A DNA stretch of 64,000 nt from Boletus sp. NGJ (Eukaryota; Basidiomycota; Agaricomycetes; Boletales; Boletaceae). Positions 1 to 64,000 of the stretch are shown one piece after another. The number at the start of each line of letters is the position of its first letter. Within the stretch, counting starts at the first letter, position 1. The translations under genes were made by a program, and so were the position numbers. The notes below the pieces were generated by a model. It saw only the letters and a program-made list of their open reading frames with translations, ran no database searches and was not told the origin of the DNA. The stretch lies in assembly GCA_019096195.1 (NCBI GenBank), contig JAGTXK010000239.1, forward strand, positions 930,001 through 994,000, read 5' to 3'.

Positions 1-422
1 TATGTAGGCCCACCGTGGGGAAACCTAATTAAAAACCTCTGGACGAACCAGAAGTGACGACGGCAACCGGATGTTGAAAGTTAATGCTCAGCAGACACCA
101 CCAAACGCCGGCGGTTGCGGTGCGGGAAAATGCTTAAAGGAGGGCCGTAAACTAACATAATACTTATATACACCTCATGGACAGTAGGGTATTCGCCGGA
201 AATCCGCCGAGGAACCTGCCCTGATCCCATTAGGAACCTAATCCTCGCTTAGCCTCAGTGGAACCTTTACAACAACTGGCCGTGTAACTACTGCCTCCCA
301 ACTTGCTTACATTGCAGTGGTAGTACATGCATCCATAGGAAATTCTATAACATTATTGGTATGGATGATCACACCTTGCTGTTTTTCCCCACAAAAGTGA
401 CCACCGGTGTGTCGTAACCTGT
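1..422. other. Intergenic, nothing recognised
   Basis: No convincing coding sequence, RNA gene or repeat was seen. The stretch lies downstream of the G1 peptidase gene and probably includes its 3' untranslated region. Confidence 0.5.
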
Positions 423-1237
423 TTAGAGGTACTCGACGAGGATGGTATCCGCAGCAGTATTGACAAATGTGAGAAATGTCTCATTCTGCACAATGGCGGA
501 GATGTCACCAGTAGTCGGCCCGTAGTAGGTGAAATTGGGGCCACAGGCAATAGCGTCGGTGAAGCGTGCGGTGCTAAAGTTTCCAAGGGTAGTGGGGGTA
601 CCATCCTTCAAAACGGCTTCAACGAGCCACTCAGCATTCCGCCCGCAAAGAGGATAAGACTCGGAAGTGGTGGGTGTCACCGAAGAAATATTGCCAGTGC
701 TCAAATTGACCACGATCACCAAACCAGTAGTCGCAGAGGTTGAAACGACGTAAGCATCGATAACATCACCAGGACTGACACTGATGTAAGGGAAGTCCTC
801 TTTGTACTCAGGCCACCACCCGTACCAAGCTGTTCAATCCACGAATAATTAAAACCGATTCGGACTGAAAGTTCGCTGTCTCTCACCCTTGGACAAGGGC
901 ACTCCATCCGTGATCGAGACCTCGACTCCAGTCTGAAGGGCGGAATAGCACTCGAGACCGTCTAAACCAATCGTCATAGAGAAACCACCGCGCTCGTCCA
1001 AAAGGGTGGGGACGGCGAAGGTAGCCATGACAGCGTTGAAAGTTCCCTGTCAGTAACAAAATGAGATCAAACATGATTGTGAACCATGAGCATGATACAA
1101 ACGTTAACCTCCGAGTCCATGACAACACCAGCCCAGTTGGAGCTATGCTTATACGTGCGAGCCTTCGCCCTCAGCTGAGAGGGAGGAACAGCCAGAGCTA
1201 TAGAGACGAGAAAAAGAAGGGCGGACTTGGGGACCAT
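423..1237 (-). CDS. Secreted G1-family (eqolisin) acid peptidase
   Basis: Glutamic endopeptidase of family G1, secreted enzymes that cut proteins at acid pH. Three exons, 1109-1237, 887-1046 and 423-829, join in frame to about 231 residues. The start at 1237 begins a hydrophobic signal peptide (MVPKSALLFLVSIALAVPP). The mature domain opens with the family hallmark SSNWAGVV and continues GTFNAVMATFAVPT. The two catalytic residues are present: Gln81 in SALQTGV and Glu163 in AEWLVEA. The tryptophan-rich loop AWYGWWPEY and the strand motif SPGDVIDAY also fit the family. Introns are 830-886 and 1047-1108, both GT-AG. A TATAAAG box lies about 67 bases upstream of the start. The protein is somewhat shorter than Aspergillus relatives because it has little propeptide. 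No break was seen, so it is probably functional. Confidence 0.9.
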
Positions 1238-1303
1238 GGTATGAATGATGCTGCTGTGAATCAATAATTGAGAACCTGAGATACAGAGAGAGCATCCTGC
1301 AAC

Positions 1304-1310
1304 CTTTATA
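1304..1310 (-). promoter_or_regulatory. TATA box of the G1 peptidase gene
   Basis: TATAAAG on the minus strand, about 67 bases upstream of the predicted start codon. This is normal spacing for a fungal TATA promoter with a short leader. Confidence 0.45.
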
Positions 1311-3456
1311 CACTCGTAACACGTCCTGAATCCTGTTGCTTCGCATGAAACGACATCCCTGTTTCGAAAAATATGATCTTCCAGGAAGATGACTAGAAGC
1401 CCTGGCAACGTCTCACTGGCGCATGCAGTCTCAGATAAACGCCCTATGCCCGACGTGTCAACCCAATACTTTAACGCGTTACACCTGTGGTTTAAATTCC
1501 GCAGTCTGGGCCAAGACGCTGTCAAGACTCAGGCTGCAACCGCTTCTTTGCTTACTTTTGTGCTTGTACCGGGAGACGACGTTTGGAAGAAGCCACTCGC
1601 CGTCCGTATCGTTCCCTTGCAGTGACGATGACGATGGCGCGTGTTCAGGTAATGGTCAAGGCGGTCAAGGCGGGGCGACGGCTGGCATTGGGATCGTGAT
1701 TGGTAGGAACCCATGACGATGCATTGGGCCATCCCCGTCGACGACGACATTGATCCTTCCTCTGTCCACACCTCTCAGCGCTCGTGCAGAGCTCCTTGCT
1801 GCAATTCATGGTACCCGCAAGTTAGCCGAATTCGGCATAATTCTCTCCAATTATTGACATTTGTATCTCGCAGACCGCTATCTGATTAGCGACCCTCGTC
1901 GATAAGTTTAATTCCACCTAGCCTCCAGATAATTATTTTACCAAGACAGATGATATTATACTCGGGTCATTGTAAATGCGCCAAGGTGAAGCAGACTGTC
2001 TTCGGAAGCCAGTCAAGCCCTCGGTAGTAGTACATCCTTTCGTTCGGTTAATCCACCCCAAAGCACCTCATCAATCTCCGCACCTTCCATGTGGTGCCCA
2101 GGTCCGACCTCGCCCTTTGTCCCATTCTCGCCGCCTATCTCCAAAACACTCGACGCGCCTAAATGCGTTGCAGCGCGGTGTGACACGCACCATCTTCAAG
2201 TTCATCAAATGTGCTATATTTTCACATCGATGGCTCACAGATGGCTCACCTACGTTTCAAGATATGCATACGGTCCGCAGGTTTGCCGACGCGGTGATCC
2301 AAGACGACTAGGTATGCAATGCCCGCCCATGACCACTTTCCACATCGATGTTGTTGCAATATTTCAGGGGCATGGGATATTTGTTCAGACTAGGCCTTCG
2401 TCGCAGTATAGTGCTACCCTCCCGGGATCGATAGAGGGATAGTTGGCTGCGAGGGAAGCTCTGGATGCTGTTTCAGTTCCTAATAGTTTTCGGGATCCAT
2501 CTATGATACTGACTCACAACTTCACAAAAGGATTGCAAGTGGAAGTGCTGCTTTGCTCAGGTGATCGAATGGTGAGGCCAACGGTACCCGGAACCGGCAA
2601 ATATTCCCCGATGGCGGCACGACGACCCATCAGTACATCAGTTTTGCGGTGCCACTTTACATGTCCCTTCAGTCGATACAGTATCCGTGCGAGGCACTGG
2701 CAGCAATAGTTCGAAGCGAAGTGATTGCCGAGTGCAGTCGCGTCGTCTGCTCACTCTGGGTTTTGCCAATCGTAATTGTCTACTCTACTTTCTCAGACGC
2801 TTCCTCCAAGGCCTCATGCCCGACCACAGCATAAAATAAAGATTATTAGTGCTCCTGTACGCAGCCCCTTTAAGTCCACTCAGGTCCATCAACTCACATC
2901 CCATCCACTGCACGGAGCCATATCCTGCAGGACAGTTCTGGTACGCGAGCCCTCCGCATATATCAGGGATACATTCCCCACTCGCTGTCAGCCATCGACG
3001 AACCTGCAGAATCGTTTAGGTTCGAAATTGTGAAGAGCTGAACGATGCCTGCGTTAAATTTAGTGCACACTGCAAACGTGTGACTTGACGACTTTCAATG
3101 CAAGTGAGTACCACGGAATGAAGTCCCGCCAACCCCGGGCCAGTAATGATATTCCCAGCGCTAGTAACCTCTCATTTTCGGTAACTCATCCCTTAGCAAT
3201 TCCACCCACACTCCACTCGTTGGTAAAGCTGGCCGAGCAGTGCTACTTGACGTGCACTAAGTTGAATTACGGTATCTTTGCTGATACTTCGGATCCGCGA
3301 AAACGAGCACCAGCTTGCGCAAGTCTACCAGTGCGAGCCCAGTACTGCTAGCACACCCGCAGTTCAAACCCCACGGTGATTCAAACATTCAAGGCGCTTG
3401 GACGCAGTAGCAAGATAAGGACACCTGAAAGCGGACACCATCGACACGCGCACACG
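1311..3456. other. Long gene-poor stretch
   Basis: No complete gene was recognised. Around 2160-2320 (+) a short open stretch reads CAIFSHRWLTDGSPTFQD. This is weakly reminiscent of the start of basidiomycete HET-domain proteins, where the aromatic His-Arg/Thr-Trp motif opens the domain, but nothing flanking it supports a working gene. The rest looks non-coding. Confidence 0.35.
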
Positions 3457-4432
3457 ATGCCATTACGATTGCGTTCCAAACTTTCAACCGGCTTGGATCC
3501 CCTTCAGGTTGTCATCTCCACGACAACCTCAGTCAAGAATCTTCTCTCCACCCTCTCCCCTTCACCTCTGACAGCACCTTTTTCGGCCGTTCTTCTTATA
3601 TTGGAAGCTATCCAGGTCAGTATGACGTTGCGCACTGTCGTTCGATTGGTGCCATGGGAGTCATGTCTTAAAACCTCCTTCGAATGTGGTACAGGATATA
3701 CGGACGAACCAAGCTGGTTGCATCGCCCTGGCCTGGCGAGGGGCACAGATATAGATCGTAGAATGCGTTTCAGATGGAACTCTGCGCCCGAACACCTGGT
3801 GCAAAGCCTGCAGAAGTCCGAAGGGTAGATCTTGACTCCTGCATTGACATGCTCGTCATTGAGACACTGTGGTGGCACCCATGTTCGACATCAGGATCTT
3901 GGAACTCATTCACAAGCTCATGAAAAGGTTGGCTGGCTCGAAAGGGAGCGATCAGTTTCTCCGAAATACTTCAATTGAGCATGTGCTCGCCGAGCACTCC
4001 AGGTTGCTGGACGAAGCTACACAATCCCTCCAGGTTGGTCTAGTCTTGTCGCGAACCGATCTACAATGTACTAATCGTCACGATGCAGCTTGCTACACTT
4101 ATCGACTTACCTGATACCGTTGACACGCTCTCGCGAAGTAACACTGGGAGAACCCCGCGCTCGCGATTGTAGATGATTCCGAAGAATTCCAAACGATTCC
4201 GTGTTCATGCAAACCAAATTCACGTATAGTCTTGTGTGCGTGACAGTCAGCAAAAGGATTGACGAAACTTGCTTTACAGAGAACATGACTACTCATTCAA
4301 CCATGTGGAGCGAAACGTCAATGGGCTTCTTCCCCCTCCAATGTTTACTCTTGAAGCTGCATCTAGAGGAGCGCAGGAACGAGTGATGGGATTCAAATGC
4401 TACATCGACTCTACAACGTCGAGACGTCGAAT
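3457..4432 (+). pseudogene. Broken gene with MLKL-like four-helix N-terminal region
   Basis: Exons can be followed from 3457 (MPLRLRSKLSTGLDPLQVV, then a helical stretch ending in APFSAVLLILEAIQ). They continue through a helix at about 3880-4030 (LELIHKLMKRLAGSKGSD, HVLAEHSRLLDEATQSLQ) and an acidic segment at about 4145-4215 (WENPALAIVDDSEEF). The last stretch, 4287-4432, contains ERNVNGLLPPPMF. The opening resembles the N-terminal helical bundle found in fungal MLKL-like, kinase and NACHT/STAND signalling proteins, a type common in Rhizoctonia. That match is from memory of the family style. The segments do not all stay in one frame, so the copy looks broken. No kinase or NTPase domain follows, because calcineurin A ends only 130 bases away on the other strand. 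Confidence 0.5.
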
Positions 4433-4561
4433 ATAAATACCCCAAACTCATCGACATCATCGACATCCCCCGAAAAGCAAAAAGTAAAGTGCTCGCAGCG
4501 TCACCAACCAGCCGATGCCTGCGGAACATTCGACTCCCACCCAAGCATACACGCAGAGATA

Positions 4562-7072
4562 TTAGCTCGTCCCACCGCCCTTTTTCCCATCCAACGCCGC
4601 CTGCAACATCGAAAACGCATTTTGCATCCCCCGTTGCCTCGTCGACGGGCTCGTCGTCCCACCCAACCGCAAGTTTCCCCTCCGGTCCGAACCTGCAGGT
4701 GGGGGAGGGGGTGTCGGGGGTGAACTGATGCTCGACGCGCTTGGGGAGGATGCACATTCGAGAGGTGGCGTCTCGGAGCGTCCGTCGTCTGAAGGCGTCA
4801 TTGGCCTTGAGAACATGGGAATAGGCATAAATGTTGGCATGGGTGTAGGCATTGGCGTGGGCAACTGAACCTGCACTTTGGATTGACCAAGTGATGTCGC
4901 GGGTTTCTCCCCCGCGTGCGGTGGTGCTGGCGGCAACCGCTCGTTCTCGATATCCGATCTTCGTCTGTCATGCGTGTGTAGGTGATCTGGAAACCCAGGA
5001 AAGGAGAATAGAGAGATACGTACGCGTCTTCGAAGCTTGAGATGGCTTTCTTGATACCTTCCGCACCAAGTGCCAGCGTCCCATAAGGGAGTCTGCCAGT
5101 GGACGATATGTTCTTGAGTTCTGAGACGTTTTCGGATTCTTCCCTATATGCGGTCACGTGAAACATAGGCCATACCCAGTGGAAAAGCTGACGTACCGAA
5201 GCACCGCATATACCCTTGCCATCCGCCCGACTGCAAGAATCTTGTTCTTGATAACCCCTCTCCGTTCCCGGAGATCTTCATGATGTGGCTCAGGCATGTC
5301 CTCGAGCTCCTCCTTGGAGCACGTGTTGAGTACCGCAACAAGCATGTCAGTGACTACGGAACGATGCATGAATGAGATACGACGTGAGCTCCAATCATGA
5401 AACGAGACAACATACTCTTTTCTCCGACGAATGGTAGACTCCATTCGAAAACATCTTTGAAGTTTGGCAGCCAATATGGGTGTGAGGTACAATTGAATTG
5501 GGTGATGTTCATCGTATTGTTCTCATATTTAAGTACGGCGGCCTTATTGTTGTACGCGTCGAGATAATTTGGAGCAGAAAATATGGTGATGAGAGTGGGA
5601 AAACCAGTTCCCTGGGCTTTCCGGTACATACGAAAGCTAGAGGGGATCAGCTCGTCAGTAACGACATCAAATGGTCAAATGAACACATACCCAGAATCCT
5701 GGGCCTCGTGGGCTCGAATTACCGACAATAGATTGTTCCTCTCGAGGAACTTGCACGTGGCCGAGTAGCTTCTCGATCGAAAATGAAGATCAGTGAATTA
5801 TCGCGTCTGGGTTCATGGAACAAACTGACGTAAAGAAATAGGAGCAGCCCCTGACATGATTGTGCAAGAAACTATCAGTTACCTTTTCTGACCCAAAATC
5901 CTCTGTCGGATCTGACCACAGAATATCACACATCAAACCGTGCGTTGGGGGCTCACGAAACCGGTCCAACTGACAAAATATTGGATGAGTCGACCAAGCA
6001 TACAAAGAACACTCCGGAAGGCGAACCATTTGAAGGTCATGGACGGTATGGAGTTCGGGAGACAAACCACCATGTATGCACAAGAACTGTTTGTTCATTA
6101 TAGCAGCCAGTGGAAGGGCACAAAAAGATTCCATGCACGCGTCGTATAAGCGCTCGGTGTACTTGTGTTGGCCTAGGAACCTCTGAAGATGGAGGAAAGA
6201 CGGCTAAAATAAGAAGTTCTTACATTCGATCTTGAAGGTAAAGTACTCGGTCAAACGTCGGCATTCATGGTTACCTCGTAGAAGGAATAAGCTGTCGGGA
6301 AAACATATCTTCAGTGACCAGAGGTATAGAACACACTTTAAACAAGGGAGATCAGGCGAGTGTTGAGTGAGAGAAGAAAGGAAGCACCTCGATACTAAAG
6401 TATCCCCGATCAACGTAATCGCCCAGAAAGAGGTATCGAGTCGTCTTTGGGTTTCCGCCCTTCTCAAAGAGTTTCATGAGGTCATACTTGATGCAGCATC
6501 AGTTCCACGCGTTCTAAGCAGGTGCAGAATGGATCGACGCACGTATTGTCCATGGATATCGCCACAGACTAGCAGGAAGAAATGATCGGATCAGCACAAA
6601 GGCTGTTGCTTGCATTACAGAGAACAAATCCAGCAGCGCCTATGTGAAATCTCACCTGTCACCGGAGCATCGATGTCCAGAACATTATGTTCGCTCCGGA
6701 GCAGATTCGTAGCCTGTTGGATGATCCAAAGTGCATGCTCTTCCCGAATCCTACCCTCGTGGAAGAAGTGATCCTTGAGGAAATCGAGATTGGGTTTGCT
6801 CGAATCATGTGGTGAGAAGAACTGAGCATCGGTTGGGATACCCAGGGCAGGCTGCGTGACCTAGTGAACGCACACACCATGTGGCTGAGCGCTGAGCGAT
6901 GTCCATGTGACAGAAAAGAACAACGCACATCTTTGATGATGCGCTCGCGTGTGTTGATGATCGCACCGTCGTCGAGGCGCTGCATCGAGCAATCGACGGC
7001 GGGTCTATTCAAGGCGTTTCTGTGCTCGATCTCGTGAATGGCCTTGTCAAAGTGCGTCTGGACACTGGACAT
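4562..7072 (-). CDS. CNA1: Calcineurin catalytic subunit A (PP2B)
   Basis: Calcium/calmodulin-dependent serine/threonine protein phosphatase catalytic subunit. It acts with the regulatory B subunit in stress, cell-wall and virulence signalling. About a dozen exons run from the start at 7072 ([19 protein letters not shown]) to the stop at 4562. The PPP-family motifs appear in order: [47 protein letters not shown] and [17 protein letters not shown]. The B-subunit-binding helix is near [16 protein letters not shown] and the calmodulin-binding helix is [17 protein letters not shown]. The autoinhibitory segment [12 protein letters not shown] follows. The C-terminus is a proline-, serine- and methionine-rich tail ending at GGGTS. 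No catalytic residue is missing. The gene is divergent from the Hsk3-like gene, with 342 bases between the two starts. Confidence 0.95.
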
Positions 7073-7414
7073 GGTGATCAAAGGGAGAGGGGTATGAGGA
7101 AGGGACCGCGGGTGTAAGTCGGGGCTTTGTATCCCACACAGCACTTGACAAGGGCAGCTCGACAACGATGTCCATAATTGGACTGGCGTGCTTGCCATGA
7201 GCGTGAACATTCGCTCCGCTATTCAAACGAGATGGCTGGTGCAGCCAACGGCTCAGACAGTCCATTTTCTCGACGTCCAGGTTAGCTTTGACCCTTGGAA
7301 ACGTCGCTTAAGTGCCAACTCCATGCCAAAGAAAATTGGAGGGTGCCGCGGAACTAATTACCTACACCACAATCGTGGGAACTTTTATCTCGCGACGTTC
7401 GTCCTCGACCAAGG

Positions 7415-7713
7415 ATGAGCCGTTCGGGTGCTACACAGGCCAAGGACAGGCTCTATGGACAGCTGGCTTCCAATCTGAAAAACATGTCGCGCGCTGTAGG
7501 TCAAACAGCCGATTTGATGGAACAGCTCCAGAATGACTTGGATGCGATGAGAGTCCTCGCGGGTACCCATGCTGCACAGTGCGTGGCATGAATGCGATTC
7601 TGCCGTGTTTCAGGCTTGACGATGTGTCTAGGTTCATGACGGTTTCCGCAGAATTGAATTCAGAGTCAGCAGGGGAAGGCGATCCGTCTGGAAGGCCCGA
7701 GTCTGGGAAATAG
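7415..7713 (+). CDS. HSK3: Small Hsk3-like DASH/Dam1 complex subunit
   Basis: Two exons, 7415-7578 and 7632-7713, with a 53-base GT-AG intron, encode 81 residues. The protein starts MSRSGATQAKDRLYGQLASN, continues with a leucine/methionine heptad helix (MSRAVGQTADLMEQLQNDL) and then LAGTHAAQFMTVSAELN. It ends in a short acidic, glycine-rich tail. Size, the single coiled coil and the closing pattern of a small-residue patch followed by FM and a serine match fungal Hsk3, one of the smallest subunits of the ring complex that couples kinetochores to microtubules. The identification rests on remembered pattern and is not certain. Another small coiled-coil protein is the alternative. The coding sequence is short and spliced, so automated annotation would easily miss it. 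Confidence 0.55.
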
Positions 7714-8159
7714 CCAACCTCGTTCTTCATACGCATCCCGATGTCTCTTTATTAAATCATTCGGACAATGAGCCCAAGCTTAGAATGCGAGTTCATCACC
7801 TCCCAATTACATAGCCCTTGATCAAGCAGTGGACTGAAGACAAATACGTATCACGTCACTGTGAGCTGATCTCTTCCTCGATTTAAATGCCCTCACGGAC
7901 TCGAGTTGCAAGTATACTCAACGTCCAACCATAGTTCCGTCAAATTTATACATATATTTCATCCACTCGGGATATAGTAACTTTATCTACCAGAACGCCA
8001 AGAGTCGTTTGCTGATCAGGCAAGCGATTCCGCCGTTATACAGGCGATACAGTAAGGGGTGGCTATCAATCTGTGTTAATATAACGTCTCCACGCCCGGT
8101 CTCACCCAAGTTCGACTATGTAACAGTTCGAACATTTATGGTGACTTCGAAGTTCCACC
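7714..8159. other. Intergenic, nothing recognised
   Basis: AT-rich sequence between the Hsk3-like gene and the ribonuclease T2 remnant. No coding signal was seen. Confidence 0.5.
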
Positions 8160-8727
8160 GTATGGAAAATTGAGATGTTCCCGATTTCATCCCGTCATTT
8201 GCGTACGTTGGCGGTACGTTGGATCGACTGAAGGCCGTTGCCACTGTCGGAGAATGCGTGGAAGGAACAACTGGAACACAAAGGTGGGAGCCTTGCTTTG
8301 GGAGATACCGAATATTTCTGTGGGGACAAGTTGAGTCTTTTGGCGTGTCTGCGAAAAAAAAATGTTAGCATGCCTGACTGAGTAGTCGTGATAAATCGCG
8401 CTTATTGATGGGAACAAACGCTCCGTCGATCAGCGATCCCTTCAGGTTGTAGTACCAGCTGATCGAATCCAGCCTGCCGCGCGAACAACCGACGGCAGGC
8501 GTGTACTATGATGAAACGAGGTCATCTCAAATTCGATAACCTAGATGATGAAGGTGCTCCGGAACTTACACCTCCCGAACCTTGCTCCAGCGCGGAAAGT
8601 ATGTCCGATAGGCTGTAGGTTTGCTCCCAGGAAGGGGTAATCTCGGCATTTGCTAGCCACGTGTACGTAGGAAGAGTCTAGAATAGCTGAACGATGTTCT
8701 CAAAGTACGCTACAGCCTTCATGAAAG
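8160..8727 (-). pseudogene. Ribonuclease T2 C-terminal remnant
   Basis: Reading from 8727 downward the minus strand gives AVAYFENIVQLF, TLPTYTWLANAEITPSW, EQTYSLSDILSALEQG, YYNLKGSLIDGAFVPINK and finally DSTCPHRNIRYLPKQGSH. This order matches the C-terminal half of fungal secreted ribonuclease T2, which carries a structural helix, a cysteine pair and a closing IRYLPK-type strand. The catalytic first half, with its two histidine motifs, is absent. The coding trace is interrupted and starts abruptly next to a WD40 remnant. It therefore looks like a truncated, dead copy left at a rearrangement edge. Confidence 0.5.
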
Positions 8728-8782
8728 AGACAGAAGGTGAGTCAATCTGGCGTATGCGGGAAATTACCCCGTTGTGGACAAA

Positions 8783-8971
8783 TTACCTCAGATCCCTCGC
8801 GGCTTCCTGATGGTCTGTATCTGTGTTCGAACAGCGAATTGTTTTGTCGTATGATGTGGAGAAGAGCCTGCTACCATCGCCCGACCACAACAGACACGGA
8901 ATCCTCTCTTTTGGGACCTCTAATGGACGAAGGATGCGCTTGCCACTCTTTGATCCAACCTGATCAGTCAA
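8783..8971 (-). pseudogene. Orphan WD40 blade remnant
   Basis: The stretch IPCLLWSGDGSRLFSTSYDK followed by TIRC closely matches one blade of the two WD40-kinase genes further along (CLLWSRDDSKLFSGSYDK and CLLWSHDGSRLFSGSDDK). The usual tryptophan after TIRC is replaced by serine. Only this blade survives, just downstream of CTK3 and in the same orientation. The full copies at 28-34 kb also lie downstream of CTK3-derived sequence in that orientation. This is a decayed relic of a WD40-kinase gene. Confidence 0.8.
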
Positions 8972-9091
8972 TCACGGCTATAGTAAGATTTTACTCGCTT
9001 TTATGGGTTCTTCCGAATCCCTGCCGACCATCAGACGAACCCGCATGCTCCCCTCGTAAACCCATACATCCAGAGGTGCATCACCAGCCAC

Positions 9092-10490
9092 CTACGACAG
9101 ATCCATCGGCTCTTCTCCACCCTCCCCCTCTGCCAACTCCTCCCCTCTCTCTCCCGTTCCATCTTCTTGCACCTGACCCTGACCCTCCCCTTCCCCCCGT
9201 CGCCTCAGATGTGGATGACACAATTCCCTCTCGTCCATCACCGCCTCCACATCATCCTCATTCCAATCACTCGTCGCCTCCCACTCGTTCTCAAATTCGA
9301 TATCCAACGCCAACTCAGAGTCCTCTCCTTCGCTCAGCGGAAGAAAGGCAGCGAGTGCATAGGCGGTATAGCCTGCGGACCCTGAGCCCGAGGTCGGTCC
9401 CGAGCCTGCCGCAGGGGAGGGAGAGGCGTGGGAATGGGAGTGGTGCGAGGAATGACTATGGGACGACCCTTGGGGCTGCGCTTGAACCCACCGTCGTTCC
9501 CGAAGCCGTTTATGTCGTTCGCGGTCTTCCTCGATCCGCTTAAATATCTCGCCGCGGGAGAGGTGAGCATCGCTTCCGGATCCGGCGCCGCGCGAGGACG
9601 GAGGGCGTGAAGTGGGGGCAGACACAGAGCCTGCCAACGTCTCGGTAGCTTGCGTTTGCCGAGAAGAGAGCATCTGTATCACTTCGTCGACGCGTTGAGG
9701 CTCGATGATCCGTTTCGTGCGCCAGTTCTCCAGGATCTGATGGTGGACGTTAGCAAGTGAGTTTTGAAAGAGATTGGTAGATCGAACCTGTTTTGTGCTC
9801 GTCAGATTGGGCAGTCCCTGTCGGCCGACCGGGACGACACATTCCACGATTTGGCGGAGATCCCGAGAGACGTAGTCAACATAAAAAGACGTATTGGTTT
9901 GCTTGGCGTGCCTGGAAGAAGGTGTCAGCGGCCTGGAGAAACGAGCATGGGTAATGCATGATGCGAGGTGGAGGACATACGAAGACGACTCAGCTGGCAG
10001 CGGTTGGTGTGCTTTCGCAAGTAAAGACGACTCACAGAGTGAGTCGAGGAAGTAAAGAATGTTGATCCGATGATTAATGGAACCCTGATAAGAAAAAGCA
10101 GAAGACTCCGGTCAATAAATGGCCCACTGAGCCCACAGGATAGAGAACGGAAGGGAAGACAAGTGGTGAGCCCTAAACCCATCCTGCCTGATAGGACGTG
10201 CCACCGTCCACATCTGGCGTAGCACGACTGAACTACCCAAAGCGCATGGCATAAAGAAGAAGAAAAAACGACACGCCTTTTGACATTCCTCGACGATGCA
10301 CTCCCACAGGTCCTCTCCGCATCTCGAAAAATACTTGAGCGCATATCCGACCACTTTTTGGATCGATTGTTGCGTTCTGCAAGGACCACCGGTGTCATCA
10401 TCCGTGGGGCGGAAAACGTTGGGTCAACACTCACGCGTTGAGTTTTCGGAGGAGACCTAGGAACTGCATGCGTACTTCAAATGGATCCAT
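9092..10490 (-). CDS. CTK3: CTD kinase subunit gamma (CTK3-like)
   Basis: Regulatory subunit of the CTDK-I complex, which phosphorylates serine 2 of the RNA polymerase II C-terminal domain. The start at 10490 gives MDPFEVRMQFLGLLRKLNA. Next come YALKYFSRCGEDLWECIVEE and SINHRINILYFLDSLCES, the N-terminal CID-like helical fold, and then RDLRQIVE. The C-terminal half (ILENWRTKRIIEPQRVDEV, FKRIEEDRERHKRLRERRW) matches the CTK3 C-terminal domain. A histidine/serine-rich stretch and a glutamate/glycine-rich tail end at 9092. Five or so exons are visible. The second intron only restores the frame if its donor is GC (AAAAG|GCGTGT), a rare GC-AG intron. Decayed pieces of this gene's 3' end occur at 30.5-30.7 kb and 34.1-34.6 kb. 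Confidence 0.85.
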
Positions 10491-11963
10491 GACAAGATCC
10501 GAACTACCTACAATCGAGTTAGTCTGTGGTGCTGGTTAGTCACGGTATTGGTCAATGGTGGGTGCTTGTCGTCACTGTAGAGCCAATGTTAGATCGGTTG
10601 TCGTTTACATAATCAACCAAGGCTTGGATCAGTGAGCGCTTGAGCTTTGGCAACTAGTCTTTCGTTACTGCACGACCCCAAAGTTTGCAGACTTCTTCCC
10701 GGCTTGCAAGGGGCGTCTCCTGTCATGTCCGGCCTCTTATGATACGTTCGCGTTGGCATCCGTCGTGCCCGCAGCCATTCGCCAGGATGATATCCGTTGA
10801 AGTCGCGATATTGGCCGCAGATGTGGTTACCCTGACCATCTTCGCTCTTGCTTTGATGACTATGCATCGCGCAACGGGCCCCCTCGATCAACCCGGGTAC
10901 TTGGTACTACACGTCCTCGGCACAGGGTACGTGATGCTCGTTAATGGACGCCCATCTCGGTCTGATGCTCCAGCTTTAACCCATGACAGTATGCTGCAGA
11001 CGAGGTTCATGTACCCGATTCAAGCGCCCCTATCAGTCACGCAAAATGCACCTGCACTAGCCTCTATGTCGTCCCTCCGTTCGTTCGCTATCGCGAGTAC
11101 CTCAATCCCTCTTTGTATCTCATCCACGGTATGTCTGGGGTTTCATCATTAGAAGCAACTGTCCTCCAAAGCGAAGTCGTAAACAGACTTCTTTCGTCGT
11201 TTATTCCACAAGGAACTTACGCGATCATCCCAAAGTTCTCCACGCTGCCTCCATAGACTATGTTCGAAACCCAAGTAGCCTTGGCCTTGCAGGCAGTCTT
11301 GCGGAATTATGGAAAATGTCCTGGTTGCGCAGGATTTATGACATCGTTGTTCATGAGAGGGCTCCCGCTGCAAAACATGCTCGATAAGGCTTGGGCATTG
11401 AAGACATCACTGGAAACTACACCCTCGGTATACGACATAGGAGCTGGAGTTCCCGCTGCAGGCTAGAGGAGGAATGATCCGAGATATTGACGACAACTCA
11501 ACTGTGTGCCTTCTGTCTTGTTCCACGCAGCTATATCTTATTTTGTAGATAGACCAGCGTGGCGATCCCGCCAGACAAAAGACGCGGCCATGGTTTGGTT
11601 AGATCATACTGTACAAGCTGGTACCTGCCATTGCCATCTCGCTGACATCAGAGAAATCACAAGTCCCCGATATAGCATGCGAGTTTGGCTGTGCTACTTC
11701 AATCGCTTGAAGTCAAAGCTGCGGTAACACTACCCCTCATACTCCACCAACGCAACGAGCGAGGAATATTTAATCGCTATATTTGCGCCCGAGTACTAAT
11801 AATGCTTGACAATTTCTTTTACTTTATATTATACAGCCTTCTGCGAATTGTACCGCCAACGGGAATCACTAAAATACGAAAGATATTAGACTACCGTGAC
11901 GACGTGCCCATAAAAGGACCCTAAAGAGAACCAAGGAACCGGGGCATCGGCATGGATGCGCAA
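10491..11963. other. Unassigned region with coding-like segments
   Basis: Several plus-strand segments look like old coding sequence. A hydrophobic stretch at about 10795-10920 includes VEVAILAADVVTLTIFALAL. A segment at about 10990-11120 reads SLYVVPPFVRYREYLNPSLY and joins over a short GT-AG intron to HEATVLQSEVVNRLLSSF. Another near 11260-11390 reads GSLAELWKMSWLRRIYDIVV. The segments are broken by a stop and frame changes, and no family was recognised. They could be a degenerate membrane protein gene. The final 500 bases are AT-rich and show nothing. Confidence 0.3.
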
Positions 11964-12836
11964 TCAATGGTAAAGTCTCGCGGTTGCCCTTTTCTGAGGC
12001 TCATCCTTCAACGCCCCGATCAATCTAAGCTGCGAAAAATCTCAGTATCCGGGTACGTCAGTAACGATGAGTATACTCACTGCGTGCAGGGACGCGGGGT
12101 CCTTGACCAACCACGGAACCTGCCCCAAAAATGCCTCCGCGCCCAACTCAAATATGGAATCATCTAACACCTCCGCCCCATCTACGTCTTTCATACCCTC
12201 CTCCTCACCTTCTCTCCGCATCAACGTCGAAGGCGGCAAACTCGGGGCCAACGCCGCCAAACACGTAAACGCAAACGAGCGCGACTGGAATTTGCAGTCT
12301 CCGCCCGCACAGATCATCATTGTCGTTCGACTCACAAAGTCGAGAATCAGAGCCAACTGCGCGAGTGTGAGGTGAGGCTCTGAAGAGCCCTCGCCGAACG
12401 CGAGCGTTCGTTCGACCTGGAGGTGATGTGCAATTGCGGTGGAGGGACCGACAGCGATACCGCACATACGGTCGTGGACATCGGGATGAAAGAGGGTGCC
12501 ACCTGTTGAGAACTCCTCTGCGATAGGGGTCACAGAATGGTATGACCCGCCGGTGGAGAGGACACGTTCGATTAGAAGCGTGTCCTCAGAAGTATCGGGG
12601 CCACCGGAGGTGGAAAACAAGGATACACGAAGCAACGTGTGTTGGTGAAATTTGCCAACTGGTGTGCCCCAGGCGTCCTGGCCCCAAGCACGTGCGGTAC
12701 ACATGTCGACTTTTCGGACGAATCGAGAGGGCTGGATGGGCAATTGATGGCACCAGGTATCAAGAGACGTGTTGGTCGCGACGACAGGGGCCAATTTGTG
12801 CGAGAGAAGAGGGAATGCAGATTTGAAGAGTGTCAT
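11964..12836 (-). CDS. Unrecognised 273-residue protein
   Basis: Two exons, 12081-12836 and 11964-12029, with a 51-base GT-AG intron, join in phase to 273 residues. The start at 12836 gives MTLFKSAFPLLSHKLAPVVA. The long first exon stays open with normal composition and contains HQLPIQPSRFVRKVDMCTAR, TLLRVSLFSTSGGPDTSED, LTLAQLALILDFVSRTTMM and an acidic region. The short second exon ends RATARLYH. No signal peptide, membrane segment or known catalytic motif was seen. It is probably a basidiomycete-specific protein of unknown role. The open frame continues upstream to 13013, but the methionine at 12836 starts the better-looking sequence. Confidence 0.6.
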
Positions 12837-13822
12837 GATGGGCCGTCTGCAGAGATGTGCGTCTGTATAAGAGTGCAGCTGAATGGCAGGTGGGGAGGGA
12901 AGCTTAGAAATCCTTAGAAGGCGAAACTTTATGCATTGTGGAAAGAGCCCCTCTGGGGCTCCAGCAATACATTCGGTGGCGTCTGTGGGGTAAGTGAGAC
13001 TTTTTATATTCAACAGGAGAACACTGGATCCGAGGCATTCCTGCTGCCAATTCGAGTCGCCCCGTCATCCCCGCGCGAAGTTGGTGGCATAAAGAAGATG
13101 AATGGCGGGACGATTCGGATCGGGAGAGGGCTTGACGAACCGGGGGCTCTCTTGGCCAATACAAGCTCCATAGACCGACAGACCTAGTCCAGTCCCCGGA
13201 ATGTAACTCTACCATAGCGTCCGCACCTCCGTCGACTCTGCCAGTAGGCATCATCACTGGTGCTCTCCGTCGTTCGAGTCGGTTCGACAGTCGAGAGCTC
13301 GCGTTTCGTCGGTCGAGACTTGGAACTGACTCCGATCGCTGTGCTTGTATGTTATGTGGAAGATCACATCCTCTCTCGCCAACCAGGTCGAGTTTTCCCG
13401 TAGTGATGCATTGGATGATGCCTAGCGAGTCGACGATGGTCGGGTTAAGGGGTATAATTGTTCGGAATGAGTGTAAATAAATATAAACACCCGGAGCCTC
13501 TCACTGCACAACTCAACAACCAAAAAGATCCATTTTTACACAATACACAATGTTGAGAGAGATAAACGGGTATGAGACATCCATCCAAGATGAGATCTAC
13601 ACCTCGGTATACGCTCGCACGATGAATCGACAACAAAACAAAACCCAACGCAGCATCCGGAGGCAGTTGAATGCATGACAGATGGCTGAACTAATGGCGA
13701 TACAACTAGCGCACAGTTGTTGAAAACCCTTCGCTATTCCAAATACATCAGAGGAAGGAGATGGAAAGAATGATCGATAGACGATGGGGGGCCACGAAAG
13801 CGGTGTCGTTAGCAGTCAGCGT
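12837..13822. other. Intergenic between the 273-residue gene and INO1
   Basis: Upstream region of the 273-residue gene and 3' flank of INO1. Short open frames occur on both strands, but none shows recognisable or spliced coding structure. Confidence 0.5.
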
Positions 13823-15595
13823 CTACCAGATGCGGGTCTCGAGCAAGAGGTCGCTGTTGCCTTCCAGCCCGAGGCAAGCCTTGAGGAAAGCATCGAGCGC
13901 ATTGCGCTGCCTACCAAGACTGTTGACGACGTCCGTGCCAGGCTTCACCAAAGGTGCCTTGCACATGTAGGACAAGAGCGACAACACCGGGTAGAGCGGT
14001 GCAAAGTCAACTTGCCCAGAGGAGACGTCACGGTATTGGACACGAGTAAGTAGCTCCGCGAGGATGGTCAAGTCCAAGATGAGTGGGGTTGCCAGAAGAG
14101 AATCCTGCGCACCGAAAGATATTAGAAAACCGAACATGCGATGTAATGAGGCGTACATACCTCGCACTCGTTGAAGATGTTAATGGTCTGCCTGCCACCA
14201 CAGAAAATTTCAGAGTAGTACTCGTCGATAGCCCTCTTGGAGTCTCCGACCGCGGGAACGTATTTGATCACAACGATGTGGTCAGGATGCTCGCCTTTGG
14301 CAGCTTTGCCCTTGGCTCCAGGAACGGGAGGTTTGTAGAGCAGGCGGTTTGCATCAACCATGTCGTCGACGACGCTGCTCTTGCTAATCTCCTTGCTCTT
14401 GAACTGAGCCTCCGCGCTCAAGTTGTGGCCATCGTTGTTACCAAGATGGTTGTAAGACGCGATGGACAATGGCTTGATGCCCGCGTTCACAAGGAATTCA
14501 GCGAGGACGGACTTGAGCTTTGTCTGGCCAGACTTGAGGTCATCACCACCGATGAAAGACTTCTCACGCTCGGCGAGCTCAATAACGCCGGGTACGAACG
14601 TGTTCTGGGGTGCGCCGTTCACAAATGGCTCACCCTCGAGGATGGCAGCGACAGCAAAGAGGGTCGAGGGAGACACTTCGGAGTGCGAGTAGCGGATAGA
14701 CGCCAGAATGCTGTCAGCAGTGTCATTCACACCAGGGATGATGTCACTGTAACGCTCAGTGTTGGCAGTCCAGAACACAATGACACGGTCCAGCTGGTTC
14801 TCAGCTTTGAAGCGACGGATGTCGGTACGGATGTGATCGAGATGAACCTGTTTATCAGTGCCAGGGATGACATTGTCGGCGCGAGCCTCTTGGTTGGCAG
14901 CTATAAAGTCGGGATAGTAGATTGAAGGAAGAGGAGAGCCTAGGAGAGTCATATGTGACTTCACTTGGCGTTGGAGATCATAGTTGAGTACGCGAGCACG
15001 TTCCATGGCCTTGTCCATGGGCATGCTAGAGATGTCCCATCCCCCCAGGACAAGGTCATTGGGATGAACCATCGGGAGCACGTCGCAAATGGGAACGTGA
15101 ATTTCCTTGGTGGTCTTGGGCTCAGAACCGATGCAGACGGTGGAGGCACGCAAAACGGAGCCGATGTAGTTGGGCTGCTGAATACCGTCCTTGGTGTGCC
15201 AGGAGATCTGGTGCTTGTTCGCAAGAATAGTAGCGCAGAGCGTAGAGCCGTTATTACCACCCATGCCGATCATCATGAGCCTGCGAGAGTTCGTCAGTGA
15301 ATACGGGCTATGGAGAGAAATCATGCACGTACCCAGTCTTGCCAACCTTGCGGGTAGTCTGGAACTCGAATGGTTTCACGGTGGGAGTAACATTGAACTG
15401 GCCGTCCGAAACAACCACGTCAGCACCGCGATAGAAGTACTTGGCGGTGATGTGCTCGTTGGTGTAGGTAGTATTTTCTGAGTTGACGTTGATGTACTCT
15501 GGGCGACGAACAGCGGTCGGATGAATTGGAACGATGGATTCGAGCTCAGAGTCGGGGGTGTTGTACCCAGAGGACGCGTAGGATTGGGAGGCCAT
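13823..15595 (-). CDS. INO1: Inositol-3-phosphate synthase
   Basis: Cytosolic NAD-dependent isomerase that converts glucose 6-phosphate to myo-inositol 3-phosphate, the committed step of inositol synthesis. Three exons, 15333-15595, 14161-15280 and 13823-14104, join to 554 residues, a normal length for the family. The start gives [20 protein letters not shown]. Signature motifs are intact: the NAD-binding loop [54 protein letters not shown] and [14 protein letters not shown]. The C-terminus closes with [14 protein letters not shown] and ETRIW. Both introns are short GT-AG (15281-15332 and 14105-14160). A TATAAAAG box lies about 220 bases upstream. No sign of decay. Confidence 0.97.
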
Positions 15596-17140
15596 AGTGA
15601 ACTAAAAGACTAGACGAGCAATATCAGTGGGCGGCGAGAAAACCTGCGCAAGTGTGTTTGCTGCCTCGGTGCGGATTGTGGGTGCTACCAAGCTGGTTCG
15701 AGTACATGCAAAGAGAGAAAAACACTCTTTGAAGACGAAGATGAGTTCTCGTCGATGGATTCGAAGGTGAGAAGAGCGCGGTCGTGGGAAGGAAAAGTCA
15801 AGACCAGTGGGCTTTTATACGTGAAAAATGGGGTGAAGGTGAACCTGCCGCGGTAAATCGACGCGTATGAGGTGGGGCTGGTGGTTTGAGAGAAAAAGAG
15901 GGTACTGACGGGCAAGCGAAAATTTCCAAGTCCGAGATGACACTCATACTGACGTGGAGCCAATCAAATTATACGGATACGTTTCAATCTTGCTTCGCAT
16001 CACGTACTTTTGTTTGTCAGAACTGAGTCGAAGTGCCAGACATGTTGGAATCAATTCGGGTGATTCATATCGCTGGGGGCGAGGACATGGTCGGACCGGG
16101 GCGCTCAACGTGGACACATTAACTTGCCGGGGCAAGTTTCAAATCAGCGAAGAGCGGTGGGGTCCATTTAGAGGTGTTGCTGCTACGCCGACAAGGAGAG
16201 TACTACTGACAGTATGTGTGCACCGCTCAGAGTCCGTTTCCGTTTCGCTGCACCTTTTGACTTGTTGACTGTCTCCCACAGCCTTTCGGGATCATTACAC
16301 ACAAGCGATGACCGGACGTTTGTGGGTAAGTTACGATAAATCCGATTGCCAGCAGGACCGTTACAATGCGGCGATGTCTTGCCGAGAGCTAACAGCTGAC
16401 GTTCGAGTCCGTCGGCGGGATTCGTGGTCAAGCATTCTCAATCATTTGGGAAGAGCGATTCGCAGAATGTGTCCTGGCGACGGATAACCCCCGCTTGTTG
16501 AAGACAAGGGTTTTTTGTTCAACTGGATAAGGTCGAGCACTCCTCGATCTCGCACGTTGTGCCGGTCGCTCTGAAGCTTTTATCTCATCCGAAAACGTTG
16601 TCTCGCCACACCCGAGACTTCGAATCTGTTGTATCCTTGGAGCTTGGAGCCTCAGGGCACGGCACTCCGTTCTTGATGGACCATTCTCACACGTGCTCAA
16701 CAAACGTGGTTCAAGATGACCGTCATGGGAGTTCGCCGTGTGCTGGTAATTTGGTAAACGCTGCACCTCGGAGTGCTTCCAATATAGACGTGTCTGCATA
16801 ACTACCCCTCCACAACTCAAGATAACAACTCAGTGGACGGAAGGGAGTGTCCGTTTACCACGGTGCGGCCCAGCAACGGGAGACCGGAACTCGAATGTTT
16901 GGACGATGGTCAGTGCTTAGGATTTCAATTTTGGTTACACCCCATCCCCACTATTCATGATCGGAGACTATGCTAATTGAGTGGCGAACGTGCATCAACA
17001 CACTATCGGCTTTCTAATCAACCGCATGGGCCTGTGAGTTTTCCCGTATCGTTTCTTCTCCTCGGCTTATGTATATATAGCCCTGTATGATCGGATATAA
17101 AGGAAAACTTCGCCTACGCATCAAGGAGCCAAGCACTACC
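15596..17140. other. Divergent promoter region of INO1 and the phosphodiesterase gene
   Basis: About 1.5 kb separates two divergent start codons. A candidate TATA box for INO1 (TATAAAAG, minus, 15812-15819) and one for the plus-strand gene (TATATATA, 17072-17079) are visible. An open frame at 16428-16820 (-) has no recognisable content and is probably chance. Confidence 0.45.
17072..17079 (+). promoter_or_regulatory. TATA box of the sphingomyelinase-like gene
   Basis: TATATATA about 65 bases upstream of the start codon at 17141. The spacing fits a TATA promoter with a short leader. Confidence 0.45.
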
Positions 17141-20100
17141 ATGCTGCCCTTTCCGGCATCCTTTGCGCTTCTAGCGTTGGCGGGCATGAAAGGCGTGACT
17201 GCCAATGATGGGATACTCTCCGCCTATACTGCTCCTGGTGAATTCCCTACTTCGGTATATGCGTCCTACTGGAACAATCCGACCGCCACATCAGCGCAGC
17301 CCCAGCCCGTGATTTCGGACCCAGTCACGGTATGTTTCATGAAGCTGTCACCGTAATCATTCATCAGATCTGGTTGCCACAGAGCACCATCTTCCCGGCA
17401 AATCTGACAGATCCTGCCAACTTCCCCCAGGTATGTCGATGTGGCATTTGCAATTGCCACTTTAGTTACGTTTCCACGAGGTTGACTGATCCATTTGGTA
17501 GAACGACACCGTCGATCCTCATCCATTGCCATTGCCACAGGAGCCTTCGCAACTCCTCCAACAGGCACTTTCGCAAATCCAGTCTATTGCCACCAACCCA
17601 GCGCTAAAAGGCGACACTTGTGCACAATGCCAGGCATCACTGTCTATTGCTAAAATGCTCGTGCTTGCGGCCCCAGAACAGGGACCCCTCCTTGCTGAGG
17701 CGCTCTGCGTATACTTCAAATATTCCACGACATGTTATAACGAATACAGTCGACTTGCTCTCGGTTCCGTCTTTTCGCAGGTCGTCGCCCTTGGTGATAT
17801 GGGCGGATACGATGGACAGGTGGGTCTGTCCGGAGTGATGTTTCTTTGTCCATCACTTAGACTTTTGGCTGGTCCGAATGTAGCTACTATGTGCAGCACA
17901 GCTGAAGTTGTGCCCCATGCCACCAACGGTGCCGCTTGACTTGACGGGCTGGTTTGCGAAACCAAAACCCAACCCTCTACCTCCACCAAAACAACCCAGT
18001 GGAGAGCGCTTGAAGGTTTTCCATGTGTCCGACATTCACATTGATCCCCGTGCGTTTCCACATATACTTCTTCGCTACCTAGACTGAATCGGACGAATCG
18101 TATTCTCAGGTTATGCCACTGGGTATGAAGCTAATTGTAGTCAGTACATGTGCTGTCGTGAGAATACACACAACATAGCGTCCCCGGACCAGATTCTGCT
18201 TCCTGCCTCCCGCTACGGAGCTTACTACTGGTACGTTTCATCTTGATTGTTCTGTGTGCTCTTGATTGATGATAAATGTCGACGACAGTGACACACCGAT
18301 CTCGCTTTTGCTTGCTGCCATGCAAGCCATCCCTGAAGTGACGGAGACCCAGGGGACTGGGTTCAACTTTTCCATCTTCACGGGAGATCTGACGTCGCAC
18401 GATCCCGATAACCAGTATTCCAGGTAAGGTTTCATCATCCATTTATACGTCTGATTCTGATTATGCAACTACAGAGCATACGTTGAATATTGCGAGGTAA
18501 AGTCGGGCGGCGTTCGGAATGTCGACCTAATGCTCATGCAGAAGCCTAGATCATAATATACAATCTCCTCAAGCAATACCTTGGTCCCGCTCCCGTGTAT
18601 GCAACGCTCGGCAACCACGACACATATGTGATTAGAACTTCCTCATTGTCCACTTCTCAACTCAACGCCCTTCTTTCATAGATGCAATTCCAGATGATCC
18701 CATATGCTCTGGGCGGTTTTGTACTTGGAAACCAATTCAATTGGTGTGTGAACTCCTTGCGTCTGCTATTTCTGATCGTCGCTGATGCGATACAGGTTGT
18801 ACGATCATGTCTCTACTATGTGGTATTACGAAGGTTGGCTTCCGGAAGCTTCTGTCGAATATGCACGCACCCACTATGCCGCCTACACCGTCAAGCGCCC
18901 TGACGGATTGCGGATCATTTCGCTCGATACTGATATGTGTACGTCCATTTCGTTGCCTCGTACCTGTCCCGCGAATCCACCCACGCCTGGGAACAACAAC
19001 TAGGGTACACGTACGTCACATCAGTTCCGTATCCTCTCCAGCAATTTAGTGACCGTCGGATGATCATCACAGATTGAACTACTTTAGCTACATCAACGCT
19101 ACTCAGCCTGATCCGTTCGGCATTCTCCGTTTCCTAACGGATGAGCTTCAGGATGCCGAGGATGCAGGTGATCGAGGTGAGTATCGCACGCGGTCGTCCT
19201 TGGTTGAAACTCGAATGAGGACTCTGCAGTCTGGATCGTCGGCCATGTTTTGAGCGGGTTTGAGGCCTCACAGGCTCAGTTCAACCCCTCGAACCTATGT
19301 GAGTACCCTTACCTTGCCTCTCTTGCGCAATTCTGAGTTGACCATGGTTGCAGTCTACCAGATGTACGTTTCACTCGCTTTGTGACAACATAACAAGAGT
19401 ATGCTGAGCCGAACTCGAAAGCGTCGATCGTTACTCCCCACATGTCATCGCAAGTGAGTAAAGGTCTGTGACTGCGGACGTGTGCGAGGATTGACCCTTC
19501 GGGACAGACATATTTTTCGGACACACGCACGAGGACCAACTCTCCGTACGCACTTCTCGCTAAGCTTGCACCTATTTACCACAAACAAATCCTTACCCCC
19601 GAAGATCTTCTACGCGAACAATGCGACAAACATAAGCGTCGAGACTGCGCAGACGGTATCATGGGTGCGTCCAGCCACGTCAACGCGGATGGCGACGCTT
19701 GACGACCACGTCAGATCATGCCGTCCCTTACACCCTTGACGAACCTCAACTCGGGTTTCCGCATGTACGAAGTTGACTCTGCGGTAGGTATCAATGTGCT
19801 TCTGTCCGCGAATGTTGCATACTAGAGTACCCACTTAAGACGTTCGACGTCCTGGATGCTTACACGTACGTTGCCACTGCCTGCCTGCCCGCAAAGAGAG
19901 CTGTGCTTACCTTGTGACGGAAACAGCTGGATCAGCCGCGTCAACGAGTTCCCAGCGCTAGATAACCAGACAGAGGTGGGTCCGACGTACGTGCTAGAGT
20001 ACAGCGCGCGCGAAGCCTATGGTCAAAACATCACCTGGGGTGCCAACGACCCACTCAACGCGACATGGTGGCATCTCGTCACTGAACGTGCGTCCCGTTG

Positions 20101-20390
20101 CTTTTCCCCACACCAAGCACGCGCTGACAAGCTCGGTCTCTTTAGAAATGGAGTATGATCCGTCGTTGGTAGAGGTACGTGGGCCCGATGGAGAGTCGTA
20201 GATCGTGTCTTGGCTGACGCGACGTCGCACACACTTTTTGCAGACGTTCAACACCTACCAATCTAAAAGCTCCATAGAAGGCGTGAACTGTACCGGCGAG
20301 TGTATCCCGTCCAAGATATGTTATATACGGAGCGGATCTTCCAGCATTTCGTATGCCAACTGTAACCAGTCGTACACGTCGACGCAGTGA
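17141..20390 (+). CDS. Acid sphingomyelinase-like phosphodiesterase
   Basis: Secreted metallophosphoesterase related to acid sphingomyelinase. It is expected to cleave phosphodiester bonds in sphingomyelin-like or nucleotide substrates outside the cell or in the vacuole. The start at 17141 gives a signal peptide (MLPFPASFALLALAGMKGVT). Many short introns interrupt the gene. A saposin-like domain with paired cysteines comes first (GDTCAQCQASLSIAKML, EALCVYFKYSTTCYNEYSR). The catalytic domain then carries VFHVSDIHIDP, FTGDLTSHD, ATLGNHD, VWIVGHV and FFGHTHED, the metal-binding series of the family. The C-terminal part contains LTNLNSGFRMYEVDSA, YSAREAYGQNITWGANDP and a cysteine-containing end (GVNCTGECIPSKICYIR). 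All metal ligands are present. No GPI signal is evident. Confidence 0.88.
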
Positions 20391-20825
20391 TAGGATGTCT
20401 CCTTTTTACATACCACAAACATGCGTTTTTCGAGATGTTGAGCGTTTAGATATTGAGCGACCATTTGTCCTACAGACATGGGGAATATTCGGATGCATCC
20501 TGATCTTTGTGACACGCACCTAATCTGTGCATAAGAGTTGCCGCAATGAAAGCTAACCAAACAAGTCATGGGACGATGGGTAAATATGAATCGGATGGTG
20601 GACAACTGGTGACTAGTTCTCGAGACAGGACGAAGAGTTTTTGGAACATGGAGGATGGGACCGCGAGAAGCTGGCGTTGGAGCATGAGTGTGCTTGCCAG
20701 AACCTATCATACTCGCCGACGATGTCTGGCAAAAGACTCTCCGAGTCGGGCCGAGGGGGCCCTATACCGAGTTCGAGAGGACTTGGTTTCAATGGTTTAG
20801 TCCTCGTGCATGCAGCGCTATCATA
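20391..20825. other. 3' flank of the phosphodiesterase gene, nothing firm
   Basis: Open segments are present, but no protein family was recognised. A short WD40-like phrase near 20600 on plus has no neighbouring blades. Confidence 0.4.
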
Positions 20826-20950
20826 TCGACGCAAGACGTCTCCAAGAGAAAAAAAAGGCAGGAGACCTGGGAAATGGACCTCCTGAGCCGCTCGACAAGC
20901 GTTCCGAGCATCTTGGAGGCAATTGCACGTGCCTCTAGGCTGTGGAATAT
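20826..20950 (-). pseudogene. Displaced fragment of GCN1
   Basis: The DNA closely matches GCN1 exon sequence at about 38085-38220 in the same orientation. Translated on minus it reads EARAIASKMLGTLVERL, against EARATAAKTLGTLVERL in the real gene, and then loses frame. Part of the fragment is rearranged and carries a short A-rich insertion. It covers roughly one HEAT repeat and cannot function alone. Confidence 0.75.
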
Positions 20951-22329
20951 TTGGGATCTACGCTCGTTGATTATGTGTCACAAAGACATGTAGTAAAGCG
21001 TTGAAGGACGAGACGGAAGGGTTGAAAACGAATCAACGTGGTCATCTCGCTGAATGAGATGGAAGACAGTCAAGCGTCTGGTGGGGATTAGGCGCTACGT
21101 AGCGATCCCAGTCGCAATGTGCACGACCCACACTAGAGGTGGAGCTATATTTGACTCGGAAGCAGCGGGAGAAAGTGGATGGTAAGGACACTAGGACCAC
21201 TTGAAGGGTAGGGAGAGAGAGAGGTGGAGACCCGGGGAAGCGGGTGGATCTGCCGTAGGCCGGGCGGTGTCACGTCCATAGCGGTTGGAATGTACGCATG
21301 TGTTTCAATTGTCTATTGGGGTGATGATTATATACATACTCCCCACTTTCCCCCTACCAGTCCGCCATCCCTACCAGCCGTTCATTTCAAGTTATGATGT
21401 AGGACATAACATGTAGTATATTCCTTCGGTACAACAATTTCGATTAAAGTCGCCCTTTGGAGTTTACTGGTGACAAAAGGGTATATGCGCACGCATATAA
21501 GCAGCCGCTACCTTCGAGCACAGTGGAAGAATGGCGCCGGGAAGTGCAGTGTTTAGACATCTCCGCGTTGAAGTCAGGATATATCCACCAAACCAATTAT
21601 GTGACCACTGCCACGTGCCAACGTCCCACGTTGGATGCGAAACCAAGGGCACTGACTGCCACCTGACCGCGGCTGCCATGATGAACGCATTGCACAACCA
21701 TATGACGACGTGAGTACGCTAAGATGTCGGCCACAGGCACATAATTTGACTTGTGGGAATCCTGGGTTGATCGCCCGAGCCCGCTATGTGACCAGAGAAA
21801 TGGAGGAGCGATGCGCGGGGAGGCTCTCGTGTTCGCGTCAGCTCGTAACCAAGGTCTGCTTTCCCCCTGTATCCACGGGTGGGGATGAACACGTAAATCG
21901 TTTGTCTAAGTAGAGAAGCTGAGCTTTAAACTTTGGCGTATTCACAACAGGGAGATAATGCATTGAGAAATTAGATCTCACCTGGGACAAGGATCACATC
22001 GCCATGCCACCAGCTAGTTGTAATTTTGCTGATCGAGGATTGTATACTACGCACAGTCGCGGGTGGGCCCAGGATTTGGCGCTACAAAGAAGGTCACCGT
22101 ATCACCATGAGACCATTGTCTCACACTTACTGATATACAAGCTGTAGAGGTTCATAATGCATTCCGTATTTTCCTTTCCCTCAGTAGTTTCGCCGCGCAT
22201 CTTTGCAAGCACGCCGACTCGAAGATTAGCTTGAAACATACCACCATATCACCTCATGCCAAGCGTCACATTACAGCAATCTCACAAGAGTATATCAGCG
22301 GCGGCCAGTAATCTCGATGCATCATAACC
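20951..22329. other. Gene-poor stretch
   Basis: No gene was recognised. The sequence lies between two displaced gene fragments and is probably accumulated debris. Confidence 0.4.
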
Positions 22330-22600
22330 CCATCTAGACGCTTGCATTTCTCCCTGACGGACGTGCTGTCACCGGCTCTTGTGATGGAGGTGTGTGAGCC
22401 CGGGATTTGGACAACGAGGAGCAAGAAGGACCATTACTGGTGTGTGAGAACGAACTTGCTATGACCCGGGACGGCAGGGAGGTCATCAGCAGTCACGACA
22501 ATGTGGAGATAAAAGCAAAACGTGTGGGATGTTGTCCAAGAATGGATGCGCCCGAAGAGCGCAGATGACTTTTGAAAAATGACGAGTCACTGGCTATTTC
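22330..22600 (+). pseudogene. WD40 remnant of the WD40-kinase family
   Basis: The plus strand reads LAFLPDGRAVTGSCDGGV, then RDLDNEEQEGPLL, then LAMTRDGREVISSHDNVEI. This parallels the first two blades of the WD40-kinase proteins (FLPGGRQVVTGGSC, DGTKMISVHREGEIK). A stop and diverged blade ends show it is dead. It is inverted relative to the copies at 28-34 kb and to the relic at 8.8 kb. Confidence 0.65.
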
Positions 22601-22687
22601 TGATCGGGATCACGGGTACTCACCAGCTGAGTTAACAGCCCCCGTCGCGTCTCGACCGCGTTGGTGCGACGTGCTATATCATACTGG

Positions 22688-22949
22688 CACAACACAAAAA
22701 CCAATATTTATGATAGGTCTGAATGTTGTATGAAATGTGAAGATTGCAGTTAAAATTCAAGCCTGACATTTTCACAGCACTTAAACTTGAAAATTTTGCC
22801 TAATCTATATCTAAACTTCAAGCTTTTGCCTAATCTATGTCTAAACTTCAAGTTTAAGTGCCACAAAATGTCAAGACTAGATTTTAACTGCAATTTTCCC
22901 ATTTCATACAACATTCAGACCCGTCCTAAATATTGATTTTTGCGTTGTG
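22688..22949. mobile_element. Fold-back (MITE-like) element
   Basis: A 262-base near-perfect inverted repeat. The left arm starts CACAACACAAAAACCAATAT. The right arm ends with the complement of CACAACGCAAAAATCAATAT. The arms run about 110 bases each and share the blocks GGTCTGAATGTTGTATGAAA and GCACTTAAACTTGAA. The centre contains two near-identical copies of a block beginning CCTAATCTAT (TATC or TGTC) and ending in TAAACTTCAAG. There is no coding capacity. Size and structure fit a miniature inverted-repeat DNA transposon. No clear target-site duplication was found at the ends. Confidence 0.75.
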
Positions 22950-23694
22950 TGGGTTACTGTGATCAAATCTGCGAAGGTGTTTCTGAAAATCCTTACTGGT
23001 AGCGACATCTTGATCAATCTGCAAGGCCGACTTCAAAGGCGCCCGTAGAAACTGTAAAATCTAGCAAAAAATAATTCCCTAGACCGATCGGGATCAATAG
23101 GTTGGAATCCGTTGGATAGACAACCTCAGGGAGCGGGAATTGAAGTTATTCAATCGAATCGCACCTAACGTCACGATGGCATGGCAGGCAGAAAATGTTT
23201 TCCTGGATGCGTCTCATTTGATGTGGTTAAAGTGCGCCTTGTGAAACGTTATAGGGTCTGTAGTAGGCCATCGGGTCGGACATTGAATGTTTCAAGTCTG
23301 GCTTGAAGCCGGACACTCATCTTCCCTCTGGAAGCACCGAATCCAATGCCGCATCGATACATGCCACTATTCTGCGGGCTCGATGACCTCTCGGAATGGT
23401 CACAGTCGAACCCAAGCTAAGGCGGAACGTTCCAGTTCCAATGGTACTTGTGGATCCGACTAATGGAAAAACAGCGGCCGACCGAATCGCTATCTGTAAG
23501 TGAAAATGAAGAGCGTGAATCGGAATAATCAACAACACGATTACGTTGGTTTTCGTCTACAGCCGACATTGCTCGCATTAGGACCGCTCTTTACATGCTC
23601 AGCGTTGGACTCTTGTTCACACGTCCCTCGAGTATGTTGCGTTAAGTAGCGGATCGAAACGAGCACCATGCCCCCCCCTTGAAGTTCCTCCGCC
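22950..23694. other. Upstream region of the 5'-nucleotidase-like gene
   Basis: No gene was recognised. Presumably it includes the promoter of the gene at 23695, but no clear TATA box was identified. Confidence 0.4.
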
Positions 23695-26600
23695 ATGCTC
23701 CTCTCCTTACTCTCTTTCGTAGGACTCGCGGTTGCCTGCGCCGATAACCAGCTCCACGCTCGCGACGGCCGTGCCCATGCTCATTTCCACGAAAAGCGCG
23801 AGTACTCCCAAGAACCGCTTACGACCCTATACCGTCCTCTTCCGCTTACGCCGCCATACCGTCCACTCGTCTGGGGTGACTTCAATGTGATCCACACCAC
23901 AGACACACATGGATGGCTCCTCGGCCATCAAAAGTCCAGCTGGCCAGAGCCCAACTACAGGTGAGCGTCCTTCTTCCATGCGACAGGCGAAGCACGCAAC
24001 TGTTGTGCGATCGTATTGAGCCTGATGGCTTGCGCAGCGGTGATCTTGGCGACTTTGCAAGTTTCGTCACGCATATGAAACAGATCGCTATCGTCAGTTC
24101 CCTATCGTTCATCATTCCAGAGCCTCCTTGCTAACATGCTTAGTAGGAAAAGGATGTAGACCTTCTCCTCGTCGATTCCGGAGATCTACATGACGGTAAT
24201 CATCCTGAAATTTCTCGCCAGTTCAACACTTATCCCTCTGTGTCGCAGGGACTGGCCTTTCGGATGGCTATCCTGCCGGCGGTGTGGATGCTCACGAGGT
24301 CAGCCTTATCTTCCGGATTTTGGTATCGTGCTGATTATATGCGCGAAAATAGTCTAACAAATTCATTGAGCGCCTTCCGTATGATGTGATGACGATTGGA
24401 AAGTGGGTCCAACACGGTTCCCATCGTGGTGGCACTGGTCCGATGCTTATCTCTCGATAGCCACGAATTATACGTGTATGCTGACACGTATGACATGTAT
24501 GTGCAACCAAAACGCGCAGCCTATGCCGTGCTGACCATGGCCTTGTTTTGTTTCCCTCATGCGCCAATGCACGGTTGCGCCAAACGACATACTGACAACC
24601 TTATCGTATGCATTGCATCATTGTCCGTCATCTGGACCATGACGATCGTGGTTTCCGCACCAATCGTACTATTCAATATCAACCTGTACTTGAACTCCTT
24701 GACATTTCGACAATGCACATTCGGGTGACCCCTGTGGCCAAACCCGGTGGATACGTTAATAAACTTGGATAACCAATCTCGACAGGTACACCAATTTCGT
24801 TCCTCACCTGAAAGGTCGCTACTTGACTTCCAATGTCAACATCACCGTTCTTAATTCTGATGGCGAGATTGTGAGTGTGCCGGTTGGCAGTGAGTAATTC
24901 CTTCCTCTGCTTGGTCTCAGGACGAGTTAGATTGCGACGCGATTTCCTTACTAACGTTTCTGTGCAACTTGATTGACAGACCGCTATAGGAAATTCACAA
25001 CCAGGAAGTGCGTATAGTTCTCTCACCTCTTGTCTCGCTGTGGCTTCTATAAATCAATTTGCCTTGATATTCCTTCGTCACGAGATTATTGTTCCTGTCG
25101 TTTAACCAATACAATTGTGTACAGAGGTCGCAGGGTGACATCTCTTGGTGTTATATTTGATTTCACAGGCAACCCGGCCAACACTACTGTTCAAACTGTG
25201 GCTAATATGGTGAAGGAGCAATGGGTAAGTGCAAGAATCTGTGTTCGCGATGATGTCTATAATGTTTGGATCGTTCAAGTTTGCGGAAGCCATCGCAGAC
25301 GAACCAGATGTATTCGTTCTGATTGGGTGTGTCCCAAAATTCTCATCGTGATCTTGTCTGAACGTACAACCAGCCACATGCCAGTATCTAATGACAACTG
25401 TAGGCCACGATTCATTTCATTTCAGAACCAACCTCAAATGAAGATCTGATTTTTAGGGCCTGTTGTTTTAAATGCTATCCGGGCCGTGCATCCCCACACA
25501 CCTACTTTAATTTTCGGAGGTATGCATTGCTACTTTGGCGCACGAAATCATCTGGGAGTCTGAATGCCACATGTACGCAGGACACACTCACATTCGTGAC
25601 TGTCAACAGTACGATGGAAGGTCAATGGCCATGGAGAGCGGTCGTTACATGGAAACGATTGGTACGTTAGTTACCTCCACTGGAGGTTATCTCAGACTTA
25701 TCTTTACTACAGGTTGGATGAGTGCGTGCCTCAATCTGACAGGGTGATCATGATGAGCGTCTCTGAGGGTTAACTAGGCGCGAACCTTGATGCTGCCAAG
25801 GGAAACACCAACAACATCACCATTAGTCGAAGGTATCTCGACCAAAACAGGGTCACCTACCAGGTATGCTGCCAAATTGTATCGGATTCTCGAACATCGT
25901 AGGACAAGACAATTTGTAGTACCACACCACGTTGTCGAACTCGAGTTTCGACACGTTGTATGGGCGTTCTATCACGCGCGGGTTGGAGAAACTTGCTACC
26001 GATTTTGATCTGGGTTACACGTACGGCACTGCTCCCCAGGATTATACCATGAGCCGGTATGTCTTGCCTCTGTTGAAACGTTGCACTGATCACATTGACG
26101 ATTCCCCGTAGGAATCCATACCCGTCCGGTGGAAATGCACTGACATTGTTCATTACGGAAGCGGCACCAGTCGCCTTCGCCATCAACAACACGCGTGCGG
26201 GGATTCCCAACATCATCATCACCGACTCGGGTGAACTGCGTTTCGACGTCTTCGGGGGTCCTTTTACCAAGAACGACCAGCTCACCGCCGTGCCGTACAC
26301 CGATTCATTCTTATACATCCCCAACGTAACGGCCAGTGTCGCGAACCAGGTTTTGCCTGCTTTGAACCACGCAAGCTCCTCTAAGCGTTCCGAAGTAGAA
26401 AAGGCACTGTGGGGCGGCGGACATGTCGAGAGCCGCTATCGTAGCTGGTTGGAAGACATGGGCAAACGCCAAGAAGTTCAGACGACCTACACCAATCTGA
26501 CGCTTGGATACGTCACCACGGACGTAAGAACCATCATTTCTCCTTGCGCGTTTTGCGTTTCGCGGTCACTGAATTGCAACTTTTTTTTTCTCGCATAGGG

Positions 26601-26862
26601 ATGCCCCGGGGCTGGCGACGACACGGTGCACGTCCCGCTGCCCTACTACTCAGCTCCGGATTACATCAGCTCCAACCCTCCCGATGTGACGAGCGATACC
26701 CTTATCGATCTGGTCTTTGTCGACTTTATCGAAAAAGAGGTGTTGAGCATCTTGAATGCGGTTCAGGACGCGACCAAGTATACGTCCGCGGACGTATCTC
26801 TGTACACGCCCACATTGGCCAACGCGGTGCTAGGTCTGTATGCCCAGGCAAAGTGGAACTAG
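23695..26862 (+). CDS. Secreted 5'-nucleotidase-like metallophosphoesterase
   Basis: Calcineurin-like phosphoesterase of the 5'-nucleotidase group, resembling the fungal YHR202W-type proteins. A signal peptide (MLLSLLSFVGLAVACA) is followed by the catalytic domain. Metal-binding motifs appear in order: FNVIHTTDTHGWLLGH, LLLVDSGDLHDG, MTIGNHELY, VLIGHMPVSNDNW and LIFGGHTHIRDC. The C-terminal nucleotidase-type domain includes NPYPSGGNALTLFITEAAPV, IPNIIITDSGELRFDVF and GPFTKNDQLTAVPYTDSF. A final segment ends NAVLGLYAQAKWN at 26862. About a dozen exons with short GT-AG introns are visible, giving roughly 640 residues. All expected metal ligands are present. The substrate cannot be read from sequence; nucleotide monophosphates are typical of the family. 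Confidence 0.88.
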
Positions 26863-26880
26863 GGTCCGGATCATGTCGTT

Positions 26881-26935
26881 CGATCGTGGTTATTTCCCGG
26901 ATGTAATATACGTTGGAGTGAAACGAAGTGGGTCA
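26881..26935 (+). repeat. Short direct repeat, copy 1
   Basis: Fifty-five bases starting CGATCGTGGTTAT and ending GAAGTGGGTCA, immediately after the 5'-nucleotidase-like stop codon. A copy about 90 percent alike by eye sits at 30708-30762. It is probably 3' flank of this gene that was carried along in a duplication. Confidence 0.8.
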
Positions 26936-27913
26936 TGAGTACTGAGTTGTGGTGACAAGGGAGCAGGTGCATCGCATTAGGGATCATACTGTATGGGCAA
27001 CATGGATGCCCAAGCCAGCTGAGTACATCCACCTGTCCCAGCCTCGTTGATGCATCCTGTACTGTAATGCTCATCATGGTATGACACAAATTCACGAATG
27101 ACCTTGCCCCTGTGCTCTAATAATAGTCCGAGCTCAAAGCTTCAAGGATGATGGAAGAATGATGCAGGAGATTGATGTGTCACTGACGCATCGTTCGCAC
27201 CTTGGATTCTGCCCATCCTTCTGCATCACGTAGTTCCTCGTAACCCGTTTTGCTTTCAGAGATGTATCCAACGTATATAGACCCGCTTCGTTTCAGAGAT
27301 AAGTTTGCAACGTATAGTATTAGATTATTACATCGGGGAAATATGACCGAGATAAGCGTTCATCAACGAACATCGCGTACCCTATGCCCAAACCGAGTAG
27401 CACCAAGTACAGTACAGTACTACTCAGCGGGAATCCCGAGGTGGTCCTTTGCGCGGTGCATAGTCATGAAACCGTGACCGAGAGCGATGATGGTCATTGT
27501 TCAGCATTATCCACATCTTACTAGTACATCATAACCTAAAGTGGACGGCTGGTAGGAATGCGGATTGGTGGGGGGAAACTGACCAGGGGGGACAGAGCTC
27601 CCCCGTTATCCCACATAGGGTCAACCAACAGACAATAAACTTGGATTATTTGAAAAAATTACAAACTCGAAACGGGTCACAATAGAAAGATCAGCTAACG
27701 TGCATCGAATCGACCAAAGGTGTCAATTTTGACTCAGAATCGTCTAACATAATTCGTACATATGGTACACACCGTGCACTTTCTACGCGCTGTTCCTCCT
27801 GTTCCTCTTTGAAGGATGCTCCGCATACCTGTTCTCATTACCCTCTTCATGGATGTTGACCGTCCCACTGAAGCCCTCCTCGGTCGCTTGGCTGAGAGAC
27901 GACGACGACTCCA
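26936..27913. other. Intergenic between the nucleotidase and kinase genes
   Basis: No gene was recognised. The last 40 bases (GTCGCTTGGCTGAGAGACGA near 27880) match the region just downstream of the second kinase copy at 30763, so they belong to the duplicated unit. Confidence 0.45.
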
Positions 27914-30283
27914 CTAGAAAATCCACGAATATGGAGTCAGCAACTTGGAGGCGCGAAGAGGCCCCGAATGTGGACAATCTCTCAAGAATTCTTCGATGAT
28001 GGGAACTATCGCCTCTGCAGCAGGTCGCTCATCTATTCGTGACCAACAATATTGAATTAAATTCCAGTGCGAGTCATCCATCGATCGGGACTCTGGACGG
28101 CCAGGCTTCTGGCCCTTCGCCAAGCATAAAACGACAGCTACGTCTTCCCGGACTTCATACCATGGCTGTTTGCCAGACAATACCTGCAAGAAGGTCAGAG
28201 CGAACCCGGGTCTGGTGTGCAACACACCTCCCTGCAGAGCAATACAGCCAAACGAATATACATCACTCTTTGTCGTACGAGTACCCGATGCTTCTGGATC
28301 AATTTGCTCTGGTGCAATATAGCGCAAGGCTCCTGGTCGTGCAGTGGACCTTTGAAGATAAGCCAATGCTTCGGGAATATTCCCCAACATTGAAGCATAG
28401 CCGAAATCGACTAAGCGAGCAGTGTAGTCTGCGTCGAGAAGTACGTTATTCTGTCTTTTGTTTAGGCAAGAAAAATGGGGACATTTCTACTTTGACGCAC
28501 ACAGTTCAGGTCACCATGGACAATTGGAAAAGAATGTACTGCGCGACTTTTATTCTTGTAAGCTTTCAGAATGATGACGATAACCCACAGTATTGCAGCC
28601 CATTGGCAATATCCTGCAGCTACCATGCAGGGTTAGTGGATAGGAAAGTAGTAGATGGTAAGTGGACGCACAAATTTGAGCCGGTGTTCCACATGTAGAT
28701 TCCCGTCATACTTCATTAAGAAGTTGTGAAGAGATTCGTTGGGCATCCATAAGGACACCAAGGACGACGTTGTGTCATCCATCCCAAATCCGTATGCAAC
28801 ACCTAGGAATGGAACTATATTCGTATGATCTAGTCTCCTCCAAATCCCGAGCTCTCGACGGAGCATCTGGGGGGGGGGGGGGGGAGAATTCGCATCATAT
28901 TTTCAGTCGCAACATGAATAGTTACCTTGATAGACTTATTGCTCGCATCTCCTTCTGTTGTGAAACGGAACCGGAGGGCTTTCACCGCAACCTGAGGGAG
29001 AGATAAATATGAGGCAACAATGAGCTGTATACAACGCCCAAACCTCCTTTTGCACCGAACCGTCAAGATAGTGACATCTATAGACATCACCAAAACTTCC
29101 TCCGGCCGAATATTGATTGTTGATTCTGATTCTGAAGATATGTAGCGTGAGATCTGGTGGCGGCGAAAATTGATTATCAACAAAAGTTGATTTAACGATG
29201 ATAGTACTCTAAACTGGAAGATGAGAGTGACGTGTGTGCAAAATTTAGAGTAACACACATTAGGAACAACTTGACGTGACTACATCAGTTGGGGGTGATG
29301 AGTACCAGCGCCAAGACACCCATGAATGACGTATTTACCTGATTGCTAGAGTCCCACCAATTTTCCCGCCACAAGTATATCTTTCCATTGTATTCTGCTG
29401 ATGCCACGAGTTTACCAGACGGCGAGAAAGAAACCATTACTACTTCGTCAAGGTGTTGTAGATGTTTCCCAACGGGACCACCAGAAGCCACATCCCAGAA
29501 ACGAACAGTACGATCCAATGATGCGCTCGCAAGGATCGATCCATCTGGAGAAAGGGAGAGAGAGTATACAGGGCCGGTGTGACCTGACCATGCCAGTGGA
29601 TGTCCAAATGGCTCCCCTGTTTCGGAATTCCAACAGCGAATCGTTTTGTCGTAAGATCCAGAGAAGAGTTTGCTGTCATCGCGTGACCACAGCAAACAAC
29701 GAACCACATCTTTGTGGCCTTTCAACGGGCCAAGGATGTGTGTGCCATTGGGGTTGGTTTCATACACGTGGATGTTGTCAGAGGTGCCACACGCGATTTT
29801 GTGTCCGTCGCGAGAGAAACACACGGAGTGCACTCCCTCACCAATGTTGATAGGCTGTGTGACTTCTCTCCCTTCCATGGTGTAGATAAGCAGGCGCGAA
29901 CCCCAAGTCGCAATGAGTCGATCATTCGGCGAGATGGCAACCTCGGGGTACAAGTGCGAGTGAGTCCATTGGGCGACAAGATCGTGCGATTTGACCTCCC
30001 ACACTTTAATTTCCCCTTCCCTGTGAACGCTAATCATCTTTGTGCCATCCCAAGTTACAGCAAGACTTCTTGTACTCCTGTACCCCACAGATGGCCCTGG
30101 CTCCCCTGTGTACAAATCCCAAATCCTCTGAGTCGCAGTTCCACGACAAGAGCCTCCAGTGACGACTTGTCTTCCGCCAGGGAGAAACACAAGTGTCCAT
30201 ATAGTGTCGTTGTGTGCCGGGATTACCAGATGAGGCCGAGGACTATCGTTGTCAGACAGTTGCGGTGCCATGACGCCTGACAT
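27914..30283 (-). pseudogene. WD40-kinase paralogue, rearranged copy
   Basis: One exon (29339-30283) encodes a WD40 propeller that starts MSGVMAPQLSDNDSPRPH. Downstream on the same strand lie exons of a tyrosine-kinase-like domain: glycine loop AGGSFGDVYRC, lysine strand VAVKALRF, catalytic loop HGDL, then NNVLLDADYTARLVDFGYAS (DFG intact), APEQIDPEAS and SDVYSFGCIALQ. The catalytic residues survive. Compared with the copy at 30799-33762, three things are missing: the zinc-finger first exon, the WD40-to-kinase linker exons, and the splice acceptor before the kinase (GTTGATAA where the other copy has GTTAACAG). Propeller and kinase therefore do not join in frame by any splice I could find. One intron has a 16-base poly-C tract. 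A separately expressed WD40 protein is possible. Confidence 0.65.
28869..28884 (-). repeat. Poly-C tract at an intron acceptor
   Basis: Sixteen consecutive C on the minus strand (G on plus), directly before the CAG acceptor of the exon that starts MLRRELGIW. The second gene copy lacks this run. Confidence 0.9.
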
Positions 30284-30544
30284 GGATGTGCTATGGCAGT
30301 TGGTTGGAAGCTATGTTTCTTGTCGGCGTGTTCGCAATGGTGCGTGGCGAAGGATTGAGGAAAGGAAAATGTTCACTGCCTGAGAAACTACTACAGCTTT
30401 TATACCGCGAGGTAAGCATGAGGCAATACAGCGGCCTTAGCGCCTATCCTGACCACCTTCGTGCATAGTACAATCTGCCCAGACTATGACCACATCTTTC
30501 GTCTTGCGGGATCAGCTTGTTGGTCTGTCTCTAAAGTGAGATAT

Positions 30545-30700
30545 TGGTGCGCTTGTATGCATTCTTCCAAAGCTTTCCCGACCATCAGAAGTTGAATGCG
30601 CCTATTTGTCGTTCTAGTACATGTCACCCGCCTATGACAGATCCATCAGGTCCTCTCCATGCTCTCTCTCCCCACCCTTCACATTATGCTTGGGACCTTG
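30545..30700 (-). pseudogene. Short fragment of the CTK3 3' end, unit B
   Basis: Sequence such as GCATTCTTCCAAAGCTTTCC and CACCCGCCTATGACAGATCC matches the equivalent region at 34060-34235. It also matches, more weakly, the CTK3 stop region at 9001-9120. It covers the end of the CTK3 coding sequence and the DNA just downstream. It is too short and diverged to encode anything. Confidence 0.6.
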
Positions 30701-30707
30701 TGGTTGT

Positions 30708-30762
30708 CGATCGTGGTTATATCCTGAATGTAATATACGTTGGACTGAAACGAAGTGGGTCA
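30708..30762 (+). repeat. Short direct repeat, copy 2 (duplication junction)
   Basis: Second copy of the sequence after the 5'-nucleotidase-like gene (26881-26935). Here it runs straight into GTCGCTTGGCTGAGAGACGA, the 3' flank of the kinase gene. It lies directly beside the CTK3 fragment, so it marks where two repeat units were joined. Confidence 0.8.
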
Positions 30763-30798
30763 GGTCGCTTGGCTGAGAGACGATGACGACTACCGTGA

Positions 30799-33762
30799 CT
30801 ACTCCACAAGAGAATCAGTGTGGTTCGGTTGTGATCCCAGCAATTCGTGAAGGGGTCGGGAACGTGGACAATCTCTCAAGAATTCTTCGATGATGGGGAT
30901 TATCGCCTCTGCAGCAGGTCGCTCCTCTACTTGTGACCAACAATCTTGAATTAAGTTCCAGTGTAAGTCGTCCATCGCTCGAGACTCTGGACGGCTTGGC
31001 TTCTGGCCATTCAACAAGCATAAAATGACAGCTCCGGCTCCCTTGCAGTGGATTTCCGACCATGGCACTTTGCCGGACAATACCTGCAAGAAGGTCAGAG
31101 CGAACCCAGGTCTGGTGTGAAACAGACCTCCCTGCAGAGCGACACAGCCGAACGAATATACATCACTCTTTGTTGTGCGAGTACCCGATGTTTCTGGATT
31201 ATGTTGCTCTGGTGCACTCCAGCACAAGGTTCCTGGTTGTGTTGTGGACCTCTGGAGATAACCCAATACTTCTGGAATATTCCCCACCAAGGAGGCATAG
31301 CCGAAATCGACTAAGCGAGCAGTATAGTCTTCATCGAGAACCACATTATTCTATCTTTTGTTTAGACAAGAAAAAGGCAGATATTTCTACTCAGACGCAC
31401 AGGGTTCAGGTCACCATGGACGACCGGGGCAATTGGAAAAGAGTGTACTGCGAAGTGTTATTCTTGTAAGCCTTTAGAATGATAACAACAACCCACAGTA
31501 GTGCAGCCCATTGACAATATCCTGTAGCTATTGTGCAGGGTTAGAGATGGAAAAGTAGTAGATACTAAGTGGACGCACAAACTTGAGTCGGTGTTCCACG
31601 TCTATTTTGTCTTCATACTTCATTAAGAAGTTGTGAAGAGATTCGTTGGGCATCCATAAGGACACCAACGACATTGAGCCCTCCATCCCAAACCCATATG
31701 CAATACCCAGGAATGGAACGATATTTATATGGTCTAGTCTCTTCCAAATCCCGAGCTCTCGACAGAGCATCTGGAAGGCAATTCACATCAATTTTTTTAA
31801 GTCACAACACGGTTAGCTACCTTGACAGACTTATTGCTCGCATCTCCTTCTGTTGTGAAATTGAACCGGAGGGCTTTCACCGCAACCTGAGGGAGAGGTA
31901 AACATGAGGCAACATGAGCTGTACACAACGCCCAAACCTCCTTTCGCACTGAACCGTGAAGATAACGACATCTATAGATGTCACCAAAACCTCCTCCGGC
32001 CGAATATTGATTGTTGATTCTGACGATATATGGTGTGAGATCTGGTGGCGGCGGAAATTGACTGTTAACAAAAGTTGATTTAACGATGTCAGATGATCGT
32101 ACTACAGGGTAGCAAAGTGACATACCCAAGGCTGGAGATTTCACACTGTTGTCCCATCGTCGGCAAGGAGGTTGAGCACGGTACAATTGGACGAGGTAGC
32201 ACAGGTACCTGTGGGAAAATTTAAGCAATGAAATGAACAACCGTAAGTGGCAAATGCTCACTTGTGCAAAAGGGTCGAAATGCCATACTTGTTCCGCGCC
32301 GGGAAGAAGCCCAAGAGGGGGCTAATTGGAAGATGAGAGCGATGTGCGTGTAAAATTTAGAGTAACACACATTAGGAACAATTTGGCGAGCCTGCCACAG
32401 TGGGAGTGATGAGCACCAGTGCCAAGACACACGAATGGCGTAATTACCTGGTCACTGATAAAATCCCACCGAGGTACCCGCCAGAGATATATCTTTCCAT
32501 TACGTTCTGCTGATGCCACGAAATCTCCAGATGGCGAGAAAGAAACAATTACTACGTCCAGACGGTGTTGTAGCTGTTGCCAAACGGGACCACCTGAAGT
32601 CGTATCCCAGAAACGAATAGTCGTATCCTGAGATGCGCTCGCAAGGATCAATCCATCCGGAGAAAGGGAGAGGGAGTTTACGCCGCTAGTGTGACCTATC
32701 CATGGTTGTCCGATTGGCTTCCCTGTTTCGAAATTCCAACAGCGTATTGTTTTGTCGTCGGATCCAGAGAAGAGTCTGCTGCCATCGTGGGACCACAGTA
32801 AACAACAGACCCAATCTCTGTGGCCTTTCAACGGACCAAGGATATGTGTGCCACTGAGCTTGGTTTCATACACGTGAATGCCGCCAGAGACGCTGACACA
32901 CGCGAGTTTGTGTTCGTCGGGAGAGAAACACATGGTCTGCATCCTCTCACCGACCTTGATAGAAGGGATGACTTTGCTCCCTTCCGTGGTGTAGATATCG
33001 ATATCCAGGTGCGAACCCCAAGTCGCAATGAGTCGATCATTCAGCGAGATGGCAACCTCGGGGTACCAGTCCGAGTGAATCCATTCCGTAACAAGCTTGT
33101 GTGATTCAACCTCCCACAGTTTAATTCTCCCTCCCCTGTGAATACTAATCACCTTCGTGCCATCCAAAGTCATGGCAAGACTCCACATTTCGCTCCCGTA
33201 CGTCACAGATGGCCCTCGCTTCTTTGTGTCCAAATTCCAAACCGTCTGAGTCGCAGTTCTACCATGAGATCCTCCAGTGACAACTGCGAGTCGTCGTCCG
33301 TCAGGGAGAAACGCGAGCGCCCGTATAGGGTCATATTGCGCCAGGGCAGGCTCAGTAGATAGAACTGGGCCCGAGGGTGATGGACCAGCCAGAGAAGATG
33401 ACGGAAATAGGGTTGAGGGTATTAGAGACCGAGCACTAGGCTGCGCTGAAGCAGGATCAGGCGAAAAACTTGATCCACTCCCAGGTATCATCGAAAGGAT
33501 ATTGGGGAATGAGAGGAATTGGGGGAAAAAGTGAAAGAATCGACATTGGGGATGCTAAAACGAATTAGAGAGCGGGCATGAACATCGATGTTATACATAC
33601 CTTTGCAAGCGGCTTGCCACCATTTCCATTACGGTCACTGCGACATATGGACAAGGGCACAGTCCCACCGCAGGTTGGGCAGTCAACGCTGAGGCCAACT
33701 GATGATGCCCTGACACCAGCGGCAGTGAGGATACGCCAATCTCCATGATCGAGTTGTGACAT
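30799..33762 (-). CDS. Zinc finger-WD40-tyrosine-kinase-like fusion protein
   Basis: Intact copy, read as one gene of roughly 780 residues. Exon 1 (33601-33762) starts MSQLDHGDWRILTAAGVRAS and carries a GRF-like zinc finger (CPTCGGTVPLSIC, then GGKPLAK). Its last ligand comes after a 46-base intron (HPQCRFFHFFP). Exon 2 (32448-33554) is a seven-blade WD40 propeller with blade ends VWNL, LWEV, IYTT, VYET, CWNF, FWDT and LWRV. Small linker exons follow (LLPGAEQVWHFDPFAQ, then VPVLPRPIVPCSTSLPTMG). They splice in frame to QFPPPPDLTPYIVRINNQYS and a kinase domain: AGGGFGDIYRC, VAVKALRF, VVHGDLNPNNVVLDEDY, LVDFGYAS, APEQHNPETS and SDVYSFGCVALQ. It ends at 30799. Phases agree at every junction I checked. 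The kinase has HGD in place of HRD, as in many fungal TKL kinases. Two separate genes is the alternative reading. Confidence 0.72.
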
Positions 33763-34059
33763 TGAGAAAATCCTTAGGCGGCGGACAACAGGCAGCGGGC
33801 AGTGGGCGACAGGCGACAGGCGACAGACAGGCGGGCGCAAGCAGCAGGCAGATAACAGCGAGCCATGCAATCTACGGCCATCATAACGCTGATAGACATC
33901 TGAACTCCGCCTGAACTGCTCCTGGTCCTTCCCAGCATTCAACTCCCAGACTTCCTGACCGTTCGTCCCGACCAGCTTTTGTGCATACACGACCACCTCG
34001 TTCGTCTGGCGGGATCACCATGTCGGTCTATCTCCCAAGTGACTCGTGAGGTATAGCTC
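33763..34059. other. Upstream flank of the fusion gene
   Basis: Contains the presumed promoter of the fusion gene, with the direct repeat GGCAGCGGGCAGTGGGCGAC and degenerate copies of GGCGACA near 33785-33830. The block near 33980-34040 is similar to 30486-30545 upstream of the rearranged copy, so it belongs to the duplicated unit. Confidence 0.45.
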
Positions 34060-34555
34060 CTCGGCGCGCTTGTATGCGTTCTTCCGAAGCTTTCCCAGAA
34101 AGTTGAATCCGTCTATTTGCTGCTCTAAAGTTGATGACCACATTCACCGTACATGCATGCCAGCTTTGGACTCATCTCATCGTCCAGACATGCAATATCA
34201 CCCGCCTATCACAGATCCATCCGGTCCCTCTCCCCACCCTTCACGTTATCCTTTCCCTGACCATCCACTTCGCCCCGGTATTCAAGTACAGAAAATACAT
34301 CTCCCTATCTTCTATCACCAGCTCCACATGGTGCTTCCAATCATGCATCGCCTCCCATTCATTCTCCAACTCGATATCGGGCACCAATTCGGCGTTTTCA
34401 CCGGAAAAAATGGCGAGTACACAAGGGATATATCCTGCCGTCCCTGGGCCCGAGCCCAGTGGGAATGATGTGAGGAATGACCATGAGACCAGAGTTGGGG
34501 TCGCTCTTGAACCCACCGTCGATCTCGATCTCGTTTAAAGAATATGGGAGCGGTG
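34060..34555 (-). pseudogene. Decayed copy of the CTK3 C-terminal region, unit C
   Basis: Minus-strand pieces read RDRDRRWVQERPQLWSHGHS, then GSGPGTAGYIPCVLAIFSGE and PDIELENEWEAMHDW. They parallel the CTK3 C-terminus (RERRWVQAQPQGSSHSHSS, GSGSAGYTAYALAAFLPLSE, LDIEFENEWEATSDW). The pieces lie in different frames and the domains that fold are absent, so it is a dead partial copy. It sits upstream of the fusion gene, as CTK3 sits upstream of the WD40 relic at 8.8 kb. Confidence 0.8.
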
Positions 34556-35064
34556 CGTACACGATGACAGTTCCTTGTGGGACTGATCGGATTAACGCAA
34601 AAGAAGCCTGTTTGCGAGCTCGCTTTGAGGACAGTGTTCCCGATGATGATACCACACATACCGTGGATGAGACACCCAAGGATATAAATCTACCCTCAGC
34701 GCTACCTCGATAGCCGAGTCACGAGGCGACCCAGAAGATCGTGCACGAACACGCAGAGGGCGAGTCTTTCATCCTTTTCGCCTACTTGGTTGTCCCCTAC
34801 AATCTAAAAGCAACCATCGACGCTCCTGTCGTATACCCTGCTTTTGCTGCCTGCCTCTCCCTCCATCACAGTTCGATGCATTTCACAGTCGAACCCTTTA
34901 AGTTTTGCCCATTTTGTCGTCTGTTGATCGCTCAGCTGTAGATAGTCGCGTGATGCAATCACAAGGTCAGTTCTGACGGACGACTGCGAGAAACAATCAG
35001 TATGCAAAGTACAGTACAATACACCCTGCCGTTTGTCACCACCCGCCACGCGGCGCAAGACCCC
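34556..35064. other. Intergenic between the CTK3 fragment and GCN1
   Basis: No gene was recognised. Short plus-strand open frames show no family signal. The end of the stretch is presumably GCN1 3' untranslated sequence. Confidence 0.45.
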
Positions 35065-38000
35065 TCAGAATATCCCCACCAAGCTCTCCTCCCCGTCTGC
35101 TGCCATCTCTTTCAGGATTTCCCGCGCGTCCCGTGCCGGACGCGAAATCGCAGGCCGCTCGTTCGCCGCGCTCTCCTTGACCTTGAGCGCCACGCTGCGC
35201 AATACCCCTTGTTTGGCGAACAACGTCTCCTCGGGTCGGATGTGCTCGTCATCGTCTTCAGGTCGAAGGACCGCAAGGATGGTGTGAGACGAGAGCGCTG
35301 ACGGAGGCGTCCCCGAGACGAGGTAGGCACTAAGGGAAGCGTGAGATGACCATATCGCCGTGCAAAGGAAACAAAACCCTCACTTTACGACCGAGTTGAG
35401 CGACCGTGCGTTGGTCGACAAGGACGCGACGAGACTCGCCATCGCGTGTATGTAGTGATCTGCACACACACAACCAAAAGCATGAGATCGACATCCGTCA
35501 TTGAAAACAATTCGCTTCTGACCTTCATGCGTCCCACGGAACCCTTCGTGAACCAATTCGACACAGGTTTCCCTCGCCTTGTCACCCACCCCGCCATGGA
35601 CAACTGCGCTCCGAACGACGTGCGACAACGCCAACACGAAACTCGCCGCAATTTCCTCCTCGCTCCCTCGCGCACCCCCGATGAGCTCCGTCACCACCGG
35701 ATCCACACGCGGTTGACTGCGCATCAAAACGCCGAGCGCACCCGCAGCGCGCGTGCGCACGACAATGCTCGACGGATCGCCGACAGACTTGACAAACGTC
35801 CGCTGCAGCTGTGGGAAGAACGGCTTGACGTGGTTCGGTATCCTCTCCAGCATCGTAGCGAGGGCGGTCAGAATCGCAGTCTTCACTCCAGGTGGATAGG
35901 TCGTTGCTTGTGTTGCAACGCGGATGAGTGGACCGGTGAAGGGAACGACGAACGGCTTGATGGCAGATTCTTCTGTTCTCTCGACGAGGTCTCCGATCGC
36001 GTAGGCAGCATTTTCGCGTTGTTCGTTGCTTCCCGTGGTGAGACCTGCAATAATGATGGGCACAGTAGGCGCCACACCCTTGGGCAAGCTGAAGCCAGGC
36101 ACAGTCCGTCCCGGGGCGCCCGTCCCTTCGATAGTCCGGCGAAGCGGAACGACCAACGGTTCCAGTTCGTCCTTTGGTACAGGCTTGACAAACGTATCAA
36201 ACGCTTTCCACGCCGCAGTATGAACGTCGACCTCGAGATCGTCAAACAGGGAGATCAGCTGTCGAACCCAATCCATCCGGTACAAGGACGAATCGAGTTC
36301 CGATTCTTCGCAAAATATGGAAAACAGATCACATGCGCTCGTACGGCGTGTCGGTGAATCGCTCTTTGTCCTGTTATATCCCCAAGTCAGACGAAAAGAA
36401 CGTGCCACCAGCACGAAACGCGCGTACCATCCAAGCAGTAACAGCATCAACGTGTTCAACCCTTCCGAATCCTCGATCGATCCAAGCAATGCACGCAATG
36501 CCTCGTCCAAAGCAGCAAGCAATTCTTCGTCCTTTTCCTCCTCCAGCACCTTGACCAACGCATTCAAGATGACTGTCAGACGTTTGCTCAGTGCATTACC
36601 AGCCACAGTGACGAGCGACGCAAGCGCGCGCGCGTTGAACACCGTCATTGGGGTCGCGATCAACGTAGGAATCAACACGGGGAACACCGTCGCCGCCCGA
36701 ACCTAGCGCATACACGCATCAGCACGCTAGCCATTCCCCAACAAGCCCACCACTCACCGACATGACTTCCTGAAGAGCTTGGAGGGCAGTCCCAGAGCTC
36801 TCACCGGGTTGACGAAGAGCCTCCAGGAGCGTAGGTATCGTCTGATCAATAGCCTTGGCCCCGATATGCTCCTGAAGCGTGTCAAAGGCTTTCGCCGCCG
36901 CCGTCCTGACAGTCGCGTCGTCGTCGACAAGCGAGGTCCGGACCATATTGATAATCTCGCTCTCATGACCATCGCGCTGCGTATCGGTCGTGCTTTCCCT
37001 GTGAAAACCGTCAACAAGCATCAATAGAGTACAAGGACAGACTTACATGATGTCCGACAGCATGAGGCATACACCTTGACGGGTACGCGCAACGGGTGAC
37101 GTGACCGTGTTTTGCAAAATCAGAATGATCTCGCCCAGAATCCTTTCGCCAAACTTGCGACACAGCTCGGCAGTCGTGCGTGTTGCCGTCTACGCTCGAG
37201 GAACACGCAGTCTGATGAGGGAACACAAAGCAAAAAAAAATATGAAGACAGCACGAACCTCTTGCTGCTCAAACTCGTCACTCGAACACAGCTTGACAAG
37301 CTGGCCGACCAACTCGGGCAGAATCTCACGAACTAGGTAGAAGAAGAAGAAGGATGGACATTAGTTGGTTGTTCTCCCTCGTTTAGAGTGGTCCATACCT
37401 GTTCTAGGCGTATTGTGCACGAGTGCCTTCCAGATATGGATGGACGACTGACGGACAACGTTGACGGCGTCTTGTCTCGCAAGGTACAACGCCGACAGAA
37501 TACGATCCCGTCGTTCAGCGCCCAACACCTCCGTCAGCGCGCGACGCGAGGATTCCGCAACAACAGCCTCGGCCATATCTTCGTCGTCCCCAGCCTCAGC
37601 CTTGCTCGCAATCCCAGACACCTTGAACAACAGCTCTCCCACCAACGTGATCGAGGATTGCTAGGAGAGAAAAACAGCAACGGCATCAACACACGAGAGC
37701 AATAACATCAAGGGGAAGCAATAACCCACCCTGATTCGCCATCCAGGATCAAACATTCCTTGCTCCAACTCGGGCAACAACAAATCGATCGCCTTGCTCG
37801 AATAATTTGTCACGATCATCCTCCCCGCCCGCATCGCCGCCTCCCTGACCTGCTCCTCTGTGTCCGACAACCCGCTCAATATCGGGGCGATGATCTTGGG
37901 CAGATGGGGCTGGAACCGGTTCCCAAACGTCGCCGGTAGGTAGACGAGGAGCGACATGAAGCCTTCACGCAAGGTACTCCGCGGCGACTGCGCGTTCGCG

Positions 38001-41000
38001 ATGATGTCGGGCAAGAGTCCCTCGAGGCGGTCCATCCCGAGTCCGGAAAGGACCTCACTCAGGCCCTGCGCGGCACCCTGTCGATCGACGCCAGACGTCT
38101 CCGCCTTGAGCGTCCTCAACAGCCCAGGCACAAGATCTGGGAAATGGACCTCCCCGAGTCGCTCGACGAGCGTCCCGAGCGTCTTGGCGGCAGTCGCACG
38201 TGCCTCTGGAACGGGATCGACGAGTACGACGTGGACCATGGGCAACAAACTCGACAGGTACGGCACAAAGTCCTTTGATTCCGTCAAAGACGCCAAATTG
38301 CCAACAATCTGGGCCGCCTTTTTCTTCCCCTCCGCACCACGTTCTTTCAACCCCCGCTCTATGATCGGAATAACCTACGATTCGACGATCGTCAGTGCCT
38401 CTCGTTCTCGAAGTAGCACACGAAAAAAACATACGAGAGCGAGCGACGAATGATCGATGTAATGCATAAACGACGTCCTGAGTAACGCCGACAACGCGTT
38501 CGTCGTCTTACCCGGATCCACGAGCGCCTTGAGCAACGTTGGCACCAACGCCTGAATCTCTGGGTTACTGATCACCTCCCCAAACTGCTTCAAACTCTTG
38601 TTGGCAGACGTCTTGACCTGCGCGTGCGTGTCCGTGAGCACGCCCGTCAACCGCGGTATCACGATCGGGAGCGAGAGGGAGAGTTGGCGGGGCGAGCAGT
38701 AGGCCATCATGCCCAGCAGCTCGATAGAGCCTTTCTTGGACCGCCACTGTTTCTCGTCCAGTCCGGAGAGCAGCGAGGGCAGGATGAGCTTAACGCCGTA
38801 CCCGGACATATTCCCCATGATCACGCGCGCAGCGTCCTGCGCCGCCTCGCGCACGCCTGCGGTACCATCTCCAAACGCCGTCAGCAGCATCGGCAGGATG
38901 AACGTAATGTACGGCTCGAACAGTCGTCCGAGTGTCGACGACAGCGTCTCGAACGCGAACATGGCCCCCTGGCGCAGCTCGAACCGCTTCTTCTCCTCGG
39001 CAGCCACACGCAGTCGCTCGATCAAACCGTATCGCTTCATCGCGCCTATCCCGAGCCCCTTCATCGCGCCTGCCAAACCATACGCCGCACCACGCCGCGC
39101 AGCATACTTGGGCGCATCAAACAGACTCTCGAACAACTTGTCGATCAGTCGCCCGCTCCGATCCTGGCCCATCAGTGCCACGAGCGGGACGAGACAGTCC
39201 GACACGGCCATCTGCACCTGCTCTGCCGGTGTCCGAAGCGCCTCCACCAAACGGTCCACAATACCCGGGATACGCACGTCGGACGCGGCCAGATGGCGCG
39301 CCGCGCGACCGAACAGGATGACAACGGCCTCTTTGATCTGGTCCCCAGTCTCGTTTGCCGGACTCGGTCCTCCGAGGTGCGTCTCGAACGCAGAGAGGAG
39401 TCCAGCACGCTGGGACGCCCCGTGGTGGTCGATGACGGCCGCGCCGGCGTGCAACATCTCCCGTCGTACATCCGATGACCGATCGCCCAGCGCCTCGTCC
39501 TGAATGAGAAACTTGAAGAATGGCTCAACCTGCGTCTCGGGGAACGACGGTGCGAGCTGGGCAAACGCCAATGCAATCGCGACGCGCGTAGACCATGGAT
39601 CCGCGCGATCCAAACTTTGTGCAATGACCATGCCCTGTGTGGAAATCATTTTTTTGTTCTTTTCATCTGATCACTCCCAGTCGGTGAAACGAGTACACTC
39701 ACGTATTGATCAAATTCGGGCGCGAGAATCTTGGCCTGCACGGACGCGACGCATCAAGACGTGGCCTCTATCAGAACGAAACGACGTGCCTCACCTTTTC
39801 TCGATACAATGCTTGCAGCGCACCGATCGTCTTGCCGCCCGTCTGCGGATGATGTTCGACCGCATCTGCAATCGCAGCCGCCGAACTCGTTCGCACGTAC
39901 GCGTTGTCATGGCCTAATCAAAATCGTCAACGGGGTATCACAACCCCGAAAGAAAAAAAAGGCGACACACCCAATAAAGTGAGCATATCCTCAAGGAACC
40001 CCTCCGACACGTCCAACCCATTATCCTCCCACACGTGACGCGCCAACCGTGCATTCTGCTCGTCCTCGTCATGGCAAGCGACCCACAGCTCGGACGACCA
40101 ATCCAACTCGGTCAAGTCAAACGGCTGTCCGACACCATTCTTGCTTCAGAAGAAAAAGGGCCTTGGGAGATCCCTCACCTGAAGAGCTTGTAAACACGAA
40201 TGTCGTACGTGCGTCGATTGGAGAAGCGTCCCCTCGATCAACACCGCGACCTCTCTTCGTGTCGCATTCGCCTGGATCGCCTCGCCCAGATCGACGAGGA
40301 GCGACGACGCGTCCTTGCTCAACCGTGGTTGTGTCCTCACTACATGCAACACGTGTTCGAGCGTCGTCTGGCGCGGAAAGGCGGTGTCGGAAACTAGACA
40401 AGAGAGAGTGGTGAGCGTCACACGACACGACACGAACATACGCAAAAGAAAGGACGTACATTCGCTCCGATGAAACTTGATCACGTCCAATGCGAGCGCA
40501 ACCTGTTCGAGCGCCTCGTCTTCGTCCTGCTCCCCTCCCTTGCTGACACCGACCCCACCTGTACGAGCGACACGCCCGAGCAAGAAGAACGCAAACGAGA
40601 ACGTCGCTGCATCGAGCGGTGCTTGTTCCGAGAGCGTCCGGAGCCTGTAAAGTACGCGAAGCACGAGCGCTATCATCCCGTCGAAAAAAAAAAGAAAGGT
40701 CACGACACATCAGAGAGAGAGAGGGAAAGGGAGAGGGGATACGAACAGCTCAACCCTTCTGCCGCCTGTTCCGCGGGTACACACCCCACCTCCAATGCTC
40801 TCAACACCGCCACGCCAACCCACCTCCTCAAGCCCTCCAATCGCTCCGAACAACACCGCGTCAGGCTCACAAAAGTTTCAAACGGCCCCTCCCCGCTTTC
40901 GTCCCCAACTAGCCGAGCACATCCCACGCTCATCGCCCCCTCGAGCAAACATTCGGCCATAGACCTCACATGACCCCTCACGCTCGCCCCCCCTCCCTCC

Positions 41001-44000
41001 ACCACGCTTCGGACAAACGCGAGCCCACGCAGAAGCTGTGCTCGGAGGACACCGACGCGCTCGCGGACGGCGGCCTCTTTTGCGAGTTGCGCCCGTACCA
41101 GGGCGTGCGCCTCCTTGGATAAGCTTCCCGCACCGCCCGACTTGTTTTTTTTGCTCGCGAGGCTTTGACGCAGTTCGGCGTCCCATCGCGCCATCTCTGC
41201 GTCTTTGCCCTTTTTCGGTCCCACGTCCTTTTGTCGTGTGGCGAGCACTGGGTCGAGGAGACGGGCGATTGAGTCCAAGATGGGAGTTATCGAGTGCGAC
41301 GGGGACGCTCACCATCGACATACGTCGTCCCCTCGGGGGTCTCCCAAATCCCAATCTCTTCCTCCGTCAACGCGTTCAACGTCTTGGCGTTGATGTCCAC
41401 CCGTAACTGATCCATCACGCGGGGTAACACGACGTGTGGGGCAATAAACGTCATCGTACCGATCGCGCGGTAGCTCGCTTCCGCGAAACCCAACTGTGCG
41501 TCACAGCACCAAAAGAGAATGGGATCAGCGAAACACAATTTTAAACGACCGAAAAAACAACAGCACACCTTGGGGTCCGTCATGGACGCCCCGAGAACGT
41601 GTTTCATTGCCAGATCGATATGTCCAGTCAAGACCTCGAGCGGATCCGTACCTGCCCTCTGACACAGTTCGATCCACAACATGCGCGACGCCCCACCTAA
41701 AACCCATCAGATCCAACCACGTTTACATCAACAAGGGACGTACAGATCGCGGGATGATGCGCCAACACTACCCAATTCACGATCAACATCTCCCGCGCTG
41801 TCTTGTCCAACCGCCCTTGCCGGCCCTCGTCCCCAAGACTCGTACAGGCGAGCAAGACCGTGGCATACCTCCCCCGCTTGTCCACTGCAGGTTTCTCCTG
41901 CTCGTCGCCTGGCGGAGCAGAGGGGGCAGGTGGCCCAGCCGCCTTGCTGGACACCGCGGGTTTGGTAAGAGAGGCCGTAAGCGCATCGCAAAAGACCGGA
42001 TTCAAAAGCTGTGGTCGTCTCGTCACCGCTTCTATGATCACCCCTGTCGTCGCCCTTCGCACGTCCAAAAACGTTGTCTGTACGGCGAGATGCACGAACA
42101 CGGCACCAAACGTCACCCTGCAAGATAACCACGGAGGTGTTCGCAGACGCATTCCCATGCGGACCCACGAGACACGTACCTCAGGTGTTGATGCTTGACA
42201 AGGTCGGACTCGATTCTGGGCACGGCGAGATGGACGGCGCGGAGTAGCCAGAGGGAGTCTTCGGGTTCGCTCAGCTTCTGATAAACCTTGTCCCAAATGA
42301 GGAAAGACGGTTTCGTCGCCGTTCCCACGAGCACGTCGACAGTCAAACTCCGCGAAATGATCTCATCTAAAAGTATTTGAAATTCAGAATGATAATAATG
42401 ACGTCAGTCGAAGATCGAATTGAATGGGCGGATACGTGACAGCGTGACGTGACTGTCGAGATGAACGTAAAAATAAACTTAAAACGTACCAAAGACGGCA
42501 GCACCGGCCAACGGGCCGAGCAAGATGGCCACCGCGACGTACCCTTCTAAAGGACCCGCAGCCGTACCGAGGGGATTCGCACTCACCGTCTTGACACATC
42601 CCTCCAGCGCACCAGAGATTGCCTTTGCAAAGGCCTTGGTGGCGTCGTTTATCGATTCAGATACTTTGTCGAGATCCCACAATGCGGCACCGACGACGCT
42701 GACGAACGCTCGCTTCATTACTGGCTTGGCACTGTTCATCTCCTTGGCGATGGCTGTGGTAACGTCAGGCGGTATAGGGGTATTGCGCACAAACAGGTGG
42801 TTCAGGTGGTTTGGAAGCGTGCGCACGAGAAGCGACGTTGCAATGTCGTTGGTTTCTTTGACGATCAGCGTCGGGAGTGCGTTTACGAGTGTCATCGACG
42901 CGACGTCGTGCTTGGGGACCATCGTGAGCATCGTGTACAACGTGATCCGGTGATCGACCCCTGTCGTCTTTCCGGTCAGTGGGAGTGTCAATATCTCGGA
43001 GACGGCGGTCTCTAGGAACTCTGGGGGGAACTTGGATATCAAGACTTTATAGAAAGCCGAGGCATTTGTGCGCACGGTGGGGTTGCTTGACTTGGCAGAG
43101 TTGAGAGAGGCGGTGAGCAGTTTCCCGAGGGTAGGTACGTCGACGGGGTGTGAATAAGCAAGAAAAAAGTCGGCGATGACTGGAGAACGTCAAGCAAGCA
43201 ACAGATGCACGCGCGAGATAGCCTACCGCTGAGTGAGTATTCTGGAGAACGAAGGAGGGCTTTTTCCATCGTCGGTAAGACCGAGGTGGAGAGGTCATCA
43301 GGACCGAGGGTAGTTCGTATAAAGTCATAAAGTGCGTTCTGAAGATGATGAGTTGGATGGGGAGTGTTGGTGAGGAGGGAGACGTACGGAAGTGTGTGCA
43401 GGGACAGTCGTTTTGGACATGAGAACATGAGTTGTATATAGGGTAACGATACCCTCCTGAACCAAGTCATCTAGGAAAGCGTAGAGCAGTGCAGGGCGGG
43501 CGCTTACCTTGACGGACAGAGGGATTTGCTTGAGAGACTCGTCCTCAAGGTTTTTTAGGCGGATCGTGACATCGACAGCAGTGCCTAGAAGCGGGATGTA
43601 GACGAGGGGTGTTTGGCTATGCTTTGCGTGAGTGACGAGCATGGACATGAGCAGGTGAAGATGTTGTGGAGCAGATCGGAGTGCCCTGCGGGTGCGAACG
43701 AGCGCGCTTTTTTGTATGGTGGGTTTCGAACGTGTGGAGGGGCTGAGCTGGAGATCGAGGAGGGTGGCGAGAACGCCGGTGAGCACACGCCATGCGTCGG
43801 ATGAAACAAAGTCTGGGGAAGCGGGGAGACAGGTGGTGTAGAGACCACAGGACCAACTCAAAAGGACAAATATATCTGCTGCGGCGTAGGACCTTGGGAG
43901 AGTTGGAATGCATGCTGGGCGAGGGATGTGAAGATGGGGCAGACCTTGATTTGGATACGTGGGCCACTTGGTGTGCAAGCCAGCCGAGGACATTGTCGAG

Positions 44001-44559
44001 TACCCCGAGTTTGGGTGCGTCACGGATGGATTCGTCTTTTTGGACGAGACGCATTCCGATCTGCTCTACGGCATCGCGTGATGGTGTATCGATGTAGCGG
44101 GGATAGGTCTCTGTGATAAGTTTGAAGACGTCCAAGACCTGTTGGAGGGTGAGATCTGGAGGGAGTCAGCCAAGCGAGTGGGAAGGAATGTGGGCATGCC
44201 TTGATTAGCGAGCCATGCGAGGTCGTCACGAAGGAAGGAGAGGCGTGTGTTTGCACTGTTGGAGAGCAATTTTGATTGAGCGATCTGGATGGCGATCTGC
44301 CAGTTGTCAAGGACATGGACACGCCAGGGTATTGTGTGGTGGTCGCGGTCGTCGTCGTCGTCGTCGTCGTCAAAGTGCATGACAGAAGATTTGTCGAGCC
44401 AATCGAGTATGTCAATACTGTAATTTTTGAATTGAGCGAGTGACTAGTACTGAAAAGGGATGGGCTTCGACGACGCGAACAGAAGACGTTTAAGACATGG
44501 CCCACTCTTGTTCGAATCCTCGCTCGCTCTTTTCCTCACCCTCTGACACTCGTTTGCAT
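35065..44559 (-). CDS. GCN1: GCN1 translational activator, HEAT-repeat scaffold
   Basis: Very large cytosolic ribosome-associated protein. It senses stalled or collided ribosomes and hands uncharged-tRNA signals to the kinase GCN2. The gene is about 9.5 kb with many short introns and encodes around 2,600 residues of HEAT repeats. Recognisable parts include TYPRYIDTPSRDAVEQIGM near the N-terminus and the eEF3-like repeats at about 38.4-39.6 kb (AAYGLAGAMKGLGIGAMKRY, GMMAYCSPRQLSLSLP). The GCN2-binding region lies at about 37.4-38.3 kb (AQIVGNLASL, LGTLVERLGEVHFPDLV, MFDPGWRIR). The end is KEMAADGEESLVGIF at 35065. The first exon is probably 44540-44559 (MQTSVRG split by an intron), joining in phase to IDILDWLDKSSVMHF. 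A start at 44380 (MHFDDDDDDDD) is the alternative. A displaced piece lies at 20.8 kb. Confidence 0.93.
44346..44375 (-). repeat. Aspartate codon microsatellite in GCN1
   Basis: A run of GAC triplets on minus encodes about eight consecutive aspartates near the N-terminus of GCN1, followed by Arg-Asp. Trinucleotide runs like this vary in length between strains. Confidence 0.8.
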
Positions 44560-44564
44560 TCGAG

Positions 44565-45170
44565 ATGCCCTTCACAGAGCCAACCGCAGTCCCCTCATCG
44601 CCCCCGACCTACTCCACTCCCTCAAACTCTGACCTCGCCGCCGTCGCTGCCACCGTCTCCGTCGTCGGCGTCCTCATGGCCCTCCTCCTCACCTGGCTCG
44701 TCCTCCGTCTCCGCCGCGCATCCCAGTCCCAGTCCCAGTCCATCCCCATCTCCTCTCGACCCCCCTCCACCGCCTCCTACACCTTCCGTCCCTCCTTTGC
44801 TCCCTCAGAAGCCTCCTCCAAATTCGGGTTCAGTACGTATCCCCCCGCTCATCTCCCAAAATACCCTCCGCTCACTCTTATCTAATCCCTAGTTCGTAAA
44901 CCCCTCCGTCTCTCTCAGCGACACGAGGACGACAGCTGGGACTTTGCGGATCCCGATCCTTTCTCCCATCCGAAAGAGTCCCCGCTCGACCCCCCCTCCC
45001 CAAAACACCGTCCAGCACCACTCACCACCGTACCCACATACACGCCACGTGCACACAAGGATCAATATGGTCCACGCACGCCCACCACACCTGGCGCCCC
45101 TCCTTCCATCGACCTCGTCGAGCCTCCCCCGCCAGCATACTGTCCTCTCTACCAACACAGGGCTCCTTAG
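44565..45170 (+). CDS. Single-pass membrane protein with PPxY motif
   Basis: Two exons, 44565-44832 and 44893-45170, with a 60-base GT-AG intron, give 181 residues. A short Ser/Thr/Pro-rich N-terminus (MPFTEPTAVPSSPPTYSTPS) is followed by one membrane helix (VSVVGVLMALLLTWLVLRL) and an Arg-rich stop-transfer sequence. A long Ser/Gln/Pro-rich tail follows. Near the end, LVEPPPPAYCPLY carries a PPxY motif, the type that binds WW domains of Rsp5-family ubiquitin ligases. No enzyme domain was seen. It may be a plasma-membrane or vacuolar adaptor; the function is unknown. The start codon lies five bases from the proposed GCN1 start on the other strand, so the two genes would share a promoter and overlapping leaders. 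Confidence 0.6.
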
Positions 45171-46022
45171 TCCACTCCCACGTTTCTGCTCCATCTCTCT
45201 TTTCACCTCGCACACCATGTAGTGTACATACCGCTCGGACATTCTTTGCGTTTGCTACAGATACATCGGATATGGAACCGGACCCTCGACAACAGGATGC
45301 CGCACGGCACACACTCTATCCCTCGTTCGAGGTTCACCCCCCTCCCATCGTGTTCGCATCGTGTTTTCCTTTTCTCTTTCTTTCTGCACCTTGATTAAAA
45401 CAGTACATCAGAACGTTTTTTTTTTTTGTCCACACATTGTGAAATTTATGCAACGGTTTCGTCTTGATCCCACTGCGCCGAGCTCTTTTGCGGACAATGG
45501 ACGCTTTTCTTTCTTGTCTACCGTGCACTGATTACTCTCTACATTGGTCATTGTAATATGTACTATCTATTCCTAAGAATAACGAGCATTTCCCATCCTA
45601 TGTACGTATGCCGCGGCGGGGACCGGACGGATCACAGTAAATACAGTATGGGCCCGCAGCAAGGGTGCTTCTGCTGGTTCTTGTGATGTATATCTGCCAT
45701 GTTTACACCGCGATGTCGAGCATCGCCATGCCAATGCTACTCCGCCTATTATGATCATCCACCGTGCCGCATCCTCGTCTCAACGTCGTGTCCAGTGGCG
45801 CTCCGCGGCGGAACACCCGATTCATGCACTTGCTCCGAGGTGATCGTCCAAAGCCGAAATTAGGAAAATCAAAATTGCAAAGAGAGTGGTGACATGATGC
45901 AAACGGAAACGAAATAAGTTATCGATAGGAGAGAGAACGACAGTAAATACACCAGCTCGAAAAAACTCTGAGACCCCTCCAAAAAAAAAATTATGCACCG
46001 CACGAGGCATTCGACTCGGCGT
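45171..46022. other. Intergenic, convergent 3' ends
   Basis: Lies between the 3' ends of the membrane protein gene (+) and UTP20 (-). It has T-rich and A-rich runs (45416-45426, 45979-45989) typical of transcript ends. No gene was seen. Confidence 0.55.
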
Positions 46023-49000
46023 TCACGCTTCCCGCCGCCTCTTGACACGGCCCCGGCTTTCACTACACAAGGTAATGAGCCCAACACGAACCCAACAAAA
46101 AAGAAAAAAAAAAAAACGAAACGCACGCAAATGCCCTATTCTTTCGTTTCCGACTCTCCTTTTTCATCACATTCCTCGCCAACTTGCGTTTCGCAGCTGC
46201 CTCAGGGTCCGTCGTCACCTGCACCACACGTCAGCATTGCGTGTCATGCACGATATAGGGGGGGAGAGTAAATGACGTTACCTTGGTCACCCGTGCAACC
46301 CGCCGTGCCTGCTGCACGCTCACCACCCCCTGTCGAATCCGATTGTACGCGTTTGCAAACGCCGTCGTGCCCACTTTAGCTTGGACGAGGTCCTGCAACT
46401 CGACCGCGGTCGTCTTGAGCTCCTCTATCCCAGGGGACGTCAGCGCCGCGGTGAATGAACAAGGAACGACGTACCCATTCCCGAATCCCGGATGGTGTCT
46501 TCCTCCGTGATACGATAGACGGGCGTGAGGATGTGGGGCAGGAATCGCTCTAGCTGCCTCGCCCCCATAAATGACGTCATTGCCGCAAAGAAACGCAGCA
46601 CCGATAACGGCGAGAGCGTCCAGTTGGCCTGCAGTTCACAAGTTGAGAATACGGTCGAGGGAGAGAGCATCACACACGTACCGGAGCGGTCGTTCTGTTT
46701 CGCCGTGCGATCTGTGCAGATCGGGCTTGATACGAGAGCTTGGAAAAAAGCCACGGGAGCGCGTCCGATCGTCCCTTGTCCGGACTCTCCTCCTGTTCCT
46801 CATCGTCGCCATCGCCATCATCATCACTTTCGCCCTCCTTCGTCTCCTCAGTCCCACCTCCGTCCGACAACCGTGCCACGAACCACTTGCCCACGAAAAA
46901 CAAATTTTTGACCGCCTGCAACGCCACGGTGGTCTCCACGTTTGGACTCTTGAGCAGCGCCCCCAACTTGTCCGCCACGTCTCTCATACCCGCATACGTC
47001 AACACCCCCTCTGCCCCCGCATCCTCCGTCGTAGTTGTAGACGCCGCAAAGAGCACCCCAAGCAACCGACACGCCGCGCTCCGTACCCACGCATGTGGAA
47101 ATGCGAGCAGCTGGACGACAGCCCTCCATCGCACCTTGCCAGGCTCTGTCGTCGCCTCCGGAAACACCTGCAGCACTTTAGCCAGGCCCTGTAGCATTTG
47201 GTAGGTCGCGTGCCACTCCCCATCCGCATCCACGTCCATTTCTCCCTCGTCCGCATCCTCCCCCCCATCCCTGGAAAGCAACGCACAGCTGCTCTCCGCA
47301 ACGGCCCCAAAGTCTTTCAACATCTCATCGAGATACGGCGCCGCTGCACGCTGCAACGCATCCACGACGAGCCCATACACCTGCACCGCGACGCTTCGCA
47401 ACGTCCCTTTTTCCTTCTGCACCGCCCACGCATGCAAATGCCCCATCACCGTCCGTTCTAGTAACGGCTGTTGTTGCTGTTGCTGTACCCCCTCCAACCG
47501 TCGCACGAGCACCTGAATCACCCCCGCAGCAGCCACCCGACACGGTTTCTCCGTATCGTTGGCCACGCACAGCACGAGTGCAACAAAAAGCATATCGGCA
47601 TGCTTCGCCATCAGACCCATGTCGAACTTGGTGACGAGCGCGTGAAGGAGCTCGAGGACGCTCGATCGGCCCGACGCGTGCTCGTACGACAGGTTCCGCG
47701 CAAAAAAGGCAAGCGTCGTATGCAGACGCCCTGCACCCTGTGGGTAGTCGAGCAAGAACTGGAGGAGGAGCGACCGTGCGGATTCGCGCGTGTGCGACGA
47801 CTGCGAGGTGACGAGGATGGACGACACGGTCGTCATGAGATCGTACAACTCGGGCACGACGAGCTTGCGCGCGACGATCGCGCGTAGTAGAGCGAACACA
47901 CTCGCTTGTCGACTCGGCTCTTCGAGGTCTGGCGCGAGGAGTTGGAGGAGGAACAAAAGGTCGTCCTCCTTGACATTCGAGGTCGGACATTCCCGCAGGA
48001 TCGTCGCGAGGGACTTGAATGCGGTTTGAGCAACCTCGGATTCAGCACTCCCGACGGAACGAATGATGGCAATGATCTGGCGAGACATGAGTGGCGCTGA
48101 CGAGGGAACGGCCTTCAAGGGACATTGGAGTATACAAGGAGCGGCTTTGAGAGCTGCAACGATGACAGCTTCCGATTCGGCATACAACGTGTTCCCGATC
48201 AAGTTGACATACGGTTCCAGTCTCGCCAACAGCTGTGCGTCATGCAGGTCAAACCGTGACCGTCGATAGGCCGTCGTGAACAGATCGAGCCCAAACACGA
48301 CGAAGCTAATCCAAGGAAAAAAAAAAAAAGATCAGCCCCGACACGCAAACACGACGTAGACCGACATACCGGTACGAATTGTGTACATAGTAATCATTGT
48401 CTACCACGATCTTTCGCTTGGTCTGAATAATGCGGTCGTCCTTGCGTCCCCTTCCCTTTACCGATGTCGCCTTCCTCTCCGCCTCCTGTAAAAACTTGGC
48501 ATTCTGGCTGACGAGCGTATGACACAGCACAAGCAACTCTGGCGGGTCCAGACGCGCGTTCGCATTCAACCCACTCGCGATCCGCCGAAGCACCTCGTCC
48601 ACCTGCTGCATCGGCCTCGCCGAATTCGTCACCTCCATCACAGACCTGAGCGGCAATAACAGTGCACTGATCCGATTCGGCGACACGTAGCGTGCAGAGA
48701 GCGCAAAACAGTCTAGGCCCTTCGACACGCTCCCCTTGACCTCCCGCATCTTGGTCTTGAAGTCCTCGTGCTGAACGTCTTTGCCTGACTCGCCAAACAC
48801 GACTTCGGAGGCGACGTGCGCGATGTCGTCGATGCACCCGTCCAGGTCGTCGAACGCGGCGTCTGCACGGTCGGGCGAGGTGACGTAGGCCAACAACGCG
48901 TGCGTGACGTAGGCGAGTACGTGGAGCTGCGGACCACGCAAGAGCGCCGCTCGGAGCTCGCGGAGGGCAAGTGGAAGATACACAGGACCCAACGCGACGG

Positions 49001-52000
49001 CGATCCGACACATCGTCTCACGGACGAGGTCGCGCGTCTCTTGAGATCGACTACGCAACGCCTGGCTCAACACCGTCAGGAGCTTCCCGATCTGCGCTTC
49101 TTTCGCGCTCGCTGGGAGATGCAGCGCGACGTTGGCGATCCCGACCGCGACTGGGATGCGGAGGCTGTCCTCGTTTTCGTCTCGGTTCTCCAGGTAGCCG
49201 AGTAGAGCTGGGAGAAGCCGCACGTTCACGGCGTCGGATATTTTCTTCACGTCCACAGAGGGGACGACAGGCGGCGGTTGGATCTCAGTCACCTTTTCTT
49301 CCTCCCCTTCCAGCACCTCGTCGTCAGCGATGACAACAGCGTCCGCTTCCTGGACTGCTTCCTCCATCGGGAAGTGAAAGTTTTCGAGAATGGCAACTAG
49401 CGTGCGCACGTGCACGCGGACGGCCCCGTCCTTGTCCTTGGAGCTCCGAACATATTTTTGAACCAGACTGTAATACGCCGACCACTGGAGTCGTTTCGCG
49501 ATCCGGCCCAGCGTATTGATCGCCTCAGCCACAAGCAGATGGTCGAGTGACGCCGTCGAGACGATGTAGTGCTCCACGAGCGGCACGAATATCTCCACAA
49601 GCGTTCGGCCTCGCAAGTACTTTTCCTCGCACTGTTCGCCGAGCCTTCGAAGTGCCCTCGTCCGTCGGTGGATCTGGATGTGGTGGATGTTGGTGAAGAA
49701 ACTCGCTTCGTCGTCACCGCCTGCGAGCAAGGGCCGCATCTCCTGAAGTGACGCGATGCGTTCACATTTGAGTACGGCGTGCGCGATGACGCCGAGGGCT
49801 TCAGCACGGACGAGCTCCGTCTTCGATCGCAACGCGTTCTTGAGCGCGGGGAGCACGGTACGAATGAATATAAGCTCGGCTTCGACCGCAGATGATGCAT
49901 CGGAGGCAACGACGCCGACGAATTGGCGGAGCGTGAACGCAGCATTGTTACGAATAGCGAGTTCCTCTGGGTCTTGAACGAAGTGTAGCGCGTTGTACAG
50001 TACTGGCAACCAATCGCGACAAGAAAGGGTGAGGTAGCGCGTCTCGTTGAGCGTCGTAAACGCCGTGAGTCGACGGTCGAAATCGGGTTCGTTCACCCGT
50101 TTCGTGGAACATGCGTTGAGGGACTCCAACAGCGCAGCGAGATCTTGAAGACTCGGATGGACTGTCGCGAGTTGGTTGAACGTCGACGTGAGCGCGACCC
50201 GAGCCCCGTTTGAACGGAACGTGAGGAACAAGTGAGACACCAGTTCGTAGACTCTTCTAAACGTCGGTGATACCGGATCCGATAAGTCGGGTACGAGTAC
50301 AAACAGGTTGTTCAGGATCGTCAGCAGGTTGACCTTGGTCTTTTCGGGGACGACTTTTCCTGGTTTGCGCAAAAGTGGGGAGAGCAAGCCCACGAGGACG
50401 GACGCCTGTGTGGAGTCGGCGATGTGGTGTGCCACCTTGGATAGTACGCTGATCTGGCGCTGAGCGAGAGGACTCGACAAGTGTTGGTCGCCTTTTGTCC
50501 GCTCGACGAGCGTCGTGAGATTCGCAAGTAGAATCGAGAGATGCGGCTTCACAATCCTTTGTGCAATCGCGTCGTCCTCGGAGAAGGCAAGTAAACGGTC
50601 GACGATATCAAAAACGTGCGTCAAAACAGCAGGCTTGACGTTCGTAGCGACCAGGCAGTCCAAAACCTTGGGCAACACGCGATCGTCGTAATCCACTAGA
50701 TAACGGACATACTCCGGTTGGGACGCCCACTGGTAGAATACGTCCAGCAAGGCTGACGGCGCTTGCGTGTTCTCTTGGTCGAGGAGAGCAAGCCGCGGTG
50801 AGATGATGGCGTCAAAGGACGCTCGTAAGTACGGCGCGTAGTCGAACGAGAAGGGAGTGCGGAAAAAGTCGGCCAGTCGCCGGAACCCAAGTTGTCGAAT
50901 GGTGCGTACCGTCCTGGTCATATCCACGTTCGCATCACCCTCGGCATCAGTATCCTCTCGATCCTCCTCTTCTTCTCCTTGGACCTCACTAACACCGCTC
51001 ATAGCCTGCACCTCAATCGGCTTCAACCCTCCTAATCGGGCCTGTGCGGATGCAACGAGGCTCAAGGCAGTTCCAAGAAGGGCAGGCCAGTACACTGCCA
51101 TCCTGGGCCCGATGTGCTTCAGCACGTCCTCCAACAGATTCAAAAACCCAACCTGGTGCTTTTGGGATACGCTCCAAGGCACCTCAGCCAACACGAATTC
51201 CCCATCCTGCCACGCTCGGCTACTAGACCCCATCGGTTTCAGCATCAAGTCGACGAGCAGTCCGAGCTCATCCTCCGAGCACACAGCGAGCGTGCTAAGG
51301 ACCGCAGCTCTTCTGTCCCCTCCTCTCGTGCGTCCCTTCTTCTCGAGCATGACGCCAAAGAGTAGACGAATCGTGACGTCCACGAACATGGGCCGACTTG
51401 TGGCGTCCAGGGAAGCGGGGTCAAGATGCGCAAGTTCGTCCCGCCATAACGTATCATCCAGGAAATGCCGAAGTGTCTCCTCATGCCTCACGAGGTTAGG
51501 CGGCTTGTACGTAAACACACAGCTAAGCGCTACCGTTTGCAGTGCACGGTCGGAGTGGGACAAGAGGGTGCGATAGAGGGTAAAAAGTGTTTCTGTGGAG
51601 TGGAGAGCCTTGGGGTTGGTGAATTTGCTGAATAGCGTGAGCCATGCGTTCAGTTTGTAGCGGGGAAGACTCGAAACGGTGTCATCGTTGACCACCAACG
51701 ACAGGAAGAACGGAACGAGTTCGCGGTTGTGTTTCTCGGCAAGCGATGGGCATTGTCCAAGCGTTGATAGCAACTGCGTCTCGAACGAAACAGGATCGAA
51801 TCGGTCAGACGGTTTCTGATCCTATCGGAAGAAAGAAAAGGATCCTGAACATCAACCCCTCCGAAGAGCGAAAAAATTACCACACTCACGAGGATGATGG
51901 CTTTCTGTTCATGATCCCGGTCCAGCCAGCTCGAGATCACATTCCTCATCTTGTGCGCAGCGCCGTCTCTCCACGTCCGTTCCTCCTCCCAAGGATCGTC

Positions 52001-54683
52001 GTACGCGTCCTGCTCGATGTTCTTGTTCAACCACTCTGGAAGTCCGCGAGCCTTTGCCACTTTGGTAATCTCTCGCAATTCGTCAAAGAGGCATACCCAA
52101 ACGGAATCGCCGAATCGCTTGGCCAAGGACGAGAGGGCCTCGGCAGCAGGCGACCACAATGGCCGCAGATTGACCTTTAGCTGCGCTGTATAGGAACGTT
52201 TAAGCAAGTTCATGCGGCGGCGAGACGGAAACTCACAGATCAACCATCTGATACAAAGGTCAGTGGCCAGCGGTTCATCATCTTTGATCACCTGTCCAAT
52301 GCGACCAATACGCAACACCCGTTCCCGCACTCCCTGAACGTCCAGGGGAACCTCCTCTCCCTGCAGACACCGTTTGAGTACGTCTTGCTCGCCCGGAGAT
52401 GATTTCACCAGGTTCGAGGAAAGGATCTTGAGTGCGCTCAGACGCAACGATCGCGAATGCGATATGATGCACGTCCGCAAGTGTAGGTATAGCTCCGAGA
52501 ATGACAAGACATCTGGTGTCGGTGGACTGGCGAGAATCGCCGTTAATATACCTTGCTATCGAAAGGAAGCAGTCGCCTTACCTAGATTGTACGAGACCTA
52601 CCAAGCCGGTCAGGGCACACTGAGACCACGACCACCGCTGCACAACTGTCCTAGTCCACCCCGCCAAATCTACCTGCTGTCTCCACGATATGTTCTTTGA
52701 CCCTGCAAGGGCGTGCATGCATGTCCGTAAAACCCAGGCTGCATTTACATGGGATGCATTCCATGAGGCCTCTGGGTCGGGTGCATCTAGCATGCGTTGG
52801 ATCATCCCTACCAACAAGGCCGGCGTCCTCTCGACATACACCGAGAGCGATAAAAGGTTATGCAACTCATCTACACCGTCTGGGCTGAGTTCCCAGCGAG
52901 ACAATCGTTCACAAAGCCAAATATCGACGGTACGTCTCCACACGATATCCACCTCCCCGAGTTTGTCAGAATGTCTGAGGTTTGCGAACAAGCGCAATGT
53001 TTGCTTTGGCTCTGTTGCGAGGAGATCGCCGGTGGACCTAAACAAAATAGGTAGAGCGACAAGTTTCCATCCTCCCCAAAACAACTCGGCGAGTGCGCCA
53101 AGAAGCGAAATTCCAAACCTGGGAACTTTGAGAGCTTCCGCAATGAATAGACGTCCAGCACCCGTTGCCATGGACATGTCCCCTGCTGTAAGGACTGCGA
53201 TTGAAAAGTTGAGGAGAGCCGTCTCAACTGGAGGGCAAATTTGAATGTTCGGTAGAACAGAAGTCAATTGCGACAATTGCGGTGCTTTATATGGGGATTA
53301 ATAGTAATAGGACGAGGTAAGCAAAGCACGAAGAAACTCACGAGACAATCGAGACCCTTGACGTACACTGCAAACGACACTGATCAGCTGCAATATACGG
53401 CGGAGGCGCTCTACTTCTGCATCATTTGATGGTAATTGACCGACAGCGGTCAAAAATCGGGTTGTGAGTATCTCAGCGATACCAGAGAATTGTTCAGCAC
53501 CCTTGCAATGGTGAATGAGAGAAGTGAGTGCGCGCCGTAGAAGTGTGTACAATAAGTCGGGATTTTCGCAGCCCAGATAGCAGTCGATCAGCGGTCCAAT
53601 CATCGAAGGTGAAGTCGTGTGGAGGGTCGAGGAGACAGACTGGGCATTACAGGAAGGGCGATCAGTAGACTGGAAGCGTGAAGAGCGATGTATGCTAACC
53701 TTGCAAGCAAAGACAAGCGTCCAAGCACTGGCGATTTCCACACCATCAAGATTGTTGGCCATGAGGAGAACTGCCTTTTCCCGTGCAGAAGTCTTCAAGC
53801 GGCGTAGTACAGATGCCCAGACCTCGGCGGCTGTACGCTGTACTTCGGGGCTACAACTCGGTAGGACAGCATGGAAGGAAGACCACGTCTGCTGCAAAAG
53901 ATCCAAGTGTATAGATGGCACGAGAAGGTACCTGAAAAGTCCCGACAACGTCGCTAGCAGCGCCGTAAGCGCGGGGGTCGCGATGGGACGGGGAAGGAAA
54001 TCGAGAAGCTTGGCTAATAGGTCAGCATAGACGGGAGATAGGGTTGTACGAAGGTCGTGTGCCAGCTTCTGGAGAAGGCTGTAACAAAATGAGGGAGGAA
54101 AATGAGAGCAAACGACGGTTGGCATACTCGAGAAGTGCTCGTAACGCCTCGTCATCAGCAGCATCTACCGCGGTCACCCATGACTCGGCTATGTCCCTCC
54201 AGTTGTGCAAGAGGAGAGGCATGGAAATGGAGAGTGGGTCCACCTTGTTGGCAAATTGGATGAACGACGGTGATAGATTGAGCTGTCTCCATTGCTGAAG
54301 GGACACATAAAAGTGTGACTCGTTGTCCTACGGTGTGTACGTGAGGTTTGAACATGTTGCACGGAGCAAGAAGGCGGGATCAAGGGCGACCACATACCGC
54401 TATGTCATGGTCAAACTTTGTGAGGTCGAGGGCAGACGGGAGGTGAACGTCCTTCAATGATTCTGCGTACGATTGATGCTAGCCTATCCATCAGACTTGG
54501 AGAAAAGATTGACGGACGGGGACTGACCTTGAATCGTTTCACGCGATGTACGACTTCGTCTGGATCCAAGACTGCGGGAGACTCCATGTCATGAGCTGTG
54601 GACCTGGACAAGTTGTATGGTCCTGTGCCACCAAAAGCTTGCCTCGAGTTGGTGTCTGCAGCTGGTGGACCATCGCGACTCAA
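46023..54683 (-). CDS. UTP20: UTP20, small-subunit processome component
   Basis: Giant nucleolar HEAT-repeat protein needed for early cleavages of pre-18S ribosomal RNA. About 8.7 kb with short introns and one long exon (about 48390-51773). Start: 54683 gives MSRDGPPAADTNSRQAFGG; MESPAVLDPDEVVHRVKRFK at 54587 is the alternative. After an intron the conserved N-terminus reads HQSYAESLKDVHLPSALDL, then YVSLQQWRQLNLSPSFIQF. Next is LAHDLRTTLSPVYADLL. The DRIM domain contains LNAWLTLFSKFTNPKALHST and ALSCVFTYKPPNLVRHEETL. The C-terminal half continues in HEAT repeats (FVVFGLDLFTTAYRRSRFD, TLSPLSVLRFFAAMTSFMG). The basic nucleolar tail KRKLARNVMKKESRKRKN splices to ESRGRVKRRREA, ending at 46023. 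Basic tail and domain order are as expected for the family. It appears intact. Confidence 0.93.
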
Positions 54684-54747
54684 CTTTTCCTACCGCTGAC
54701 TAAGCAATTATAAAGAGAACTTCATCACCACTGTCATCACCATCGCA

Positions 54748-55351
54748 ATGCTATCCAACAAACCCAGGCTTCACGTCGCCCTATTCGCACGAGGTGGTAA
54801 AGGTAAGATGCCAGGCCTCGAAGACAAGTGTGTATTCACTGAAAAAAAAATATGCCACTGTTCATCCATGATGTGTTTGTCCTTGTGCTAGATATCATTG
54901 GGCACTAATTGTGGGCCCCAAGATAAAAGAAGGCCCACTAGGCAGAGGAGTCCAGGACCACGCAAAGGAGATAATAAAGGGTCCAGGGGGCTCCGAATGG
55001 CTGTATTAGGGTATCGACATCCCTCTTGGGGGCTGCCAACATGCTCCTCATTCGCATAACTGTTGCCAAGATCCACAACCTTGAGCGGGTCCGTGATATT
55101 TTCCTATCAAGCCGGACGAGGACGGTTGGAACCGTGTCGCCTGGGTAAAGGAAGGATTAGCCATGCTCCAGGAGGACGCCGAAGCACTCGGAACAAGGGT
55201 GGTAGATTGGCAAACGGTACGTGACACCGCAATGTCATACTGTGAGCAGAAGAAGAAGGCGCATCGATTTGATGGAAAGGCAGAAGAACCGGTCGACACG
55301 AACTGGGCACCAACATTTAGCTTGATCACTGGAAAAGAGGTCGTAGCATGA
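54748..55351 (+). pseudogene. Broken copy of a fungal DUF6914-like gene
   Basis: Starts MLSNKPRLHVALFARGGKGK. An intron after LEDK (GTGTGT...TGCTAG) leads to YHWALIVGPKIKEGPLG, then ANMLLIRITVAKIHNLERV, then DGWNRVAWVKEGLAMLQ and MSYCEQKKKAHRF. The end is FSLITGKEVVA. This order is familiar from a small fungal family of unknown function; the DUF6914 name is from memory and unverified. The copy contains one in-frame stop near 55010 and two places where the frame changes (about 55030 and 55100), so it is probably dead unless these are sequencing errors. It is divergent from UTP20, with only 64 bases between the starts. Confidence 0.6.
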
Positions 55352-57384
55352 CATTAGCATCAGTACATCCATTTGGCGTGTCTGCATCCTCTCTGTTCAT
55401 ACTCGCATTGCCCTCACACCATGATTGCAAGACCCATCGAACCTGCAGCACGTTCAGTCTGTCCAACACCCCCGCTCACGTCGTCTTGCGACGCCTGTCA
55501 CCTCTATTGCAAGACGTGCCTACTCCCCACGTCACGTATTGCACACCACCACACTGGACACGTATTACAAAACCTGTGTGACCTCACTCGGGAACGCGTC
55601 TTGTTGCAACGGACATGGTATTTTGTACATGTTTGCGTTCATCTTTTGTTCATGTCGCCCTCGCTATTGTTCACAGCATCGCTATCTGTGCATCTGCTCG
55701 CACACATCCTCGACAACGACGTTAGGGAATAGCACGGGTTTTACCTACGGTAACCTACCTGCTATAGTAAGCTGTGGCTCGGTGTTTTATCGTTCCGCGG
55801 GCTTGTTGGGTGGTACGGATGGCTTGTGGGGTGCTTCAGGTGAGTCTTTATTGAATCTTGAAGCGCGTCGATTGTTGTTTTCAACTCGCGTTGTCGAGTG
55901 CTCGTGCGCGCCCACATATGCCTCTCTGTCTCGATCAAGTTGGAACAACTCGTCGCGCCGCGATTCAGCACTATTCAATTGGCTTGTTGCGGTGCGTCTT
56001 CGTGTTCTGCCTGTCCACTGCACATCCTGGTGCACTTGCCGTCACACCTGCGTCTGCGCTTTCATGTGCAACGCCCTTGTTTTGGTTGTTGACAGCCTCT
56101 CTGCCCAATTCAAATTGTATGGAGCCGGTTTCGACTCGTGGCTCCTCATCAGGCAGTTCTGTTGGCTTCCCAAGTCAACTTGTATCATCGCCACGCTTGC
56201 CCGTGGCCTCTTTACCATCTCGTGGCTCCCTCAACCCTCATCTCGACATCAATCTCACCGTCCTGCCAGTGGTCGGGGCTCTGGAGGCGTGTCTGGGCGA
56301 CGCCTGTGACCCGTCATATCGGTCCTTCAAAAGTCTCGATTTGCCGCATCTGTGTCTGGGTTGTCGTCTCCGTGCGCTCGCGCTGGCCTTGAGCTTGTCG
56401 GTTTGGCCCTCGTTCATGTAAACGTGTGAGCATCCAGGCTTGCCCTCACACTCGGGTTCGCTCGTGCACCCAATTGGCGTGGTGGGTGTGCACAGGTCGT
56501 TTTTGTTGATTTTCGTGTATCTAAAAAACAGTTTACTTAAACGAACCATGTTCAATGGAGGAACAGTCTGATTGCGATCAGAGCACAGCCTCCAGCACAG
56601 CAATGCCTCGTGCAGATATTTGATCACGGAGTTGACAGCGCGGAGATAACCCCTCCATATAAAGAAGGACCTCCCAAATATAGTAACTCCGACTTTCTCC
56701 GATTGAAGTTCACCTTCGGTTGAACGTAAATTTGAACAACCCCCACGCAAACGTTTTATTTCGTCAAATGTTCACCAGATACACAGGTATTTCCATGTCA
56801 GAACAATTCATCTATTGTATTGAGAACCCAATATTTGTCTTGTGGAAGCTCAACAGAACAAATTTGCTTACAATTACCGCATAGCGCTTGGGAATAAGCT
56901 CAAGGTTCGAGCTACAGCTTCGCCTTCATTCGAGGATAAGATGCATCCTGTGTCTTCTTCTTCAGGTGGGTGCCGTTTCCACGCAGGCTCCACGGTGGGG
57001 GCGAATTCACAGATCTGCGACACCGTATTAGTAGGCATTGCCAGCGGTCACCTCGCCACCATGCTGTACTCAGGCGAGGCGGCGGTGGATACATTGAAGA
57101 AATACAACAAGACAGAAGTTCCAGGATGACTTGGCAACCTCTTCGTGTGGACTGCAAAGCTGCAGGGTTAAAGGGGACCTGGTTGATAGTGGCAACGGGA
57201 CTGACTCATGTCGCGGAGATGGGTAAAACGTCTTGTCCCTTGATGGCAGCTGTCCGACGGTAACGCAACTTCGTGTCACCCACAATACAGCTTCATATGC
57301 GGCCACCGATAGCGCAAACCTTTATAACCCCTCCATGACAGCTCTATCGTCATCGAACATTTCCTCCTAGCTTTCTCAATCGTA
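55352..57384. other. Two-kilobase stretch without a recognised gene
   Basis: Long open frames occur on both strands, including 55425-56309 (+) and 56842-57129 (+, MEAQQNKFAYNYRIALGNK). Their composition is odd (rich in Cys, Ser, Arg and Leu) and no family was recognised. Some minus-strand stretches around 55.9-56.4 kb are charged and could be old coding debris. The last 100 bases presumably hold the promoter of the dynamin-like gene. Confidence 0.35.
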
Positions 57385-60189
57385 ATGAGCCCACGTATCG
57401 CTCCCTTGAAAGCTCGCGCCAGGCGTACCGGGTCCACCTCTTCCATGTTTACAGCAGAATCTGAATCTGCTGACTCCGCAAATGCAAGCATTGGAATAAA
57501 CTCTCCGACAGTTGTTACTGTCGAGCTTCCCGATCGTGAAGTAGCTGTAGGGCTCGCCGCAGCAGCCCCCAGCAATTCTGGCAATCGAAAAGCGATGCTT
57601 CAGCTAATCAATCGTCTCCGCGATACTGGGTATGGAATTCGTTCGTTGAAAACTAACTTGGAGTGTTCACGACATGTGTTTGGCAGCGTGCAAACCGACA
57701 TTGACTTACCCATGATCGCGGTCATCGGAAACCAGAGCGCGGGAAAGTCCTCCCTCATCGAATCCATCTCTGGCATCACGCTCCCTCGCTCAGCGGGAAC
57801 CTGTACCAGGTAAGCTCAGGCTGTTTGTCTTCAGATCTGGCTATATGCTTACCTTTCTGCAGGTGCCCTACCGAGTGCAAGCTCTCGCACTCGCGTTTGC
57901 CGTGGCAATGCTTGGTCAAACTGCACTTTAGCACCGATGCCAATGGTGTACCCATTCCCGTCAAGATAGTTTCCTTCGGCGGTCCTATCACCTCCAAATC
58001 CCTCGTCGAGGATCGCATTCGGCGCGCCCAACGAGCTATCCTCAACCCATCCAAGAATCACATCACATATCTCAACCAGGACGATCTGCCAGACGAAAAC
58101 GAGGTGTCGTTCTCCAAGAACTATGTTACATTGGAAATCAGCGGTCCAGAACTCACCGATCTCTCGTTCGTGGATCTCCCAGGTCTTATTGCTAGCGTCG
58201 GAACGGGCGGCAACGAGCGTGACATCGAGCTCGTCAAATCGTTGATCACCGCATACATAGAGAAGCCGAGTTGCGTTATTCTACTGACCGTCGCATGCGA
58301 GAGTCAGTATTTAGGTTTCGTTTTGGATTTCGGGTGTCTTATATTGTCGTTCCACCAGCCGATTTTGAAAACCAAGGGGCACACCACCTCACCAAGCAAT
58401 ACGACCCAGAAGGGAAGAGAACCGTCGGTGAGTCTCTGTTGATCAAGCTCTATCAGCAAAGTACTCATCCATGCTTCAACAGGTGTCCTCACCAAACCAG
58501 ATCGCATTGAGCTAGGGACTGAGCCTGCATGGCTCAGCATCCTCCGAAACGAAACCGAGCCCTTACTCAACAACTGGTACTGCGTGAAACAACCCTCTCC
58601 GCAGGACGTCTCGAGAGGAATCACGTGGGCAGAGGCGCGCAGACAGGAAAACGAGTGGTTTAGCTCGACGCAACCGTGGGCTTCTCTCGAGTCGCAGTAC
58701 CAAAGATTCCTCAGGTCAAGCTTCCTCACGGAGAGGTTGAGCCTCATCCTGGCGGAGCTAATCGCAAAGAGGTGAGTTTAGTCATCGTCTGTGATCGTAG
58801 ACATTGACAAGCGTTTGAAAAACACAACAAGGCTTCCTAAGATCCAGGAGGAGTTGGCGAACGCGATTCAGGAGACGAATACTAAGTTGCGCTCTCTCCC
58901 GAAAGCTCCATCCACAGATCCCATCGGCGAAGTACTCCATGCCCTTGGAAATTTTGTCAAAGATCTAGATCGTTACGTCGTGGGCACTCCCGAGGAAGAC
59001 GGTCTGCTGCAGACAATTCGCCCACACCAAGGTGCCTTCAAGTTGGCCATACGGAGGACTGCGCCGAATTTCGTTCCTTGGGAGAAGACAACGAGCAAGG
59101 TACTGCCAAGGGTGGAATTTTTGGCCAACGAGGATGGAGATAACGTTGATGGAGATAACGATGCGTTGGGGATGGAACCTCAGCAGATATATGTCGACGA
59201 AGTCCTAAAGCGAGCGCAAGAGTAGGTTTTCTCCTCTAGTTTCTCCTTCCGATGTCCCATCTTGACGGAAATTCGTACTAGTGCGCGCACGCGCGAACTT
59301 CCAGATAATTATCCTTTCGTAGTTCAACGCGCTTACATCAAGCAAATCACGGACCAGTGGACTGGCCCGGCGATGGTCCTCTTTGACCAAGTTTATGACA
59401 TTCTGAGAGCCGATCTGGCGAAACTCGTCGACCTCCACTTTGAGCACATGGGAAATGGGAACGCAAAACAAGCCATTTTGTAAGTCACGTGTCCCCCGCT
59501 CGCACTACCAAGGCTCATCATCATCATGACATAGAATGATCGTCAACGACCACCTGAACGAAGCTGCTGAAAGAACCAAAGAAAAGATCCAGTGGCTGCT
59601 TGACCTTGAAAGGAACCCAACTACTTTCAATACTCATTATTTCGTCGACTATAAAGACAAGTTCTTATCCCACTACAAAGCCTGCCGGGACGAAAGCGAC
59701 TTGGTGATCAAGCTCACTCGGGACCGACATATGTATGAGGGCCCGATCAACAATGCCCTCTCTAACCTCAACGCACTCGGGATATCTGCTCAAGCGAATG
59801 ACCTCCCCAAGCTGCTTCCTCCTGATCCAACCGAGGCAGCTATCAACATCATGGCGAGCGTTCGCGCATACTTTCAAGGTAAGAATGAATGGGACCCAGA
59901 ACGGCGACGCGAACAATGAGCTGACGCGCACGGTGTGCACTCTCCAGTCGCTTACAAACGCATCGTGGACATGATTCCTATGGCGATCGATCACGAAATC
60001 ATACTCGGCATACAGCGTGGCGTTGACAAGGCTCTCCAGGAGGGACTCCGAATCACGGGGCCGGACGGGTACAGTCGCTGCAAGAACATGTTGGAGGAAC
60101 GTGTTTACGTCGTGTCAGCCCGGCGAGAGATTCAGGAGAAGATGCAGAGACTGCAGGCTGCGCATCAGGAGTTGAAGCGGCTGATGTGA
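57385..60189 (+). CDS. Dynamin/Mx-like large GTPase
   Basis: Large self-assembling GTPase of the dynamin superfamily, nearer to Mx-like fungal proteins than to DNM1 or VPS1 because no PH or proline-rich region is present. Eight or so exons give about 800 residues. The start at 57385 gives MSPRIAPLKARARRTG and a Ser/Ala-rich leader. GTPase motifs are intact: GNQSAGKSSLIESISG (P-loop), RSAGTCTRCP (switch I), FVDLPGLIASVG and VLTKPDRIELG. The middle region and stalk follow (RLPKIQEELANAIQETNTKL, NYPFVVQRAYIKQITDQW). The GTPase effector domain at the C-terminus (YKRIVDMIPMAIDHEIIL, REIQEKMQRLQAAHQELK) ends at 60189. It may remodel an organelle or vesicle membrane; the target cannot be read from sequence. 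It is convergent with the next gene. Confidence 0.92.
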
Positions 60190-60404
60190 AGCGGCCCTTG
60201 GGGTGCTACCGTGCGATGTTGGTCATGATCAAGTAATGCGTGTTGTATATCTCTTATATCGTCTTGAAATACCCATTTCGGTCTTCATCGGTCGACGACT
60301 CGCAAATCTAATTCGATACTGTGTCAGTGCAGATGCGAGTTACATGGCCTCATCACAGCAACAGGGTATCTATGTGCATCAGTCTAGTTGTAGTACTTGT
60401 AACA

Positions 60405-62912
60405 TTACACGGGGTTGCGGCAGTGATCAAGGACTCGCATTCTGTACGGAAACTTTCCTGTTAGATCCGACCACCACCTACTATAGTCTCGTCCCCACCA
60501 GATGGGTAACAAGGTGAGACTGGCAACCAAAACCGCACCAGCCGCGATCGTGCCCAAGGTGGCAAGATCACTCGATGTGAAAATGATGTAGGATAATGCC
60601 AACACGAAGAAAATCATCCTGCAGTTCGATGGTTAGGGTGAGCGTTACGGAGGATGACACTCAACACGCACGCCCAGATCAACAATGCGAACGGCAAGCT
60701 GTACATGACTCCCAGAGCCTTGAATCCTCCCCACCGAGTCATGGTATACATAAACGATGCCTGGAAGTTTGTCAGATACTGGAAATTTGAACGCCATGTG
60801 GAACAACGGACAGCACCAGTAGCCGAGTCGTCCTGGGCACGCCATTGCCTCGCAAGCAGTACGGACGAGATTAAAGAACCTACGACGCTCAGCAAGGACA
60901 TATAGATTGCAACCGTGGCGACCGATTGCGAACCCACGTCCCCTTTATCGACACCTGGTACGGCTAGAAAACTGACATCGACAGCCAACATTACAGTTGA
61001 CTAGCGAGGCACCAACGTTGGCTGTGTCCATTGATCGAGTTGACCTTGTGACCCACTCACGTAGATGGTGAATCCGGTCCATTCACTACTGAGCTTGCTC
61101 GAGAAAGCTTCCCAGCGTGCATAATTAATGAGATTGTCCACCCAGATGCCTTCGAGCTCCTTCATGTGGGCAGATGGCGTATAAAAGAGGAACAGATCTA
61201 ACAGCGCGAACAGGAGAGAGTTCTCATCTCCGTCCGCACCTCCGATATAGACAGATAAGTCGGCTTCTAATCGTGCTCCCGGTTGCCCATAAAAGTTGTA
61301 GAACCTCATGCCGGCTGAGCTCCAGTCAGTCATGGGTAAATAGGGGAACAAAAACAACCGACCGAAGATACTCATCGCACGGGCTAAGAAGAGGCTGAAT
61401 GACGGAAAACGGTGGGTCTAAATTATAGACCTACCTATGACCCACAAGGCATACTCGTCGATTCCGCCAACCCTCGCTAGCGAATTTAGTGTAAGTCTTG
61501 CACAGCATCAGTATGAACAGACAGAACGTTACACTGAAGGTATGGTGCCAGTGTCAGCAATGTCGCGAGCTGTGTCTGATCAAGCGTTGACAGCGGTGCT
61601 TCCGATGTGCCACGATCTAACCAGTTTTTTAAGTGACCACTTTACCCACTGATGAGTATTGAAAATAACCTGCACAAGCGTGAGCAATCATCCCGCAGAA
61701 CTCAGTGACGTGATCTTGAGACACAGATTGACAGTTCGGATATTGCTCGCAATGCAACCTATAGTTATGAGTCCTGGGCCAGAAAAGATCTTTCTGCTCC
61801 ACTTACCAATACTGCATCTCAATTGCATATCCTGGATCGCATCAGGGAAGCGAGAAAAATCGACAAAGCGTCGAGTGACTCACCGATATGACTGACTGCA
61901 GTGACACCATGTAGATCATTGAACGCTGACAAGTTCTTCGTCTCAAATTCGTCGATCCAAAATACCACACGAGTATCGTGGTTGACAAAATAGTAGAGCC
62001 ATTTTCTGTTACCGTCTTCGTCATCGAGTTGTATTACGAGTTGCGTCCGTGTTTCTTGGAAAGATTGTCCTAGAACCACTCGATTTTCCTCTTCCCGCAG
62101 AAACTTGATACATTGATCAATCTCAACCAGATTTGGTCCCGTAAGCTCGACGTCTGTGAAGACTTGCTGCAGAGTAACCGATGAAGAACGCACTAAACTA
62201 CTGAATGCTGAGGCTCAAACCTTGTAGGGATTAAAGAAATAGGGTGCCCCTTCGGGATGTACGGTTCGTTCCCACATCCTGGGTGTTTTCCTGTAGTCAA
62301 ACCTGTTGCGGCTGGAATTATGATGACATTAATCACGCACGTACTCTGAGTAGTCGACTTTCCCGGGGTTAATACTTCGTTCGTTGGGCACTCTCTCTCT
62401 TCACAGAAAAAAGGAAGGTGAAGAAGCTTCTCAGTGACCGGGTAGAATGACTACGATAGAATACGTCCTGATACATACATCGGCTTGCGTCGTAGATACC
62501 TCTGAATTTGCTCTGGTGCAGCTGGTATGGCATTGGGAATTGTAACAGGAGTCACACATTGCGTGGCGAGTGGTGTATCTGGCGTGTGGACAGCGCGAGG
62601 CATGGATGGGGACGGATTGTTGGCGGAATCATCATGAGCCCCTGAAGGTAACAAGCTTGGCGAAGGTATTGGGGGAAGCGAGGGAGAAACGGTACAAGAG
62701 CCACCTGTCTGCGATGGCTCACAGACGCTGTGCGTCGATGTTGGGGATGCAGGGGAGTTAGGGCGAAGGTGCAAAACCTTCGAGACTATACCCCCACGGA
62801 GTACCATGTGGAGAATAGCACGAAGTAGTCGCAGAACAGCTCCAGGAACATTGTGTATGCTATGGATGAGGCGTTGAATCAACATTGTCGCAGTTCTTGG
62901 CAAATCGAACAT
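60405..62912 (-). CDS. WW-domain multipass membrane protein
   Basis: Multi-exon gene starting at 62912 (MFDLPRTATMLIQRLIHSIH). The first exon is amphipathic and then Pro/Ser-rich, and it ends EQIQRYLRRKPM. A WW-like module follows in small exons (RMWERTVHPEGAPYFFNPYK). Next is a soluble region with VFTDVELTGPNLVEIDQCIK and, strikingly, a second WW-like pattern (DGNRKWLYYFVNHDTRVVFW). The middle contains GMRFYNFYGQPGARLEADLS. The C-terminal part has about four membrane helices (VAIYMSLLSVVGSLISSVLL, FALLIWACVLSVILR, MIFFVLALSYIIF, IAAGAVLVASLTLLPIWW) and ends at 60405. This architecture is recalled as common, often multicopy, in Agaricomycetes, with no known function. The exact exon borders are not resolved. 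Confidence 0.7.
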
Positions 62913-63039
62913 GATGCGCGTCTTTGGTCAAGCTAAAAGACCTCATGCCAGTGCACGAGCGAATGACTGTACTTGCTTACGTGATACGCTCCGAAGCTAA
63001 AGGCCACTGCATCCGCTACGGCCACTTTTCCTTTTGCAT

Positions 63040-63634
63040 TCATGCCCAACAAACGTAGATTGCAACTAGCCTGTATCGCTCAAAATCGACGAACACCACA
63101 CGATCCGCACCGCTATTGACACCCCCCAGACGTTCAGGAAGGACGACCTCACAAATATTGATAAGAGACTCAGTGGAGTAACTCGGAGAGCCGACAATCC
63201 AGAATTTCAGCACGGCACAACAGTACAAGGGCCTAGGATCAACGTAGGCAGTATCAGCGGCCTGGGCACCAGCGCACGCACTGGTAAACAGGTGGGGCAT
63301 CAACCAATCCAAATGCGACGCGGCGTCAGCCACTTCACCATGAGGAAAGCCATGTCGCGCACATAACTCACGCAATAGATGATAGATCACCGTCGGCACA
63401 GTACGCTAGAGCTCCTCTAACGTTGACCACGCCGCGAAGCGCATCGCACAAACGAGTGACAGCAAGAGAAGTGGCCCGTGCATTGATCGACAACACTTGA
63501 CGACATCGCCCAACCAATAACGGGCATACGAACGCGTGGCACTCAGGCCAACACAACTCTGGATATTGAGATCCGTAGCGGCGCAAGCGCCAGTCCCCGA
63601 CTCTTGATAGTCTTTGATTTGGGACTTGATTCAT
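63040..63634 (-). CDS. Unrecognised small protein
   Basis: Two open segments on minus appear to belong together. The first, from 63634 (MNQVPNQRLSRVGDWRLRRY), continues with PECHAFVCPLLVGRCRQVL. The second runs RTVPTVIYHLLRELCARHGF, CAVLKFWIVGSPSYSTES and RVVFVDFERYRLVAIYVCWA, ending at 63040. A 55-base intron (GTCACT...CTCTAG) would join them in phase, but the donor is weak. The start could instead be 63673. No domain was recognised. It may be a remnant of a lineage-specific family. Confidence 0.35.
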
Positions 63635-63673
63635 ATCAAGAAGAAACACGTTATAATCGGCGGTACAAAACAA

Positions 63674-64000
63674 TCATTCGAATGCAAGGCGATACGAATA
63701 CGGATTTTGAATGTGAAAGCTTTTATGCCCACTTCGCAAGAAAGAACAGACATCACAAATCATCACCTTCCATGGAACGAAATCGCTAGATAACGACACA
63801 TTGCTAGACCTCATACATACACACACCCGCTTTCCCCCTGTTAGCCAAGCGGCATCTCAGATGAGGCTCCTGCTTCCCACTGACGCCCGGAGGAAGTTTG
63901 GGGTGGGGTTTGATTCGCTTTCAACCCCCTGCCTGTTATCTGCGTGACACCTGCGCCAGACACCTGCCTCCTGAAACCCGCATCATACCACCCCCGGAAA
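63674..64000. other. Window end, nothing recognised
   Basis: No coding signal was seen. Contains the tandem-like phrase CACCTGCGCCAGACACCTGC near the end. Confidence 0.4.

Follow-up and report, generated by a model that had tools for sequence, protein, structure and literature searches.

The question raised by this locus of Boletus sp. NGJ is whether a single gene on the minus strand, at positions 30799-33762, joins a recognition part to a kinase. The window is the whole stretch of 64,000 nucleotides that was analysed (C89:930001-994000), and the genome searched comprises 141 contigs with 32.8 Mb. The initial annotation had read three domains in this gene, a GRF-like zinc finger, a WD40 propeller and a kinase, and had proposed that the first two sense and the third responds. 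In our model, the gene (gene A) splices into a WD40 propeller followed by a TKL kinase. It has eleven exons (Table 1), with an ATG at 33762 and a stop at 30799, and the model confirms both ends as originally given. All but one of its ten introns are GT..AG and measure 46-126 nt; the exception, the tenth (31131-31084), starts with GG. Short introns of this kind, together with the UTP20 and GCN1-like neighbors (Table 1), look fungal. The join of exon 1 to exon 2 is in phase across a 46-nt GT..AG intron, as annotated. Both annotated linker exons are bounded by good splice sites, yet the region can also be read through as a single longer exon (ORF 31797-32321), and the linkers have no counterpart in the neighboring gene copy described below.

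Table 1. Features of gene A, its tandem copy B, related loci and neighboring genes. Positions are those of the window unless a contig is given.
Feature	Position	Strand	Content and evidence
Gene A exon 1	33601..33762	-	MSQLDHG..., CPTCGG motif, first half of possible GRF-like zinc ribbon; GTATGT donor at 33600, phase 0
Gene A exon 2	32448..33554	-	HPQC, Ser/Pro-rich stretch, seven WD40 blades; Pfam WD40, AlphaFold2, PDB matches
Gene A exon 3	32262..32321	-	short linker PPLGLLPGAEQVWHFDPFAQ; AATTAG acceptor, GTGAGC donor; not in copy B
Gene A exon 4	32126..32208	-	short linker VPVLPRPIVPCSTSLPTMGQQCEISSLG; CCACAG acceptor, GTATGT donor; not in copy B
Gene A kinase exons 5-10	31132..32061	-	32061-31938, 31886-31821, 31770-31579, 31527-31497, 31447-31401, 31350-31132; glycine loop, VAVK, HGDLNPNN, DFG, APE, helix F start
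Gene A 48-nt piece in helix F	31084..31131	-	GGLFHTRPGFALTFLQ, GG donor; GG..AG intron or 16 in-frame residues
Gene A exon 11	30799..31083	-	end of kinase C-lobe and stop; gene model
Copy B exon 1	29339..30283	-	WD40 propeller, no zinc-finger exon; Pfam WD40 E 1.9e-37; 66% identical to gene A propeller
Copy B kinase exons	27914..29208	-	29208-29044, 28991-28926, 28866-28672, 28619-28589, 28538-28501, 28450-28232, 28183-27914
Copy B 48-nt piece	28231-28184	-	GG donor, counterpart of gene A 31084-31131; gene models
WD40 and TKL-like kinase outside the window	C117:215-219 kb; C112:37-41 kb	one strand	match lists compared by eye, without gene models
L040, two copies			helix-F introns 48 and 50 nt, GC donors
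L041, one copy			helix-F intron 47 nt, GT donor
L043, one copy			helix-F intron 79 nt, GT donor
L044, one copy			helix-F intron 70 nt, GT donor
L045, three copies			helix-F introns 48-49 nt, GT donors
CTK3	9095-10111	-	ordinary neighbor
myo-inositol-1-phosphate synthase	14125-15375	-	ordinary neighbor
GCN1-like HEAT repeats	35383-36702	-	ordinary neighbor
UTP20	48309-51821	-	ordinary neighbor

The propeller and kinase exons fared well. Exon 2 matches Pfam WD40 at E 2.9e-34, and seven blades can be read in it by eye. AlphaFold2, given a two-sequence alignment, modeled this propeller with a mean pLDDT of 72.4 and a pTM of 0.73. A Foldseek search with that model returned WD40 structures, with 5yzv the best match and seven-blade structures, including seven-blade designs, among the others. 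Exon 2 is thus predicted to form a seven-blade WD40 propeller, as first proposed. The Pfam rows for the parts of gene A (for the WD40 part, the best 25 of 48 rows) include no NACHT or NB-ARC family. The spliced kinase, with the 48-nt piece of helix F left out, matches PF07714 at E 5.3e-35 and PF00069 at E 1.2e-32. Its motifs read AGGGFG, VAVK, HGD with the following asparagine, DFG and APE, so that the glycine loop, lysine, HGD and DFG of the original reading are all present in the model. Among the best 60 of 2085 PDB sequence matches to the kinase, 59 are BRAF, RAF1, CTR1 or TNNI3K (two of the BRAF matches being fusions), and one is EGFR. We take BRAF, RAF1, CTR1 and TNNI3K to belong to the TKL group. 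With BRAF, CTR1 and TNNI3K as its closest relatives of known structure, the kinase of gene A is assigned to TKL by sequence match.

Directly downstream of gene A, at 27914-30283, lies a second gene, copy B, with the same WD40-to-kinase layout. At the DNA level the two are 85.1% identical in the kinase part (1252 alignment columns) and 80.7% in the WD40 part (1025 columns); to judge from their sequences, they are tandem duplicates. Copy B has neither the zinc-finger exon nor the stretch 32089-32323 that holds the two linker exons. The flanks of the two copies also differ. About 946 bp (26936-27881) stand downstream of copy B with nothing like them downstream of gene A, and the flank of gene A at 30707-30791 is contiguous, whereas its counterparts near copy B, 26880-26935 and 27882-27910, are set apart. 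Inside 26936-27881, short segments of the left flank appear again in inverted orientation, at 27280-27295 and 27326-27343.

The divergence of the two copies is uneven. The propellers share 66.4% identity over 289 codons, with NG86 values of dN 0.205, dS 0.268 and omega 0.77 and a YN00 omega of 1.11, so the omega of the propeller as a whole is not clearly above 1. The kinases are 77.1% identical (239/310 residues), with dN 0.129, dS 0.250 and omega 0.51 by NG86 and an omega of 0.66 by YN00. Nonsynonymous change is denser in the propeller (pN 0.179) than in the kinase (0.117; p 0.0014), while the synonymous rates are alike (p 0.73). The excess in the propeller persists, weakly, when the hot spots described below are removed (p 0.03). 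In the DNA alignment, the exon indels between the copies keep to multiples of three. Neutral evolution was simulated with 0.105 changes per site and copy, and both copies stayed free of stops in 1/2000 runs for the propeller and 2/2000 for the kinase; therefore, the reading frames of both genes are under selection.

The hot spots fall on one face of the propeller. Three top-face contact residues per WD40 blade, R1, R1-2 and D-1, have been defined (available text of PMC3419727). This makes 21 positions, one of which meets a gap. Of the 20 alignable, 16 differ between A and B, compared with 82/271 of the other positions (Fisher 1.5e-5; the pattern was noticed by eye before the test was scripted, and sites are treated as independent). 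Under register shifts from -8 to +8, the true register gives the maximum, and the next best is 13/20 at -2. At the contact codons, pN (21/46.3) exceeds the pS of the whole propeller (47/203.2; p 0.0024), and also the synonymous rate of propeller and kinase together (p 0.0009). With gaps moved by hand, a variant alignment gives 16/20 versus 83/271, and the rate tests are weaker on it (p 0.011 and 0.004). A second pair, the propellers of the C117 and C112 loci, differs at 15/20 contact positions versus 124/262 others (p 0.015). The enrichment of top-face change thus comes from two gene pairs, and the excess of pN over pS from one, A/B. By site type, the A/B changes number 7/7 at R1-2, 4/6 at R1, 5/7 at D-1 and 2/7 at D+1, and the sites between the paired positions (R1-2/R1 and D-1/D+1) changed at 2/7 and 2/7.

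This distribution partly resembles what is known of the HET-D/HET-E propellers. According to the available text of PMC1805685, strong diversifying selection acts there on two pairs of codons, 7 and 9 on either side of a conserved site ahead of strand a, and 25 and 27 on either side of another conserved site, in the b-c turn. By our own mapping, codons 7 and 9 would correspond to R1-2 and R1, and codons 25 and 27 to D-1 and D+1. With that mapping, three of the four selected sites coincide with hot positions of the A/B pair, but the fourth, D+1, is not enriched in it. The two genes also differ from HET-D/HET-E in having no near-identical blades, since no tandem repeat is called within 26000-36000.

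The mechanism we favour is the following. Gene A and copy B would both be genes for an intracellular WD40-TKL protein kinase, in which the propeller is the recognition part and binds a partner protein or peptide through its top face, and the C-terminal kinase, a member of the RAF/CTR1-like TKL group, provides the output. Binding of the partner would switch the kinase on or bring it to its substrate. After duplication, the contact positions of the two propellers would have been altered, and the kinase less so, and the two propellers probably recognize different partners. The likeliest use would be nonself or stress recognition, in a genome that also appears to have genes of the NACHT-WD40 (NWD) type. 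The domains, the layout common to both copies and the spread of the changes are read directly from the DNA; what the propeller binds and what the two genes are for, we infer. The change on the top face supports, without proving, the division into a sensing propeller and a responding kinase. Of the original sensor-and-output idea, the propeller half gains from the gathering of differences on the top face, at HET-D/HET-E-like positions by our mapping, and the zinc-finger half is not well supported. Taken whole, a diversifying recognition propeller feeding a kinase is the best supported of the mechanisms considered, held tentatively, at a little under an even chance.

The strongest competitor is an ordinary propeller for scaffolding or substrate docking in growth or developmental signaling, with relaxed constraint after duplication speeding the change between A and B. 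The top faces of many WD40 families vary. They serve as general docking sites (available text of PMC3419727), and the NG86 omega is below 1 in both domains. However, relaxation fits poorly with indels that keep to multiples of three, with frames that stay open in both copies and with nonsynonymous change at the contact codons above the synonymous rate. We regard this explanation as somewhat unlikely.

Less probable still, and in our estimate quite unlikely, is that the two genes encode pseudokinases that bind without phosphorylating, or are a pair in the course of being lost. The argument turns on intron 10, whose donor at 31131 is GG, so that it is either spliced as GG..AG or read as 16 extra residues in helix F. 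The 48 nt are open in frame in gene A and copy B alike, and 16 residues inserted in helix F could weaken the kinase. Eight related gene copies at five loci carry an intron of 47-79 nt at this position, with GT donors in six and GC in two (Table 1). L042 also has one, its donor read one codon off by the search pattern, while at L046 there is a GT donor for which an acceptor was looked for and not found. Compared across these copies, the position is an ancestral intron site, and a GG donor in both A and B, where related copies have GT or GC, lends the idea some weight, as do the degraded family pieces in the window (described below). The 48-nt piece is 45/48 identical between A and B, which says little, because one true intron is equally similar (48/51). 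Against loss of function stand the catalytic motifs, intact in both copies, the open frames and the kinase omega below 1 by both NG86 and YN00. In the favored mechanism, the kinase is presumed to be active.

The favored mechanism requires propeller and kinase in one chain, and here copy B carries the main argument. From the stop at 29209-29211 to the glycine loop, its kinase exon contains no methionine and therefore needs an upstream exon; the WD40 exon lies 130 nt upstream and has a matching phase-0 donor at its end. A start-less kinase exon with a phase-matched WD40 exon argues that WD40 and kinase form one protein. In gene A, there is an in-frame ATG upstream of the kinase exon, so a kinase-only start is possible for that copy. 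The fusion, as first annotated, is very likely real, with the gene model, the tandem copy and the start-less exon all in its support, and the gene models predict one transcript across both parts. That these are a WD40 gene and a separate kinase gene, merely fused-looking, is very improbable: the intron between the two parts of gene A, if retained, would lead to a stop after 41 more codons, gene A has its in-frame ATG, and the nearest kinases, on C65 and C81, lack a WD40 match within the 10 and 4.5 kb searched beside them, but the copy B kinase exon offers no start before its glycine loop, and only 126-130 nt separate the WD40 exon from the next exon, with donor and acceptor phases matching in both copies.

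The zinc finger is a different matter. PF23549, a GRF-like zinc ribbon with a curated Pfam cut-off of 27 bits, gives 17.6 bits on exon 1 alone, to which exon 2 adds 2-3 bits, for 19.8-20.5 bits (E 7e-4 to 4e-4) on the spliced exons. Thus, the first exon does have a zinc-finger score, below the cut-off, and the CPTCGG and HPQC exons are joined in phase as originally described. The match is probably not due to chance. After CPTCGG comes the C..F pattern of the ribbon, and the candidate zinc ligands C28, C31 and C58 are present, with H55 a possible fourth. Placing an extra cysteine next to H55 lifts the score of the altered sequence to 27.4 bits, which suggests that the profile expects a cysteine there. 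One cysteine of the profile, therefore, seems to be missing from the ribbon of gene A, and His55 might stand in for it. No second copy of the exon-1 region (33370-33990) was found by DNA search or by protein search with an approximate junction in the query, both of which returned only its own match, nor was a zinc-finger exon found in copy B. A search of the genome for GRF gave six partial matches, none above cut-off; it says little about absence because exon 1 of gene A is not listed either. As a firm domain the ribbon was rejected on its score. The role of sensor that had been given to it is poorly supported, in view of the same score, the apparently missing cysteine and its absence from copy B; it is possibly an optional, degenerate addition to gene A, accessory at most. 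Since the zinc finger is weak, the three-domain shape of gene A is not established.

Several known systems share part of this design. Kinase and WD40 occur in one chain in PkwA-type bacterial kinases and in LRRK2, in the order kinase then WD40, the reverse of gene A and copy B, and LRRK2 also has ROC-COR. The best structural match of the gene A propeller, 5yzv, shows the WD40 domain from a Thermomonospora protein, which we take to be PkwA itself. What is known of nonself recognition in fungi comes mostly from NOD-like receptors whose output is cell death. Gene A differs from the fungal NWD receptors in its kinase output, and no NACHT was found in its parts. The TKL expansions of Agaricomycetes (Laccaria TKL, FslK lineage) are, like these genes, TKL-type, multigene and locally duplicated (available text of PMC2838846, PMC3937382); 'wd40' occurs 0 times in the main texts of those two papers. 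The plant proteins Lr9 and Sr43 likewise fuse a kinase to a non-kinase part proposed as a recognition decoy, but in another kingdom and with vWA or unknown domains, and 'wd40' occurs 0 times in the available text of their description (PMC10260399). The initial annotation knew of no well-described system of this shape. That stands for the three domains together, with no GRF-WD40-kinase protein described in the titles and abstract openings of the literature matches listed, but not for the WD40-kinase combination, which may recur at two more loci in this genome, where WD40 lies close upstream of a TKL-like kinase, and which occurs, in other arrangements, elsewhere. WD40 and kinase in one chain is already known, and the novelty would lie in a fungal WD40-TKL pair that diversifies. 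A broader claim, which we consider doubtful, is that A and B represent a fungal class of kinase-fusion recognition receptors, in which a TKL kinase with a fast-diversifying WD40 propeller would replace NACHT-WD40 and top-face recognition would be wired to phosphorylation. If true, propellers coupled to a kinase and diversifying at their contact face would be a second way of wiring recognition, similar to that of the kinase fusion proteins in plants, and some of the TKL kinases that are still unexplained in mushroom-type fungi would gain a role.

Relatives in the genome were sought by comparing lists of kinase (at least 104) and WD40 (at least 150 and at least 139) matches by eye; the counts are lower bounds. 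WD40 stands directly upstream of a TKL-like kinase on the same strand in at least four places: gene A, copy B, C117 and C112. Beside the closest kinase on C109, no WD40 match was found in the 4.5 kb searched. In an unrooted kinase tree with several low inner supports, down to 0.10, A and B group together (support 0.90) near the C65 and C81 kinases, while C112 and C117 group elsewhere (0.96). A single origin of the WD40-TKL layout was considered and is not upheld, as the tree separates the two pairs; given the low inner supports, repeated fusion and repeated loss are both possible. Under the broader claim of a receptor class, the similar top-face change of the C112/C117 pair, on its other branch, would mean that the design had more than one origin. 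Eight NACHT matches occur in the genome, all followed by WD40 within about 1.6 kb on the same strand, as judged by eye, and thus NWD-type genes appear to be present.

The best-scoring propeller matches outside copy B are repeats on C41, C65, C114 and C137, 42-47% identical over two to three blades, and one C114 match is 27% identical over the full length. Contigs C70, C71, C19, C68, C139, C17 and others carry numerous open WD40 frames, about 300-370 aa long, the majority of them 21-28% identical to the gene A propeller over most of its length. By eye, none of the listed relatives of the gene A kinase lies on the six contigs named, and by their sequences these frames make up a large WD40-only family. 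Further TKL-like kinases occur on C20 (208-408 kb), C107 (187-195 kb), C21, C59 and C31, clustered on the first two, and a RELGIWKRL-like motif is present in most of those aligned.

Within the window, two isolated, degraded pieces of the WD40 family remain: one blade at 8816-8947 on the minus strand, 61% identical to a gene A blade, and an N-terminal piece with stop codons at 22323-22514 on the plus strand. Family members evidently decay, which suggests birth and death near the A/B locus. At 22688-22949, there is also a near-palindrome with 30-nt repeats, whose 85-nt arms are 86% complementary around 92 nt, possibly a small transposable element or foldback.
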